Below are positions 1 through 64,000 of a stretch of DNA of 64,000 bases, piece after piece (position 1 is the first letter of the stretch; each line of letters begins with the position of its first letter). The translations under genes were made by a program, and so were the position numbers. The DNA is from Protonemura montana (lineage: Eukaryota > Arthropoda > Insecta > Plecoptera > Nemouridae), in the NCBI GenBank assembly GCA_947568835.1, contig OX387611.1, positions 8,684,001 through 8,748,000 of the forward strand, written 5' to 3'. The notes beneath the pieces were generated by a model. It did no database searches, had not been told where the DNA came from, and was given only the letters and a program-made list of their open reading frames with translations.

Positions 1-398
1 AATCGCCTAAGTTGTAAAACCTTCTTATCTCTAAAACTATTTTTCTCAGATAATCTTCTAAATGCAACCCACAGAGCGGGCTTGGCACCACCACATCAAG
101 CGACTTTGATACAATAATATTATTTAAATATCTTTCATGACAACATTACATCAACGAAATAACATCTTGTACTTGACAGTACTTAAATTGAAAATTACTG
201 TGGATTAACATGAATTAGAAACCCCTAGATGCAGCCCGCAGTGCAAACTTGGCACCTCCACCGTAAGTTTTGAAATTAAAATCGAAAAGCCACTGTGATA
301 TTCTATAATATTAATATTTTTTAAATATTGCAAGATAATAATTGTCGGAATTGTAAAACGTATTTGAGATTTTTGTTTTTTGTACATGCATTTGCTCC
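1..398. other. Intergenic, no gene seen
   Basis: AT-rich DNA without a convincing coding region. Two diverged copies of a short segment lie at about 57-125 and 225-330. Both begin with a similar GC-rich stretch (atgcaaccc/atgcagccc followed by a cttggcacc block) and run into AT-rich sequence, so this looks like a small degraded repeat. Confidence 0.5.
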
Positions 399-975
399 TT
401 TTCGCTCCACGCAAAGGAGCCGACACTCGCCGTCGCCTCTGTGCTGGACATTTCGTGACAGGGTGCTTGTTTCGCTCCACGCAAAGGAACGGACGCTCGC
501 CGTCGCCTCTGTGCTGGACATTCCGTGACAGGGTGCTTGTTTCGCTCCACGCATAGGAGCGGACACTCGCCGTCGCCTCTGTGCTGGACATTCCGTGACA
601 GGGTGCTTGTTTCACTCTACGCAAAGGAGCGGACACTCGCCATCGCCTCTGTGCTGGACATTCCGTGACAGGGTGCTTGTTTCGTTCCACGCAAAGAAGC
701 GGACACTCGCCGTCGCCTCTGTGCAGGACATTCCGTGACAGGGTGCTTGTTTCGCTCCACGCAAAGGAGCAGACACTCGCCGTCGCCTCTGTGCTGGACA
801 TTCCGTGACAGGGTGCTTGTTTCGTTCCACGCAAAGAAGCGGACACTCGCCGTCGCCTCTGTGCAGGACATTCCGTGACAGGGTGCTTGTTTCACTCCAC
901 GCAAAGGAGCGGACACTCGCCGTCGCCTCTGTGCTGGACATTCCGTGACAGGGTGCTTGTTTCGCTCCACCCAAA
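399..975. repeat. 70-bp minisatellite, about 8 copies
   Basis: A unit starting ttcgctccacgcaaaggagc recurs every 70 bp (about 400, 470, 540, 610, 680, 750, 820, 890) and breaks off at about 975. Copies differ by a few substitutions. Open frames of 66-213 codons across the block come from the stop-free repeat, with three frames cycling through each 70-bp unit. They have no protein character. Confidence 0.95.
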
Positions 976-2003
976 GAAAATTTTCAAGTGAAAGCCAGAT
1001 GCCCAGTGGCATGCTTGTTAATTAATCCTATTGTAAATAATTGTTTCCTTTTTGGTGTGTAAATTTATTATGTTTGTGCATTTTACGTTGTTTACCGTGA
1101 AACCACTGAAAAGCAGGATAATATTTAAAAAATCAAGCTTACCTTTACAATGAATACAGTGAAGCGTGGACCTTTATTTGTTCTTAATTTCTTCACGGAT
1201 TTTGCGCAAAAAATTCTAAATCACAACAATAACCAGGGGATATATGAAAACAAAAGCCGGGCAAACCACACAATAAAAACTTGACGGCGGGATTTAAACC
1301 AAATGCCCCCCTGGATCGTTATTGCTGCTCTTCCAGACGGGATCTATTATGTGACCCTGTCCTCGCCAAGGTCTTTTAGCTAGTGGGAGCGTCCCGATAG
1401 GAATTTCGGGGTAGGGTGCTAGAGCGCATGGGCGACCCGGCACGGACAACCGATCGACGCTTGGGACGCCGAGTGGACAGACGGGAGTTCCCACTGGATT
1501 AATTGATAAGGGATTTGGGATATGAGCATGGCTGGGTTTTTTTTGTTTGTTTTGTTTAGAAATCGTAGTGATTGTGCTTTTGTTAGTTGCTTCATTGTTT
1601 CTGTGTGTGTCTGTAGGGGGAAAAAGTCGCGAGTTCGTTTAAAATTTAGTAAAAAAGAAGGCTAAGATATTGATGGAAAACCATACAATTTTACTATGTG
1701 AGAAATTAGAGTTGTGTGCTTGATCAACAAAATTTACTCCGTGTTTTATCTTTGTCATTAAAAATTATCTTTATCGTTCTTCATTTTATTTATAAAAGAC
1801 AAAGTATTGTTAAAATTAGAAAAATATTATATCTTTTCTAGTATATTTTTTAGATTTGTGTTAAAATATTGGTATGTATGGGTCGCGCCATCTCTATCAG
1901 GGTATTTATACCATGAGATCAATGAGTTATACTTTGCCAAACACCAGCTAAAGTGAATGTGGGTTTCATTTATGTCAAATAGTTAAAGAAGTTTTAGATT
2001 GGC
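976..2003. other. Intergenic; contains an unexplained GC-rich block
   Basis: No gene is recognised. Positions about 1285-1495 form a markedly GC-rich island in AT-rich surroundings, with several dyad-like CCCG/CGGG pieces. It carries a 66-codon open frame on the minus strand, without recognisable similarity. It could be part of a mobile element. The rest is AT-rich. Confidence 0.4.
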
Positions 2004-2021
2004 TGCCCTGGTGCACCCCGG

Positions 2022-3190
2022 GTGTGACTACGCATGTGACTCTGTCCCAGTGCAACTTTCACATGTTCGGCTGGGCATGTGACTCTGTCCCAGTGCAACT
2101 TTCACGTGTTCGACTGGGCATGTGACTCTGCCCCAGTGCAACGGTCACATGTTCGACTGGGCATGTGACTCTGCCCCAGTGCAACTTTCACGTGTTCGAC
2201 TGGGCATGAGACTCTGCCCCAGTGCAACTTTCACGTGTTCGACTGGACATGTGACTCTGTCCCAGTGCAACATTCACGTGATCGACTGGGTATGTGACTC
2301 TGCCCCAGTGCAACTTTCACGTGTTCGACTGGGCATGTGACTCTGCCCCAGTGCAACGGTCACATGTTCGACTGGGTATGTGACTCTGTCCCAGTGCAAC
2401 TTTCACGTGTTCGACTGGGCATGTGACTCTGCCCCAGTGCAACGGTCACATGTTCGACTGGGCATGTGACTCTGCTCCAGTGCAACTTTCACATGTTCGA
2501 CTGGGCATGTGACTCTGCCCCAGTGCAACTTTCACGTGTTCGACTAGGCATGTGACTCTGACCCAGTGAAACTTTCACGTGTTCGACTGGGCATGTGACT
2601 CTGCCCCAGTGCAACTTTCACGTATTCGACTGGGCATGTGACTCTGCCCCAGTGCAACTTTCACGTGTTCGACTAGGCATGTGACTCTGCCCCAGTGCAA
2701 CTTTCACGTGTTCGACTGGGCATGTGACTCTGTCCCAGTGCAACTTTCACGTGTTCGACTGGGCATGTGACTCTGCTCCAGTGCAACTTTCACGTATTCG
2801 ACTGGGCATGTGACTCTGCCCCAGTGCAACTTTCACGTGTTCGACTGGGCATGTGACTCTGCTCCAGTGCAACTTTCACGTGTTCGACTGGGCATGTGAC
2901 TCTGCCTCAGTGCAACTTTCACGTGTTCGACTGGGTATGTGACTCTGCCCCAGTGCAACTTGCACGTGTTCGACTTGGCATGTGACTCTGCTCCAGTGCA
3001 ACTTTCACGTGTTCGGCTGGGCATGTGACTCTGCCCCAGTGCAACTTTCACGTGTTCGACTGGGCATGTGACTCTGCCCCAGTGCAACTTTCAAGTGTTT
3101 GACTGGGCATGTGACTCTGCCCCAGTGCAACTTTCACGTGTTCGGCTGGGCATGTGACTCTGCCCCAGTGCAACTTTCACGCGTTAGACT
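2022..3190. repeat. 43-bp minisatellite with an E-box in most units
   Basis: About 27 copies of a 43-bp unit (core gactgggcatgtgactctgc, then cccagtgcaactttcacgtg, then ttc). About 18 units keep the palindrome CACGTG, the canonical E-box. The same family in reverse orientation lies at 59323-59885 inside an intron of the NRF-6-like gene. The right flank here (about 3190-3230, cagagctgctcgctctcggg) is matched by the flank of the other array, so the repeats are probably part of a larger dispersed element. Confidence 0.95.
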
Positions 3191-3254
3191 GGCAGAGCTG
3201 CTCGCTCTCGGGTCACTTCCGGGTCTATTTTCTTGCGCTGAGAATCTCGACGGT

Positions 3255-3345
3255 GCAATTGGAAAAAAAATAATGCACTGACAGCTAGTGATCACGTGTT
3301 CGGGTGGGAGCGCTCTTGCTCGGAGCTGATGCAAACTCTATGGAT
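3255..3345. repeat. Dispersed repeat end, shared with 41380-41450
   Basis: The stretch running from the gacagctagtgatcacgtgt motif to a gctcggagctgatgcaaac motif is found in reverse complement at about 41380-41450. It directly follows the 43-bp array and is probably the terminal part of the element carrying that array. Confidence 0.6.
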
Positions 3346-3389
3346 AGCATGATGTCATTAAGCAGTGTTGCACCCAGTCAAAAATTTCA

Positions 3390-3535
3390 AAAATTACCTG
3401 ACCTCGCTCAGTGTAGCCTAACTTCGGCAATCTCACGGGAACCAGTGTTTCCAACTCACGAAACAGTTCGGTGGTCACCTGTCACATACCTGGCCCGGCG
3501 CAGTTTTATTTAACTTCGGTGATCTCATGGGATTG
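3390..3535 (-). mobile_element. Two partial 5S-derived SINE heads
   Basis: Read on the minus strand, 3393-3482 and 3485-3535 each match the 5S-rRNA-like head of the SINE family described at 38800-39245 (cttcggtgatct/cttcggcaatct next to a cagtgt or cgcagt block). Both lack the body and tail, so they are degraded fragments in tandem. Confidence 0.6.
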
Positions 3536-3539
3536 TCTA

Positions 3540-4260
3540 TGTGCCTTACTTGTTAATTTTATTGAAGGTGGTCCTTTAATATTTTGCACGTTTAATTTCG
3601 GTCCGAACCGAAGCAAGTGGCGTTCTAGGCTCCCCAGAGAGCCGTGAATAGAAGAAACGCGCTGCTAGCATGCAAATTGAACTGAACATTCGCGAACATT
3701 TGGGCGTTTTATTCGTGCTTTCTATATGCGAACACGAAACGAATCTACATGAAGTCTGGGTCGAGATGGCAATAACATTTTGCATTTCACTTCGCTGCTA
3801 TGTGAAGAGTAGGCAATGTTCCCGATAGCAAAGTACACGAGGAAATGTTGAGCGTGCAGAACTTGATGTGAATTTTGGAAAAACGACAAGGAATGGCATT
3901 TATATTTTGTAAATATTATTCGCTAGTAGTGCTGTACCGCTTTAAAAATAACGTGCTAGATGCTTGTGAAAGAAAAGTAACGGTCTCGATTTTGCCAAAT
4001 TTGTTTGGTTTTCTTTTTCATTAGATAACAAATATGTATGAGCAGAATCTCATATTTTCCTCTTCCAAAATTCAATTTAATAAAAATTAATAGCGTTTTC
4101 GACTGGCCAGCACCAGAGCAGGTTTGAATTTTAACTTGTTCCATGATGCCATGGTCTCCTCTGGTTATGCACCAGATCCGAGCGTTGGGTACTCTCTCTT
4201 TCGGAGCTGATACAACCCCGGTTATCGAGCAAGTTTAAAACCCGCCTGGTGCAGGCCAGT
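3540..4260. other. Intergenic, repeat fragments
   Basis: No gene is recognised. Positions about 4095-4260 resemble 41310-41400 in reverse orientation: a gcgttttcgactggcc motif, then gagcaggttt, then the ctcctctgg/ctccaccgg block. They are another copy of the dispersed element associated with the 43-bp minisatellite. The remainder is unassigned AT-rich sequence. Confidence 0.4.
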
Positions 4261-4276
4261 CTCAAACACAATTAAC

Positions 4277-4282
4277 TTTATT
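4277..4282 (-). terminator. Polyadenylation signal for the gustatory receptor gene
   Basis: AATAAA on the minus strand begins 7 bases after the stop codon of the receptor ORF. The very short distance is tolerable for a compact insect-type gene, but the site has not been tested. Confidence 0.4.
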
Positions 4283-4289
4283 TTTAAAT

Positions 4290-5513
4290 CTAATCAGTAT
4301 TTTGAGCAATAATAACCATGTACGAAGTGACAGTTGCCACCATACTAACCAAGAGAGACAAATTCAAATCAACAAGTCCGCCAGCAGTAAACGATAATTT
4401 GTTGAAGCTAATTTGTTTTGTAAATAGCTGCAACTCGTTGACCGCGTCGTCATCGTGTAGAATGCACATCTCTAGGATGAAGTTGGTGTGACTGGCTTCT
4501 TCGCTGGCCGAATGGCAAAACTTGCACAAAGTGATCAATTCGCAAATGTTGATGGTGTAAGCAACAACGTTGAATATTGTGATAAAGATGATTAGCGATG
4601 ATTGCGCGCTTTGCTTTTGAGTGAAATGCAGAAGAGTTTGCGTGTGGTATAATAATGCTATTAACAAGTACAATATTTGTAAGACTAATTGAATACCGAA
4701 ATGTTCGTTTAATGTTTTACCGATTTCGCATAAAAGTAAATGCACGCGACGGAGTGTTTTGACTTTGTGCGTTTTGTTTGCGACCAGATTATTGGTGAGT
4801 AAACCGTATTCGAAGCTCGTTTTTGATGGTTTTAAAAAAATGCCCGTTAAAAGATTGTTGATTGTTGAAAATCTTGTTTTGAGTTGGTAGACGGAGTTTA
4901 GATATTGTAGCACTACGGTTTGTCCGGTGTAAAATATGAGATATTGGAATGGATTAGCGTGGTTTTCTGACGAGCCACTAACGGCTAAGTAGACGTCGCT
5001 TATCATCATCAAAAAATAAGCGAACAGAAACGAGAAAATTACACGACAACGCCCTTTAAAAGCATTTCGATACATTACTGGAGTGTTTATACCTAGCATT
5101 TTGTCGATTTTAACAAAATTATTCGTTATTTTTTTGAAATTCTTCGGTGATTTTATTGCTGACATGATTTCCGAGGTAACACACATTGCTATTGAGAGTA
5201 TCAGCATTAAAGCTTCTGGTAAGATCTTTCTTAAAGACCTGTCTGCAGAGTATTTGTGTGTTTGGTATATCATAAAGAGAAATGAAACCGAGATTCCAAC
5301 GAATAATACGCCAAGGGACAGTGAGTAAACGGTTGCTGGTATTGAACGGCGGAATTCAGGATGCGTGTACGCTGAGAGACCGAAGATTGAGGTTAGGATG
5401 TAGACCGGTTTTTGGGAGTCGATATAAAGCTGTTTGGGACTTTTGCCACTGACGGTTGACTGGATGTTTGTCACCCAGTTTTGTTGCAGTCGCACTTTCA
5501 TAGTTGATGCCAT
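4290..5513 (-). CDS. Gustatory-receptor-like seven-transmembrane protein
   Basis: A single open frame of about 407 residues with several hydrophobic segments spaced as in insect chemoreceptors of the 7tm_7 (gustatory receptor) family. The C-terminal part fits the family signature: a conserved aromatic/Leu stretch (FNKLSFTAGGLVDLNLSLL), then the last membrane helix ending in TSYMVIIAQ, the counterpart of the TYxxxxxQF motif. The family forms ligand-gated cation channels in chemosensory neurons, detecting tastants or carbon dioxide. The frame extends upstream to 5558 but has no ATG there. I chose the ATG at 5513 (MASTMKV); 5501 is an alternative. No intron is needed, which is unusual because many insect Gr genes carry introns near the 3' end. 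Ligand and subfamily cannot be inferred. Confidence 0.82.
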   Translation of the reverse strand: MASTMKVRLQQNWVTNIQSTVSGKSPKQLYIDSQKPVYILTSIFGLSAYTHPEFRRSIPATVYSLSLGVLFVGISVSFLFMIYQTHKYSADRSLRKILPEALMLILSIAMCVTSEIMSAIKSPKNFKKITNNFVKIDKMLGINTPVMYRNAFKGRCRVIFSFLFAYFLMMISDVYLAVSGSSENHANPFQYLIFYTGQTVVLQYLNSVYQLKTRFSTINNLLTGIFLKPSKTSFEYGLLTNNLVANKTHKVKTLRRVHLLLCEIGKTLNEHFGIQLVLQILYLLIALLYHTQTLLHFTQKQSAQSSLIIFITIFNVVAYTINICELITLCKFCHSASEEASHTNFILEMCILHDDDAVNELQLFTKQISFNKLSFTAGGLVDLNLSLLVSMVATVTSYMVIIAQNTD

Positions 5514-6299
5514 GAACTGATGAAATCTGTCGAAATCCGTGCACAAAATAGCGAACAAAGTGGCCGTTTTTTCAGACTTCTTCCAACTTATAGGATGATG
5601 TCACGAGAGGGCTGTGAATCGGCCATTTTTTGCAATAAAGTACCGTTGTTTGTGACACTTCGATAATTGATAGAATGATAATAGGATTTCACGACTTTAA
5701 CGTCTATTTTTGGAAGATCACAACCGAAGTTTCAAATTACATACAAAACAAGTAAACTATTACGCTAAGAAAAGGAAAAGAATTAACTTCAATAAATATA
5801 TTCGGTAGTAACCTACTAAGATGTTAGTTAAAAAGCAAAACTTAATTGTGTACGATATCTTTTTTTTCGTAAATAAAATCCGTTCACACGATAACTCAAA
5901 TTCTATATAAAAACACAATTAGACACTAATTGTAAAAAAAAAATGTCACCACAAAATATGTGAAACACCACACATGACTTATTTGACATTTAATAACGAT
6001 GACATTTGTGCATCAGGGAACCTACCCTTACAACGTACTGCTCGGCCAATTATTCCGTCGATCTAATTTATATTACAGACACATCATTAACGCTGCATTA
6101 ATTATTCGCTTAATGAGGCAAGCTTCATTAACTTCAAAAACAAAACAATACATGCAGTTGAGTACATAGATCGCTAGTCTTGTTAGTTTGCCTAATGACA
6201 CGATAAAGTGTATGTGCACGTTATGTTCAAAGAACGGCACGAAATTAAGAGCAATTATGTCAGGAAATAATCAAATTAACTGGATACTAAACGACCTTA
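5514..6299. other. Upstream region of the gustatory receptor, no other gene
   Basis: AT-rich sequence between the receptor and the 129-bp minisatellite. I see no conserved coding segment or clear promoter motif. It should contain the receptor promoter on the minus strand. Confidence 0.4.
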
Positions 6300-6337
6300 A
6301 TGGCAATACTGGAACGGCAACGTAGGACATCAGGGCA

Positions 6338-6972
6338 GGGCGCGATGGGACAGGGTGGGTTCTTGGCACGCTGCAAGCTCAGCCATGGTGTGGTTCATAC
6401 CCCACGACCTCCAGGCAAGGCTGGGACACGAGACATGGGACATGGGGGCAGGATCCACGTTAGGCAGGGTGCGATGGGACAGGGCGGGTTCTTGGCACGC
6501 TGCAAGCACAGCCATGGTGTGGTTCGTAACCCACGACCTACAGACAATGCTGGAACACGAGGCATGGGACATGGGGGCAGGGTCCAAGTTAGGCAGGGTG
6601 CGATGGGACAGGGTGGGTTCTTGGCACGCTGCAAGCACAGCCATGGTGTGGTTCATACCCCACGACCTCCAGGCAAGGCTGGGACACGAGACATGGGATA
6701 TGGAGGCAGGGTCCACGTTAGGCAGGGCGCGATGGGATAGGGTGGGTTCTTGGCACGCTGCAAGCACAGCCATGGTGTGGTTCATACCCCACGACCTCCA
6801 GGCAAGGCTGGGACACGAGACATGGGACATGGGGGCAGGGTCCAAGTTAGGCAGGGCGCGATGGGACAGGGTGAGTTCTTGGCACGCTGCAAGCACAGCC
6901 ATGGTGTGGTTCATACCCCACGACCTCCAGGCAAGGCTGGGACACGAGACATGGGATATGAGGGCAGCATTA
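6338..6972. repeat. 129-bp minisatellite, about 5 copies
   Basis: A unit beginning gcgatgggacagggtgggtt recurs every 129 bp (gatggga at 6344 and 6473, then about 6602, 6731 and 6860). Because 129 is a multiple of three and the unit lacks stops in several frames, open frames of 79-208 codons appear on both strands. They are repeats of a 43-residue unit with no known domain and are best not called genes. Confidence 0.95.
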
Positions 6973-7548
6973 GCACTTTGATTGTATGCCTTTCCATCGT
7001 TTAGAATCTTTTATTTTAAAGTTAAACTTTAATATCCATAATAATAATTATTATTATTCATAATATTATAATATTTCTTCTCATATAAAAGAAAAAGAAG
7101 TCCCCGAAAAGTAAGACGCACTCAAAATTAAATTGCTCACATTATTATCGTTTTGAATTTTCAACCAAAATTGGTTTTTCCTCGTTTTTTGCACTCTATT
7201 AGCAAATTATGTAACTTAATACATGATCCGCCATACTGGTATAAATTTCCCAGTTTATCCAGCGTGCTTCCTTCACTCAACGTGGCCCAATGACATGACA
7301 GCAGCTGGTCACTTGAGAATATTGCCGAATAATTATAAACCTTAGTAATTCATTTAAAAGATTACCTGAATACTGTGATTGTATCATATGATATATTTGA
7401 GCATATAAAAGTGGATCAAAGAAATGTTCTGTCTGACAGAAATCAGTAGAGTCGAGTGTCCATCTCCTTCGCAAACCTAACCTATATATTTTTTTAGTAA
7501 ACATTAAAAATTATCGATAAAATAGATAATAAAGTGGTTGTAATTGAC
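6973..7548. other. Intergenic and promoter region of SLC33A1
   Basis: AT-rich, with an imperfect AT palindrome around 7040-7070. It includes the candidate TATA box at 7404. A pyrimidine tract ending in TTTTTTAG near 7490-7497 could be a 3' splice site for a 5'UTR intron, but this is uncertain. Confidence 0.35.
7404..7410 (+). promoter_or_regulatory. Candidate TATA box for SLC33A1
   Basis: TATAAAA about 140 bases upstream of the start codon. The match is perfect, but such strings are common in AT-rich DNA. Confidence 0.3.
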
Positions 7549-10500
7549 ATGGAGACTACAGAAAGGTCTCGTAGAAGATTAAATGTTGATGAAAATAGTG
7601 ATGCCGTTGGTGGCGATGTGGCTGCTAGTGATGTTGATGGGAGCGAGAGTGACATTAGAACATTGTCATCTGAGTCGATGAGCAATTTAAGTGGCGACGA
7701 ATGGAATATTGCGATACTCTTTTTCCTTTACGTTTTGCAAGGCATTCCCTTAGGTTTAAGTGCGGCTATACCAATGTACCTTCAAAATCGAGGCGTCAGC
7801 TATAAAGAACAAGTAAGTAAATGCCATCGCATACAGTTCTGTTAATTTGAAATTTTTTCTTAATAAAAATGAATTACTCTCTTGCACTGTCAATAATGCT
7901 TAGGTCGCTTTCAATTGGTATTTTTGGGTTCATTGAAAAATTCTAAGCCGATAGAGGCTGCATGACAATATTTTGGGTGGGTATTTTGACTGTGGTACTT
8001 GTTGAAAGTTTGTGATTACTCTGTTCATTCTTCTACGACCGTCTGTCATGGTGACCATATGACATTTTGTACAGTGGCTCTTATGGGATTAATATAACAT
8101 TGCAGAATCAGTATTTCCAAAATATTCACTCGATTTGTTGTCCCCTAACCGTAATCGATGCCGAATTTGACAAGGAATTCAAATGTACCATTTATGCCAT
8201 AATCTGATAAGTATTAATATCATATTAACAGTCTCTTTTCTATACTGAAGGTTCCCATAAGTAGCTGAAGCTGTTTTAAAATTAATTATTATTTTCTGTC
8301 CAATAGGCAGAGTTCAGCTTAACACAATGGCCATTCAGCATGAAACTCCTCTGGGCACCAGTCGTCGATTCAGTATTCAACGCACGATTCGGCAGAAGAA
8401 AATCGTGGATGGTTCCTTCGCAATATCTCATCGGAGTCCTGATGTTCTATTTGTCGTTCAACGTCGATGGATGGCTGGGTGGGTCTGGTCCAACGCAACA
8501 CCCTCCTGACATCGGGATCCTTACATTCTTCTTTTTCTGGCTCAACTTTTTGGCGGCAACGCAAGACATTGCTGTTGATGGATGGGCATTGACAATGCTT
8601 CAAAGGTGAGATTGAATTGCGGAAAAATGTTTTTTTTAGCGACTAGGTAGATTGTCTTAGTGTTTTTTGGTTTCTGATATGGTCTAGGAATGCAGAAAGA
8701 ATAGCGCTGGTTAAAATTAACTCGTACCTACGTTTTTCTGTTTTTTTAAACCGGCTTAAAATTGCCTCTAACATTAATTTGGGTTGAAATTAACATCATT
8801 TTCTTATTGGATTTAATTCAAAATCCATACATTTTCACACTGTCCAAACCACAAACTTAATTAACGTCATAACAGTTATTGCATGCTAGAATTGTAATTT
8901 TTGTAACCGTAACCTGTTTGGCTTAGAACAGTCAATTTGGTGGTTCAATTCTCATATCTGCCACGCGACCTAACCGATTTCAGAAGAAACGTCGGTCACG
9001 CATCAACGTGCAACAGTGTAGGCCAGACGGCCGGCTACTTCTTGGGCTACGTCGTTTTCATGGGCCTCGAGTCCCCCGAGTTTTGTAACGCTTATTTGCG
9101 TAGCGAGCCTCAAGATCAAGGACTAGTCACACTGCCAGGTACGTTGAAGATCCCGGTGTCGACACGTAGTGTACACCTCTCCAACAGCACCAAGGACCGG
9201 CCACCGCTTAGCCTTGTCCCTTTGACACACTGTGTTGGATGCTCCTGTCCAACAGCACCAAGGGCCGGCCACCGCTTAGCCTTGTCCCTTTGACACACTG
9301 TCTTGGCTGCTCCTGTCCAACAGCACCAAGGACCGGCCACCGCTTAGCCTTGTCACTTTGACACACTGTGTTGACTGCAAGGGACATAAGTCCGTTGGTC
9401 CCCTTGGTGCTCTTTGACAGAAGTAGGCTATGGATGGCTGATTGCACTAGGGTTTCTAACCTCTTTCTATGTTAAGTTAGGTTCATCATCATCATCCACT
9501 CATTCACCGAGGGTGTTAGACCAGGGCCATAAGACCTTTTGTCAAAACATTGCATTGTTAAAACCCACTAATCAATCAATCTAGAGCAGAAGGAATGCCA
9601 CCCACCCTTAGCCTAAATCAACGCAGTATTTCAAAAAGTCCCCTTATTTTCTCAGGCTTCCTGTTGTTCTGGTCCGTTGTGTTTGTGATTACGACGACGC
9701 TGGTCGCTCTGATGAAACGTGAGGAAGCTCCACGTTTGGCGGCTGTCAACTCCTCACTGGAGGACCTCAACATAGGCGAGAGCTACACGCTACTTTGGCG
9801 GATCACGCAACTGCCCGCCATTCGGTTGATAGCTGTCGTTTTGCTAACGTCAAAGGTGGGTTTCAATGAGTCGTAGTTACTACCGTTGAGTGTGTAGGTT
9901 TTAGCTGGAGATAAAACGTTAATATTATACTTGTTGCTGAGCGAAAGAGCTGACACACGGTGCCACTTACAGCTGTTCGTTTTAACAATTCACTGCAATT
10001 CAATAATTACGACTTCAAATATGGATACATGTAAATCAATCGTTGAGGTAAGCATTAAGAAATGTTAATGGAGCGTAAACCAGTTTTAAATGCAAGTAAA
10101 TCTGCGAGAAATAACAAAATTAAATTTTGTAATACTCTCAATGTTGGTGACTACCTATGAGCATCCTCTATTTGTGTCGGTCAAGTAGTCATTAAGCGGC
10201 TCCGCTTGCTTTGTGGGGCTCCGCTACCCCAATTCGCTATTTAGGTTCTGCCAACGACTAACCACCGCCTCTATCCTTGCAGATCGGTTTCTGTGCGTGC
10301 GATGCCGTAACGAGCCTTAAACTGATCGATGCGGGCGTCCCGAAAGAAAAGCTTGCACTGATGGCAGTGCCGCTGGTTCCGCTGCAAATCATCCTGCCGC
10401 TAGCGATCAGCAAGTACACTGTGGGTCCGCGACCGATGGACATATACCTCAAGGCCATGCCGTACAGGTAAGCACAGGTAGCTTTGTCATCAGCCAATAG

Positions 10501-12667
10501 GCCAGTGCCTCAGGGACAGCACCAACACAGTGTGTCAAAGGGACAAGGCTAAGAGGTGGCCGGTCCTTGGTGCTGTTGGACAGGAGCAGCCAACACAGTG
10601 TGTCAAAGGGACAAGGCTAACCGGTGGCCGGTCCTTGGTGCTGTTGGACAGGAGCAGCCAACACAGTGTCAAAGAGACAAGGCTAAGCAGTGACCGGTCC
10701 TTGGTGCTGTTAGACAGGAGCAGGCAACACAGTGTGTCAAAGGGACAAGGCTAAGCGGTGGCCGGTCCTTGGTGCTGTTGGACAAGAGCAGCCAACACAG
10801 TGTGAAAGAGACAAGGCTAAGCAGTGACCGGTCCTTGGTGCTGTTGGACAGGAGCAGCCAACACAGTGTGTCAAAGGGACAAGGCTAACCGGTGGCCGGT
10901 CCTTGGTGCTGTTAGACAGGAGCAGGCAACACAGTGTGTCAAAGGGACAAGGCTAAGCGGTGGCCGGTCCTTGGTGCTGTTGGACAAGAGCAGCCAACAC
11001 AGTGTGTCAAAGGGACAAGGCTAAGCGGTGGAAGGCCATTGGTGCTGTTGGAAAGTAGCTGGTTGCGTTTTCACCATCAACTCCTTGCCAGACCAGGTTA
11101 GCATCATCGTCAATCTGTCATTCATTGACAGCCAATAAGCCAGTGGCACAAAGACGAAAACCAAAACCTCTGAAAAATATTTTACACTAGCTGTAAACCA
11201 TCAAGCTTTATCTTTCCACCTAAGCTGGATATAAAAATTGGTGGGTGCTTTAATTCTGCGGAGGTCATCAAACGCAGCTTACTAACTGCTGACAACTGAT
11301 TAATAAGCTCCTTTCTTCCGCAGGCTTTGGTTCGGGCTGATTGCCGCATTCCTCGTTTGGATTACGCCCTATATGATTCACGATCACGTCGTCCCGTTTT
11401 CGTACTACGTGCTCGTGCTTGGCAGCTACTCGCTGCAACAGGTAAGAACGTCTCTCTTCAATTCTCGTTGTAATTAGGGAATCTCGTAAATCAGCAGGTA
11501 TTTCGCTATTGATTGATCGCAAAATCTTTGAAGGAACAAAATCTTCACGGTGATGAGTCCCCAAAGAAAATCATTTGTGCTTTTGTCTGTTTATGCTCTA
11601 GGAGCGAAATAGCTGTTTCAGTTTAAATCCAAGCTTCGCAACGTATCTTGAGTTGCTTTATAGATGAGCGTATTTTCTTTAGTTCTTTATTCCATTATAT
11701 TTCTGTGGAAAGGGTTACACTGCATGTTTCTTTCGGTATTTTCTGTTCATTGAATTTTCGTTCAAATTCGTACTGTGAAAATGTTGTTATGGTTCATGAC
11801 GTAGCCAGTATTTTCCTTTCGGAGCTTTCTATTCCTTAGAACGTTCGCTAGGATCATCGAAAATTGTGTTCGCAAACCGCTAGTCATACAAGCTGTTCTT
11901 CTTTGCAGGTTTGCCTCTACGCGATGTACGTCTCGGTGATGGCTTTCTTCGCCCGCGTCTCCGACCCGACGGTCGGGGGAACCTACATGACGTTGCTCAA
12001 CACGCTTGCCAACCTCGGCGGGAACTGGCCGGCTACGATGGCGCTTTGGATGGTGGACTCGTTGACATTTAAACAATGCTCCGGAGCAAAAACGCAGATC
12101 GACGGGAACACGTGTGCTGACACGAATGAGGCTAAGGTGAGCTACGGATTTCCTTGTTGTTAGAGATTTTAAGCTTGTTACTGCAGAAATTATTGATTTG
12201 GACCACAGATAAAGCTAACACAGATATATTAAGTTTCTACCTAACCTATCTTTTATTATGCTTATACAGATATTCCATCCTTGTAGAACAAAGGTACCAC
12301 AGATATAACTTGCTTAGATGGTCTATTTTGGATTAAATTGGTTATCAAAACCTTGGCCTCACAGAGTTGATCCTTATCATCATCCACTCATTCACCGACG
12401 CCATTAGAGGAGTGCTACACGGCCCGTTGTCAAACCAGCGTATCGCTTAACCCCACTTATCAATTAATTTACACCTTTTCTTCATCTGTCCAGGAATGCG
12501 TTGCCGCTGGCGGTAGCTGCGAAACGTGGCTCGACGGCTATTACGTTGAGACCGTCATCTGCTTCGCCATCGGCTGGATTTGGCTCGGCTGGGGCACCAA
12601 GAAAATCCTCGAGCTACAGGCAATGCGAAATTCCGACTGGCAGGTGCCACGGCGAAGACGGAGCTAG
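7549..12667 (+). CDS. SLC33A1: Acetyl-coenzyme A transporter 1 (SLC33A1)
   Basis: Imports acetyl-CoA from the cytosol into the ER/Golgi lumen for acetylation of gangliosides and proteins. Coding exons: 7549-7812, 8307-8605, 8984-9138, 9656-9855, 10283-10467, 11324-11441, 11909-12136, 12494-12667. All have GT/AG sites and matching phases and give 540 residues (human about 549). Family landmarks seen: an acidic N-terminus, DEWNIAILFFLYVLQGIPLG (first membrane helix), DIAVDGWALTML (about residues 175-185), ASTCNSVGQTAGYFLG, GVPKEKLAL, PLQIILPLAISKYT, and GGTYMTLLNTLANLGGNWP (about 430). The protein should have about 12 membrane helices. The ATG at 7549 is the first in frame; upstream codons in the frame include no ATG. 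Intron 3 and intron 5 carry the 68-bp minisatellite in opposite orientations. Intron 2 holds no obvious repeat. The gene is convergent with CAPN7. Confidence 0.96.
9177..9385 (-). repeat. 68-bp minisatellite in SLC33A1 intron 3
   Basis: About 3 copies of the 68-bp family, in reverse orientation relative to the array at 10520. It runs directly into a 3' fragment of the 5S-derived SINE at 9390. Confidence 0.9.
9390..9585 (+). mobile_element. 5S-derived SINE, 3' part
   Basis: Matches the body end and tail of the SINE family: a ccccttggtgctctttgaca block, the tcatcatcatccactcattc stretch, the gtgttagaccag block and an aatcaatcaatc tail. The 5S-like head is missing. Confidence 0.75.
10500..11060 (+). 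repeat. 68-bp minisatellite in SLC33A1 intron 5
   Basis: About 8 copies of a 68-bp unit starting ccaacacagtgtgtcaaagg and containing gtggccggtccttggtgctg (copies at 10522, 10590 and so on). Several units have small deletions. Flanking pieces (cagccaataggccagtgcct at about 10491 and a similar cagccaataagccagtggc at about 11130) recur at 61507, which marks a discrete element. Confidence 0.95.
12170..12310 (+). repeat. Short copy of the 50-bp CAPN7-intron repeat
   Basis: In SLC33A1 intron 7, accacagataaagct, cacagatat and agatattccatcctt blocks match the unit of the array at 18064-18420, in degraded form. Confidence 0.6.
12340..12475 (+). mobile_element. 5S-derived SINE tail fragment
   Basis: Within SLC33A1 intron 7: tcatcatccactcattcacc, then gacgccattaga and a tatcaattaatt tail, matching the 3' end of the SINE family. 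Confidence 0.7.
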
Positions 12668-14500
12668 GGTGATGGTTAGAAGCTGGGTTATATAGTCGGA
12701 ATCGCGGTTACGTCGTCGTAATCGCGACTTTCGATGTCGGTGCTAAAGCGTCTGCTCTGTTGCTAGTATCTCTTTCCACGGAATTGTGGGTATCTAACAA
12801 ATTCGATTTCTTTCAGAGTGATTCGATTTAAAATTTTGTTAAAATTAATTTGCCAAAAAATGACAAGTCTCTTTGTTGTTGGGACCGAAATAAGCGGAAA
12901 CCTCGGTTCTTTGTGTTCTTAAAAATAAATGTTTATTTGTATAGTTTGACAAGAGATTTTTCTTTAAGTGAGAATGAGATGTATAAGTCTTACTTGGTTT
13001 ACTACGTGTATCGTTAATCACGTGAGATATCTTCAAATATTCGGATGAAATTCATAAAATGCATAAAATGCAGCGTTTTCTACCCTCCTTGATTCAAGAA
13101 TAGTAAAAACTTAACCTTAAAAATTGTCAACAAGTCTTCTTCTAACAAAACTATTTAAACTGGGTTTTGTTAAAACTAGTACTAAGGTTAAATCAAGTAG
13201 ACATGAGTCTAATAACAATCAAGTCTTTTTTTCACAGATTTTGGTTTTTTTTTCCGATTACTGTATTACGTTATAAAGGGAACAAGCTACAAGATTCCAG
13301 ATGCTGAATGGGTGGGGGCCGGACTTATTTCAAACGGCTAAAATAGTCATTGACACATTTGCTCTTTTCAAAGAGGTTTAGAGTGTGTTTAGTGACTTTT
13401 TGAACTTTTAAAGGGAGCACGTTTTTAATGCACATTTAATTTGAAGCAAGCGACAAGAAAATTAAAAATGTATTATGTGTTTGACAGGTTGGTACCAAAA
13501 AAACAAATATATATGTAGGAACTTTCCAAGTTTTACAATGTAAAAAAAAAATGTGTTTTTTAAATTTAAAATATTATTGAAAAGTGTTAAATTAATGTGG
13601 GCCTATCCCGTGGTATTTCCGTCTAGTTTGCATTAAGAAATAAATCAATTGGTTTAAGCCTCAACGAACAAGGCTTTTGGAAAAGCGATTGCGACCGCTG
13701 CATCGATTTAAATTAGCATAAATATAATTTCAAAATTTTGCAAGCAGTTGAACAATGAGTCAAGGAACCTAAACTAAAAATTCTATTGTTCATTTTCAGC
13801 TTACAAATGAATTAAAATCACTTTCTAGTTTATCAAATTATTTAATTTTATTTATAAGTTTACGTAATTGATCGATAAGTGTAAAGGTTGTTTTAAAGCT
13901 TAGTGTGAAAATGTCTATGCTTATCCAACTGCAGGCAATTGGACCACGTTTTATTGTTTTGATATTAGTATTTTCCGACTGATGATCGATCGAGCTCGTG
14001 TTTGTAATCTTTGTTTACTGCTCATTACATCCACGCATAAAGCAGTAAACATGAAATCGATTCAAATGCTTCCCTTAACGATTGATTCACTTTAATATTT
14101 ATTCGTTTCTTGTCAACAGCTGGAATTAAACAGGCTAAAGGGGCACAAAGTAAAACAGAGTTTTATGATATATTATTCGTTGTTGAATGTATTTTTGTTT
14201 AATAAAAAAAAATTCGAAATAAAAATGAATTCTTATTTTTAATCAGTGCAGGAAATTTGTATTAACTTACAGGTAACAAGGTATAATTATTGCAGCCCTA
14301 CCATTTCCTCTCAAAATATTTTGTGTAATTTGGGTTTTTACAGTAGGTAAAAGGGCTAATGCAAAAACAGCCGCCAAAGAACTAATTTAACGACAAATGG
14401 AGGATGCTACTACGTTAAGTCACTGTTATTTCAAGTGCTAAAAAATGTCTCTTACTTATTTCTCGCAGATTACTCGCATTTAAGATGGGTTTGCGGTCAA
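12668..14500. other. 3' flank of SLC33A1 and intergenic, no gene
   Basis: AT-rich, without coding character. It includes AATAAA at 12924-12929, which may end the SLC33A1 transcript. A fragment of the hairpin repeat family (actatttaaactgggttttg, then the aaatcaagtagacatgagtc block) lies at about 13148-13215. Confidence 0.5.
12924..12929 (+). terminator. Candidate polyadenylation signal of SLC33A1
   Basis: AATAAA 257 bases after the SLC33A1 stop codon, followed by T-rich sequence. Confidence 0.4.
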
Positions 14501-14504
14501 TTAA

Positions 14505-14940
14505 TCATTATTGATAATTGATTGATGAATGGAGTTTAGTGACGCACTGTTTTGACAACAGGAAATCCAGCATTGGTCTAATCTAGTCAGAGAATAAGTA
14601 GATGAAGAAGAACATAACCTAGCCCAGAAGGGAGAACAGTGACCCAGAGCCGGCGCATCGCCTACTCCTGTCGAAGAGCATCAAGGATTTCACCGGTTTA
14701 AAGTCCTTTTCGAAAGACGGTACAACCCAATTAACAGGATTACTCCACCAATCCATGCCGTCGAGAGGTTGATAAGTAAGGAGAGTGAAGTTGCTGTACT
14801 AACTTTCATCCCTCCAGCCTCTTTCCCAAACAGAACTGGTAATTTGTATTACCATCACCTACCTCAATGCCTGACCCAGCGTAGTGTTGCTTAACTTTTA
14901 TCATCCCATGAGAACCATTGTTAAATAAAGTTAGCTAACA
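14505..14940 (-). mobile_element. 5S-derived SINE, near full length, diverged
   Basis: Read on the minus strand: a 5S-like head (about 14870-14940, agttaagcaacact with cgctgggtcagg), the body with tcgacaggagtaggcgatgc, and the 3' tail ending in the tgattgat-type repeat at about 14510-14525. It carries several substitutions compared with the copy at 38800. Confidence 0.85.
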
Positions 14941-16189
14941 TCGCAGTTCACAGTAAAAAAATCCCTGCTCAGCACAACTAGTCATGTTAAAAAATATCTC
15001 AGTGCCTATCAAGCACTGATTAGTATTTATAGTACTACAAAGTGATAGCTAAAGAAGCTAAATCTATCTCCTATTCTTAAGGTAGTACCTACTCAAAAGT
15101 TTATTGTTCAGACGATAGCTGCAATTAATTACTCTGCATCTTATTTCTAAACAATAATGACTTAAGGACAAGTTTATCACTGTACAATTCAGATAGTACG
15201 AAATCATTTTCATAGCACTCATCGACAACGCTGATCGATATTGGCTGTGTTTTCCAGCTATCAACCGTTCATTGGTGCTGTGTTCGATTCTGTCAGCTGT
15301 TTTCGAGTTCCGACACCAGATCAAACTTTTGATGTCGTTTCAAAAGCTGGGACAGGTTAGTGGCAATGTAAGCAAACTCACTGGTGTAGAGAAGTGGAAC
15401 TTGTTTGTGCAAAGAAACAGACACCGACTACTTTATCGACATCAGAAAATAAGTGTGGAAAAATGAGACAGTGAAATATTGTTTATGGGAGAGTAGAAAA
15501 TAAAAGACAAAAGTAAAGTTGCAAAGTTAAAACAAAAGTGAAGCTGCAATACAACTTACCCAGGGTGACAGCATTGTTGGTTATGAAACAAATCAGCAGC
15601 TGATTTCAGTGAAGAGGAACTTCCCACTCAAAAAATCACATTATTATCTTGAAAACACAAAATAGAGTTAAAAAAAACACAGTTGGGATTGTTTAATGCC
15701 TTTTCTTATTTTTACAAGCATAACTAACAAACAATTACGACTGTAAAAGTTCAAACTTCATAATAATTTAATGGTATAACAATATTTAACACTCAAATAA
15801 AAACTATATGGCATTTCTGAATAACAGCTGATGAAGGCAAATGAAATAACTGACAACTCCTGGCATTTGAATTGGTCAATATTTTTTTTAAGTAGCTGGC
15901 TGGCCAAAAATATTTAATAAATTTACTCTAACTATATTTTATTATAAAACCTATTGAATAAAGCGACAGTAACTATTTTATAGATAGAGTTAATACCCAG
16001 CCGTCCGAAATGGTAACGTCGATGAGACAGCCCCAGCATGCTGTGATTATTGCAATCATGTTTAACTGTCTTCGTAAAAAACCTCCGATAAATGAACTAC
16101 TATCCTGTCAAAGATGGGATTACTTCTAGATGAAGTCACCATCCTCCTGCGATTAATTGCATTTTATAATTATACAGAGATTTTTCGCA
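14941..16189. other. Intergenic, no gene seen
   Basis: AT-rich sequence. The open frames of up to 86 codons show no recognisable protein. No further repeat family could be assigned. Confidence 0.4.
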
Positions 16190-16290
16190 TTGGATTGATT
16201 GATTTATTTGTGAGGTTTAACAACACACCGTTTTTATAAAGGGCCATCCGGGACTGGGCTAATGGCGTTCGTGAATGAGTGGATGTAAGG
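16190..16290 (-). mobile_element. 5S-derived SINE tail fragment
   Basis: Minus-strand 3' end of the SINE: a ttgattgatttatt tail, a gtttaacaacacaccgtttt block, and then gcgttcgtgaatgagtggat. Confidence 0.7.
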
Positions 16291-16504
16291 GACTCTTGAA
16301 ACTTAACAATAAAGAGAAAGAAAATTGGACAAAAAGGAAAATAAAAGTAAAAATAAATTGTTTTAAGTAGTCATGCTAGTCCAGGCTTATAGGAAACTAT
16401 AATTAATAATTAACAAAATGAATACTAAAATGTACTGGCAAATTTGTAGCTTAAAATTGCAAGCTTAAGTCCGGAAACAAAACGTAATAGCGCAGTTCCA
16501 GTTA

Positions 16505-19500
16505 TTACTGAAGCCGACTAAGTTTGAATGGACATGAAGACTTCACTGTGAGAAAGAATGGGCCCTCCTGATTCGGCAGAAACGTCGACGGGATGATGTC
16601 GTAGGTTCCCGCAGGAACGCTGTCCAACTCCATTACGACAAACCCGGATCTGTAAAGAATACTGTTAGCAACTGGCGGCGGCTGAAGCTGTCTGTCCAAG
16701 TTTTTCGCGGCAAGTTTTCCAACATTACCTGAACGCTCCAGAATGTTTCTTCCGGAAGGCACCCGGCGCCGAAGGGTCGCTGGTGACGACACAGACGACT
16801 TCAACTCCGACCTGGTACAAAAAAATTATTAAAGGCATCAAACTTCTAAAATAGATTAAAAAATGTATACTGCTAATAAAGTGCCGCGAGGCTGGATATT
16901 GATTGTGGTGAAGATGGAAAGAGGAAGGGAGCGCAACTTATCGGAGAAAAAAATTGGCATCGGGTGGTGTACTAATTGAGAATTTTGTAGAAATGCCAAG
17001 AATTTCGATATTTCTACTTGTTGCCTTTGTCAATTTCAGATAATTCTCAAGATTTCTGCAAAATTTTTTGACAAATGCTCCACACGACGCCTATTTTTTT
17101 CTCTGGTGAGTCGCTCACCCTTTCTCTTTTTTTCTTCACCTTATAAACAATGGTGAAAACCTCAAAAATGTGCTTCATTAAGAAGTTCATACGGAAAGTG
17201 CAAATCGACATCAGCGCAAATCTGTTTGCATGGCTTTCTTCTCACGTATTCTCACATAGTCACTAAAAAAATGCTCAACAAATTATTCTGCGGGAAATTT
17301 GTGAGAAACTCTGGAAATCAACCTTTTTGCTGTCGTCTTTGGTTTCCCAAGAAGTAATAGGGTTGAGTTTTTCACAATTTTAATTAAATCTGCAATACTA
17401 ATCATGAGAGAATAACAAGTTTTCAGGCATCTTATTTATCTAATTCTAAGTAAAACTGTTGTTTTTAATGGTGTTAAAATGAGTAAAAAGCTCCGCCCGT
17501 GTTGCAACGTCGAAACCTCACCAGTTAACACAATTTTGGTAGCGATAATTTGTTATACTATATACTAAAGCACGACTATTTCAGAAATTTTAGTCTTATC
17601 GCGATCAGACAAAAAGTGTCAATGAAACCGAAGTCCGTGTAAGCCGGTGCGCAGCGCCAAATTACGTCCAGCAAATCGCTCGGACTCGCTGTCGGTAGCT
17701 ACTCATTACCTCTCCAAACAGCGAAGTGGGGAGACCCATAAATCGGCTTAAACTCTACAAATAACTCAATCAAGATAAAACCGAAAGAGACGTTAGTTTA
17801 TTTCCGATGCTGCTAGGTTACCTGGTATTGTTTGGGTCCACGCAGGTCGATGAGCAGTCCGTTGTTGTTGTGCGATGATTCTAATGCCACCTGGAAGCGG
17901 GGGTTGTCCAGGTGGGTGGCCGGGTGATTTCCACAGCCCCCTGCGGTCTTTCCCTTCCACTGACCATCCGAGATCTGTAAGGCAGCCGAACGTTCAAATC
18001 TCGATCCATCTTAAAGAAGGTGCATCTTAGGGTGATGACACTGATCAAGCATTCACAGATCTCTTCTTATGGGGCAAAGACTACCACAGATAAAGCTTAC
18101 ACAGATATTCCATCCTTATGACTGAGGAAAGGCTACCACAGATAACGCTTACACAGATATTCCATCCTTATGAGGCAAAGACTACCACAGATAAAGCTTG
18201 CACAGATATTCCATCCTTATGAGGAAAGGCTACCACAGATAACGCTTACACAGATATTCCATCCTTAGGAGGCAAAGACTACCACAGATAGAGCTTTCAC
18301 AGATATTCCATCCTTATGAGGCAAAGACTACCACAGATAAAGCTTGCACAGATATTCCATCCTGATGAGGCAAAGGCTACCACAGATAAAGCTTGCACAG
18401 ATATTCCATCCTTATGGGTAAAGACAGTCCTGGAATTTCAATTTTACGATCTTGTTGGTGCAAGAAATTTTCCAAGACTAGTGTGCATTGTTGTCATTAT
18501 CATTGTTATATTGTAGTTTTCCCCACCATTCTTCGACAAAAGGTCTTTATCTTACCTGTTTAGCGTGTGGATACGCGGTCGTGATTTTCTTGAGCGTGAA
18601 TGCACAGGTGGCGTAGGCACGCAACGTATAGAATATCGTCGTGCTCTTCTCGTATTGTGAAATGACGAGCGTGTATCTTCGAGGGCTAGACTCGGCTACG
18701 ATCACCTTGCAGAGGTAGTGCGGGCTGTTGATTCGGACTCCGTCTATTAACGGGGCAGGATCGTCTGGCGGAAAAAGAGGGAAAACAGTTAAGATTGAAG
18801 CTCCGTTAAAAAGAAACTCTTCACTTTATGTTTTATCAATTGGATTAAAGAGGTCAAGAGTAAGGATCTCATAGTTATTTTAAAATTACTTTTGCAGAGC
18901 TCTTCTGGCCATGCAATTGAAGAATTGACAAAGTGTTATATTTTCTTAAATAAAAAATTTATTTTTCAATTTTAAGCTTTACTTGCAAGAATTAACCCCT
19001 AACGTATTTTTTAACATTTTTTATTTAACGTCTAAAATAAACTTAACATATTTTGAAAAATAAAAATTGTTCAAACAAATTTTAGCCGATGGTTTAGCCG
19101 ATTTACTGCAACATGTTCGATTTATAGCTTTTTTACTTTTACTATACTAGTTTTGTCTGCAAAATATTGTCTGTTTCTGTATATTTTCTATAAATAGTTA
19201 ATTATTTAAGCAGAAAAAATAAATAACATCTATAACAACCAATCCCTGATCTTACTACAACCAAATTCAAAGGAAAAATACAAATTCGACTGATCCACTC
19301 ACCAAAAATAGCCTCAAAAACTCACTTGGATAAAAGACTTTCTTGCCATCGTTGCCGTAGACCAGCACGGTGATGTACTCGTGGTTCTCCTTGAAGTCCT
19401 GCAGTTGCGTGATGTGTCGAGTCAGCAGCACCCAGACGGCTCCGTTTCCAGCAACTTCCAGTGAGTACTGCGGGTTTTCGCCGATGTTGTAAGCATCGCG

Positions 19501-22500
19501 AGCCGGCCCCATTCCTGCCTGCCACGACCTGATGGCGAAAAGTTTGGTTGAGGTTAATTAATTGTTTTTGAACTTTAAACCTGGATCTAGCTACACAGAT
19601 GGTCTGTCCTATGTTGAAAGTGGATCTAGCTACACAGACGGTCTGTCCTATGTTGAAAGTGGATCTAGCTACACAGATGGTCTGTCCTATGTTAAAAGTG
19701 GATCTAGCTACACAGATGGTCTGTCCTATGTTAAAAGTGGATCTAGCTACACAGATGGTCTGTCCTATGTTGAAAGTGGATCTAGCTACACAGATGGTCT
19801 GTCCTATGTTGAAAGTGGATCTAGCTACACAGATGGTCTGTCCTATGTTGAAAGTGGATCTAGCACACAGATGGTCTGTCCTATGTTAAAAGTGGGTCTA
19901 GCTACAAAGATGGTCTGTCCTATGTTAAAAGTGGATCGAGCTACACAGATGGTCTGTCCTATGTTGAAAGTGGATCTAGCACACAGATGGTCCGTCCTAT
20001 GTTGAAAGTGGATCTAGCTACACAGATGGTCTGTCCTATGTCAAAAGTGGATCTAGCTACACAGATGGTCCGTCCTATGTTGAAAGTGGATCTAGCTACA
20101 CAGATGGTCTGTCCTATGTTGAAAGTGGATCTAGCACACAGATGGTCTGTCCTATGTTGAAAGTGGATCTAGCTACACACATGGTCTGTCCTATGTTAAA
20201 AGTGGATCTAGCACACAGATGGTCCGTCCTATGTTAAAAGTGGATCTAGCTACACAGATGGTCTGTCCTATGTTAAAAGTGGATCTAGCACACAGATGGT
20301 CTGTCCTATGTTGAAAGTGGATCTAGCTACACACATGGTCTGTCCTATGTTAAAAGTGGATCTAGCACACAGATGGTCCGTCCTATGTTAAAAGTGGATC
20401 TAGCTACACACATGGTCTGTCCTATGTTAAAAGTGGATCTAGCACACAGATGATCTGTCCTATGTTAAAAGTGGATCTAGCTACACAGATGGTCTGTCCT
20501 ATGTTGAAAGTGGATCTAGCACACAGATGGTCTGTCCTATGTTAAAAGTGGATCTAGCTACACAGATGGTCCGTCCTATGTTGAAAGTGGATCTAGCTAC
20601 ACAGATGGTCCGTCCTATGTTGAAAGTGGATCTAGCTACACAGATGGTCTGTCCTATGTTGAAAGTGGATCTAGCTACACAGATGGTCTGTCCTATGTTG
20701 AAAGTGGATCTAGCTACACAGATGGTCTGTCCTATGTTAAAAGTGGATCGAGCTACACAGATGGTCTGTCCTATGTTGAAAGTGGATCTAGCTACACAGA
20801 TGGTCTGTCCTATGTTGAAAGTGGATCTAGCTACACAGATGGTCTGTCCTATGTTGAAAGTGGATCTAGCTACACAGATGGTCCGTCCTATGTTGAAAGT
20901 GGATCGAGCACACAGATGGTCTGTCCTATGTTGAAAGTGGATCTAGCTACACAGATGGTCTGTCCTATGTTAAAAGTGGATCGAGCTACACAGATGGTCT
21001 GTCCTATGTTGAAAGTGGATCTAGCTACACAGATGGTCTGTCCTATGTTGAAAGTTGATCCAGCACACAGATGGTCTGCCCTATGTTAAAAGTGGATCTA
21101 GCTACACAGATGGTCTGTCCTATGTTGAAAGTGGATCTAGCTACACAGATGGTCTGTCCTATGTTGAAAGTGGATCTAGCGACACAGATGGTCTGTCCTA
21201 TGTTGAAAGTGGATCTAGCTACACAGATGGTCTGTCCTATGTTGAAAGTGGATCTAGCTACACAGATGGTCTGTCCTATGTTAAAAGTGGATCTAGCTAC
21301 AAAGACGGTTCGTCCTATGTTAAAAGTGGATCTAGCTACACAGATGGTCTGTCCTATGTTGAAAGTGGATCTAGCTACACAGATGGTCTGTCCTATGTTG
21401 AAAGTGGATCTAGCACACAGATGGTCTGTCCTATGTTGAAAGTGGATCTAGCTTCACAGATGGTCTGTCCTATGTTAAAAGTGGATCTAGCTTCACAGAT
21501 GGTCTGTCCTATGTTGAAAGTGGATCTAGCTACACAGATGGTCTGTCGTATGTTGAAAGTGGATCTAGCTACACAGATGGTCTGTCCTATGTTAAAAGTG
21601 GATCTAGCTTCACAGTTGGTCCATCCTATGTTGAAAGTGGATCTAGCTACACAGATGGTCTGTCCTATGTTGAAAGTGGATCTAGCTACACAGATGGTCT
21701 GTGCTATGTTAAAAGTGGATCTAGCTACACAGATGGTCTGTCCTATGTTAAAAGTGGATCTAGCTACAGACACTTTGTCCTACAAATCAAAAGCTTAACA
21801 GCTTGATAAACTCACTGGTGAGTGCAGTCCGTGAAGTTAAACATAATCGGATTCCAGCTGAGGTAGAAAACGTCGAAGAACCGACAGATGCTGTCGTAGT
21901 CGATCCAGAATACTCCGTTGTCGAACATCGCCGCGCTTCCGGGGTCGAAGTCAAGGGCGCGACGCATCTCCGTTGTCCAGTTCTTGACGTCGAGCTCCGA
22001 GTAGTTGCCGCGCCACCGTAGGTGGGACCAAGGGTTCTTCAGCTGGAGGAGCTTCACGTTCTGTGCAATAATCAATGGAGATTATTATTAATGCAATTCT
22101 CTTGAAGTTATTTAAGTTAGTTAAAAAATGCAGCCAATTAGCTTAAATTAAATGACAGTAAATTTTATAAAAATTGTATTTTTATTATTATTACAAACAC
22201 TAAAAACCTGTCAAAAATTGATACACAAATCCAGGAATTTGATTCTGGTCTCCACCGTTTGCAGGTGTTGCTTACACCATCTGAGCTATTTGGACACGAG
22301 ATTATTGAGAGAAAATGAGTGTATCAAAATACTTGTTGTAGGTGGAAAAATAAGTAAAGCAACTTTATTCCACTTACTTATCAACCTCTCGACAGCATGA
22401 ATTTGTGGGGGAATTCAGATGCTCTTGTTGTGCAATGCAATGAGTCTGCCGGGTCTCCAAGGAGTAGCATCATAAGGCGGTGAATACGACAATAACTCTG

Positions 22501-25500
22501 ATTAAAGTGAAGCCATGCTGCGTCACATTCATTCAATATCGAGAAATCCAAAAATAAAACTTTTGATACATTTTTCAAGTGTTAATTCTTAATATCTAGC
22601 GAAATTGGCAGGGGATTTTAGAAGGAACCAAATTCTAAATTCTTTAAATGTTTCCTAACTTTCCGAAATTCCAAACATGGAGAGGAATATTTGAAAAGTT
22701 AGCAACGGTTCTTATTGATAAATATCTCATGACTCACGTTCACCATCCGTGCATCAAGAACTGCGTATGCGTGAGTCGGAACGAGCCCAGTGCGTTCCGC
22801 ATCCGCGTCGCTGAGTTCCCCGGTCGCAACTGTCGCAAGAACGTGCCCGGTTTTGATCCGCGTCAGCAGCGTGTCGAACAGCTTGTCGCGGTTCCAGTCG
22901 GAACTGTCGGAACGGATGGCCGCACGTTCCGGGATCCAGCCGGTCAGCGCGTGCAGGTCGATGTTCTGGAAGGAATGACCAGTTCTGTTGGTGTTCTTTG
23001 ATTACGGACAAATTCTTGTGCTTGGAAAAATTTGATGAGGTTAACATTAAAAAAAGGTTTATTGAGGGTTTAGCAGTCTCAAAAACAGGTCATCTATCTG
23101 CAAGAAATTACAATATCAAATTTTTTAACACTGAAAATGAAGATGACTCTCAGGGCACCCGTAGTTATTGCCAGGATACTAGATATGGATTTCTTTTTTT
23201 CAATTTTTCACAAGTCAGTTAAACTTTTCAATTTTTGACTTCTGCAGACATTTCTCGTTTCGACATGTCACATGATGAGAGTGTGCTTTCAAGAATAAAC
23301 GTGTATTGAACAGTGGAACAAACTCAATAAAATGTAAAATGAGCATTACTCACCATGAATGATAAAAGCCTGAGCTGTTACACATTGTGGGTATAGGGTC
23401 TATGCTCTGGAACTGCCTGATTTAAAAACATTTTTACACAAGATATTTTTTTCTTGAAAACCTGTAAAGGGCCAACTCTAAATTTTGGCACAAATATTTA
23501 TTCATATGTTGTCATTTTGTTTAGGTAAATTAAAGGGGAGGGTTTTTTCCAGTGGCGTTTTTTGAAAATGCAGATGTAGAAAATCAAGGTAAATTAGCTG
23601 TCAACCAAGTGGTACATATTATTATATATTCAAGTAGGGAATTTAATTCGCTTTCAGATGAGCTCTCCTGGAACTCTGTAGCTGTCATACAACTCGAGAT
23701 AAAGTATATAATGTGACGGTGATAGCGCGCGGGGGGTGAAAACATCCGAACTTCAACCCCCTGTAACTTTTGAACTCTTCGAGTAAAAAACAAACAAAAA
23801 AATACTTTTACTCAAACTAACATTCTGAACAAGTGTGCCGAATTTCATGAAATTTTGAGTTGGTCAGGGTCAAGGGTGGTCCTATTTGATATGGAAGGAC
23901 CCAAATAGGTAAATTTCAATTCATACTAAAGTTACAAATCTATGGTAAAAAATAATTTTGAAGGGTAAATGCCCCTTTAAGATGCAGCAAAAGCAAGTAT
24001 TTAGAATTCCGAACTCACGCTGTTGGACCCGGGAAAGTCGTACCCGCCCATGACTTTCATGTACGCCTTCTCGAGCAGCGAGATCCAGATCTCCGAACGG
24101 TTCGTAGAGTACGAGCACAGCAGGTCGCCGTGGCGATTTACGGGCAGAAGGTCGTCGATGATCACCTTGCGCGGGATGCCGTTGATATGAAGCTTGACCA
24201 TGTACTTGCCTGGAACGGAAACAAGATTCAAATTGTGTTCAGAGTTCATTTGTAGTTAGCTATTGGGCATTGTGTACATTTTTTATTATTTTATTTTGAA
24301 TTACTAGTTGTACAACTATTTCCTGATTATAAATCAAGTCTAGGTTCCGGTGTGAACATAGATACAACTAGTTGATTCCATCAAGTTGAGGTGTAAGGAA
24401 CTCTTCCAGGCTATAAAATAGTTCTGTAAGAAATATTTCTAGCCTATTTTTTAAGGTAGCGCAATCTTTGGCTTCTTCAACTGCCACCGATAGCAACTGG
24501 GGACTTGCAAGGACCACCAAACATACGGAAATACGTTCCTCGTTGATTCTTGACAGCTGTCACTGAGGTAAGCTCACCGAAAGGGTTCACGATCGGTTCT
24601 TTCTTGCGATTTCGTGGATAGATGATGGACGTGACCAGCCGTTTGCCGAACCGCTTCTCGTAAAGCGCACTGACGGCCAACGACGCCACAAACGAACAGT
24701 CGGAAACGACCTGGAAACGAGAAATTCCGATGTTGCTTTATTGATTGATTATTGGGATTCCACGACGCACTGTTTTGACAACTGGCCCTGCGGCACTGGT
24801 CTAATGGCGTTGGTGAATGAGTGGATGATGATGTTCCTAGCCTAAAAATGTTAAGTTAGTAAAAGCGTGTGGTACAAACACAGCATTACCGTTTGCTTGA
24901 TGCTGAAGCAATCGACATTGTTCCCAGCAACCATAACCGGATGTTCGCTAAGCTCGTCTGGCCTCGCCCATTTGGCAAAGTCCCTGCGCTGCTTTGGGGA
25001 CAGCGCAAGCAAGCCTGCAAACACAAGGAAAATCACACATTGGATCGACTACTCCAGCCTGGCGAGGAACCCAGTTCCTGTCCAACAGCACCAAGGACCG
25101 ACCACCGCTTAGCCTTGTCACTTTGACACACTGTGTTGGCTGCTCCTGTCCAACAGCACCAAGGACCGGCCACCGCTTAGCCTCGTCCCTTTGACACACT
25201 GTGTTGGCTGCTTCTGTCCAACAGCACCAAGGACCGGCCACCGCTTAGCCTTGTCCCTTTGACACACTGTGTTGGCTGCTTCTGTCAAACGTCACCAAGG
25301 ACCGGCCAACGCTTAGTCTTGTCCCTTTGACACACTGTGTTGGCTGCTTCTGTCAAACGTCACCAAGGACCGGCCACCGCTTAGCCTTTTCAATAGACCA
25401 GTAGACTATAGACCACACATACTGTGTTGATGCTGTCCCTGTGGCACTGGTCTATTGTCTGTCAGTGAATGACTAACCTAAGGTTACCGCAAAGTTTACC

Positions 25501-27263
25501 ACATTTAGAAAGAACTAATTATCAAATTAAAACCCTATACATGCGACAAAAAAAAACAGAAAAAAAAGCAGAATTGGACAACATATTCAAGAAAAGTAGG
25601 TTTTTAGATTAATGACTTATTTGAGATAACAATCAAATATGGCTCGTGGTATTTGAAAAAGAATTGGATGGTAGAACTAAGTATTTTGTGAAACATGTAG
25701 CTGAAGTTAAGTAGTGGGATCTTTTAACCCGATAATTAGGGGCATTTGTAGTTTCAATGGAGATTTGTCTTCAATCATTTGAATCCTGGCTAGCAAATAG
25801 TTTATATGAAACAGGTACCTACCTTCCTTATCAGTGAAAGGCATAGTGTACTGGAACTTCTCGGCTAGATCCACGCTCATGAACGGCACATACTCCTTGC
25901 TGTTGATTGCTGATGTTCGCAGTAAGACCCGTTTTTCGTCTTCTGTGTAGCCGGCCTGGCCACCGGTTATCTTCAAGTGGGCCGAGCTGCCTCGATGGAG
26001 TTGGCCTGGTGGGCGAGGGAAAGGCATTGTTGCAATTATGTGATCTAACACTGTGACCAAGACCCTTATCCAGTTTCCTTTGTTGGAGTTGCCATGAACT
26101 TTTCCTTGCTGCAAAGAAACCTAGTACCATACTACCTGAGCGCTAATGTTAAAATGTCTTCGCGAAAAAATGGCTGCCAAATGACTACTTTACTGCGACA
26201 AAAATTAAAAATGGTGGAGCCTTCGTCGTTTCGAGTGTTAAGAAATTCATAAGAACTTGCATTTGATTGGTTTATGCTCAATCAATCAGAACCAATCATA
26301 AACTTTATAAATGGTATACAAATAGCAATATTTTGAGTAGTAATTATTTATTTGTCTTGGTTTGTTAAAAAGGACAGCCTCGAGGGCAATCGAGTGGCAT
26401 CTACTGTTACCATGTGTTGCCAGATCGTTTGCTCATTCACATAACGCTGGTCGTCTGCAATTTTAAGCCGAAAGTGCTTTAATTTCTGAACGAAATTTAA
26501 TTTCGTACCTCTAGGGTCAGTGGCACGAACGGGAACCACCGCAGGAGGCCGAGGAGCCGGAGGTGCAGATGGTGTGACTGCACTTGCCGCCATAGACTCG
26601 TCTTCTTCGTCCACAGGCGATATTCCCTTGAGCTGCTCGGCCCTCTCAAGTGCTTGCTTAGCAAGCGCTATGATCTTGTTTTGGAGCGATTCATCTGTCA
26701 TTGACGCTTTCTGCACAGAAATAACAGTGTTTAATTTATTTCATTCACTATTCATATCTTATTAAATTGATGACTGCAGAATAATGGAAGCTTACCGCAT
26801 TAATGGCCAACTCAACAGCTTGGGAATATAGTTCGATGGCTTCGTCCTTTTTTCCTTTCTCGTCTGCATCCAAAGCTTGTTGGAACAAGAAGTGACATCT
26901 TTGTAGTTGCTTTACGTTGTTTGATTGTGTCACATTTACTGGATGCTGATTTCGACCTAGAAATCAGACAGGCAAATATAATTTTTATGTTTATGGTACG
27001 AGTTATGTCAGTTTATGTCAACATGTGTTCCAATCCAACTTACGTAGCTCGTCCAGCTGATTTGCGCGATCTCGATATTCTTCAGATTTGGAGAGGAAAG
27101 CATCACGGTTAGATTCGTCATATGAGGCTGCCGTGCTGAGAAATCTAGCTGCTTCACGGTAATAGTACGATGCAATTTCATAGCGGCCTTCCCGGTCGAA
27201 TTGGACAGCGCGACCAGACGAAGTCTGGGCATCGTCGACAATGCCCTGCACATGTCCTGACAT
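16505..27263 (-). CDS. CAPN7: Calpain-7, cysteine protease with N-terminal MIT domains
   Basis: Atypical calpain that binds ESCRT-III subunits through MIT domains. Exons in transcript order: 27263-27044, 26956-26796, 26710-26509, 26005-25823, 25014-24890, 24710-24578, 24209-24019, 22965-22738, 22060-21816, 19528-19326, 18764-18556, 17974-17822, 16811-16729, 16649-16505. All junctions are GT-AG and in frame and give 826 residues (human 813). Two MIT repeats lie in about residues 1-150. The protease core carries the full triad: Cys302 (VVSDCSF), His470 ([11 protein letters not shown]) and Asn490 ([11 protein letters not shown]). Two calpain-type beta-sandwich (C2-like) domains follow and end in [16 protein letters not shown] near the C-terminus. 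No EF-hand domain is present, as expected for CAPN7. Introns hold 39-bp, 50-bp and 68-bp minisatellites and SINE fragments. Confidence 0.97.
16905..17145. mobile_element. Short inverted-repeat element (MITE-like) in CAPN7 intron 13
   Basis: The left segment (about 16915-16970, with gaggaagggagcgcaact and cggagaaaaaaattggc) is matched by the reverse complement of about 17085-17140, giving imperfect terminal inverted repeats of roughly 45-50 bp. Inside, a gagaattttgtagaaat motif is mirrored as well. No coding content. Confidence 0.55.
17150..17370 (+). repeat. Dispersed repeat shared with 38015 and 39245
   Basis: In CAPN7 intron 12. The blocks gcaaatctgtttgcatgg, tctcacgtattctcaca, attattctgcgggaaatttg and the ttggtttcccaagaagt end recur in the same order at about 39260-39420 and, more diverged, at about 38030-38170. 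Family unknown. Confidence 0.6.
18060..18420 (+). repeat. 50-bp minisatellite in CAPN7 intron 11, about 7 copies
   Basis: The unit contains accacagataaagcttacac followed by agatattccatccttatgag. It is repeated about every 50-58 bases, with aac/aag variants alternating. A degraded copy lies in SLC33A1 intron 7. Confidence 0.9.
19575..21790 (+). repeat. 39-bp minisatellite, about 57 copies, in CAPN7 intron 9
   Basis: Unit of 39 bp: ggatctagctacacagatgg followed by tctgtcctatgttgaaagt. A 38-bp variant lacks one T (agcacacag in place of agctacacag) and shifts the frame. The g/a state of gttgaaagt versus gttaaaagt alternates along the array. Frames of 96-247 codons are 13-residue repeats without meaning. 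The array fills almost all of a 2.3-kb intron. Confidence 0.97.
22195..22310 (-). mobile_element. tRNA-like SINE, diverged, in CAPN7 intron 8
   Basis: The minus strand reads gtccaaatagctcagatggt (tRNA A-box-like) followed about 40 bases later by a degraded B-box (gaatcaaattcc). A related sequence in the same order lies at about 32893-33000, so this is a dispersed family rather than a tRNA gene. Confidence 0.55.
22375..22425 (+). mobile_element. 5S-derived SINE fragment
   Basis: tatcaacctctcgacagcat followed by gaatttgtgggggaatt matches the middle of the SINE body. Confidence 0.5.
24745..24845 (-). mobile_element. 5S-derived SINE tail in CAPN7 intron 5
   Basis: Minus-strand tail: ttgattgattattggg, cgacgcactgttttgacaac, ggcactggtctaatggcgtt, gtgaatgagtggatgatgat. 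The head and body are absent. Confidence 0.8.
25075..25400 (-). repeat. 68-bp minisatellite in CAPN7 intron 4
   Basis: About 4-5 copies of the 68-bp family, with ccaacagcaccaaggaccgg in each unit. The array starts 61 bases upstream of the 3' splice site of exon 5 when read along the transcript, so it lies close to the branch-point region. Confidence 0.95.
26130..26430 (+). repeat. Dispersed repeat in CAPN7 intron 3
   Basis: Shares ordered blocks with 53905-54160 and 32995-33370: tggctgccaaatgactact, a gtggagcc/gtcaccgt block, a catttgattggttta or catttgagactggttta block, caatattttgagtag, then ccatgtgttgcc or cacgtgctgccggctcgttt. It abuts exon 3 and supplies the apparent in-frame extension of that exon. 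Confidence 0.65.
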
Positions 27264-28675
27264 CTTCGCCTACACCCTTTTTCAGTAGGTCAATAATTTT
27301 GAGAAAATCGGTTTAAAAGTGTATCTTCATGGCCCTAGCTGCTCTCGGTACTGGCACAATTACCTTCATATCAAAAACAATGTCATGACAGATGCTCATA
27401 CATGTTCGTATATTACAGAAACGAAAAACATAATCGATACTGTGGTTAGATAATTTGAAAGTTAAGGCTTAAAGACAGTTACTCTGAGATCAAGAACGAC
27501 AGACACTAGTTACAGCGAAGGAAAATAGAATTATACTCTGTCGTGATGTAAACATGACTCAATCAAAAATGTTCTCGACGCCATGACATAGTGACGGCCA
27601 AACAGCTGTCTTTGGGAGGGGCATTTAAAATTAATCCTATCCACCAAAGACCTATCCACTTACATAATTGACACTCCTGCTTCAACAAGTTCAGGAAAAC
27701 GGGTCCAATTTCTAGGAGCTTGCACAATTCTAATGGCATTCGCGTAGAAGGTGAGCAACACTGTTTTTGAAGACGATTTTCTCCGAGATGAAAACTCGAG
27801 AACGACTTAATCCTTTTTTTTTCATTTTTGAAGATCTGGGAGAGTTGATACCCAGTTGATACCCCTGAGCAAGCAGGTTATTCACAATTAACCAGGTTAT
27901 TACCAAACGCATCTTCCTACTTGTGTTGAATTTCTGATTTGTCTTCTTGTCAGTGGCGTAACACGGTAACTAGGTATCCCTGGGCCCAGGGGCAAGATTT
28001 TTCATTGCCCCCCGCCCCATCAGTCTAATGTTTCTGTATTGCACACATTTCTATACATTCACTTGCGAGTGCTGAAAAAGATACAAACAATAAGTATGGT
28101 TGCTAGAAATAAACAATTCTTTGCGATTAAGTAATTATTCGAGTTCGCAGAAGGCGATCCAAGGTGAAAAATGACGTGTAGATGTTTCCAGACACGAATT
28201 CCATTTGCCCCGGGGGTAGCTGCCCTTGATATTAACGGCTAATTGTAGTTTTTCTGTCAGAAAATAGCCAGCACAGTTGACAATACGCGACATCAAGTGC
28301 TGTTGATTAGCCAAGCCTCGTTTTGGATTTAGTTTCTTAGTAGCTGGCAGAAAATCTTCGTTTTGACTCGGTACAAGTAGGAAAAGACAATGAAGTACGA
28401 CACAAGCTTTTATCAACAAGGAAATATTTCGTACGGTCAACAACGATGTCCGGGTCATGCTTGTGAGGACTTAGATTATTCATTATTTCTGCGTGTCGGG
28501 AAATTTGGGCTGTTTCGACATGACGAGAACGCAAATATTTCAGTCTCATACGCGTTCTGAGACGACTGAAAGATAGCGTTATTAAATTTAATATCCAGTG
28601 ATATTCACATTAAAGTGACGACAGATTGAGAAAGTATTTGCGCGATATCTTTAGCCTGCTCTTTTTGGGTGATAT
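27264..28675. other. Intergenic between CAPN7 and DHDDS, transposon debris
   Basis: It should hold the CAPN7 promoter (minus strand). At about 27951, cagtggcgtaacacggtaac followed by a gggcccaggggcaag block resembles terminal repeats of hAT-type DNA transposons. At about 28330-28560 on the minus strand, two overlapping frames (MRLKYLRSRHVETA and ISLLIKACVVLHCLFLL) vaguely recall the end of a PIF/Harbinger-type transposase broken by a frameshift. Both assignments are weak. Confidence 0.25.
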
Positions 28676-29575
28676 ATTAGATAGATAGATAGATAGATTT
28701 TATTGTCATTAAAAAGACCATTGCATTAAATAATGCTGGCGTACAGACATTTTGAGAGATTATTTTATACAACACTGGCTATACCAATAATAATTAATAC
28801 AATAAAAATAAAATAAAATAATACAATACAATAGTAAAATCGTGCCCGTCAGAGCATTGTCTTAATATATAAAAATGTCATGATATAAAAGAAATTAAAA
28901 AAATAACACAAAACATAATATTTACATTAGTATCACAAACAAATAAAAACACAACAATCATTCCAAATACATTAGTTAGAGGCTGCTAAAAAATTCGTTT
29001 ATGCTATAACAGGCCTTGTCAATTAATAAAACTTTTAATCTATTTCTAAAAACAGAGAGAGATGGTGCGTTTTTTATATACTCTGGAAGCCTATTATAAA
29101 TGTCTATGCCTATATTTTCTGGTGAATCTATGGATGTATGATGATTTTTTCTTAGATTATCTCTATTTCGGGTAAGATAGTGGTGTTGGTCCTTTACTTT
29201 TGGTAAGCTATCAAATTTATATTTTATTTTCACTGTTACTATTAAGATGTATAGACTGAAGATGGTTAAGATTTGTAATTGTTTAAACAGTGGTTTGCAG
29301 TGCACTCTACTTTTTTTTCCATAATTAATCGTAATGCTCTCTTCTGGAGAACAAAGATTTTAATACTCTTTTTGGCATTTCCCCAGAATTCCAGGCCATA
29401 TCTTACTCTGGATTCGAAATTTGCGTAATAAACCATTTTTGTTACTCCTGTGTCTGCAATCTTACGAATTTCCCTTATAGAGTAAAGTGCGCTGCATAAT
29501 TTAGACGCCAGGTTTTCGATATGGAATCCCCACTTTAATTTGTCGTCAATCGTAAGACCAAGGAATTTGGCTACT
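28676..29575 (-). pseudogene. 5'-truncated non-LTR retrotransposon (reverse transcriptase C-terminus)
   Basis: On the minus strand from about 29570, VAKFLGLTIDDKLKWGFHIE opens the region after the reverse transcriptase catalytic core, and RVRYGLEFWGNAKKSIKIF follows. After a frameshift at the homopolymer run near 29312 the second part continues (YLTRNRDNLRKNHH, NIGIDIYNRLPEYIKN, NRLKVLLIDKACYSINEF) and stops at 28976. The element ends in a 3' UTR of about 280 bases and a tetranucleotide run (tagatagatagatagat at about 28680), with ttttattgtcatt next to it. This layout is typical of Jockey/CR1-type LINEs in arthropods. It is a dead copy: truncated, frameshifted and without a catalytic core. 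Confidence 0.8.
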
Positions 29576-30071
29576 TTTACATTAACAATAAAAAAATGTT
29601 AACTGCCTTTGAAAAAAAAAAGGTTACCATAATGAAACAATTATTAATGTAGCCAAGCTTAAAAAAAAAAATAATAACTGGTAAAGAAAAAAAAACACGC
29701 AGAGTAGCTTACCGACGTTCTTGCTTGAGACTGTTCCTGAAGAGGCAGTGTTAAAAGTTAGGTGTCACAAGATAAGTTTTGCCAAACAAATCAAATCAAT
29801 TATCTTCCCATTCTCGTTTTTTTTTGTTTTTTTTTTCACTGTCTTAAACTAAGGGGCAAAACTTTTTCGGCTGCTTGAAAGCAAAGCTAGCCGATGAGGT
29901 CAGTCTTTGTGCTGGCATCTTTCACACACAGACTAGACAAGGCAAAGAATATTTGCATTAACAGAATCAGATTTTTGAGTCTAATTGTTTCAAGTTTAAT
30001 TGAACTAACATTGTACTGCATCAAACATTTTTTTTCTTTAAATTGAAGTTGTTTTAAGCAGGTATTTCACA

Positions 30072-33000
30072 ATGTCATGGTTCAGAGAAAATTCATCAAA
30101 TTGGATTAAACGCATGGGTATAAAAGTGATTGCAATGGGGCCGGTTCCAAAGCATATTGCCGTCATTATGGATGGTAACAGAAGGTACGCTAAGAAGCAC
30201 AATTTGGATGCGATTCAAGGACATATACAAGGGTACGTTTACAAAGTGATTGTTGTTCGTTGATACTTGCTCGATTTGATCTATATTGAGCTACATTCTG
30301 AAAATATCATTCCTACTGTTCTTTTGTTTGCTATATATTTTGAAACGGATAAAAAAACAAATTTTATTATTATCAACACTATAACCGTCTCAAAAATTGA
30401 TGCCCAAACGGGGACATTTGGGTATTTGAACATTTGTCCGCGTTTGGGCATCAATTTTTGAGACGGTCATAGTGTTGATAATACTAAAATACCCAGCGCA
30501 TTGCAAGCGTTTGCAATTTAAATAAGATTTCATCCTAAATTAACACAAATATTCTAAAATCACACTGTTTTATTCTGTTAGATGAAATAAAACGCATTTC
30601 CAGATGTTATTTTGTGCTGATCTCCGTTTGAATTTTTTTTTCTTTTTTAAATCAAAGGATTCCCAAATTTGAAGCCGCTATTTAAAGTCGCTATAGGGTC
30701 ATTCCATGTCAAATCAACCGACCAAAAAACCGCCACCTCTCAGAAATCGACCAAACTTGGTAGGATGATGACCACATTATTTCTCTTGTTGATTTGTTTT
30801 TTTGTTTGCCTCTGAGTCAAATGGTTCGCCCGGTACGGCCCCGAAACGGCGGGACGGCACTGAATTTTGGGGTACACGCGTCTTTTTTCTTTCTCAAATT
30901 GCGTCGGCTGTAGATAAGATAGATTAATGAAAAATATGTATATGAAAGGTATTGAAATTTTGTTTTATAAAACATGAATTTCGTTAAAAAAAAAGTAAAA
31001 AAATCCCCCCCTTCCCCCTTTTTATTTTTTCTACCCCTATTATCTTTTTAAGAAATATTTTTATTTTCTTGAAAAAATTCTATTTGATAGCTATAAGTAT
31101 AAACTCCATTTTCTGAAAGTTTCAGAGTGGGAGAGCGAGGGAATTTTGAGATAAAAATTAAAAAGTATCGCCGAGTGTAAAAAATCGCATGTTTTTACAT
31201 GTGTTTACGTGCATATGGGATAGTTCACACAAAATCAACACATCATTAAACCTGACCAACTTTTATGTGAAATAAAAGTATGCTTACGCATAAAGTAGGC
31301 TTAAAACAGACTTTCACTATTTTTTTCAAAATTTTGTCTCGCATCGTTCATGCGCAGTAGCAGTCCAAACTTGAGGACTTTTCAGTGTTTTTGTTCGCCT
31401 TCCAAGACGTTTGTGCTTCTAGCTAACGACCCGTTAATGATAACGAAAAAATAAAAACACTGATGGGAAGCTGAGAAAATTTAGAAAAGGTCGAATTGAA
31501 AAGAAACTTAAAAATATGAAAACTACCCTTAATGTACAAACATCCCCTAAATTGAGAACAAAAACAATCTACCCTACTTTGAACTTGACAAAAATTTACT
31601 AAAACCTCACCAAAGAGCTGGCCAAGCTGATCTGAAAGTTTCGTGACGACTAACTCGCCAGTTTCTGAGATACAATTTTTTTCTCGGTTAAATATGTGTA
31701 GTAGGTTAATTAGCACATCTCGTAAATTTGTGACATTCCGATTCGATTCAGAAATCATGATAAAAAAATATCTAAAATCTAAGCTTAACCAGTTCTTTGG
31801 TGATGTTTCGTTAAATTTTCGTTAAGTTAAAAGTAGGGTAAATTGCTTTTCTTCTCAATTTAGGGGATGTTTGTCCATTAAGGGTTGTTTTTATTTTTCT
31901 AAGTGTTTTTTTCTACTCATCTTTACTTAAAATTTTTCGGCTTCCTATTGGTGTTTTTATTTTCTCGTTATCTTTAACGGTTCGTTAGCTAGAAGCCCAA
32001 ACGTCTTGGAAGGCGAACCAAAACACTGAAAAGTGCTAAAGTTCGGACTGTTACTGCGCATGAACGGTGCGGGACAAAATTTTGAAAAAATTACTGAAAT
32101 TCTGCTCTAAGTCTACTTTATGCCTAAACATACTTTTATTTCACATACAAATTGGTCAGGTTTAATGATGTGTTGATTTTTTGTGGACTATCCCATATAC
32201 GCGTAAACACGTGCAAAAACATGCGATTTTTTACACACGGCGATACTTTTGAATTTTCTCTCAAAATACCTTTCAAGTAATTTTTTTTCATTAATCTACC
32301 TTAACTACAGCTGACGCAATTTGAGAAAGAAAAGAGGCGCGTGTGCCCCAAAATCCAGTGCCGTCCCGCAGTTTCCGGGCCGTACCGGGCGAACCGTTTG
32401 GCCCAGAGGCAAACAAAAAAATAAGTCAACAATAGAAATGATGTGGCCATCATCTTACCAAGTTTGGTCGATTTCTGAGACGTACCGGGTTTTTTTGGTT
32501 GGTTGATTTGACATGGAATGACCCTGGTGCTAAATAAATATTATTTTATGTGACAGGACTTATCCAAACGTCCTCTTTCAAAATATCGGCTAAACGGGGA
32601 AAATCAATTTTATCTTTTGTGACATTACGATTGCATTCTGAGATGTGCCTCCTGGACTATTAATTAAGATAAATATATTTTTGTTTTCTTTGTTACAGTT
32701 TCGAAGAACTTGCCGATACAATGGCATGGTGCGGATTATTGGGCATCTTCGAATTGACAATCTACGCATTCAGCATCGAGAATTTTAAACGAAGTTCAGG
32801 AGAAGTCGATGCCCTCATGGAACTGGCAATTCAAAAGTTTACGCGCCTTTTGGATGAAACGTAAAGAAAAACAAATATTTCTTTTTATTGTTAGGAACAC
32901 TAACAACCTCTCAAAAATCGGGTCCATGAATCCCGCTCTCCACCTATCGTGGGTGTTGCTCTAACCAATAGAACCGTTGAGTGTAGGTTATAGGTAGAGA

Positions 33001-35919
33001 AACAACGTCAATGTAACAGTTTCTGGGTGAAAGATGGTCGCCAAATGACTGCTTTGCTGACAAAAATGCCTAAAGATGCCGTTGAGTGGAGTCACCGTCG
33101 AACGAAATTTCAGTTCGTTATTTCTTGCAAGCATTTGAGACTGGTTTACGCTCAAATTATAGTTAATAATTTTAACCTCATCGATTGATTTACATAAGTA
33201 ACGATATTTTGAGTGTTAATTTTTTTCTTTAAGAGGTTTGCAAGCGTCGTCTGTATTCGACTTCCCTTACCACTTGTAGCCGGCTCGTTTGCTCTGGAGA
33301 TACTCCAACATCCGAGTTCTCTCACTACCAATAACCTGCGCACTCAACGGTTTTATGCTGTAAAATATTGTTTAAATTTATAATTCTAGTAATGAGCGAA
33401 GAATGTTTTTTATAACGAACATTTAAGTGGAGATCGGGTTTCAATACCCCGGTTCTGGAGCTGGTGTCTCTAGTGTTTCTGGTGTAAATGTCTTTATTAA
33501 ATTAAATTTCATTATTTTATTGATATAATCTTTACATTTTTCACAAATATAAACATCATACAGGTGAATTTTATACATAGTAATTAATAACCTTAGTGAA
33601 AATAAACAAAGTAGGTAATAATAAAATACTTTGGACATTGCAAATATTTGTAATTTAAATGAAATTTCACGATATTTTTTTTTGCAATTGCTGTCTGCTT
33701 TCAAAAGTCTCTGCGTGAAAAATGACTACCTTACCGACAAAAATGCAGAGTACCGGACAATCACGTTAAGTGGAGCCACTGTCGTCTGAATTTTAATTTC
33801 GATATTTCTCGTAGGTTAACTCACTTTTGAAACTTTTCATGCTCAAAAAATCTTTATTAATGTTTACCTCAACGATTGATACACATGTAACGATATTCAT
33901 AAGCGAGTAACCTACTATAAATATCGAAATTAAATTTCATGTTACAGTGGCTCCACTTAACGTGACGTTCCGGTACTCTGCATTTTTGTCGGTAAGGTAG
34001 TCATTTTTCACGCAGAGACTGTAACATTGACGTTGAAACTCTACCTATAACCTACACTCAACGCTTTCACTCTTGCAGATAACTTTTGCTCTGTTCCAGG
34101 GATAAATTTAAGGAGCGTGGAATTAAAGTCCGAGTTATTGGAAAACTTTCATTAATGCCTGTTGAAGTTCGAAAACTAATGGTCGAAGTAATGAGAGTTA
34201 CCAAAAATAATACAAGGTCTACACTAAATATAGCAGTTTCCTATACTGGTAAGTACTTGCATTCCTTTTTAGGCAGAAAGAAGCCACATTACCAATATAA
34301 ATTGATGTTATAGTTTCTAGACTCATGCCTAGTTTATCTAATCTTGGCACTAGTTTTGACAAACACTTTTTAAACTGAGTTTTGAATGCTAAGTGAAGAA
34401 CAACTAAATTTCCCAACGTTTCGTAACGATTACAATTGTCACTGTTAATTATTTTAGCCTTGATAAAGTTACAGGGACAAGTTACGAAACGTTGGGAAAT
34501 TTCGTTGTTCTTCGCTCAGCATTCAAAACCCAGTTTAAAATATTTTTGGCGAAATTGTTGTTCTTACCTGCAATATATTTTTTTAAATTCTTTAAAAATA
34601 ATACTAACGGTAATTAGTATAGTATAATAATACTAATACTAACGGTAATAACATTCGGAGAACATTATTTCAAATATTGTACTAAACATATAATTATCTC
34701 TGTCAAGAGCAAAGTCAGGCTCACAATTGATAACAGGTTTGCCATTTGATTATTTCATTTTGATGGAAATACTTTTACAGTGTAATTGGGTGTATGGTGG
34801 AAGTATTATACTGATTGTAACCCTTGTTACAAGCCTTGCCAAGCCTTGCCAAGCCTTGCCAAGCCTTGCCAAGCCTTGCCAAGCCTTGCCAAGCCTTGCC
34901 AAGCCTTGCCAAGCCTTGCCAAGCCTTGCCAAGCCTTGCCAGCGGGACAAGCAAGATAAAGTAGCGTCACATCTCACAACAAATAATCGAAATTTCAAAT
35001 TTTTTTTAACAAATTTATTTATTACCATCTTAACATTTTTGTAAATTTACAAAAATGATTGATCATATTGAAAATTAAATATTTTTGTTCTGTAAAGTAG
35101 TGTGAGAATGAAAAAAGTATCGAATGCCAAAAAAAAATAGACAAAATATTTTTGGAAAGGAAGCTAGACTGAAAAAATTTGCAGCCGAACCGGGATACAA
35201 ACCCGGGACCTCCCAATTGCCGGTCGGGTCCTCTACCAACTGAGCTATCCGGACACACATATTCCAGTTTTCGCGGGGGTGGGATAAGGGATCCTCTCAA
35301 TGGGGAAGAGGCCGAAGCCTCGTTGACGAGTTCGTCAATGGCCACAGGACAGAATGGTCTGTCACTATTCCTCGAATCCCGGTTATCTCGAAAGATATTC
35401 GGTTGTTGCAGTGTTTTTGGTTTTACTGGCATTTCCAGTCTACCTTCCTTTCCATCATCCGCTTGCTGGTTTAAGCTCCCTAGTGGAAATGCCAGAAAAA
35501 CAAAAAAAAAATGCAAAATATTTTTTGTCAACACAGGCCGCGAAGAAATCACTCAAGCAGTGTCAGCCATCGTCGCAGGGGTGTCCAGCGGTGCCGTGGC
35601 TCTGGAGGACGTCTCAGAGGAGCTAATTTCCAACTGCTTGTACACGAGTCCAAGTTCGCATCCCGATCTGCTGATCAGGACTTCCGGCGAAGTGAGGCTC
35701 AGCGACTTTTTGCTTTGGCAGACGGCGTACAGTTGTATCTACTTCACGGAAACACTCTGGCCCGAGTTTAAGTTCTGGGATATGTTGCTAGCAATTCTGC
35801 ACTATCAACGATCGTACAAACAATTGGGTGGGCTTCAAGATGATCACAATTCTGCTCATTTTTCAAGCAGAGTGTCAACATTTATTGCAAGCGTGAACAA
35901 AAGAGAGTATTTTGTTTAA
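30072..35919 (+). CDS. DHDDS: Dehydrodolichyl diphosphate synthase catalytic subunit (cis-prenyltransferase)
   Basis: Elongates farnesyl diphosphate with isopentenyl diphosphate to polyprenyl diphosphate, the dolichol precursor, at the ER, together with NUS1/NgBR. Coding exons: 30072-30232, 32699-32860, 34100-34248, 35537-35919; GT-AG, in frame, 284 residues. Starts [14 protein letters not shown] like the animal enzyme. It has [17 protein letters not shown] with catalytic Asp34, then [38 protein letters not shown] (Arg205 and Arg211 at the human positions) and [11 protein letters not shown]. It is about 50 residues shorter than human DHDDS (333), lacking most of the C-terminal helical tail. 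A pyrimidine tract and AG ending at 30060, just before the start codon, suggest a 5'UTR intron. Introns 1 and 3 are full of repeats. NUS1 is not in this window. Confidence 0.97.
30364..30484. repeat. Foldback (palindromic) element in DHDDS intron 1
   Basis: Arms of roughly 50 bp (tatcaacactataaccgtct, aaaaattgatgcccaaac and the reverse complement) around a short centre. The following block (attgcaagcgtttgcaattt at about 30501) recurs in inverse order at about 62205-62235, and a similar atgcccaaacg piece at about 62270, so this is a dispersed family. Confidence 0.8.
30697..32526. mobile_element. 1.8-kb foldback element in DHDDS intron 1
   Basis: The left end (tcattccatgtcaaatcaac) and right end (gttgatttgacatggaatga) are reverse complements. 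The match continues inwards through recognisable blocks (agaaatcgaccaaacttggt, the ggcgggacggcactg/cagtgccgtcccgc pair, gaggcaaacaaa, and tacccta next to cccctaaattgagaa) to about 31600 and 31830. The arms are therefore about 700-900 bp with a loop of roughly 230 bp. Small arm differences show age. No transposase is encoded. Confidence 0.85.
32893..33370. repeat. tRNA-like SINE and dispersed repeat in DHDDS intron 2
   Basis: 32893-33000 matches the tRNA-like segment at 22195 (aacaacctctcaaaaat, then a gaatcccgctctccacc block). 33000-33350 has the ordered blocks of the dispersed repeat also found at 26130 and 53905 (gatggtcgccaaatgact, catttgagactggtttacgc, cgatattttgagtgt, agccggctcgtttgctc). 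Confidence 0.6.
33712..34013. mobile_element. Foldback element in DHDDS intron 2
   Basis: Arms of about 70 bp at 33712-33785 and 33940-34013 (gcgtgaaaaatgactacctt and aaggtagtcatttttcacgc at the ends), nearly perfect apart from one small indel. The inner sequence is AT-rich and non-coding. It ends 86 bases before exon 3. Confidence 0.85.
34310..34565. mobile_element. Hairpin repeat family, copy in DHDDS intron 3
   Basis: Inverted halves: gagttttgaatgctaagtg, then aaatttcccaacgtttcgta, mirrored by acgaaacgttgggaaattt and agcattcaaaacccagttt. Members of the same family lie at 51875, 55000 and 56530. Confidence 0.8.
34828..34941 (+). repeat. 10-bp tandem repeat (aagccttgcc), about 11 copies
   Basis: Almost perfect repetition of a decanucleotide in DHDDS intron 3. 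The high identity suggests recent expansion and likely length polymorphism. Confidence 0.97.
35140..35290 (-). mobile_element. tRNA-derived SINE in DHDDS intron 3
   Basis: On the minus strand, gtccggatagctcagttggt (A box) and a B box in gtcccgggtttgtatcccgg, 30-40 bases apart, form a tRNA-like head. A homologous sequence with the same flanks (ggaaaggaagctagac on one side, cgcggggtgg on the other) lies at 40240-40385. The anticodon stem does not pair properly, so this is a SINE and not a functional tRNA. Confidence 0.75.
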
Positions 35920-35970
35920 TGTGACAACCACTAGTTGAAACTGTCACTCTGAAGGGTTCCGGTGAAATGA

Positions 35971-36907
35971 TTAACCTTATATAAAAGCTTTAAATTTGCG
36001 ATGTTCAACTTTTTAGTTTGTATCTGGCGACCGACCAGCTGACCAGCTGGGGTAACATTTTTCTGTACATGTTGATTTAAATTGCGAAATTTGGTAAAAA
36101 ACGTGTGGAATTGGGTTATAATTGTTCAAAATTAAAATCTTCACACTATTGTGACACTTTGAGGGTGATTTGAAAGCGTTTTTTTGGTGAAATATTGATA
36201 ATTATGTTTGAAATTTCCTGCCTAGGAAAATTGGAGCCATGTCTCACAGCTCGATTTTTATTTGATTCAAAACTTGCCTTTTACTCACCCGCAGCAGCTC
36301 GGTAATACTCTTCATGCATGTCTATGAAAGTTATTGAAGAAATTGAGCCCAAAGGCTGTTATTTACGTTCCTTTTACGTGAAATGGAAATAATTTTGCAA
36401 AAAGTTTGACAGATTCATTCATTTGTTTGGTTTTTTGACCACTGCAGGGTGAACGAATTCTTAAACTTATCTTTGCGGCAGTGCATTCAGGATATTCAAA
36501 CGTCAATGTCAATGTCAATGTCAAATTCTTTTCAAAATCTCTAGAACTGAAGGGAAATAAATGACAAAACTGAAATATTGTTGGTGTCTTGGCTAGCAAG
36601 ATTGGCTAGCCCAGATTGTAAAAGGTATTTCACAAGTTTCACTCTCTAAGATATATTTGAAGAAATCATACACGGAAATCTTTTGACAGCCAACGTCCTT
36701 TGTTTTCGAAATTGTCATCGTGGTCACTTTGGAATTCACAGAGTTTCCACAATGCAGTGACCCCGAGTGACATAAGCGGCAAATTTCAAACAAAATAAAC
36801 GGGGGTACTGTCTGGTATTGCATGGTACTATTGGTTGTGGTCCCATTAAAACCAAAATGCCAACTCCCTCAAAATCGTAAGCGGCCGTAGGCAGCGGGTT
36901 CTGCTAG
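35971..36907 (+). repeat. 0.93-kb repeat, copy A
   Basis: Begins ttaaccttatataaaagc and ends gcagcgggttctgctag. It is followed immediately by a second copy in the same direction. A short (tgtcaa)n run sits in the second half. It encodes nothing recognisable. Confidence 0.9.
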
Positions 36908-37833
36908 TTAACCTTATATAAAAGCCTTAATTTGGCGATGTTCAACTTTTTAGTTTGTCTCTGGCTGCTGGCTGGGGTAACATTTTTCTGTACATGTCGT
37001 TTTAAATTGCGAAATTTGGTTGAAAACGTGTGCAATTGGGTTATATTTGTTCAAAATTCAAATCTCTATCCTATTGTGACACTTTGAGGGTGATTTGAAA
37101 GCGTTTTTTTGGTGAAATATTGATAATTATGTTTGAAATTTCCAGCCTAGGAAAATTGGAGCCATGTCTCACAGTTCGATTTTTATTTGATTCAAAACTT
37201 GCCTATTACTCACCCGCAGCAGCTCGGTAATACTCTTCATGCATGCCTATGAAAGTTATTGAAGAAATTGAGCCCAAACGCTGTTAATTAAGTTCGTTTT
37301 ACGTGAAATAGAAATGATTTTGCAAAAAGAGTGACAGATGCATTCATTTGTTTGGTTTTTTGACCACTGCAGGGTGAACGATTTCTTAAACTTATCTTTG
37401 TGGCAGTGCATTCAGGATATTAAAACGTCAATGTCAATGTCAACGTCAATGTCAAATTCTTTTCAATATCTCTAAAACTGAAGGGAAATAAATGACAAAA
37501 CTGATATATTGTTGGTGTCTTGGCTAGCAAGATTGGTAAGCCCAGATTCTAAAAGGTATTTCACAAGTTTCACTCTCTAAAAAATATTTCAAGAAATCAT
37601 ACACGAAAGACTTTTGACAGCCAACTTCGTTTGTTTTCGAAATTGTCATCGTGGTCTCTTTGGAATTCACAGAGTTTCCACAATGCAGTGACCCCAAGTG
37701 AAATAAGCGGCAAATTTCAAATAAAATAAATGGGGGTACTTTTGGTTGTGGTCCCATTAGAGGCTTTACATTAAAACCAAAATGCACAATCCCTCAAAAT
37801 CTTAAGGTGCCGTTAGGCATCGGGTTCTGCTAG
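36908..37833 (+). repeat. 0.93-kb repeat, copy B, in tandem with copy A
   Basis: Same start and end as copy A, with scattered substitutions and small indels throughout, so the duplication is not very recent. A third, 5'-shortened copy is at 52115-52840. Confidence 0.9.
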
Positions 37834-38799
37834 TTTCTTATATATTTAATTAGCTTACCATAAATTGTAAATAGTATTGGTGGTAGTTTTTTTCTTCACT
37901 GCTATCACGTTTTTTTCGACTTCACTCGACTACGTTGGGTGACGGCAGTGAGCGCGGAGATCTAATTTTTTTGCTGTGTGAGGGTGTTTTGTTTAAGTTA
38001 TTTTAAGGTTAAGGGGGTTCATATGGAACGTGAAAACCGACATTAGGGCAAATATTTTTGCATGATTTTATTCTCACGTGCTGCTGAGTCACTAATACAA
38101 CAATCAAACAATTAATCTGCCGGAAATTTGTGGAAAACTTGGAAAAAAAGCTTTTGATTGGGAAAAATAAGTTACCCATGCCTGCAAAAAATTTGGTCTT
38201 TTGCGCCTACAAAGAGTAAGGCAGTGTGGGCGCTAGTGTGTAGCCTTCGCACTCATTGGCAGTAGCAACGTTCTATGATACCATTACCAGGAAGTAGGCT
38301 AGTCCCACAGCCTCAATGGGGAAGTGAGAGTGCCTGAAATGTAACTTTGAACTTTAAGATTATTTTGGCAAACGCAACGAATAAATTTAACATGGGTCGT
38401 CGGCACGGGCTCGTCGGTTGACGCAAGTACATCACGCGCCCAAGTTTTTTCCTTCTGGCGGGCCCCACGAGCCTCCGCTCGTGAAATAAGCCACTGCCTC
38501 TTGTGATTTTCTTGATTTTTGATTTATTATTACCGCTAACGCAACTTAAAACTAGTCTACATAGTTCTTTATTCATTCGCCAGGTGATTGAATAGAAAAA
38601 AAAACAGCAGCTTAGAGCAGCATCCTACCATTCCTTTTCTAGGTGGATTTTTAATTAAATTGAACCGTAAACGCTGGGTGGATTCTTAGATTTTGGTTAA
38701 AAAATTGAAGGATTGAAATGGACAGAGAAAAAAAAAAATTATGTGAAATGAGAAGATACAGACGTAAATAAAATCCAATTCACGGAAAGTGAAAATCGA
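37834..38799. other. Intergenic, no gene; one dispersed repeat
   Basis: 38015-38170 is a diverged copy of the repeat also seen at 17150 and 39245 (attttattctcacgtgctgc, then aatctgccggaaatttgtgg). A GC-richer piece at 38390-38480 has a minus-strand open frame without similarity. The rest is AT-rich. Confidence 0.4.
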
Positions 38800-39245
38800 T
38801 TATTATTATTATTATTTGTGGTGTTTAACGACGCACTGTTTTGACAACTGGCCGTGCGGCACTGGTCTAATGGCGTCGGTGAATGAGTGGATGATGATGA
38901 GGATGATGATGAACCTAACCTAGCCTAGAAGGGAGGAGGGGAAACCCGGTGCCGGCACGTAGCCTACTCCTGTCGAAGAGCACCCAGGGGACCACCGGCT
39001 TAACGTCCCTTCCGAAGGACGGTACAACGCGAACAGCAGGATTCCTCCACAAATTCATGCTGTCGAGAGGTTGATAAGCAAGGCGAGTGAAGTTGCTGTA
39101 CTAACTTTCATCCCTCCAACCTCTCTCCCGAACAGAACTGGTCATGTGTATAATGGTCACCCATCCAATACCTGACCCAGCGCAGTGTTGCTTAACTTCG
39201 GTGATCTAACGAGAACCGGTGTTTCCAACACGCCAAACCGTTCGG
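38800..39245 (-). mobile_element. 5S-rRNA-derived SINE, best full-length copy
   Basis: Read on the minus strand, the head (39140-39245) contains gatcaccgaagttaagcaac, gctgggtcaggtattggatg and ggtgacc. These line up with the box A, intermediate element and box C of 5S rRNA. The body (about 38900-39140) carries tccttcggaagggacgttaa and gagcaccc/ctcttcgacaggagtag blocks. The tail has a gatgatgatgaggatgatga-type run and ends in a gacgcactgttttgacaac block plus an (att)n microsatellite. It has the structure expected of a SINE3-type element; RNA polymerase III transcription is inferred. Confidence 0.88.
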
Positions 39246-39440
39246 TGTGAAAAATCGAGATTAGAGCAAATCGGTTTGCGTGGATTTCTAATCACGTGTT
39301 GCTGAGTCACTTAAAAAATACTCGGGATATTATTCTGCGGGAAATTTGTGTGAAGCTCGGCAAAACTATATTTTTGTTGTCGCCTTCAGTTTTTCAAGAA
39401 GTTAAGTCAAGAAATTCAGAAGTTACTGTTGGACACACCA
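39246..39440 (+). repeat. Dispersed repeat shared with 17150 and 38015
   Basis: Ordered blocks gcaaatcggtttgcgtgga, tctaatcacgtgttgctgag, attattctgcgggaaatttg and cagtttttcaagaagtt. It begins directly at the head of the SINE. Confidence 0.6.
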
Positions 39441-40190
39441 ACCCTGACCTCTTAAAGTAATATATCATCAAAATATTTAATTCGATTTTATTTGATTGTA
39501 TTTAAAAATTGAAATATTTGACATTTTAAGTGTATCACTAAATTTTTTTAAATTTATTTTTTGAAAAAATATCAACCATCACCTACACCATCATCTACCG
39601 GCTCTGAACCCCTTCGTCTTACCAACAAATATTACCTATTTAAAACTAAAATAATTGGAAAATCAATTTTTTTATTTAATTGGTAGTTCTGATGAAGAAA
39701 AAACGCAGTCATGAATCTGATTTAAACCACCGCCAAGTGGTGTTACGCTTGTTACTCGATTTAGTTTGAAAACTTTTGATTTATGCAGAAAGCCACTGGC
39801 ACATGAAGATATACAAATGATAAATAACAAGTTAAATAAAAACTCGTTTATAACGACTAAAAATCCTATGATTTGTACAGACAAGGCCACATTAGAAACA
39901 GGGGAATAAAGTTTCAGTTGAAAATATCTAATTCGGTAATAAATTGAACTTATTAGCTAAGAGGCAAGGTGATCGACTTCTTGGTGATTCTGTGGCAGGC
40001 AGCTGGACGGTGAGGATGTGGCCCGCGTCGATGCTTGTCGTTGCCTCTTAATTTAAATTCGATTTATTTAAAAAGTAGCAAAACGACAACTAAAAGATCG
40101 CAGAGTCCTCCCAGTGCGACATCGCGGTGGCATCAGCAACTAGCGACCCATTTCCAGACGTGAATACGGTGAGTGGCTTTATTTTGATCG
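39441..40190. other. Intergenic, no gene seen
   Basis: AT-rich. A minus-strand open frame of 72 codons at 39672-39890 shows no recognised family. Confidence 0.4.
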
Positions 40191-40194
40191 CAGT

Positions 40195-40390
40195 TTTTTG
40201 TTTATTTTTCTGATGTTTCCAGTAGGGAGCTGAAACCAGCAAACGAATTGTGGAAAGGAAGCTAGACCGGACAAATATACAACCGAGACGGGTTAGGAAC
40301 CCGGGACATCCCCATTGCCGGTTGGGTGCTCTGGCAACTGAGCTGTCCGTGCACACATATTGCAGTTTTTCGCGGGGTGGTATTTAAGGG
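40195..40390 (-). mobile_element. tRNA-derived SINE, second copy
   Basis: Minus strand: cggacagctcagttgccaga (A box) and gtcccgggttcctaacccg (B box), with the same flanking blocks as the copy at 35140. Confidence 0.75.
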
Positions 40391-40879
40391 ATTCTTGTTG
40401 TTTACGCATTTTTTTTCGGTCAGTAGGATATAGGAGATGCCTTGTGGTCACCGTTTATAAAGAAATAACACTTTCAATTTATGCAATCTTTAAACACTAA
40501 GCGATTGCCATACTGCTCTGACAGATTTGATATGCGGCATGAGTAGTTATATTGTTTATTTTCTACTGTAAAAATAATTACATGCCATGATCGTTAACAC
40601 ATAAAACAGTAAGAACAGGTTTTGGAAATTGTCAATTGATAATTGAAACTCTCGTACATTTAGTCAATTAAGTTCATTCACACAATATTTACAATTACAA
40701 TCATTCAAACTAGTATATTCTAAGAGGGTATGAAATTAATGCGGAATTAAAAAAACTTTGACCATTCCCTTCAAGCTTTTTCTGCTAAGTGATTTTTCTT
40801 TTATCTTGCGGGGTAGTTTGTTGTTTAAAATAAGTCACATAAAAGTCGCGTTATTTATTTCCATTTCTAACAAGCTTCT
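40391..40879. other. Intergenic, no gene seen
   Basis: AT-rich sequence without coding character or a recognised repeat. Confidence 0.4.
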
Positions 40880-41225
40880 GTTTTAACGAGAACCACTGTT
40901 ATTACAACGGGCCCTGCGGCACTGGTCTAATGGCGTTGGTCAATGAGAAGATAATGAAGCCTAGAACATAGGAGGGGAAACTCGGTGTCGACACGGAGCC
41001 TACTCTTGTAGAAGAGACGGCTCAACGTCCCTTCCGAAGGACGGTACAACGCGAACAACAGGATTCCTCCACAAATCCATGCTGTAGAGAGGTTGATAAG
41101 CAAGGCGAATGAAGTTGCTGTACTAACTTTTATCCCTGCAACCTGTCTCCCGAACAGAACTGGTCATGTGTATGATGGTCACCCATCCAATACCTGATTC
41201 AGCGCAGTGTTGCTTAACCAGTGTG
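40880..41225 (-). mobile_element. 5S-derived SINE, partial
   Basis: Minus-strand copy with tail (ggcactggtctaatggcgtt), shortened body (cgtcccttccgaaggacggt) and head (tgattcagcgcagtgttgct). It is interrupted by small deletions. The head breaks into another repeat at 41222. Confidence 0.85.
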
Positions 41226-41455
41226 GGTCAAAATGTATCAGTACTTTACTGACGAGCGTAGCGAGCGAATGCTTGTGCTGCTGCCGCAAGGGGTGGAAAG
41301 AGTCGTAGATTCCAGTAACGGCGTTTTGACTGGCCTGCACTAGGGCAGGTTTAAAACTTGCTCGATAACGTCATGCTCTCCACCGGGTTTGCACCAGCTC
41401 CGAGCGAGAGAGCTCCCACCCGAACACGTGATCACTAGCTGTCAGTGTATTCATT
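41226..41455 (-). repeat. Dispersed element related to the 43-bp minisatellite locus
   Basis: Contains ggcgttttgactggcc, ctccaccgggtttgcaccag and a ctcccacccgaacacgtgat block. These match 4095-4260 and the flank 3255-3345 in reverse orientation. Confidence 0.6.
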
Positions 41456-44080
41456 TGTTTTCACAATGTTTCCATATTTACAACACATAACTTGTATGTT
41501 GTCCTTTACAGGGTTAAAAATATTGATTTCTTTAAGGATCTTTCTGACGAGTGGGGTAAATAATCGCAAAAAGCACCATGTTTGAATAGATTATAATCCT
41601 TTGGCTTACAATGATATCTGGAGCCAAGAGGTGATCGACAACTTGAGGATACGGAGGCTTGTAGAGTATTATTCATCTATGATGTCGATAGTCGCACTTG
41701 GTTATGAATATTTAAATTGACTTGGCCTAGAAAGTGAGAAAGTAACAATTAAAGATTTTGATCGTGAAATTGAATGCGGTTTGTAACCGTACCTTCCGGC
41801 AATGAACACGGTCGAGCCAGGAAATTTGGTTATTGCGTAGCGTGACTGAGGTCAAGATTATCTGAAAACTACGAAATTGCTCCTCACCGAATGTTAGAAT
41901 AATTATGTTAATTATATTTATCAATGTATCATTAAGGAGCTAATAAGAAGGTACAAATGTAGTCGATGAGTGGAGCGAAATCTATAACAATTTGCCTTAC
42001 CCCTGAAGAAAATCACCTGTTCGTTTTTTTTATTCATAATCTAGTAGCCGAAAGCCAGCTCTGATTTAAACGAAATGTGCAGAGAATTTTTTTGTGTTTT
42101 CAACTTGTGACAAAATTGGTTGAATAGTTTTGAAACTATTACAAATTTTAGGATTTTTTTCAGATTTTGTCTAACGGTTATGGCGTTGTACCTGCCGCCG
42201 AAAGCGTTTCATTTTTTGTATCACCAAACTTTGCAAAGATATCTTACGAAAAAAATTGTCACTGAACAGTAGTCAAAATCCCGCCAAACGTGCGAAAATA
42301 AAAATGCATTTCTGAAAAAAACGGCAGTCACAGGTTTTTTTAAATGAAATGTTTTAATGTTTAATGTTTAATGTTTCAAAATTTTTTAAACCAAATGTCC
42401 GTCAAACGATTGTCAGCAAAGAACACATCTCAGAATATAATTAGCATATTAAAGAAGATGGTAAATACGTTCTTCAGCCACCATGCTGTTGAAATTTAGT
42501 TACATAAAAGGGCAGAGGGATTTGGGAATAGGAAGGGAATGTATTCTTTGATGACTTAAACATAATTAAATGTAACCAAGATGTATTAACTGTGAAAGTG
42601 AAACATCTTAAGCATTGCGATCGACATTCGTCTAGTCGTCTTCGCAGCCGGAGGTGTCGCTAGTTTCCATTTCTTAACAGCCGCGAAATAGCGCCGCTCC
42701 CAGACTTCCAATTGACCACCTTGCGGAATTGAAATTAGTGGTCAAGAGGAGGAACTGACCTTACTGGATGCGGTTTGCGCATTCTGAAAGCAAAATTAAC
42801 GGCTAATTAAAATAAGGAATTAACTAAAGGATGCATTTAGCCATAGATTGCAGATCATCAAATTATTATTATTAAAATTCGAATAGAAGATCTTTGTTTA
42901 AGAGTCCTTGAGGCTAATAATGCCCCAGAATAGGGGGGAACATGGCAGTCTGCCAGTCTATTTTTTGTTAAAACATTGTCATTGTCTTCATTTATTGGAA
43001 ATTGTGATACGAATTAGTGATGCGAATCAAATGGGTGTGCAAAGTTAGAGTCAATTTAAAAAAAAATCAGGGACAAGAAACTAGCGTTTTTTCTCGCCCA
43101 TACGCATTAATCCTTGCCAATGAAAGGACACCAGGGGGGTTTTGTCTGAATGTTTTTTATTATGATGGCACAATAACTAAAAAAAAAAAAAAAAAAATCC
43201 CCCCTCTCCCCCCAACGTCGTACAATACCAACAAAACTTAAAATTCTACATATGAAGAAAAATTCCAAGGTACATAATGAATAGATAGCAATTTACAATT
43301 TTACACGTCACGACTGCCACACGAGAGACGATCTTTGATTTTTTTCAAGGATTGCCCCCTACCCCGTCTACTCATTATCCCATTAGTACAATGGTTGTGT
43401 CGGAAGGTTTGGGGGAACGGGGGAACCAGAAGTTAGCATCTTGGGTCATGCATGAATCGTAACTATGCGAATATCGGTATTTCTGGTAAGAGTTCGGTGT
43501 TTGTTTCTCTGCAACACAGAGAAGCCAAATGAATGAATTATGCTGTCTTGATGTCAATTGAGTTACTTTATTATTCGGTCTTATAATTATCTCAAATTTA
43601 TTTTAATTTCTTGTCGATGCATGTACCTTAAAAATATTAACATTTTACCTAATGGCGTTAGTTACAAATACAAAAAATGTCCAATTAGGTGTATAATTAA
43701 ATACAGCTTCTTGATAATTCTGTTTCTATTTACACGTCGTGTAATTACCGTGTATATAATCCAGCTCTGATTTTTTTAAAATTATATATCTCGCAAACTA
43801 TTACAACTTAAAGCTTGAAAGCTTCAATATTTCACCGGTAACAGTAACTTTGACAGAGAGATGGCACTGACCACTGCACACTGAATCAACCTTGCGATCT
43901 CGTTTGTCTGTGTCAACTGTCAGATCATGTGTAATAATAACGCTAATTACAAATTACTTGCAACAGTGAAACACACACTTATCACACAATCCAAGTGTTA
44001 ATATCATTATACATACAAAAAGTAATGGGTAGGTTATTACTATTAGTGACACCACTACGCTTCAAGACTAATTATTTTAT
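41456..44080. other. Intergenic, no recognised gene; one coding-like block
   Basis: Mostly AT-rich. Positions about 42620-42760 are GC-rich. On the minus strand they read as about 50 codons without a stop (for example QLEVWERRYFAAVKKWKLA) but lack a start and clear splice sites. An A-run at 43181-43197 (aaaaaaaaaaaaaaaaa) is followed by a C-rich piece. No other feature is supported. Confidence 0.35.
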
Positions 44081-44084
44081 GTGT

Positions 44085-44455
44085 TCTGTTTATCAACGCA
44101 CTGTTTTGACATCTGGCCATGTGGCACTGGTCTAATGGCGTCGGTGAATGAGTGGATGTAGCCTAAAAGGGAGGAGAGAAAACCCGGTGCCGGCACGTAG
44201 CCTACTCCTGTCGAAGAGCACCAAGGGGACCACCGGCTTAACGTCCCTTCCGAAGGACGGTACAACGCGAACAGCAGGATTCCTCCACAAATCCATGCTG
44301 TCGAGAGGTTGATAAGCAAGGCGAGTGAAGTTGCTGTACTAACTTTCATCCCTCCAACCTCTCTCCCGAACAGAACTGGTCATGAGTATGATGGTCACCC
44401 ATCCAATACCTGACTCAGCGCAGTGTTGCTTAACTTAGGTGATCCAACGATCAAG
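44085..44455 (-). mobile_element. 5S-derived SINE, near full length
   Basis: Minus-strand copy with tail (tatcaacgcactgttttgac), body (ccgaaggacggtacaacgcg) and head (ctcagcgcagtgttgcttaa, then aggtgatccaac). Confidence 0.88.
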
Positions 44456-44760
44456 GCTAATAAGCAAAGGCAAAGATCTTTATATTGTTTGCTAGCGTTG
44501 TTTGCTACTATCAAAAATGGAGGATGTCTCTATGTGGAAAAACCGTTTATCCGTGTGTTTAAAATGTCAGTTTGTTTCTTTCAAATTTATAGCTCAAATT
44601 TGACACAGTTATACGCACGATTGATTATAATTAATGCTTAATTCAACGATTGAAATACATCTATTGATATTTTGAGTAGTAACTTTTTAGATATCTGGAA
44701 TGTACCGTTCCTACGTGTTACCGGTTCGTTTACTCAACAGAAAGTTTAACATATGCGCTG
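44456..44760 (+). repeat. Degraded copy of the dispersed repeat at 26130 and 53905
   Basis: cgattgaaatacatctattg, gatattttgagtagtaact and a cgtgttaccggttcgtttac block are in the family order. The 5' half is barely alignable. Confidence 0.4.
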
Positions 44761-45224
44761 GCTCTCTGACTTGATCTGTAAACTCAAAGCTGAGAGTGTC
44801 ATTGACTTGGAAGTCATGTTGGTGTGGGTATTTTTGTGTGTGTGCACCTCTAGGAATAAACCTGGTATGTTTTTGTGGTTTTGTGAGAAATTATATACAA
44901 TTTTTCAAATTATCAGGGTAGCCGATCTCCAGAGTCGAACCTAGGACTACCTAAAAGCAAAGCAACGTAGGTAAAAAAATATCGCTTTTTTCTTTTTTGG
45001 TTTTCTTTATGTTTCAGGAACAATGTCATCCTAAAATGTTACTATGCTTCCCAGGCAGCACACTTCATCTGAATTGTATCTGATTCGTACATAGCAATAC
45101 ATGTTTAAGAATATATTTTAATTTAATACATAAAACAAAACAGATCAAATCAGATCAAAATCAGATCAAGAATTGAGTGCGGTTTAGTTCTACGGTTCTT
45201 TGGAAGTGACGCAAAACCTGCTTG

Positions 45225-45430
45225 TTTTGGCTCGGCCAGGCTGCTTGTAGGTACTCTTCGACAGAAGTAGACAACGTGCCGCCACCGGATTTTGCCTAAC
45301 TTTTCTTCTTGGCTGGTAAATCTTTACCGTCATCGATATCAAAAATCAATCACCGACGCCTTAAACCCAGTGCCAGTGAGCCCATTATCAAAAACACAAC
45401 GTCGTCGAGCGCCACAAATCAATCAAATTT
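45225..45430 (+). mobile_element. 5S-derived SINE, 3' part, degraded
   Basis: Plus-strand blocks ggtactcttcgacagaagta, cgtgccgccaccgga, tcaccgacgcct, cccagtgccag and an aatcaatc tail. Confidence 0.65.
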
Positions 45431-45832
45431 TAACCAAGCATATACTCGTGGAAATTTGTTTGTTTTAAATAAAGGTTAGAGCATAACAATTCTGAGAACT
45501 GAAAACTTTTGGCCAACCGTCGTATCTAGAAAATTATGAGCCGATATAAATAATTAGACTTATTAGACTTGTCGCCAACCATGATTAGCACTGTTATCAG
45601 TTCCTACGGCTGAAAAAAAACCTCAAATCGAATATTATGAATAGTAGAAACTCACACTATAGTGGCTCTAGCCATCGTCACCATCGGTTTGGTGGCCATG
45701 GAGTGAAAATTGGAGCAACTAAGTGGTGTTTGTGCTAGTCGCAGGCTTAAGCTACGAAAGTAGTAACTTTTTTGTGAATTTTAATTTTTTTGTGTTTTAT
45801 TTGCTGCGTTAGTGTGAAACTACATAGCCAAG
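45431..45832. other. Upstream region of the adhesion-GPCR-like gene
   Basis: Presumed 5'UTR and promoter. No TATA box is obvious. A pyrimidine-rich tract ending gctgcgttag at about 45812 could be a 3' splice site of a 5'UTR intron, but the evidence is thin. Confidence 0.3.
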
Positions 45833-48800
45833 ATGCATTTGTTAAAGGCGATTTTCTTTTGTTTGCTGCTTGCGCACCGCGCGATTGGCGATATGACAAC
45901 CACTGAAATTGCGTACGATTACTCGTCAGAAGACGATAACAGGTGCGATATCGAACTTTACAAGAATTTATCTAGAACGATCCAGGAGTCGGCATCTAGT
46001 AGGCTAGACAATCTTCGTCCAATTTACGACGCTCTAAGTAATCTCGCAGAGTTACCGGCACTTGAAGCCGCGATCGCCTTGAACTGCATTTACGACATTG
46101 TGACAAATGTAACAACAAGATTGTCATTGGTGAGTGAAGAGGAGGAAAACAGTACGTCTGAGTTCTTGCAAAAGACGGCAGGAATCATAGGCCACGTATA
46201 CACCAACAACACGTTCGAGGATGAAGATTTAAACGTCCTCCACCTCGGCTTAGTCAAGATGCTTACCGAAAACGAATTGTATCTGCAGATGTTCCCTTGG
46301 GCCTCAGTGGGATTAGTAAATTGCTTAGGGAGTTTAGTGTACGAAGACAGAGATATCCGTGTGGGACAAAGCTGTTTAGTCACGAATGAAACGCTTATTG
46401 CGCTTGTCGTATTTCCGGGCGATTCAAGTCCTCTTCGACCTCCAACAATCACAGGGGTCCACGTTGTCAGTTTTCAAATCGTTCACCTTATTCTGGATCG
46501 TAAATCAAGCGACTATAACCAATCTTGTCCCAATAACGACTTTTTCCGTATGTTTGTCATGGTGAAGATTTCAAATAAAATTACTCGATTTGTGCGCTAT
46601 GGATGTGCGCAGTGGAGCCCCGTGGAAAGAGATTGGTCGACCGAATACTGTATTGCCATGAAAGAATTCGAAGAAGACAAGAGAGGACGTTGCAATTGCG
46701 ATACGACGTTAAACGGTGAAACGACGGAGTACATTGTCTACGAGTATGTAGAAGACGTCGAAGAGTTTATTGAATTTAAAAACCTGAAACTTGGAGTGAC
46801 AAACTCTTCTGATGTTTCTGAAATGAACAGTTATCTCAGTAGGCTGAACGAGATCAGGTCATCAAACTCGCCGCAAAGCATAGATTCATTGGTAAGCGAC
46901 GTACTATTTAAGGCTCTTCAGTTTGACATTAGCTTGCTGGTAAACAACTGCAGCACGACAGTTCTTAATGATATCGGTGGCATAATGGAAGCCGTGAAAC
47001 CTAATGGTGCCGTCGGCCGTGGTAACCAGTTGCTCAAAAGCTTTCTGTGTGACGTGAACGAGTACAAGGGTGATCCTCTTATTGCTTTTGCCTTCTACAA
47101 CTCGACGACTTACGCCCTTGATATGGAATACTTCAGATCCAAGGAGCAGGTAGATTTTAACCGGTTGTTTTTCGGAAAAATGGAGTATTCGCTCTTGTTT
47201 TCTGAATCTGTTATCCTACAAAACATCCGTTATGGATATATTCTCTACCCGCTTAACAAATTCTTTAAGTCCATCACTGTTATTGATCGCACTAAAGTGA
47301 TCGCCAGCCGAGTTCTGGAAGTTTTTCTGACTCCCAACGTTAGCTCTTCGGAAAAACAGGACCAGTTGGTTCACATGTTTTTTAATCCCGACCCCCAGGC
47401 TGTATTCGAATACGGCTGCGCATACTGGAGCGAGGTCATTGGCCAATGGACTACCGACGGTTGCTACCAAAACCCAGACCTCTACCGAGAAGTCTGCACA
47501 TGCAACATGAGCGCCCATTTCCAAGAGTCTCAGACTCGCGGCGTTTTTGTCAGTATCAAGTTTGTCCAGCCGACTGACGTTATAAAAAACTCTCAACAAA
47601 GTCTAAAGGTTGACTTTGATTATCTGATTGTGTCGTACACTTTATTCAATCTGCGGAACATTGACAGGTTTTATCAGGGAGAAGAGAGCGGACTTATTGC
47701 GTTAAAGTTTTTAAACAATTATTACCGTAATTGTTACACTTTGGGGGCACGGTTAGACTCGCCGACGCAGATTGAGCTTGTGCAAAAGGCAAGTCGGGCG
47801 CTTTCCGGAGGCGAGAACTTTGAAAAACTGAAAGAAAAAATGCATAGCAATATACAGGATGATCGCTGTCTGTGGTTTCGCGCTTTTGTAGGATCGATAG
47901 ACACAGGACACTCTCCCGTTACCAATGACACTATCACATGCACCGGCGACTTAAAGTTGTTAAGAAACTTGAATGACAATGTGTCACTCACACTAAATAT
48001 AGCCCAATCTTTAAAACAGAACAACATTAAATACACTGTTCTATTGTATCCCGTCAATTTCAACATTCGGTCATTACCGTCAATAGGGCAAAAAATCATT
48101 AGAAGCTATGCGTTCGACGTTATTTTGGAACCGAGTAACATTGGTGACAGCACAGTCGAACAATATGTTGAAGTCGCGATCAACCAGACTGATTTTGACG
48201 TTTTAATGGGATGTTCTTACTGGAGAGAAGACCTTGAAGCCTGGACTCAAGACGGTTGCCGGATAGTCCAAGTTGGCAGCACCAAAAAATGCTATTTTAG
48301 CATCTCGTCCAACATGAACTATTCGCGATCATACGGCCAGTATATTGCGTACCATTCTATAAGAGACATTTTTGACAAAACACTTTACGACGAACTTATC
48401 CTGAAACCGATTGACATAGGCTCTGATCAAGACTTTAACACCAGCAGGGACCTGATCCACAGTTTGAAAAAAATTCCTTTCGAAGACAGCTCGGTCTTTA
48501 GCATGTTACATATCTACTTGCGTTTACTAGGTTTGGGTAAGTCAATCTTGATACTGCGGCAGGACGAGGTCAGATACATCTTACAAGATATGACATTTTT
48601 AATAAGCCACTATCATCTCAGTGATAGAATCCCTCTTACATTACAACTCAGCATTCAGGGCACACAGGACCTAAACTTGAAAAGCAACCTCGTCGCCACA
48701 GATCTCTTTTCAAATGCTGTGCTCTATGCAACGGATGCCAGTAACTCATCCAAAACAGCTGACTTGTCTGTCGTCGTTCTGGGATTTTACATGAACTTGG

Positions 48801-50479
48801 ATAAAGGAAAATCCATGCATGGATTTTACCTTGTTGGTGAATTAACCGAGCAGCTCTTCTTGATGAGTAACTCTTTCTCTGACGCTGCTCTTTTGCCGAG
48901 CACTAGTCTGTCTTGTTTTGTAACACCTACCGTATTAATTCGCCGACGCTTGGTGATCGTTATTTACCCCATTAACACGTCCCCCTATCCTCTCACTATG
49001 ACAACACAAGCAATCTTTAACACCCGCCAGCTAGACGTTTTTATCGCTAACGACGAAAGATGGGAGGACAACTCGCATGTTTATTATTCGATCACCTCTC
49101 ACTTCAGACCGTCAATCGAGGCCAATGACTATGTCAACATTTCGTGCGCTTCCTGGGATGACACTGAAACGCGATGGAGATTCGATATATGTACCCTTGC
49201 AAGCACAAACTCGACGTCAAACATCACTTTTATTGCCTGCGTTTGCAATCTGACCGATCGCCTTGTCACTCGAATCATGTTGTACGAGTACACAGACTTG
49301 GAAAACTTTTCTTTCATCGCGACGTTCGAAGGTACAACCATCGTGTTCCTGATTGTCGCTCTCCTCTCAGCGCTTGGTCTCTGCGTGTTGGCTCTGACAG
49401 CGTTCTTATTCCCAAAATGGCGCGAAAAGCTCGGCAACAAAATAATGATAAATCTGACAGCGGCAACCTCGTTCTACCTCACCATGTCGATTTACCGTGA
49501 GACGCACCATATCTACGCAGCGACAAACTACAGCAACTTAGGCATCATCGTGTTCACTGCTTTCGTGCACTACTCGAGACTGGCCCACTACTGCTGGGGG
49601 TTGGTCATGTCCGTACTACAGTACAAGCGTTTTTCCGGCGTGGTCGGCGCCTCAACTATTTCGCATCTCCTTCTCAAAGTTAGTCTATTTGCTTGGGGAG
49701 CTCCGTTACTTCCACTAGCAATTCTACTTTCTTGGGACACAAAGGTTCACTTTTGCAGTCCGGACAAGCTCACGCACTACGTTCTCTATTTGGTGCCTGT
49801 GGTCGTGATTACCATGCTTAACATTGGGCTACTTGTGGCAATTGTGATTACTACCACCAATTGCTTTGGCTTGTGGAACGATGACGAACTTCAAAGGCAT
49901 GGTGTCGACAACAAGGAGGTGATGCTGCGTCGAATTAAACAGACCGTGCTGATGTTCGTCATCTTTGGTATCCCGGCCGTGTTCGAGATGCTGAACGACT
50001 TCGGGGATCATATCATTGCTCTGGAGTACATCAACAAGATCCTGGACCCAATCCAAGGGTTCGTCATGTTCCTGTTCTTCGTTGTGATTGACGACAAGAC
50101 TAAGGGCTACTGGTACACTTGGTATTACGGCGAGCAGGCAGTGGTTCCTCCGATAAAGTTCCAGATTCAAAGAGCTAAAGCAATACGTCGTGTGGTAAGA
50201 CCAGCAGTGGAGGAACTTCCGTTAGAAGAAGCAAAGCTGGAGGAATTTGATTTGGATGAAATGAAAATCAAAGAATTCGAGGTTAAAGAAATAAAAACTG
50301 AAGAAATCGAGTTGGAAGAAATTAAAACCAAAGAAATCGAGGTTCAAGAAACTAAAACTGAAGACATCGAGTTGGAAGAATTCAAAACGAAGGTAAATAA
50401 CACAGAAGATAAAAATGCGGATGTAATAATTCACTCAAAATCAAGTTCTGTCGAAATAATCGATAAGAAACCAATTTAG
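45833..50479 (+). CDS. Adhesion-GPCR-like receptor with four tandem GPS-like modules
   Basis: One open frame of 1548 residues, no intron. A signal peptide (MHLLKAIFFCLLLAHRAIG) opens a long extracellular part. Cys-x-x-Trp ... Trp ... Cys ... Cys-x-Cys patterns typical of GPS motifs start at about residues 258 (CAQWSPVERDWSTEYC), 529 (CAYWSEVIGQWTTDGC), 794 (CSYWREDLEAWTQDGC) and 1105 (CASWDDTETRWRFDIC), spaced 265-311 residues. Repeats of a preceding strand pattern (YILYPLNK, LLYPVNF, VIYPINT) support repeated GAIN-like modules. About residues 1165-1420 form seven membrane helices with adhesion/secretin (class B) character (loop LWNDDELQRH, helix FVIFGIPAVFEML). The cytoplasmic tail has two acidic/basic 20-residue repeats (IELEEIKT, IELEEFKT). 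The last module reads CVCNLT where cleavable receptors have CNHLT. Ligand and signalling are unknown. Confidence 0.85.
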   Translation: MHLLKAIFFCLLLAHRAIGDMTTTEIAYDYSSEDDNRCDIELYKNLSRTIQESASSRLDNLRPIYDALSNLAELPALEAAIALNCIYDIVTNVTTRLSLVSEEEENSTSEFLQKTAGIIGHVYTNNTFEDEDLNVLHLGLVKMLTENELYLQMFPWASVGLVNCLGSLVYEDRDIRVGQSCLVTNETLIALVVFPGDSSPLRPPTITGVHVVSFQIVHLILDRKSSDYNQSCPNNDFFRMFVMVKISNKITRFVRYGCAQWSPVERDWSTEYCIAMKEFEEDKRGRCNCDTTLNGETTEYIVYEYVEDVEEFIEFKNLKLGVTNSSDVSEMNSYLSRLNEIRSSNSPQSIDSLVSDVLFKALQFDISLLVNNCSTTVLNDIGGIMEAVKPNGAVGRGNQLLKSFLCDVNEYKGDPLIAFAFYNSTTYALDMEYFRSKEQVDFNRLFFGKMEYSLLFSESVILQNIRYGYILYPLNKFFKSITVIDRTKVIASRVLEVFLTPNVSSSEKQDQLVHMFFNPDPQAVFEYGCAYWSEVIGQWTTDGCYQNPDLYREVCTCNMSAHFQESQTRGVFVSIKFVQPTDVIKNSQQSLKVDFDYLIVSYTLFNLRNIDRFYQGEESGLIALKFLNNYYRNCYTLGARLDSPTQIELVQKASRALSGGENFEKLKEKMHSNIQDDRCLWFRAFVGSIDTGHSPVTNDTITCTGDLKLLRNLNDNVSLTLNIAQSLKQNNIKYTVLLYPVNFNIRSLPSIGQKIIRSYAFDVILEPSNIGDSTVEQYVEVAINQTDFDVLMGCSYWREDLEAWTQDGCRIVQVGSTKKCYFSISSNMNYSRSYGQYIAYHSIRDIFDKTLYDELILKPIDIGSDQDFNTSRDLIHSLKKIPFEDSSVFSMLHIYLRLLGLGKSILILRQDEVRYILQDMTFLISHYHLSDRIPLTLQLSIQGTQDLNLKSNLVATDLFSNAVLYATDASNSSKTADLSVVVLGFYMNLDKGKSMHGFYLVGELTEQLFLMSNSFSDAALLPSTSLSCFVTPTVLIRRRLVIVIYPINTSPYPLTMTTQAIFNTRQLDVFIANDERWEDNSHVYYSITSHFRPSIEANDYVNISCASWDDTETRWRFDICTLASTNSTSNITFIACVCNLTDRLVTRIMLYEYTDLENFSFIATFEGTTIVFLIVALLSALGLCVLALTAFLFPKWREKLGNKIMINLTAATSFYLTMSIYRETHHIYAATNYSNLGIIVFTAFVHYSRLAHYCWGLVMSVLQYKRFSGVVGASTISHLLLKVSLFAWGAPLLPLAILLSWDTKVHFCSPDKLTHYVLYLVPVVVITMLNIGLLVAIVITTTNCFGLWNDDELQRHGVDNKEVMLRRIKQTVLMFVIFGIPAVFEMLNDFGDHIIALEYINKILDPIQGFVMFLFFVVIDDKTKGYWYTWYYGEQAVVPPIKFQIQRAKAIRRVVRPAVEELPLEEAKLEEFDLDEMKIKEFEVKEIKTEEIELEEIKTKEIEVQETKTEDIELEEFKTKVNNTEDKNADVIIHSKSSSVEIIDKKPI

Positions 50480-51870
50480 TTTGTTTTAGATGCTGAAAAA
50501 TCTTTATTTAATGCTTGAAAAGCTTGCAAAAAAAAAAAAAAAAGTTGTAAGTGATTTACATTAAAATCTGAAATAACATTTTTGATTGGACTGTAGTTGG
50601 TTTCTCTAGTGCTAAAACTAAAGTTGAAAAAGAAGTGTCGTTTTTTATCCAATTTCCCACCAATTTAATTTGAAATCTGCATTCTTTTGTACCATCATGG
50701 TCGTCTTGACATCGCACTTATTTTAAAGCTATTTTTGAGTCATCCGTGTGTTGAAAAATGTCCAAAGCTTGTAAAAAAAATGTTTATGCTTTTTTGCAAT
50801 GATTTTTCGTATTTATTTCCCGGAAAAAGTTTTTTCTTTTGTTTGGTGTCCTTGTTATTCACTTTCTGTAAAACAACTTAAAATGTGTTTTACATTTACT
50901 TGTGTTTTTTGTGTGAGCTTGTGTTAGCCAATATTATCCTGTGTTTTCTTGTATTAATATATTGTGGTATCGTGTGTTACATGATAGTGTGGCATGCAGT
51001 TCGCTTTTGTTGGATAGTTTTCCGTGTTTTGTGTTCTTTACTAGCAGACTTTTAGCCGGGGTGATCAACAATCACTGCTGTTTTTTAAGTGTCACGAAAC
51101 GTACTTAACATACCGTTAAAAAACTAAAGTACGTCTTTGGATTGGCGTTTGCAAACCAAATGTCAAATTATCGCACTGTTAGGTTCGTAGCGGATCACTG
51201 AAAGACCGGCCCAAAATGTTGGTGAAGATTTCTTAACTTCTTAAAATGACGCATATACTTGCTCGGGAGAAAAGATGGGTCTTTCGATTTACAAAATCTG
51301 ATTTAATTTTCAAACGCTTGCAATTCATGGGGTATTTTATTATTGGGTACACTGTCGACTGAAACTTGTAAATAATCAATTACCTGTTGCAGTCTCCCAT
51401 TGCGTGTTACGTCTTAATTTAAGTTTACGTTTGTTAAAAGTATTTTTTTCAATCGTTTATGTGTCAATGTTAAATTTTAACAATTTTAAATGTTTGATGT
51501 TTTTATGTTTTATGTGCTGTTCTGTTTGTAATGTCTCTGTATTGGCATCACTTATTATAGCACACTTGTAAACTTGCCTCCGTTTTTGATCAATACACAA
51601 TAATAATAAAAATAAATGTCTTTCTATTCATGAGCTGTTTTACATTGTGCTAGTACCTAATTTTAGTGTGTGTTGCTGGTTAGTTTGCCTTGCAGAAATA
51701 TTAACATTACCTCTAAGGGATATGACTTTACAAATAAACCTCAATAAATTTACTAATAATGGAGCCGATTTCTTTGGCGTATTTTACATTTTCTTTTGAA
51801 ACGCCACGTCAGTACCTAAACTAGTAAACGCATGTCAAACAGGACATAAATCTAGTAACACAGGGGGTTA
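50480..51870. other. 3' flank of the receptor gene and intergenic, no gene
   Basis: A run of 17 A residues lies at about 50528-50544, roughly 50 bases after the stop codon. An ATTAAA at 50560 could serve as a polyadenylation signal. The 51060-51220 segment loosely resembles 53290-53410 (taccgttaaaaa, tttggattggcg, gcttggcgg) and may be a small dispersed repeat. Nothing coding. Confidence 0.4.
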
Positions 51871-51874
51871 GACA

Positions 51875-52030
51875 TTATGATGGTTTTTAGACTCATGTCT
51901 ACTTGATTTATCCTTAGCACAAGTTTTGAGAAAAACTATTTGAACTGGGTTTTGAATGCTAAGTAAAGGGCTACTAAATTTCCCGACGTTTCGCAGCATA
52001 TACTAGTTACTTCTTCAGAGGTTTGAGCAG
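51875..52030. mobile_element. Hairpin repeat family, half copy
   Basis: gatggtttttagactcatgt, then acttgatttatccttagcac, ctgggttttgaatgctaagt and atttcccgacgtttcgcagc, with a cttcttcagaggtt end. Only one half of the hairpin is present. Confidence 0.75.
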
Positions 52031-52114
52031 TCCTGACAATTTTCCGATAACAAAAGAACCACATAAAATTGTAAAAATTACCTAGTTCAAGCATCCTAAA
52101 TGCATCTAAACAAA

Positions 52115-52840
52115 AAATTTTCTGGTGAAATATTGATAATTATGTTTGAAATTTCCTGCCTAGGAAAATTAGAGCCATGTCTAACAGCTCGATTTTTATT
52201 TGATTCAAAACTTGCCTTTTACTCACCCGCAGCATCTCGGTAATACTCTTCATGCATGCCTATGAAAGTTCTTGAAGAAATTGAGCACAAACGCTGTTAT
52301 TTACGTTCGTTAAACGCGAAATAGAAATAATTTTGCAAAAAGTTTGACAGATGCATTCATTTGTTTGGTTTTTTGACCACTGCAGGGTGAACGAATTCTT
52401 AAACGTGCGGCAGTGCATTCAGGATATTCAAACGTCAATGTCAATGTCAACGTCAATGTCAAATTTTTTTCAAAATCTCTAGAACTGAAGGGAAATAAAT
52501 GACAGAACTGAAATATTGTTGGTGTCTTGGCTAGCAAGATTGGCTAGCCCAGATTGTAAAAGGTATTTCACAAGTTTCACTCTCTAGGAAATATTTCAAG
52601 AAATCATGCACAAATATCTTTTGACAGCCAACGTAGTTTGTTTTCGAAATTTTCATCGTGGTCACTTTGGAATTCACAGAGTGTCCACAATGCAGTGACC
52701 CCAAGTGACATAAGCGGCAAATTTCAAATTCAATTAATGGGGGTGCTTTTGGTTGTGGTCCCATTAGAGGCTTTACATTTGAAACCAAAATGCCCACTTT
52801 CTCAAAATATAAAGCGGCCGTAGGCAGCGGGTTCTGCTAG
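52115..52840 (+). repeat. 0.93-kb repeat, copy C (5'-shortened)
   Basis: Starts inside the repeat (tggtgaaatattgataatta) and ends at the same gcagcgggttctgctag as copies A and B. Confidence 0.9.
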
Positions 52841-53587
52841 TATAATAATAAAATTCCGACGTAAATAGAGTTCATTTTTTAGAAAAATCAAAAAAAAATT
52901 GGTTTTTGGATAACCGTTTTGTTTTGGACAACCGAAAGTGATCAATATGTGTACACCAAACGTAGCAAAGGTGTGAAATACACCAAAATTAGGTTGTTAC
53001 GAAATTTTTGAGCCCGGATGTTATTTCCGTCTCTTTTTATTCATAAATGTTCAGCTTAATATTGTCAATTTTAATTTTGGCCACTTTCCTTTGATCTTAA
53101 CAATGGATCGGCTTCATATTTTACCATCCCAAAATATCGCTATGCTCATCTTGCAACTCAAATTGCATTCGCAAAACCTTGGTCTACTAACCATTCTATT
53201 CTTTGACCTCAATAAATAGTTAATCCATAATTATCAACCATTTAAACCTACCACCTCTAAATTCTTAGTCTTAATAGCGGCTTTTCAGTGGTCCTTTACG
53301 TTATTAACAAACTGTTAACAACAAAACACGTCTTCTGCTTGGCGGTTGCTTGGCAAATAACAAATAAACTGACCGTTAGATTCTTAACGGTTCGCTAAAA
53401 AACCGGTCCTTATTATGAAAACCTGAAATTTATCTGTCAAGTGTAAAAATATCATTTATGTGGCTTCAAAGCGTTTGCCCACTAAAATGCAACTAAAAAG
53501 ATTGCAAAACCCTCATCTGAACTTTTTTTTTCTGTTTAGATCATTTATATCCTGACAGCAGCGTCTTTTCCATTACAGCACAGAGCT
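52841..53587. other. Intergenic and 5' region of the NRF-6-like gene
   Basis: AT-rich, no coding segment. A typical 3' splice site (ttttccattacag) ends at 53578, nine bases before the start codon, so the gene probably has an upstream non-coding exon that I cannot place. Confidence 0.4.
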
Positions 53588-56500
53588 ATGCGTTGGCTGG
53601 TGCTTGTTTTGTCGGCGTTGGCCAGCGCTGCAGCTGCCGAGCCCGACATGTACGCCTCGGAGATCTTCCCGCAGCTTCCTATTGTTGCCGTTGCGTCCGA
53701 CAACCCCCGGTGCAGAGAAGACAGTCAGACGCTGCTTGTCAATCTGCGAAACTCGACGGCGTGGGCGATCAAAAGTGAGTCTAGCATTTTATCAATTTCG
53801 GTGATCATGAAAAGTTGAGAGAAAATCATTCTATGGCCTTTGAGAGTTGTAAGGAGTTTTAAGGATTTAAAAAAATTGCTTTTCAACGAAAATAAAATAA
53901 CCTAGCCGACTTCTTCAGCGTAGCAACAATGGAGAATGCTTTTAGGTGAAGTCACCGTTGCTTCGAGTAAATTTCTTGCAGATTGCTTGCATTTGAGACT
54001 GGTTTACGCTGATTTCATATTTATTAATGCTAACCTCAATGAATGATATACATGTGTATTGTATCGATATTTTGAAAAGGGACGGCCGCAAGCGTCATCT
54101 GTCGGCACCTACCGTTATCACGTGCTGCCGGCTCGTTTGCTCAGCAGAAAGTTAAAAATTAACTCTGACCACATTAACTATGAAATCGATGGTAGAACTA
54201 ACGACTAAACGCCTCCTCATTGCAGTGTGGGACGCAAGCGCCAAGGGTGTGGACGGGCTGCTCGTGGGCAACGTCTTCCAGATGGGCAACTTCGACGAAT
54301 GTGTGGCCCAGGTGCACCCGATGCGCGCGCAGTATTGTCTGGTGACAGTGGCATTGTCACCAAACGCAGGCGCAGAAAACAAACACGACAGAACCAAGGG
54401 GTCGGTCTGGGACAAGATCAAAGTGAGCATTTTTGTTTAGTTTATTTTTAGATTTATATTTTATTAAGCGAGAGAAAATACTTTACCGCCAGAGGCGCTA
54501 CCGGTCGTTTTGGGGCGACATGTGGACCAGCTGTCAATTTAAAAATCATGCAAAACATCTAAGCTAATGTTAGCCATAATTATGTTTGCTTAAAAGTCAT
54601 TTTCGTGTTAACAAGTTTTGAGCTTTGAGCTTTACCTCCAAATCTTTGAGGGTTGTGAATTCGGTCCCTGAGCTCAATTTAAAAACTTATCTAACCTAAC
54701 CTAAACATGGCGTTTTCACTAGTTTTTAGCAGTCTTTGAGCGTAGCGAGCGGGGCAAAATGTTCAATTCAACTCACCGTAGAAAAAAATCACTAGTGTGT
54801 TTGAGTCGCATTTTTCGCATTTTTTTTTCATCACTTGACGCGTTTATGTTCGCGACATAGCGGCTAAAATGCCTGCTTCGATTAGATCGAAATTTGTAAA
54901 GCATATTACTGTGTACTCAACCTAGACTCCCTACGTGTTTTAGCAAAATATGTTGAATAGTTTAGAAACTATTTAAAATTTCCGAAAATTTAACAAAGAT
55001 TTACGAACATTTTGTAAACTATTTGAAATGGGTTTTAAATGCTAAGTAAAGCCCAAATAAAATTTCCCGACGTTTCGCAACATGTACTAGCTACTTCTTC
55101 GAGGGTTAGAGCAGTCCTTGAAGAAGTAGCTAGTACATGTTACGTCATGAAACGTCGGGAAGTTTAATTGTCCCTTACTTAGCATTCAAAACCCATTTCA
55201 AATAGTTTTTCTTAAAACTAGTGCTAAGGATAAATCAAGTAGACATGAGTCTAAAAACCATCATATTGGAAACATTTTTTATTGAAAATTTCAATCCCGG
55301 GCAAACTTCTAACCAGATTTGGATGAAACTTGCAGCACACCTTCACCAGACAAATTGTCAAGCTGACATTTTGGGATATAGCTTTTTAATGGCAATGCTG
55401 ACATTTATTAATAGCAAATGGCAAAACTTTTTTGGGACAGCAAAAATAAGCTCGGAAAAAGCTTTAAGCGATGGGTAGAAAAAAAATGCCATAATTTTTC
55501 AAGTGGAATGCCAATTTGCAGCATTCTTTTGAAACCTGAATTTCTTTGCGAAGCGATGAAATCAAAAGTTTTTAAGGACACCACAATTAAGCTACAAAAT
55601 AAACTCTGAACGAGATGGAAAATAAATGTTGATATGTCGCAAGTGGGGGGACAACCTGACGCACTCCGGCGAATGAAGTTGATGCACTAACTTTCATCCC
55701 TCTAACATCTCTCCCAAAAAATACTGGCCTTGAGTATGATGGTCACCCATTCAAAACCTGACTCAGCAGTGTTAAATTCGGTGATCTCACTAGAACCGCG
55801 GTTAACCCAGCACGCCAAATCGATCAGTGCTATCGTCATAATACTGTTTGTCAAACGCCCTTCCATGTCGTATAGTACAACGGCGACCCCTCCAAAGTCC
55901 GTCGCGACGTGATCCACTGGGCGTTGTGCGTGCCGGCGTCCTGCTCGCACGCTGACATCAAGGAGGCGATCAACTTGCATCTAGTGACGACCGGGAGAAA
56001 CAACTCTGTGCACGTCACGGTTGACGACGGAGCTTGCCAGACCGGACGCCAGGAGGAGCGACTGTCATCCGGCGCCATCGCGTTTTGGTAACTGTGTTCT
56101 TGATTTAGAACTGTTTTCGGATTGAGAAATTACAAAATTGTTGATCCCACGGTATTTTCGCAACATGAACCAGTAATAATCCTCTGTGATTGGTTGGCAT
56201 AAGCACAGAGCTAGAGGAAGTTAGAATATTTTAACATTGTTAAATCATTTGCTTGTGCACCAGCATGGTGCATTGGTTTCGATTGTGCAGTCTCATACGA
56301 TTCCTAGGCTATCTTGTGCTTGCACTTATTGTTAATTCAATTGTTCGTGTATTTGTCAATATGACCCAAAATTGATAGAGCAAAAAGCAGAAGCACTTGT
56401 ATAGCAAACAAGAACCTGAACACTGCGATATCGAACAAAGACGAACCTACTGGCCAATTGAAATAATAAATAAATAAAAACTCGGTGTAGCACGGTTTTT

Positions 56501-59500
56501 TCGATACAGCTTACGATAACCTACAACAATTTATGATGGTTTTTAGACTCATGTCTACTTGATTTATCCTTAGCACTAGTTTTAACAAAAACTATTTGAA
56601 ATGGGGTTTGAATGCTAAGTAAAGGACCACTAAATTTCCCGACTAGTTACTTTTTCAAGGGTTAAAGCAGTCCTGAACTGCTCTAAGTAACTAGTACATG
56701 TTACGAAACGTCGGGAAATTTAGTTGTCCTTTACTTAGCATTCAAAACCCATTGCAAATAGTTTCTTTTTTTAACCTATAACAATGTTTATATTTAAAAT
56801 TTTATGAAAATTGTTTTACTATGTATATATCTTCAACTGCCATGTTCAGAGTTTATTTCAAATGTCAACGCTTTCTTTTCAGCGTCGTGTTGGGTGTGAT
56901 AGTCGGCGTCGCCGTCGGTTGCACAGTTTTAGACTTCTACTCCGGCAGCGGCGACGACAAGGAAGACAAACGTAAGCAAGTCGTAAACCAAAACGTCCTG
57001 ACCCACCGGTTGAGAACCACTGCTCTAGACCAATTCATACCCGAACTTTGACGTAACTTCGATCTGCTGCATAATTGCTAACGCCAAAGTGAACAGAGAC
57101 ATTAAAATCTTGGCAACCCACTAGGGAAGTCTAGAAATACAAATGACTCGTGCCCAGTGCATCGGGCAGTTCATACCAATTTCATTGAAATAGGTGGGAT
57201 GGGTGGGTGGGTAAGGGTTGTCATGGCAATCTAAAGCAAGTAACCCGTGCCCAGCATCGAACAGTTCATCACAATGTAATAGTAATGGGTGGGTGAAACA
57301 AGAGTTGTCATGGCAATCTAAAACAAGTAACCCGTGTCCGGCATTGGGCAGTTCATGGCAATATATTAGTAATGGGTGGGTGAAACAAGGGTTGACATGA
57401 CAATCCAAAATCGGTCGCTGCTGATAAACCCTGGTCCAGCTTGTAAATCCTACCTTTCACCCACCACATACAGAGAATAACGCAATTGGCTACCTGCTCT
57501 GCTTCTCAATGCGCAAGAACTGGGCTGAGATGGGCCTCCGCGTGGATTCTGATCTTAATTTCTTACACGGAATTCGCTTCTTGTGCATGTGCATCATCAT
57601 CTTCGGCCATCGCCTTGGCAATATCATCTCCAGGCCAGTGCAGAACTTCGAGTACGTCGAGCAGGTACACATTATTTCGTGTCATCGTTTTCATTGATTC
57701 TAGTTCTGGTCGCTACAGATTTTGACAGGTTTCTCTGCCCGCTTAAAGAGCTTGTCATGTTGTTAACCATTTTTATTTTTTATTTATTTATTATTTAAGT
57801 CTAGGAATTCCTACTCTGTTGTAATACAGAGGAATGTACAGACTATACTATATTATAAGATATAAAAATATTAAAAAAAAAAAAAATGAATAATAACTTC
57901 TTATGGAAATAGAAAAGGAATTTAGTTAATAAGTTAATTATTAATAAGTTAAAAGTTAATTAGTTAATAGTGAACACATACCAATAGTAAATTCGTTGTA
58001 GTTTCTTGTAGACCTATGTCAATTCAGTATTTTAAAGTTGGAAGCTTATCCACAACCTTTTGTTGAAAAAATATTTGTTTCACTACAATTCTCTGATGGC
58101 AGACGAGTGCTAGCGTTTGCCATCGTACAAGTTATTATATATTTAAATTGGAACCCAGAATATTGAGGCAGAGTGCGTTGACCATTAGGAAAGAGCTGGC
58201 CCCGAAAACATCACGTATTTTGAATGGCAAGTCTTTTCGTCTGGAAAGTGGTGCTGGTGTCATGTCAGGTCAAGGGTCAGGTCATGTCAAAAAATGAACT
58301 CCTATCGATAGTGAGATCCCAGCATGGTACATAACCCGCTTTAAAATCTTGCATCCAATATATTTTTGAAAGTTTGTGCAGAAGACAATTAATAATGTAA
58401 ATAGAACATGCTCTAATTGCAAAGATGCTACAGTAGTCTGCTGTGGCCGTTCTTGAGTTGAATTTTGGCAACAGCATTGACGCGAGTTGCCGTTCAGACG
58501 GAACTAGTTTTCTAGTGTGGTAGACTGCTGCAGCAGAGTGCCGTGAATTCAGCTCCTGTGTAAACCATCTTACAGCAATACAATCAGCCCTACGCCCTCA
58601 TCATCTACAAAGGAGATCTACTGGTCGACGTCTTCTTTCTCTTTAGCGGCATCCTCTGCACTTACATCCTGTGTCTAACGCTTGACAAGAGGAAGGTCAA
58701 CCCGCTAACAGTCGTCGTTCTACGATTTATCAGGTGAGGCAGCTTACATCCCTTAAGACACCGAAGAAACATACAGTTGTGTGAATATTTTTCAGTTATA
58801 GTCAGTTAAGGTTGTTCGGTAAATATTTGCTTAAATCAAAGCCCTCCAAAAAGTAGTGGTAGGTAAGCGTCGTTATTTTTTTTATTACAAATGGTTTGGG
58901 AGCTGTGCCTCCCAAGATTTACTTGTAGCCCCCTTACCCTCTTAAAAAGATAAAGAAAAAATAAGGCGAATTTAGAACGCAACTCAAATTTTGTTCGCGA
59001 ATACCAAGTATGTAACAAACTTATCTCCTAGTATGTAATCGCTGTTGTCGGTTTCTTCGCAGACTGACCCCCGTGTACATGGTAGTAGTCTTTTTCTACG
59101 CCACCTTGATGTACCACGTGAACGACGGGCCGTTGTGGCAACAACTTATTGGTCCTGAACGAGACGCATGTGTCGAAAACTGGTGGACAAACCTGCTTTA
59201 CATCAGCAACTACGTCAAAGACGACGAGATGGTAAGAGGTTAATTGCATTTAAATATGAGTGTAGAGCAAGTAAAGTAAGAAAAATGCTTCGGGAGTGAC
59301 CCGAGAGCGAGCAACTCTGCCGATCGAACACGTGAAAGTTGCACTGGGTCAGAGTCACATGCCCAGTCGAACACGTGAAAGTTGCACTGGGACAGAGTCA
59401 CATGCCCAGTCGAACACGTGAAAGTTGCACTGGGACAGAGTCACATGCCCAGTCGAACACGTGAAAGTTGGACTGGGACAGAGTCACATGCCCAGTCGAA

Positions 59501-62500
59501 CACGTGGAAGTTGCACTGGGGCAGAGTCACATGCCCAGTCAAACACGTGAAAGTTGCACTGGGACAGAGTCACATGCTCAGTCGAACACGTGAAAGTTGC
59601 ACTGGGGCAGAGACACATGCCCAGTCGAACAAAATTTGCACTGGGACAGAGTCACATGCCCAGAAGAACACGTGAAAGTTGCACTGGGACAGAGTCACAT
59701 GCCCAGTCGAACACGTGAAAGTTGCACTGGGACAGAGTCACATGCAGTCGAACACGTGAAAGTTGCACTGGGGCAGAGTCACATACCCAGTCGAACACGT
59801 GAAAGTTGCACTGGGACAGAGTCACATGCCCAGTCGAACACGTGAAAGTTGCACTGGGGCAGAGTCACATGCCCAGTCGAACACGCAGAACGCTCCTAGG
59901 CCACACCAGGCGCGCATCGGGGCAGCCAATCGAAGACGACATTATTGTACTCCGTTGGTCTCCTTGACTCCAGATTGCTCTCTGTCGTATTGATCAGACA
60001 TTCTCGAAATGTTCCTTTAAATCATAAAATATTAGGTAACATTATTTTATTTTGTATGCGTAACGTTCAAATTGCCTCCTCCTTTGCAGTGTATGATCCA
60101 TAGTTGGTACCTGCCCTGTGACACGCACTTCTTCGCCATCACCCTCTTCGTGGTCCTGGTGCTTCACAAACACCCTAAGTCCGGCATCTGCATCTTAACG
60201 GTGTTGATCTTCGCCTCTGCATTGGTGCCATTCCTCATCACCTTCATCGGCAGGAAGTCACCGTTACTTTACTTCTACTCCGAGTAAGGCCACAAGGACA
60301 GCGCCACCACAGTGTGACAAAGAGACAGACTAAGCGGTAGCCGGCCCTTGGTGCTGTTGGACAGGAGCAGCCAACACCGTGTGTCAAAGGGCCAAGGCTC
60401 AGCGGTGGCCGGTCCTTGGTGCTGTTGGACAGGAGCAGCCAACACAGTGTGTCAAAGGGCTAAGGCTCAGCGGTGGCCAGCCCTAGGTGCTATAAGACAG
60501 GATCATGCTGCGTACCGGCACCGGTTTCACCCTCTTTTCACTGCTACGCCACCTTTTTTTTTTTTTTTTTTTTTTTGCCGGGCCCCCATTCTGCCACGGC
60601 AGCATGGCGATCGCTGTACACTACATCGCCTCTACCTTACACTATCAAAGATTGTGCAGCCCGTTACAAATAACAGGAATCTCTGATGTGCGGACATGCA
60701 AGGATTCATGCAAGGATCAACAATGTCGGGAGAGGTAGAATGTATTGTTCAGCTTTTCGGCTGGTATAATTCTGTCAAGCTTGGTAGTTAGTAAGTTGAC
60801 ATTACAAGAAGGAATCGAGAAGAGAGATAGAGGCAGTAAAAAGACTGACACGGAAGAAAGATTGTGACGATCATAAACTCTGCCGTAACATGCAGATAGA
60901 AAAGAGCAGGTTGCATTCCCACTTGAAGTGAGTTTGCTACACTAGGATTAATTTGAGTTTGCCACTTTCTGGGGTGCTTGTACCAACCTAGAAAACATGA
61001 CACCATGATGCTACTGTTAGCTATCCGATTTAAAAGTAACAAAATAATGTTTTTCTTTGGTTGAAACATTTCATAATTTCAGGAAAATAAAATATTTAAT
61101 GAAAAACAATAAATGTTTATCAACCAAAGTTAAAATTAATATATTTTGGATTACTTTTAACTTTTATCAGGTGTAGGCAGGAAACCAAGCTCGCAAACTG
61201 CTTTTTGGCAGCCATTGCTAGAATCCGCTAGTGTACGGTAGGTATTTAGCAGAAGTCATTAGGACTTTTAGTTTTGCATTTAAGTTCTTATTTTTCAATA
61301 TAATTAATTTCACGTAAATAAACTGATGAATCCTCAAAGAATTTAAGTGCATGATGCATTGTTTGGTCATAATTTTCTGGTTAATTTCAAACTCCCCGGT
61401 GAAGACTGGCTTTATTTTGTATTCTAAAGTTGGCAATGTGTAATCAGAGTCCACCAGCTTGTGGCAAGGTAAGGCTAACACAACTGTAAATCTGCGCTAC
61501 GCCAACCTTACTTCAACAGCCAATAAACCAGTTGCACTCAGACAGAGCTAACACTGTGTGTCAAAGGGCCGGCCCTTGGTGTTGGATGGAGCGGGCTGCG
61601 TGCCAGCACCGAATTTGGATACATTTTATTACTTGATTGCAGATTCTTCGTCGCCCCTAAAACACACCAAGTCTTCCAGATGTTGTACACCAAGTCGCAC
61701 GCTCGTGCCAGTCCCTATTTTGTCGGCGTGGCAACAGGATACATCTTCTACCGCACGCGTGCGCTCAAGAAGAATTACGAGGTAAAACCAATTGAACCAA
61801 TTTCTCGCAGAACTCGTGTTGAAAGATGGAATATATCTATGGAGGCACAGCAAAGAAACGAAAATATTGCTTACAATCCAAAAACGTGTGTTAATATACA
61901 TAAGAGGAGCGAGCGCAAACCCAACAGCGGTAATTTATACCAATGATTCGTGGAATCCACCATAAGGAAGTTGTAAATATTTCATTTTCCCTTAATTGCT
62001 AATAAATAACACTTGATAATGAGCTATTTGGACACTGGCTTTTTGAGACGATTTTAGTGTATTTGATGAGAATGACAGTTCTCCAAGGAGTAGAACCATG
62101 AGGCTGTGAATACTCACAGTCATTCTGATTCTAGTGACGCTATACCACGTCACAACCTGTCAAACTCAAATAACTCCAATTTGACGTTGGATTCGTTGCT
62201 GTATTATTTAAATTGCAAACGCTTGCAATGCGCGGTGTATTATATCATTAACAACACTTTAACTGTCTCAAAAATTGGTGCCCAAACGCGGACTCGGGGT
62301 TCGAGTATTTGATCAATTTAGATTCAGTGCCTCACAAAAATGGACTTGAAAGATCCACACGACCTCCAAGGATGCTAAACGCCTCCTAACGACACCAATG
62401 TTCCAGTGGAAGGCTCGTGCGGGGTTGGCGATCTCTGCGCTCATCGGCATCGCCTCTGTGCTACCGGCGTTTATGTTCTACGACCCCGATTGGAAGTATG

Positions 62501-63746
62501 ACCCTCTACAGGCAGCGCTCTACGCTGGACTTCATCGCATTGTGTGGGCGGTGGGCTGTGGTGGTATTGTTTCGTCCATTGGCTTCAACAAGTCTTGTGA
62601 GTTTGTTTTTTTAAGTACCTAAATGATAAATAATTATTCTAACTTGAATTGGGTGGGCATTATCTGGTCCAGTTAAACGGTTACTCTGGTTTGAAGAGTT
62701 TGTCTAACGTTAATAGACCCTTGGTTCTCGGCGTTTTGACGGGTCAAGGCCCGCCATCTTTAGGAGAATGACACTGCACTTGCTACGCGCTCTTTTCTAA
62801 GGACTCTGACTACATGTCTCTATTTTTCCCCTCTAGCGATTTTCAACGCCATCCTCTCGTGGTACCCATGGACGGTGTTCAGCAAGCTCGTATACTGTCA
62901 GTACCTCGTGCATTTCACGATGCAGACGATCCATTTGGCGAGCATGCGCAGTCCTCAGCACTACGACTGGCTGAATGTTGTGAGTAGAGCAAAAAACACC
63001 ACTTTTCGCTAGCTAAATGATAAAGCTGATTGAACCGAACGGTTTGGCGTGTTGGAAACACCACTTCACATGAGATCACAGAAGTTAAGCAACACTGCGC
63101 TGGGTCAGGTATTAGCCCTAACATGACCTAATCTGTTCGGAAGAGAGGTTGGAGGGATGAAAGTTAGTACACCAACTTCATTCGCCTTGCAATTATCAAC
63201 CTCTCGACAGCATGGATATGTGAAGGAATCGTGTTGTTTGAGTTGTACTGTCCTTCGGAAGGGACGTTAAGCCGGTGGTCCCCTTGTGGTCCGTTGGTGC
63301 TTTTCGTCAAGAGAAGCTACGTGCCGGCACCGGGTTTCCCCTCCTCCTTTCTAGGCTATGTTACGTTCAACAACTTCCACCCATTCACCGATGTCATTAG
63401 ACCAGTGCCACAGGGCCCTTTGTCAAAACAGTGCGTCGTTAAACCCCAAGAAGCAATCAAAGCTGACCTAACAGTCATAATGTCACTGATATGATGTCTA
63501 AACATTTGCTCTGGACCAATCAGAGGAAAGAACGGTTACACACAAAAGTGGCCGGTTCAAGGGTTCTGTGAAGACATGTGCCCGTAAAGCTTGTAAATCG
63601 CCTCGCCTGAATACCACCTCGTCGCGTTCCATCCAGTTTAGCCAGTCGTTGTCGGACATCTGCTGGTCGCTGATCATTGCCCTGGCGCTGCATCTAACGG
63701 TAGAGGCGCCAATCCGTCTTGTCGTTAAACGCCTCTTGCTACCACG
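53588..63746 (+). CDS. NRF-6-like membrane acyltransferase (partial at 3' end)
   Basis: Belongs to the nose-resistant-to-fluoxetine family: an N-terminal NRF domain followed by an acyltransferase-3 membrane domain, implicated in lipid or drug uptake in nematodes; substrate unknown. Exons: 53588-53774, 54226-54422, 55876-56087, 56883-56971, 57474-57664, 58576-58733, 59063-59231, 60090-60283, 61643-61781, 62407-62596, 62837-62979, 63637-63746; all GT-AG and in frame, giving 659 complete codons so far. Signal peptide MRWLVLVLSALASAAAA. The NRF domain has MWDASAKGVDGLLVGNV, GNFDECV and ALCVPASCSHADI. A first membrane helix (VVLGVIVGVAVGCTVLDFY) precedes LHGIRFLCMCIIIFGHR (His about 274), DVFFLFSGILCTY, NWWTNLLYISNY, HSWYLPCDTHFF and LHRIVWAVG. 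The last exon ends in phase 2. A tttacaataaattgttgcag acceptor at the window edge suggests the next exon starts at 63999. Introns carry many repeats. Confidence 0.93.
53905..54160 (+). repeat. Dispersed repeat in NRF-6-like intron 1
   Basis: The best-preserved 3' half of the family: catttgagactggtttacgc, gatattttgaaaaggga, cggccgcaagcgtcatctgt, cacgtgctgccggctcgttt. Other copies lie at 26130 and 33000. Confidence 0.65.
55000..55265. mobile_element. Hairpin repeat family in NRF-6-like intron 2
   Basis: A long hairpin: aaatttcccgacgtttcgca plus acatgtactagctacttctt, mirrored by gaagaagtagctagtacatg and aaacgtcgggaa. The outer arms read tttgaaatgggttttaaatg and cattcaaaacccatttcaaa. It is followed by the cttaaaactagtgctaagga end. 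Confidence 0.85.
55625..55830 (-). mobile_element. 5S-derived SINE, head and part of body
   Basis: Minus strand: atcaccgaatttaacactgc (head) and tgaaagttagtgcatcaact (body). It ends about 45 bases before the 3' splice site of exon 3. Confidence 0.75.
56525..56775. mobile_element. Hairpin repeat family in NRF-6-like intron 3
   Basis: Both halves present: atggtttttagactcatgtc, tgaatgctaagtaaaggacc, and the mirrored tacgaaacgtcgggaaattt and agcattcaaaacccattgca, with aagtaactagtacatg at the centre. Confidence 0.85.
57125..57420 (+). repeat. About 89-bp tandem repeat, 3 copies, in intron 4
   Basis: The unit includes gttgtcatggcaatctaaa, caagtaacccgtgcccagca and tagtaatgggtgggtgaaac. It ends about 55 bases before the 3' splice site of exon 5. 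Confidence 0.9.
59290..59890 (-). repeat. 43-bp E-box minisatellite, second array, in intron 7
   Basis: About 13 copies of the 43-bp family, reverse-complemented relative to 2022-3190 (gtcgaacacgtgaaagttgc, then actgggacagagtcacatgc). Most units keep CACGTG. The left flank (gggagtgacccgagagcgag) is the reverse complement of the right flank of the first array. Confidence 0.95.
60297..60545 (+). repeat. 68-bp minisatellite in intron 8, joined to SINE body
   Basis: About 3 copies of the 68-bp unit (gtggccggtccttggtgctg). The last unit passes without a break into gcgtaccggcaccggtttca, which corresponds to the tacgtgccggcaccgggttt block of the 5S-derived SINE body. Confidence 0.85.
61505..61625 (+). 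repeat. Single-unit version of the 68-bp element
   Basis: cagccaataaaccagttgca, then a cactgtgtgtcaaagggcc block, ggcccttggtgttggatgga and gcgtgccagcaccgaattt. It has one unit only, between the same end blocks that flank the arrays, and lies just before exon 9 (61643). Confidence 0.75.
62000..62300. repeat. Dispersed repeat pieces in intron 9
   Basis: ctccaaggagtagaaccatg and tgtgaatactcacagtcatt resemble about 22453-22500. attgcaaacgcttgcaatgc and gtgcccaaacgcgg resemble the DHDDS intron 1 foldback region. Boundaries are uncertain. Confidence 0.45.
63015..63470 (+). mobile_element. 5S-derived SINE, near full length, in intron 11
   Basis: Plus-strand copy: head gaacggtttggcgtgttgga, agaagttaagcaacactgcg, ctgggtcaggtatt; body gtccttcggaagggacgtta and a gtgccggcaccgggtttccc block; tail accattcaccgatgtcatt-like, ggccctttgtcaaaacagtg and cgtcgttaaacccc. 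The insert lies between exons 11 and 12. Confidence 0.88.
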
Positions 63747-64000
63747 GTGAGTTAAGTTTGGTGCCACCAAAGAAAGTTTCGAACGTTCGAAGCTCGAGGC
63801 CGTTTATTTATTTCACAGGACAGAGTTAACCAGAATTTTCGTTAATGTACATGTTTTTTTTTAAACTGAAAACTCCTTGTCAGAATAAAAACAATAAAAA
63901 CACAATAAACAACATAAAAGTTAGCAAATAACTTGTCTTGGTTGATTGATTGATTGCTTTATTGCTTGCTTCATCACTTTTACAATAAATTGTTGCAGAT

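Follow-up and report, generated by a model that had tools for sequence, protein, structure and literature searches.

Adhesion GPCRs usually carry one membrane-proximal GAIN domain, an arrangement that we do not take as defining, and the available portions of a review describe the GAIN domain as the sole extracellular element consistent across nearly all of these receptors, sited just outside the membrane (PMC13197933). How is an open reading frame to be understood that carries four GPS-type patterns ahead of one 7TM domain? Such a frame lies in the window, the stretch of 64,000 nucleotides of Protonemura montana DNA analysed here. Profile comparisons, trees and genome searches make it nearly certain that its product consists of four GAIN-like modules followed by one 7TM domain (Table 1).

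Translation of the ORF revealed a coding region without intron or internal stop. The C-x-x-W patterns, which start at residues 258, 529, 794 and 1105, are spaced 271, 265 and 311 residues apart, and the fourth GPS (residues 1105-1138) adjoins the side of the 7TM domain on which the first membrane helix lies. The sequence-only reading had reported one ORF with four GPS-type patterns at a spacing of 265-311 residues, and its coordinates, spacing and motif were all reproduced. The Pfam GPS model (PF01825; cut-off 22.5 bits) reached 30.9 bits on the whole protein (E 3.9e-7) and marked four stretches at a permissive E limit of 10. Tested segment by segment, modules 2, 3 and 4 scored 22.3, 14.7 and 13.0 bits, the model found no GPS in the module 1 segment, and no single module reached the cut-off alone. 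Apart from GPS, Pfam recognised no ectodomain family in the protein. When residues 1-1165 were shuffled 20,000 times, 19 of the products contained one GPS-like pattern and none contained more than one; the real protein has four. A similar strand string had also been claimed to precede each GPS. This applies to modules 2 to 4, with YPLNK (residue ~472), YPVNF (~739) and YPINT (~1045), and breaks down for module 1, where the equivalent is FPGDS (~194).

Table 1. Features of the four-GAIN receptor gene in the window and of longer relatives in the same genome. Module bit scores come from family profiles built with the window sequence included and are hence not independent.
Feature	Position	Strand	Basis or remark
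Four-GAIN adhesion GPCR gene	45833..50479	+	unbroken ORF, ATG to TAG, 1548 aa
Putative signal peptide, residues 1-19, MHLLKAIFFCLLLAHRAIG	45833..45889	+	translation inspected by eye
GAIN-like module 1, residues ~21-317	45893..46783	+	family M1 profile, 329 bits
GPS of module 1, C258-C289	46604..46699	+	CNCDTTL, without H-X-S/T
GAIN-like module 2, residues ~321-589	46793..47599	+	family profile, 371 bits
GPS of module 2, C529-C557	47417..47503	+	CTCNMSA, without H-X-S/T; N-glycosylation sequon NMS
GAIN-like module 3, residues ~593-849	47609..48379	+	family profile, 268 bits
GPS of module 3, C794-F822	48212..48298	+	CYFSISS, C-x-C without second Cys
Membrane-proximal GAIN-like module 4, residues ~852-1165	48386..49327	+	family profile, 356 bits
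GPS of module 4, C1105-C1138	49145..49246	+	CVCNLTD, without H-X-S/T; sequon NLT
7TM domain, adhesion-GPCR type, residues ~1160-1440	49310..50152	+	family profile A1 versus ADGRG2
Cytoplasmic tail with acidic ~10-aa repeats	50153..50476	+	30-bp unit at 50252-50392, ~4.7 copies, coding the acidic units
Predicted five-GAIN receptor L044	L044:184-5601	+	1806 aa, single frame
Predicted five-GAIN receptor L047	L047:164-5554	-	1797 aa, single frame
Predicted six-GAIN receptor L048	L048:220-6288	+	2023 aa, single frame

Relation of the modules and the membrane domain to known receptors

Comparison of the window protein with itself by BLASTP gave no repeat at E<=10, and identity between the modules inside the gene is 16-21% (five of six pairs reported). 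The repeat became visible only with family profiles. The rows for these came from ORFs of the family in this genome, among them the window gene, and comprised 19 rows for module 1 (M1) and 29 rows each for modules 2 to 4 (M2-M4). In hhalign comparisons of whole-module profiles 167-253 columns were aligned, with E-values of 1.7e-21 (M1-M2), 4e-25 (M1-M3), 6e-17 (M1-M4), 6e-42 (M2-M3), 5e-17 (M2-M4) and 2e-19 (M3-M4); as these values apply to one comparison each, it is the contrast with the controls that carries the argument, and the best control value, module profiles versus a 7TM profile, was 0.05. Profiles of the upstream parts, from which the GPS had been removed, still aligned with E-values of 1e-23 (M2-M3), 5e-14 (M1-M3), 5e-10 (M1-M2), 3e-10 (M3-M4) and 9e-7 (M2-M4). 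M1-M4 was the weakest of these pairs (E 1e-4, 56% probability, 72 columns), and the best of twelve reversed-profile controls reached 0.053. Similarity is thus not limited to the Cys/Trp positions, the outcome named by the sequence-only reading as contrary to its proposal that the ectodomain is a duplicated GAIN-like unit. That proposal is now backed by the GPS-free profiles, by a module tree ordered by position and by relatives with five and six modules.

The unit in question could be linked to GAIN domains of ordinary receptors. Searched against a database of seven sequences, all four module profiles matched the GAIN domain of L005, a single-GAIN paralog that keeps the cleavage triad HLT; in the same database the M2 profile covered its residues 71-314 (E 4e-23). 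The M4 profile matched the GAIN domains of L002, L003 and L005. Residues 109-591 of L005 in turn aligned with ADGRG6 (E 4e-41) and its residues 142-312 with the ADGRG6 ectodomain chain (E 3.8e-9), and profile A4, which represents module 3, matched the latrophilin-1 GAIN domain (E 9.5e-4). Direct matches of the module profiles to solved GAIN domains were weak and covered only the last ~40-80 residues, with best E-values of 7e-4 (M3), 0.0036 (M1), 0.014 (M2) and 0.12 (M4), the last ranking behind an unrelated row at 0.072. Structure prediction, which the sequence-only reading had put forward as a check, was carried out for modules 2 and 4 and gave low-confidence models in both cases. For module 2 (mean pLDDT 44.6) Foldseek ranked GAIN domains of BAI2/BAI3 first, at E 0.035 or worse, and for module 4 (mean pLDDT 46.1) there was no GAIN domain among the 50 matches listed in the fold search; as a check on the proposal, structure was weak. 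A GAIN fold around the GPS is indicated by the sequence profiles, and the module 2 model is suggestive of it. Taken at sequence level, these comparisons show that homology, both among the four modules and with ordinary GAIN domains, extends along most of each module. Each module probably consists of a helical part and a beta part ending in the GPS.

The membrane domain was assigned with a family profile (A1) of GPS4 plus 7TM built from 22 sequences, in which 55 columns are invariant. It matched ADGRG2 and ADGRG6 chains that cover both GPS and 7TM domain with an E-value of 1.9e-16, followed by ADGRD1, ADGRL3, ADGRE5 and ADGRF1, among others. The window sequence alone reached an adhesion-GPCR 7TM domain with E 0.037 in phmmer. 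Pfam 7tm_2 gave no match in the window protein itself; it was found at E<=1 in four of the 22 A1 members (best 7e-15), and the five-module receptor L044 passes its cut-off. As judged from these matches, the 7TM domain belongs to the adhesion-GPCR type (class B2). Among the hallmarks of that class, the seven-helix domain and a GPS beside the first helix are present in the window protein; a single GAIN domain and the H-X-S/T triad are not.

The window family, which has four to six GAIN modules and none with an in-register H-X-S/T, therewith shares the GPS and the class B2 7TM domain with ADGRG2 and ADGRG6, but these carry one GAIN domain. The single-GAIN receptors L002, L003 and L005 likewise share 7TM type and GAIN with the family, whereas they have one GAIN domain with a canonical HLT. 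Human ADGRB2 and ADGRB3, the low-confidence top rows of the Foldseek search, resemble it in having a cleavage-incompetent GAIN domain, as is predicted here; however, they have only one, in which B2 keeps HLS and B3 has RLS. According to the available sections of one paper, GAIN domains of the ADGRB2/ADGRB3 type were uncleaved in crystals (PMC13062082).

Polycystin-1 proteins also combine a GPS with a membrane part, but are described, in the sections available, as 11-TM proteins (PMC9672506) and not as class B 7TM receptors. Identity of the window protein with a polycystin-1 of 11 membrane helices was rejected, its membrane part matching class B2 7TM chains. Elsewhere in the genome, L043:892-6000 is by inspection polycystin-1-like; its single frame measures 1703 aa or more and includes a GPS that ends in CQCTHFSLFSG. 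The genome may contain many such long frames free of introns.

Gene family and module number

The genome (258 Mb in 34 contigs, with the window on contig C14) was searched with the window protein. At least 40 matches were obtained, the window protein itself included and some being pieces of one gene; this number is a lower bound, as 30 of 228 candidates were scored. The closest paralogs among the matches listed are 89-90% identical to the window gene. Scanning for a conserved 7TM peptide with a degenerate DNA pattern gave 37 places, 32 of them within the loci examined, and scanning with the backward control gave none. What the sequence-only reading had called a single receptor is therefore one of dozens in the same genome. 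We aligned 29 long ORFs, window gene included, and left out four copies with in-frame stops (L019, L022, L025 and L030) and one without a long ORF (L040). A census with profiles built from these same sequences found the order M1-M2-M3-M4 in 27 of the 29, M1 being present over most of its length in 19 and clipped at the locus edge in eight; L029 and L042 are without M1. The 7TM domain is present in 28 ORFs, that of L039 being clipped at the locus edge, and is missing from the frame of L041. L049 is a further four-module member outside the 29. By these searches the window gene is placed in a lineage-expanded family with unbroken coding frames in one arthropod genome.

The window gene shares its flanks with L010 and L011, and the flanks of L009, L010 and L011 align along with the genes. 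These copies therefore arose by DNA duplication and not as retrocopies. Pooled over six pairs, which were picked for closeness and in two of which M1 is partial, dN/dS was 0.48 for M1, 0.37 for M2, 0.35 for M3, 0.34 for M4 and 0.21 for the 7TM domain. The 7TM domain is thus the most constrained part, and M1 evolves fastest in the pooled count. Single recent pairs were noisy, with values of up to 0.91 (M1), 0.99 (M3) and 0.93 (M4), and the rank of M1 therefore holds for the pool and not for every pair.

Relatives with other module numbers came from a genome search with 7tm_2. With 150 of its 167 candidates scored, this search gave at least 127 places, some of which are fragments of the same gene. 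Of four listed frames longer than 1790 aa, three were examined for module number; L044 and L047 have five modules and L048 has six, with GPS at 299, 565, 837, 1112, 1387 and 1685. For these counts we relied on the motif together with the module profiles; at E<=0.01 Pfam GPS marked a single stretch in L044 and two stretches in L048. The first three modules of L044 are 73-82% identical to one another and recur with a period of 822-825 nt, including a 300-nt stretch of 93-98% identity. Module number has thus changed by duplication of the unit, and the near-identical modules of L044 represent a recent instance.

In the module tree (13 rows for M1, 17 each for M2-M4) every position formed one clade with 99-100% support, and the array is therefore older than the spread of the family. 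M2 grouped with M3 (96/88) and M4 with three single GAIN domains (93/83). In the line with five and six modules the inner modules formed a group of their own (93/78) and the last modules joined M4 (94/88); the groupings of M4, including that with the single GAINs, stay under the 95% bootstrap mark. A 7TM tree of 27 rows united the four-, five- and six-module receptors in one group (100/100) versus one-module and probable two-module receptors. From the placement of M4 and the last modules it follows that the membrane-proximal GAIN domain is most likely ancestral and that, to judge from these sequence trees, arrays were extended upstream of M4 at least twice.

Other receptors of the genome were noted on the way. 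L045, L046 and L050, of ~900 aa or more, may hold two GAIN modules, the first GPS being degenerate, and L045 and L050 end in WAQVLAPVRDR-like repeated units. A second expansion, mostly on contig C14, consists of single-frame receptors of ~600-700 aa with one GPS and 7tm_2 (e.g. L008:616-2559).

Cleavage motif and proposed working

Self-cleavage requires H-X-S/T with His as base, and the triad is absent in ten of 32 human adhesion GPCRs, as stated in the available sections of PMC13062082. None of the four modules of the window gene has the triad. Over the 29 ORFs it was found in register in none of 114 GPS (0/27, 0/29, 0/29 and 0/29 for GPS1 to GPS4), nor in any of the 20 GPS of L044, L047, L048 and L049. 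All four single-GAIN receptors L002-L005 have it in register; L008, the single-GPS receptor of the second expansion, is also without it. In six of 29 GPS2 rows an H-X-S/T (HFT or HES) is shifted downstream by three to five residues relative to its usual place, and out-of-register cleavage might conceivably occur there. An N-glycosylation sequon is situated at or just after C-x-C in 1/27, 23/29, 24/29 and 21/29 rows for GPS1 to GPS4 and in 19 of the 20 GPS of L044, L047, L048 and L049. We infer that receptors of the window family are uncleaved and remain one chain. The strand after GPS4 contains an invariant Glu and Asn-Phe in 22 sequences and is of a YEY type, e.g. IMLYEYT. It differs from what we take to be the usual Stachel, and tethered agonism may therefore be lost.

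The reading that we prefer, and consider rather probable from the sequences, is that of an expanded family of adhesion receptors with tandem, uncleaved GAIN domains, of which M4 would signal and the outer ones would form a stalk. How such a receptor would work is a more tentative matter, which we rate at somewhat less than an even chance. It would stay one chain without self-cleavage. Module 4, kin to the single GAIN domains of ordinary receptors, would keep the signalling role and act reversibly on the 7TM domain through its uncleaved last strand; that uncleaved receptors may use the Stachel reversibly is discussed in the available sections of PMC13062082. The three outer GAIN domains would serve as a ligand-binding and/or force-bearing stalk, and the outermost module, being the most variable, would fit a part that meets diverse partners. 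Still more tentatively, GAIN, so far described as a single and often self-cleaving receptor cap, may be regarded as a serially repeated unit of variable copy number in a large uncleaved family; the array would act as mechanical or ligand-binding units in series, whose number would tune the reach or the force threshold of the receptor.

The array itself could be doubted on other grounds. If Cys/Trp spacing had converged and modules 1-3 were unrelated domains whose disulfide pattern resembles that of a GPS, the empty BLASTP self-comparison and the individual GPS scores under the Pfam cut-off would be accounted for. However, profiles without the GPS still align, which largely refutes this explanation; in addition, modules 2 and 3 align with the GAIN domain of L005 along almost all of its length and a relative with six modules exists, so that we regard convergence as hardly credible. 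An artefact of assembly or a pseudogene, that is, a tandem duplication made in silico or a decaying gene, is equally improbable: stops do occur in some relatives and L040 lacks a long ORF, but the four-module order recurs in 27 of 29 ORFs on seven contigs, the low identity of 16-21% between modules of the window gene (five pairs reported out of six) argues against it, and dN/dS is below 1.

As to function, the family might instead be a contact-chemosensory or recognition repertoire comparable to other sensory receptor families that are large and single-exon; its members, differing in their outer modules, would each bind another surface or secreted ligand, and the GAIN repeats would be ligand-binding domains and not force sensors. 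We consider this rather unlikely. It would suit the large lineage expansion (lower bounds of 40 matches from 30 of 228 candidates scored and of 127 places for 7tm_2, some being pieces), the unbroken coding frames, the origin of the closest copies by DNA duplication, as seen in the flanks of L009, L010 and L011, an outermost module that changes fastest in the pool, and in-frame stops in four copies, as in birth-and-death families. The pooled dN/dS of M1 is 0.48, however, and not above 1, and to our knowledge no adhesion GPCR family serves as an arthropod chemoreceptor. A role in structural adhesion only, the GAIN stalk bridging cells or matrix, tethered agonism being lost and the 7TM domain being constitutive or a scaffold, appears distinctly unlikely. 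It agrees with the lack of an in-register H-X-S/T in every GPS examined and with the YEY-type strand, presumably unlike a usual Stachel, but the 7TM domain is the most constrained part (0.21), and the 55 invariant columns of GPS4 and 7TM in 22 sequences are expected of signalling.

On the preferred reading of uncleaved tandem-GAIN receptors, a GAIN domain serially repeated without an in-register triad would separate the fold from proteolysis. The question whether GAIN transmits force or ligand binding without cleavage, and whether added units alter the response, thereby becomes testable: one genome offers four-, five- and six-copy variants together with HLT-bearing single-GAIN paralogs as a natural comparison series. 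In addition, so large an expansion hints that an arthropod has a sensory or recognition repertoire not recognised so far. Our literature search, with arthropod proteome databases outside its scope, found no receptor with tandem or multiple GAIN domains, including in the available sections of PMC12716839, PMC11697300 and PMC13062082. The terms 'tandem' and 'second GAIN' are absent from the accessible text of the 2026 adhesion-GPCR review (PMC13197933), as are 'multiple GAIN' and 'two GAIN' from that of a GAIN numbering paper (14,435 models, trimmed upstream of the GPS record). Arthropod databases may well contain unnamed entries for proteins that have several GPS domains.

Other features of the window

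A single-frame gustatory/chemosensory receptor lies on the minus strand at 4290-5600 (Pfam 7tm_7, E 1.6e-30), and a cis-prenyltransferase exon at 35173-35919 (Pfam Prenyltransf, E 4.4e-32). Large minisatellite arrays occupy positions 2032-3192, 9176-9373, 10518-11059, 19582-21768, 25078-25388, 59324-59885 and 60303-60502. Compared by eye, the 43-bp unit at 2032 is found again at 59324, almost unchanged but reverse-complemented, and four arrays share a 68-bp unit that occurs in both orientations.
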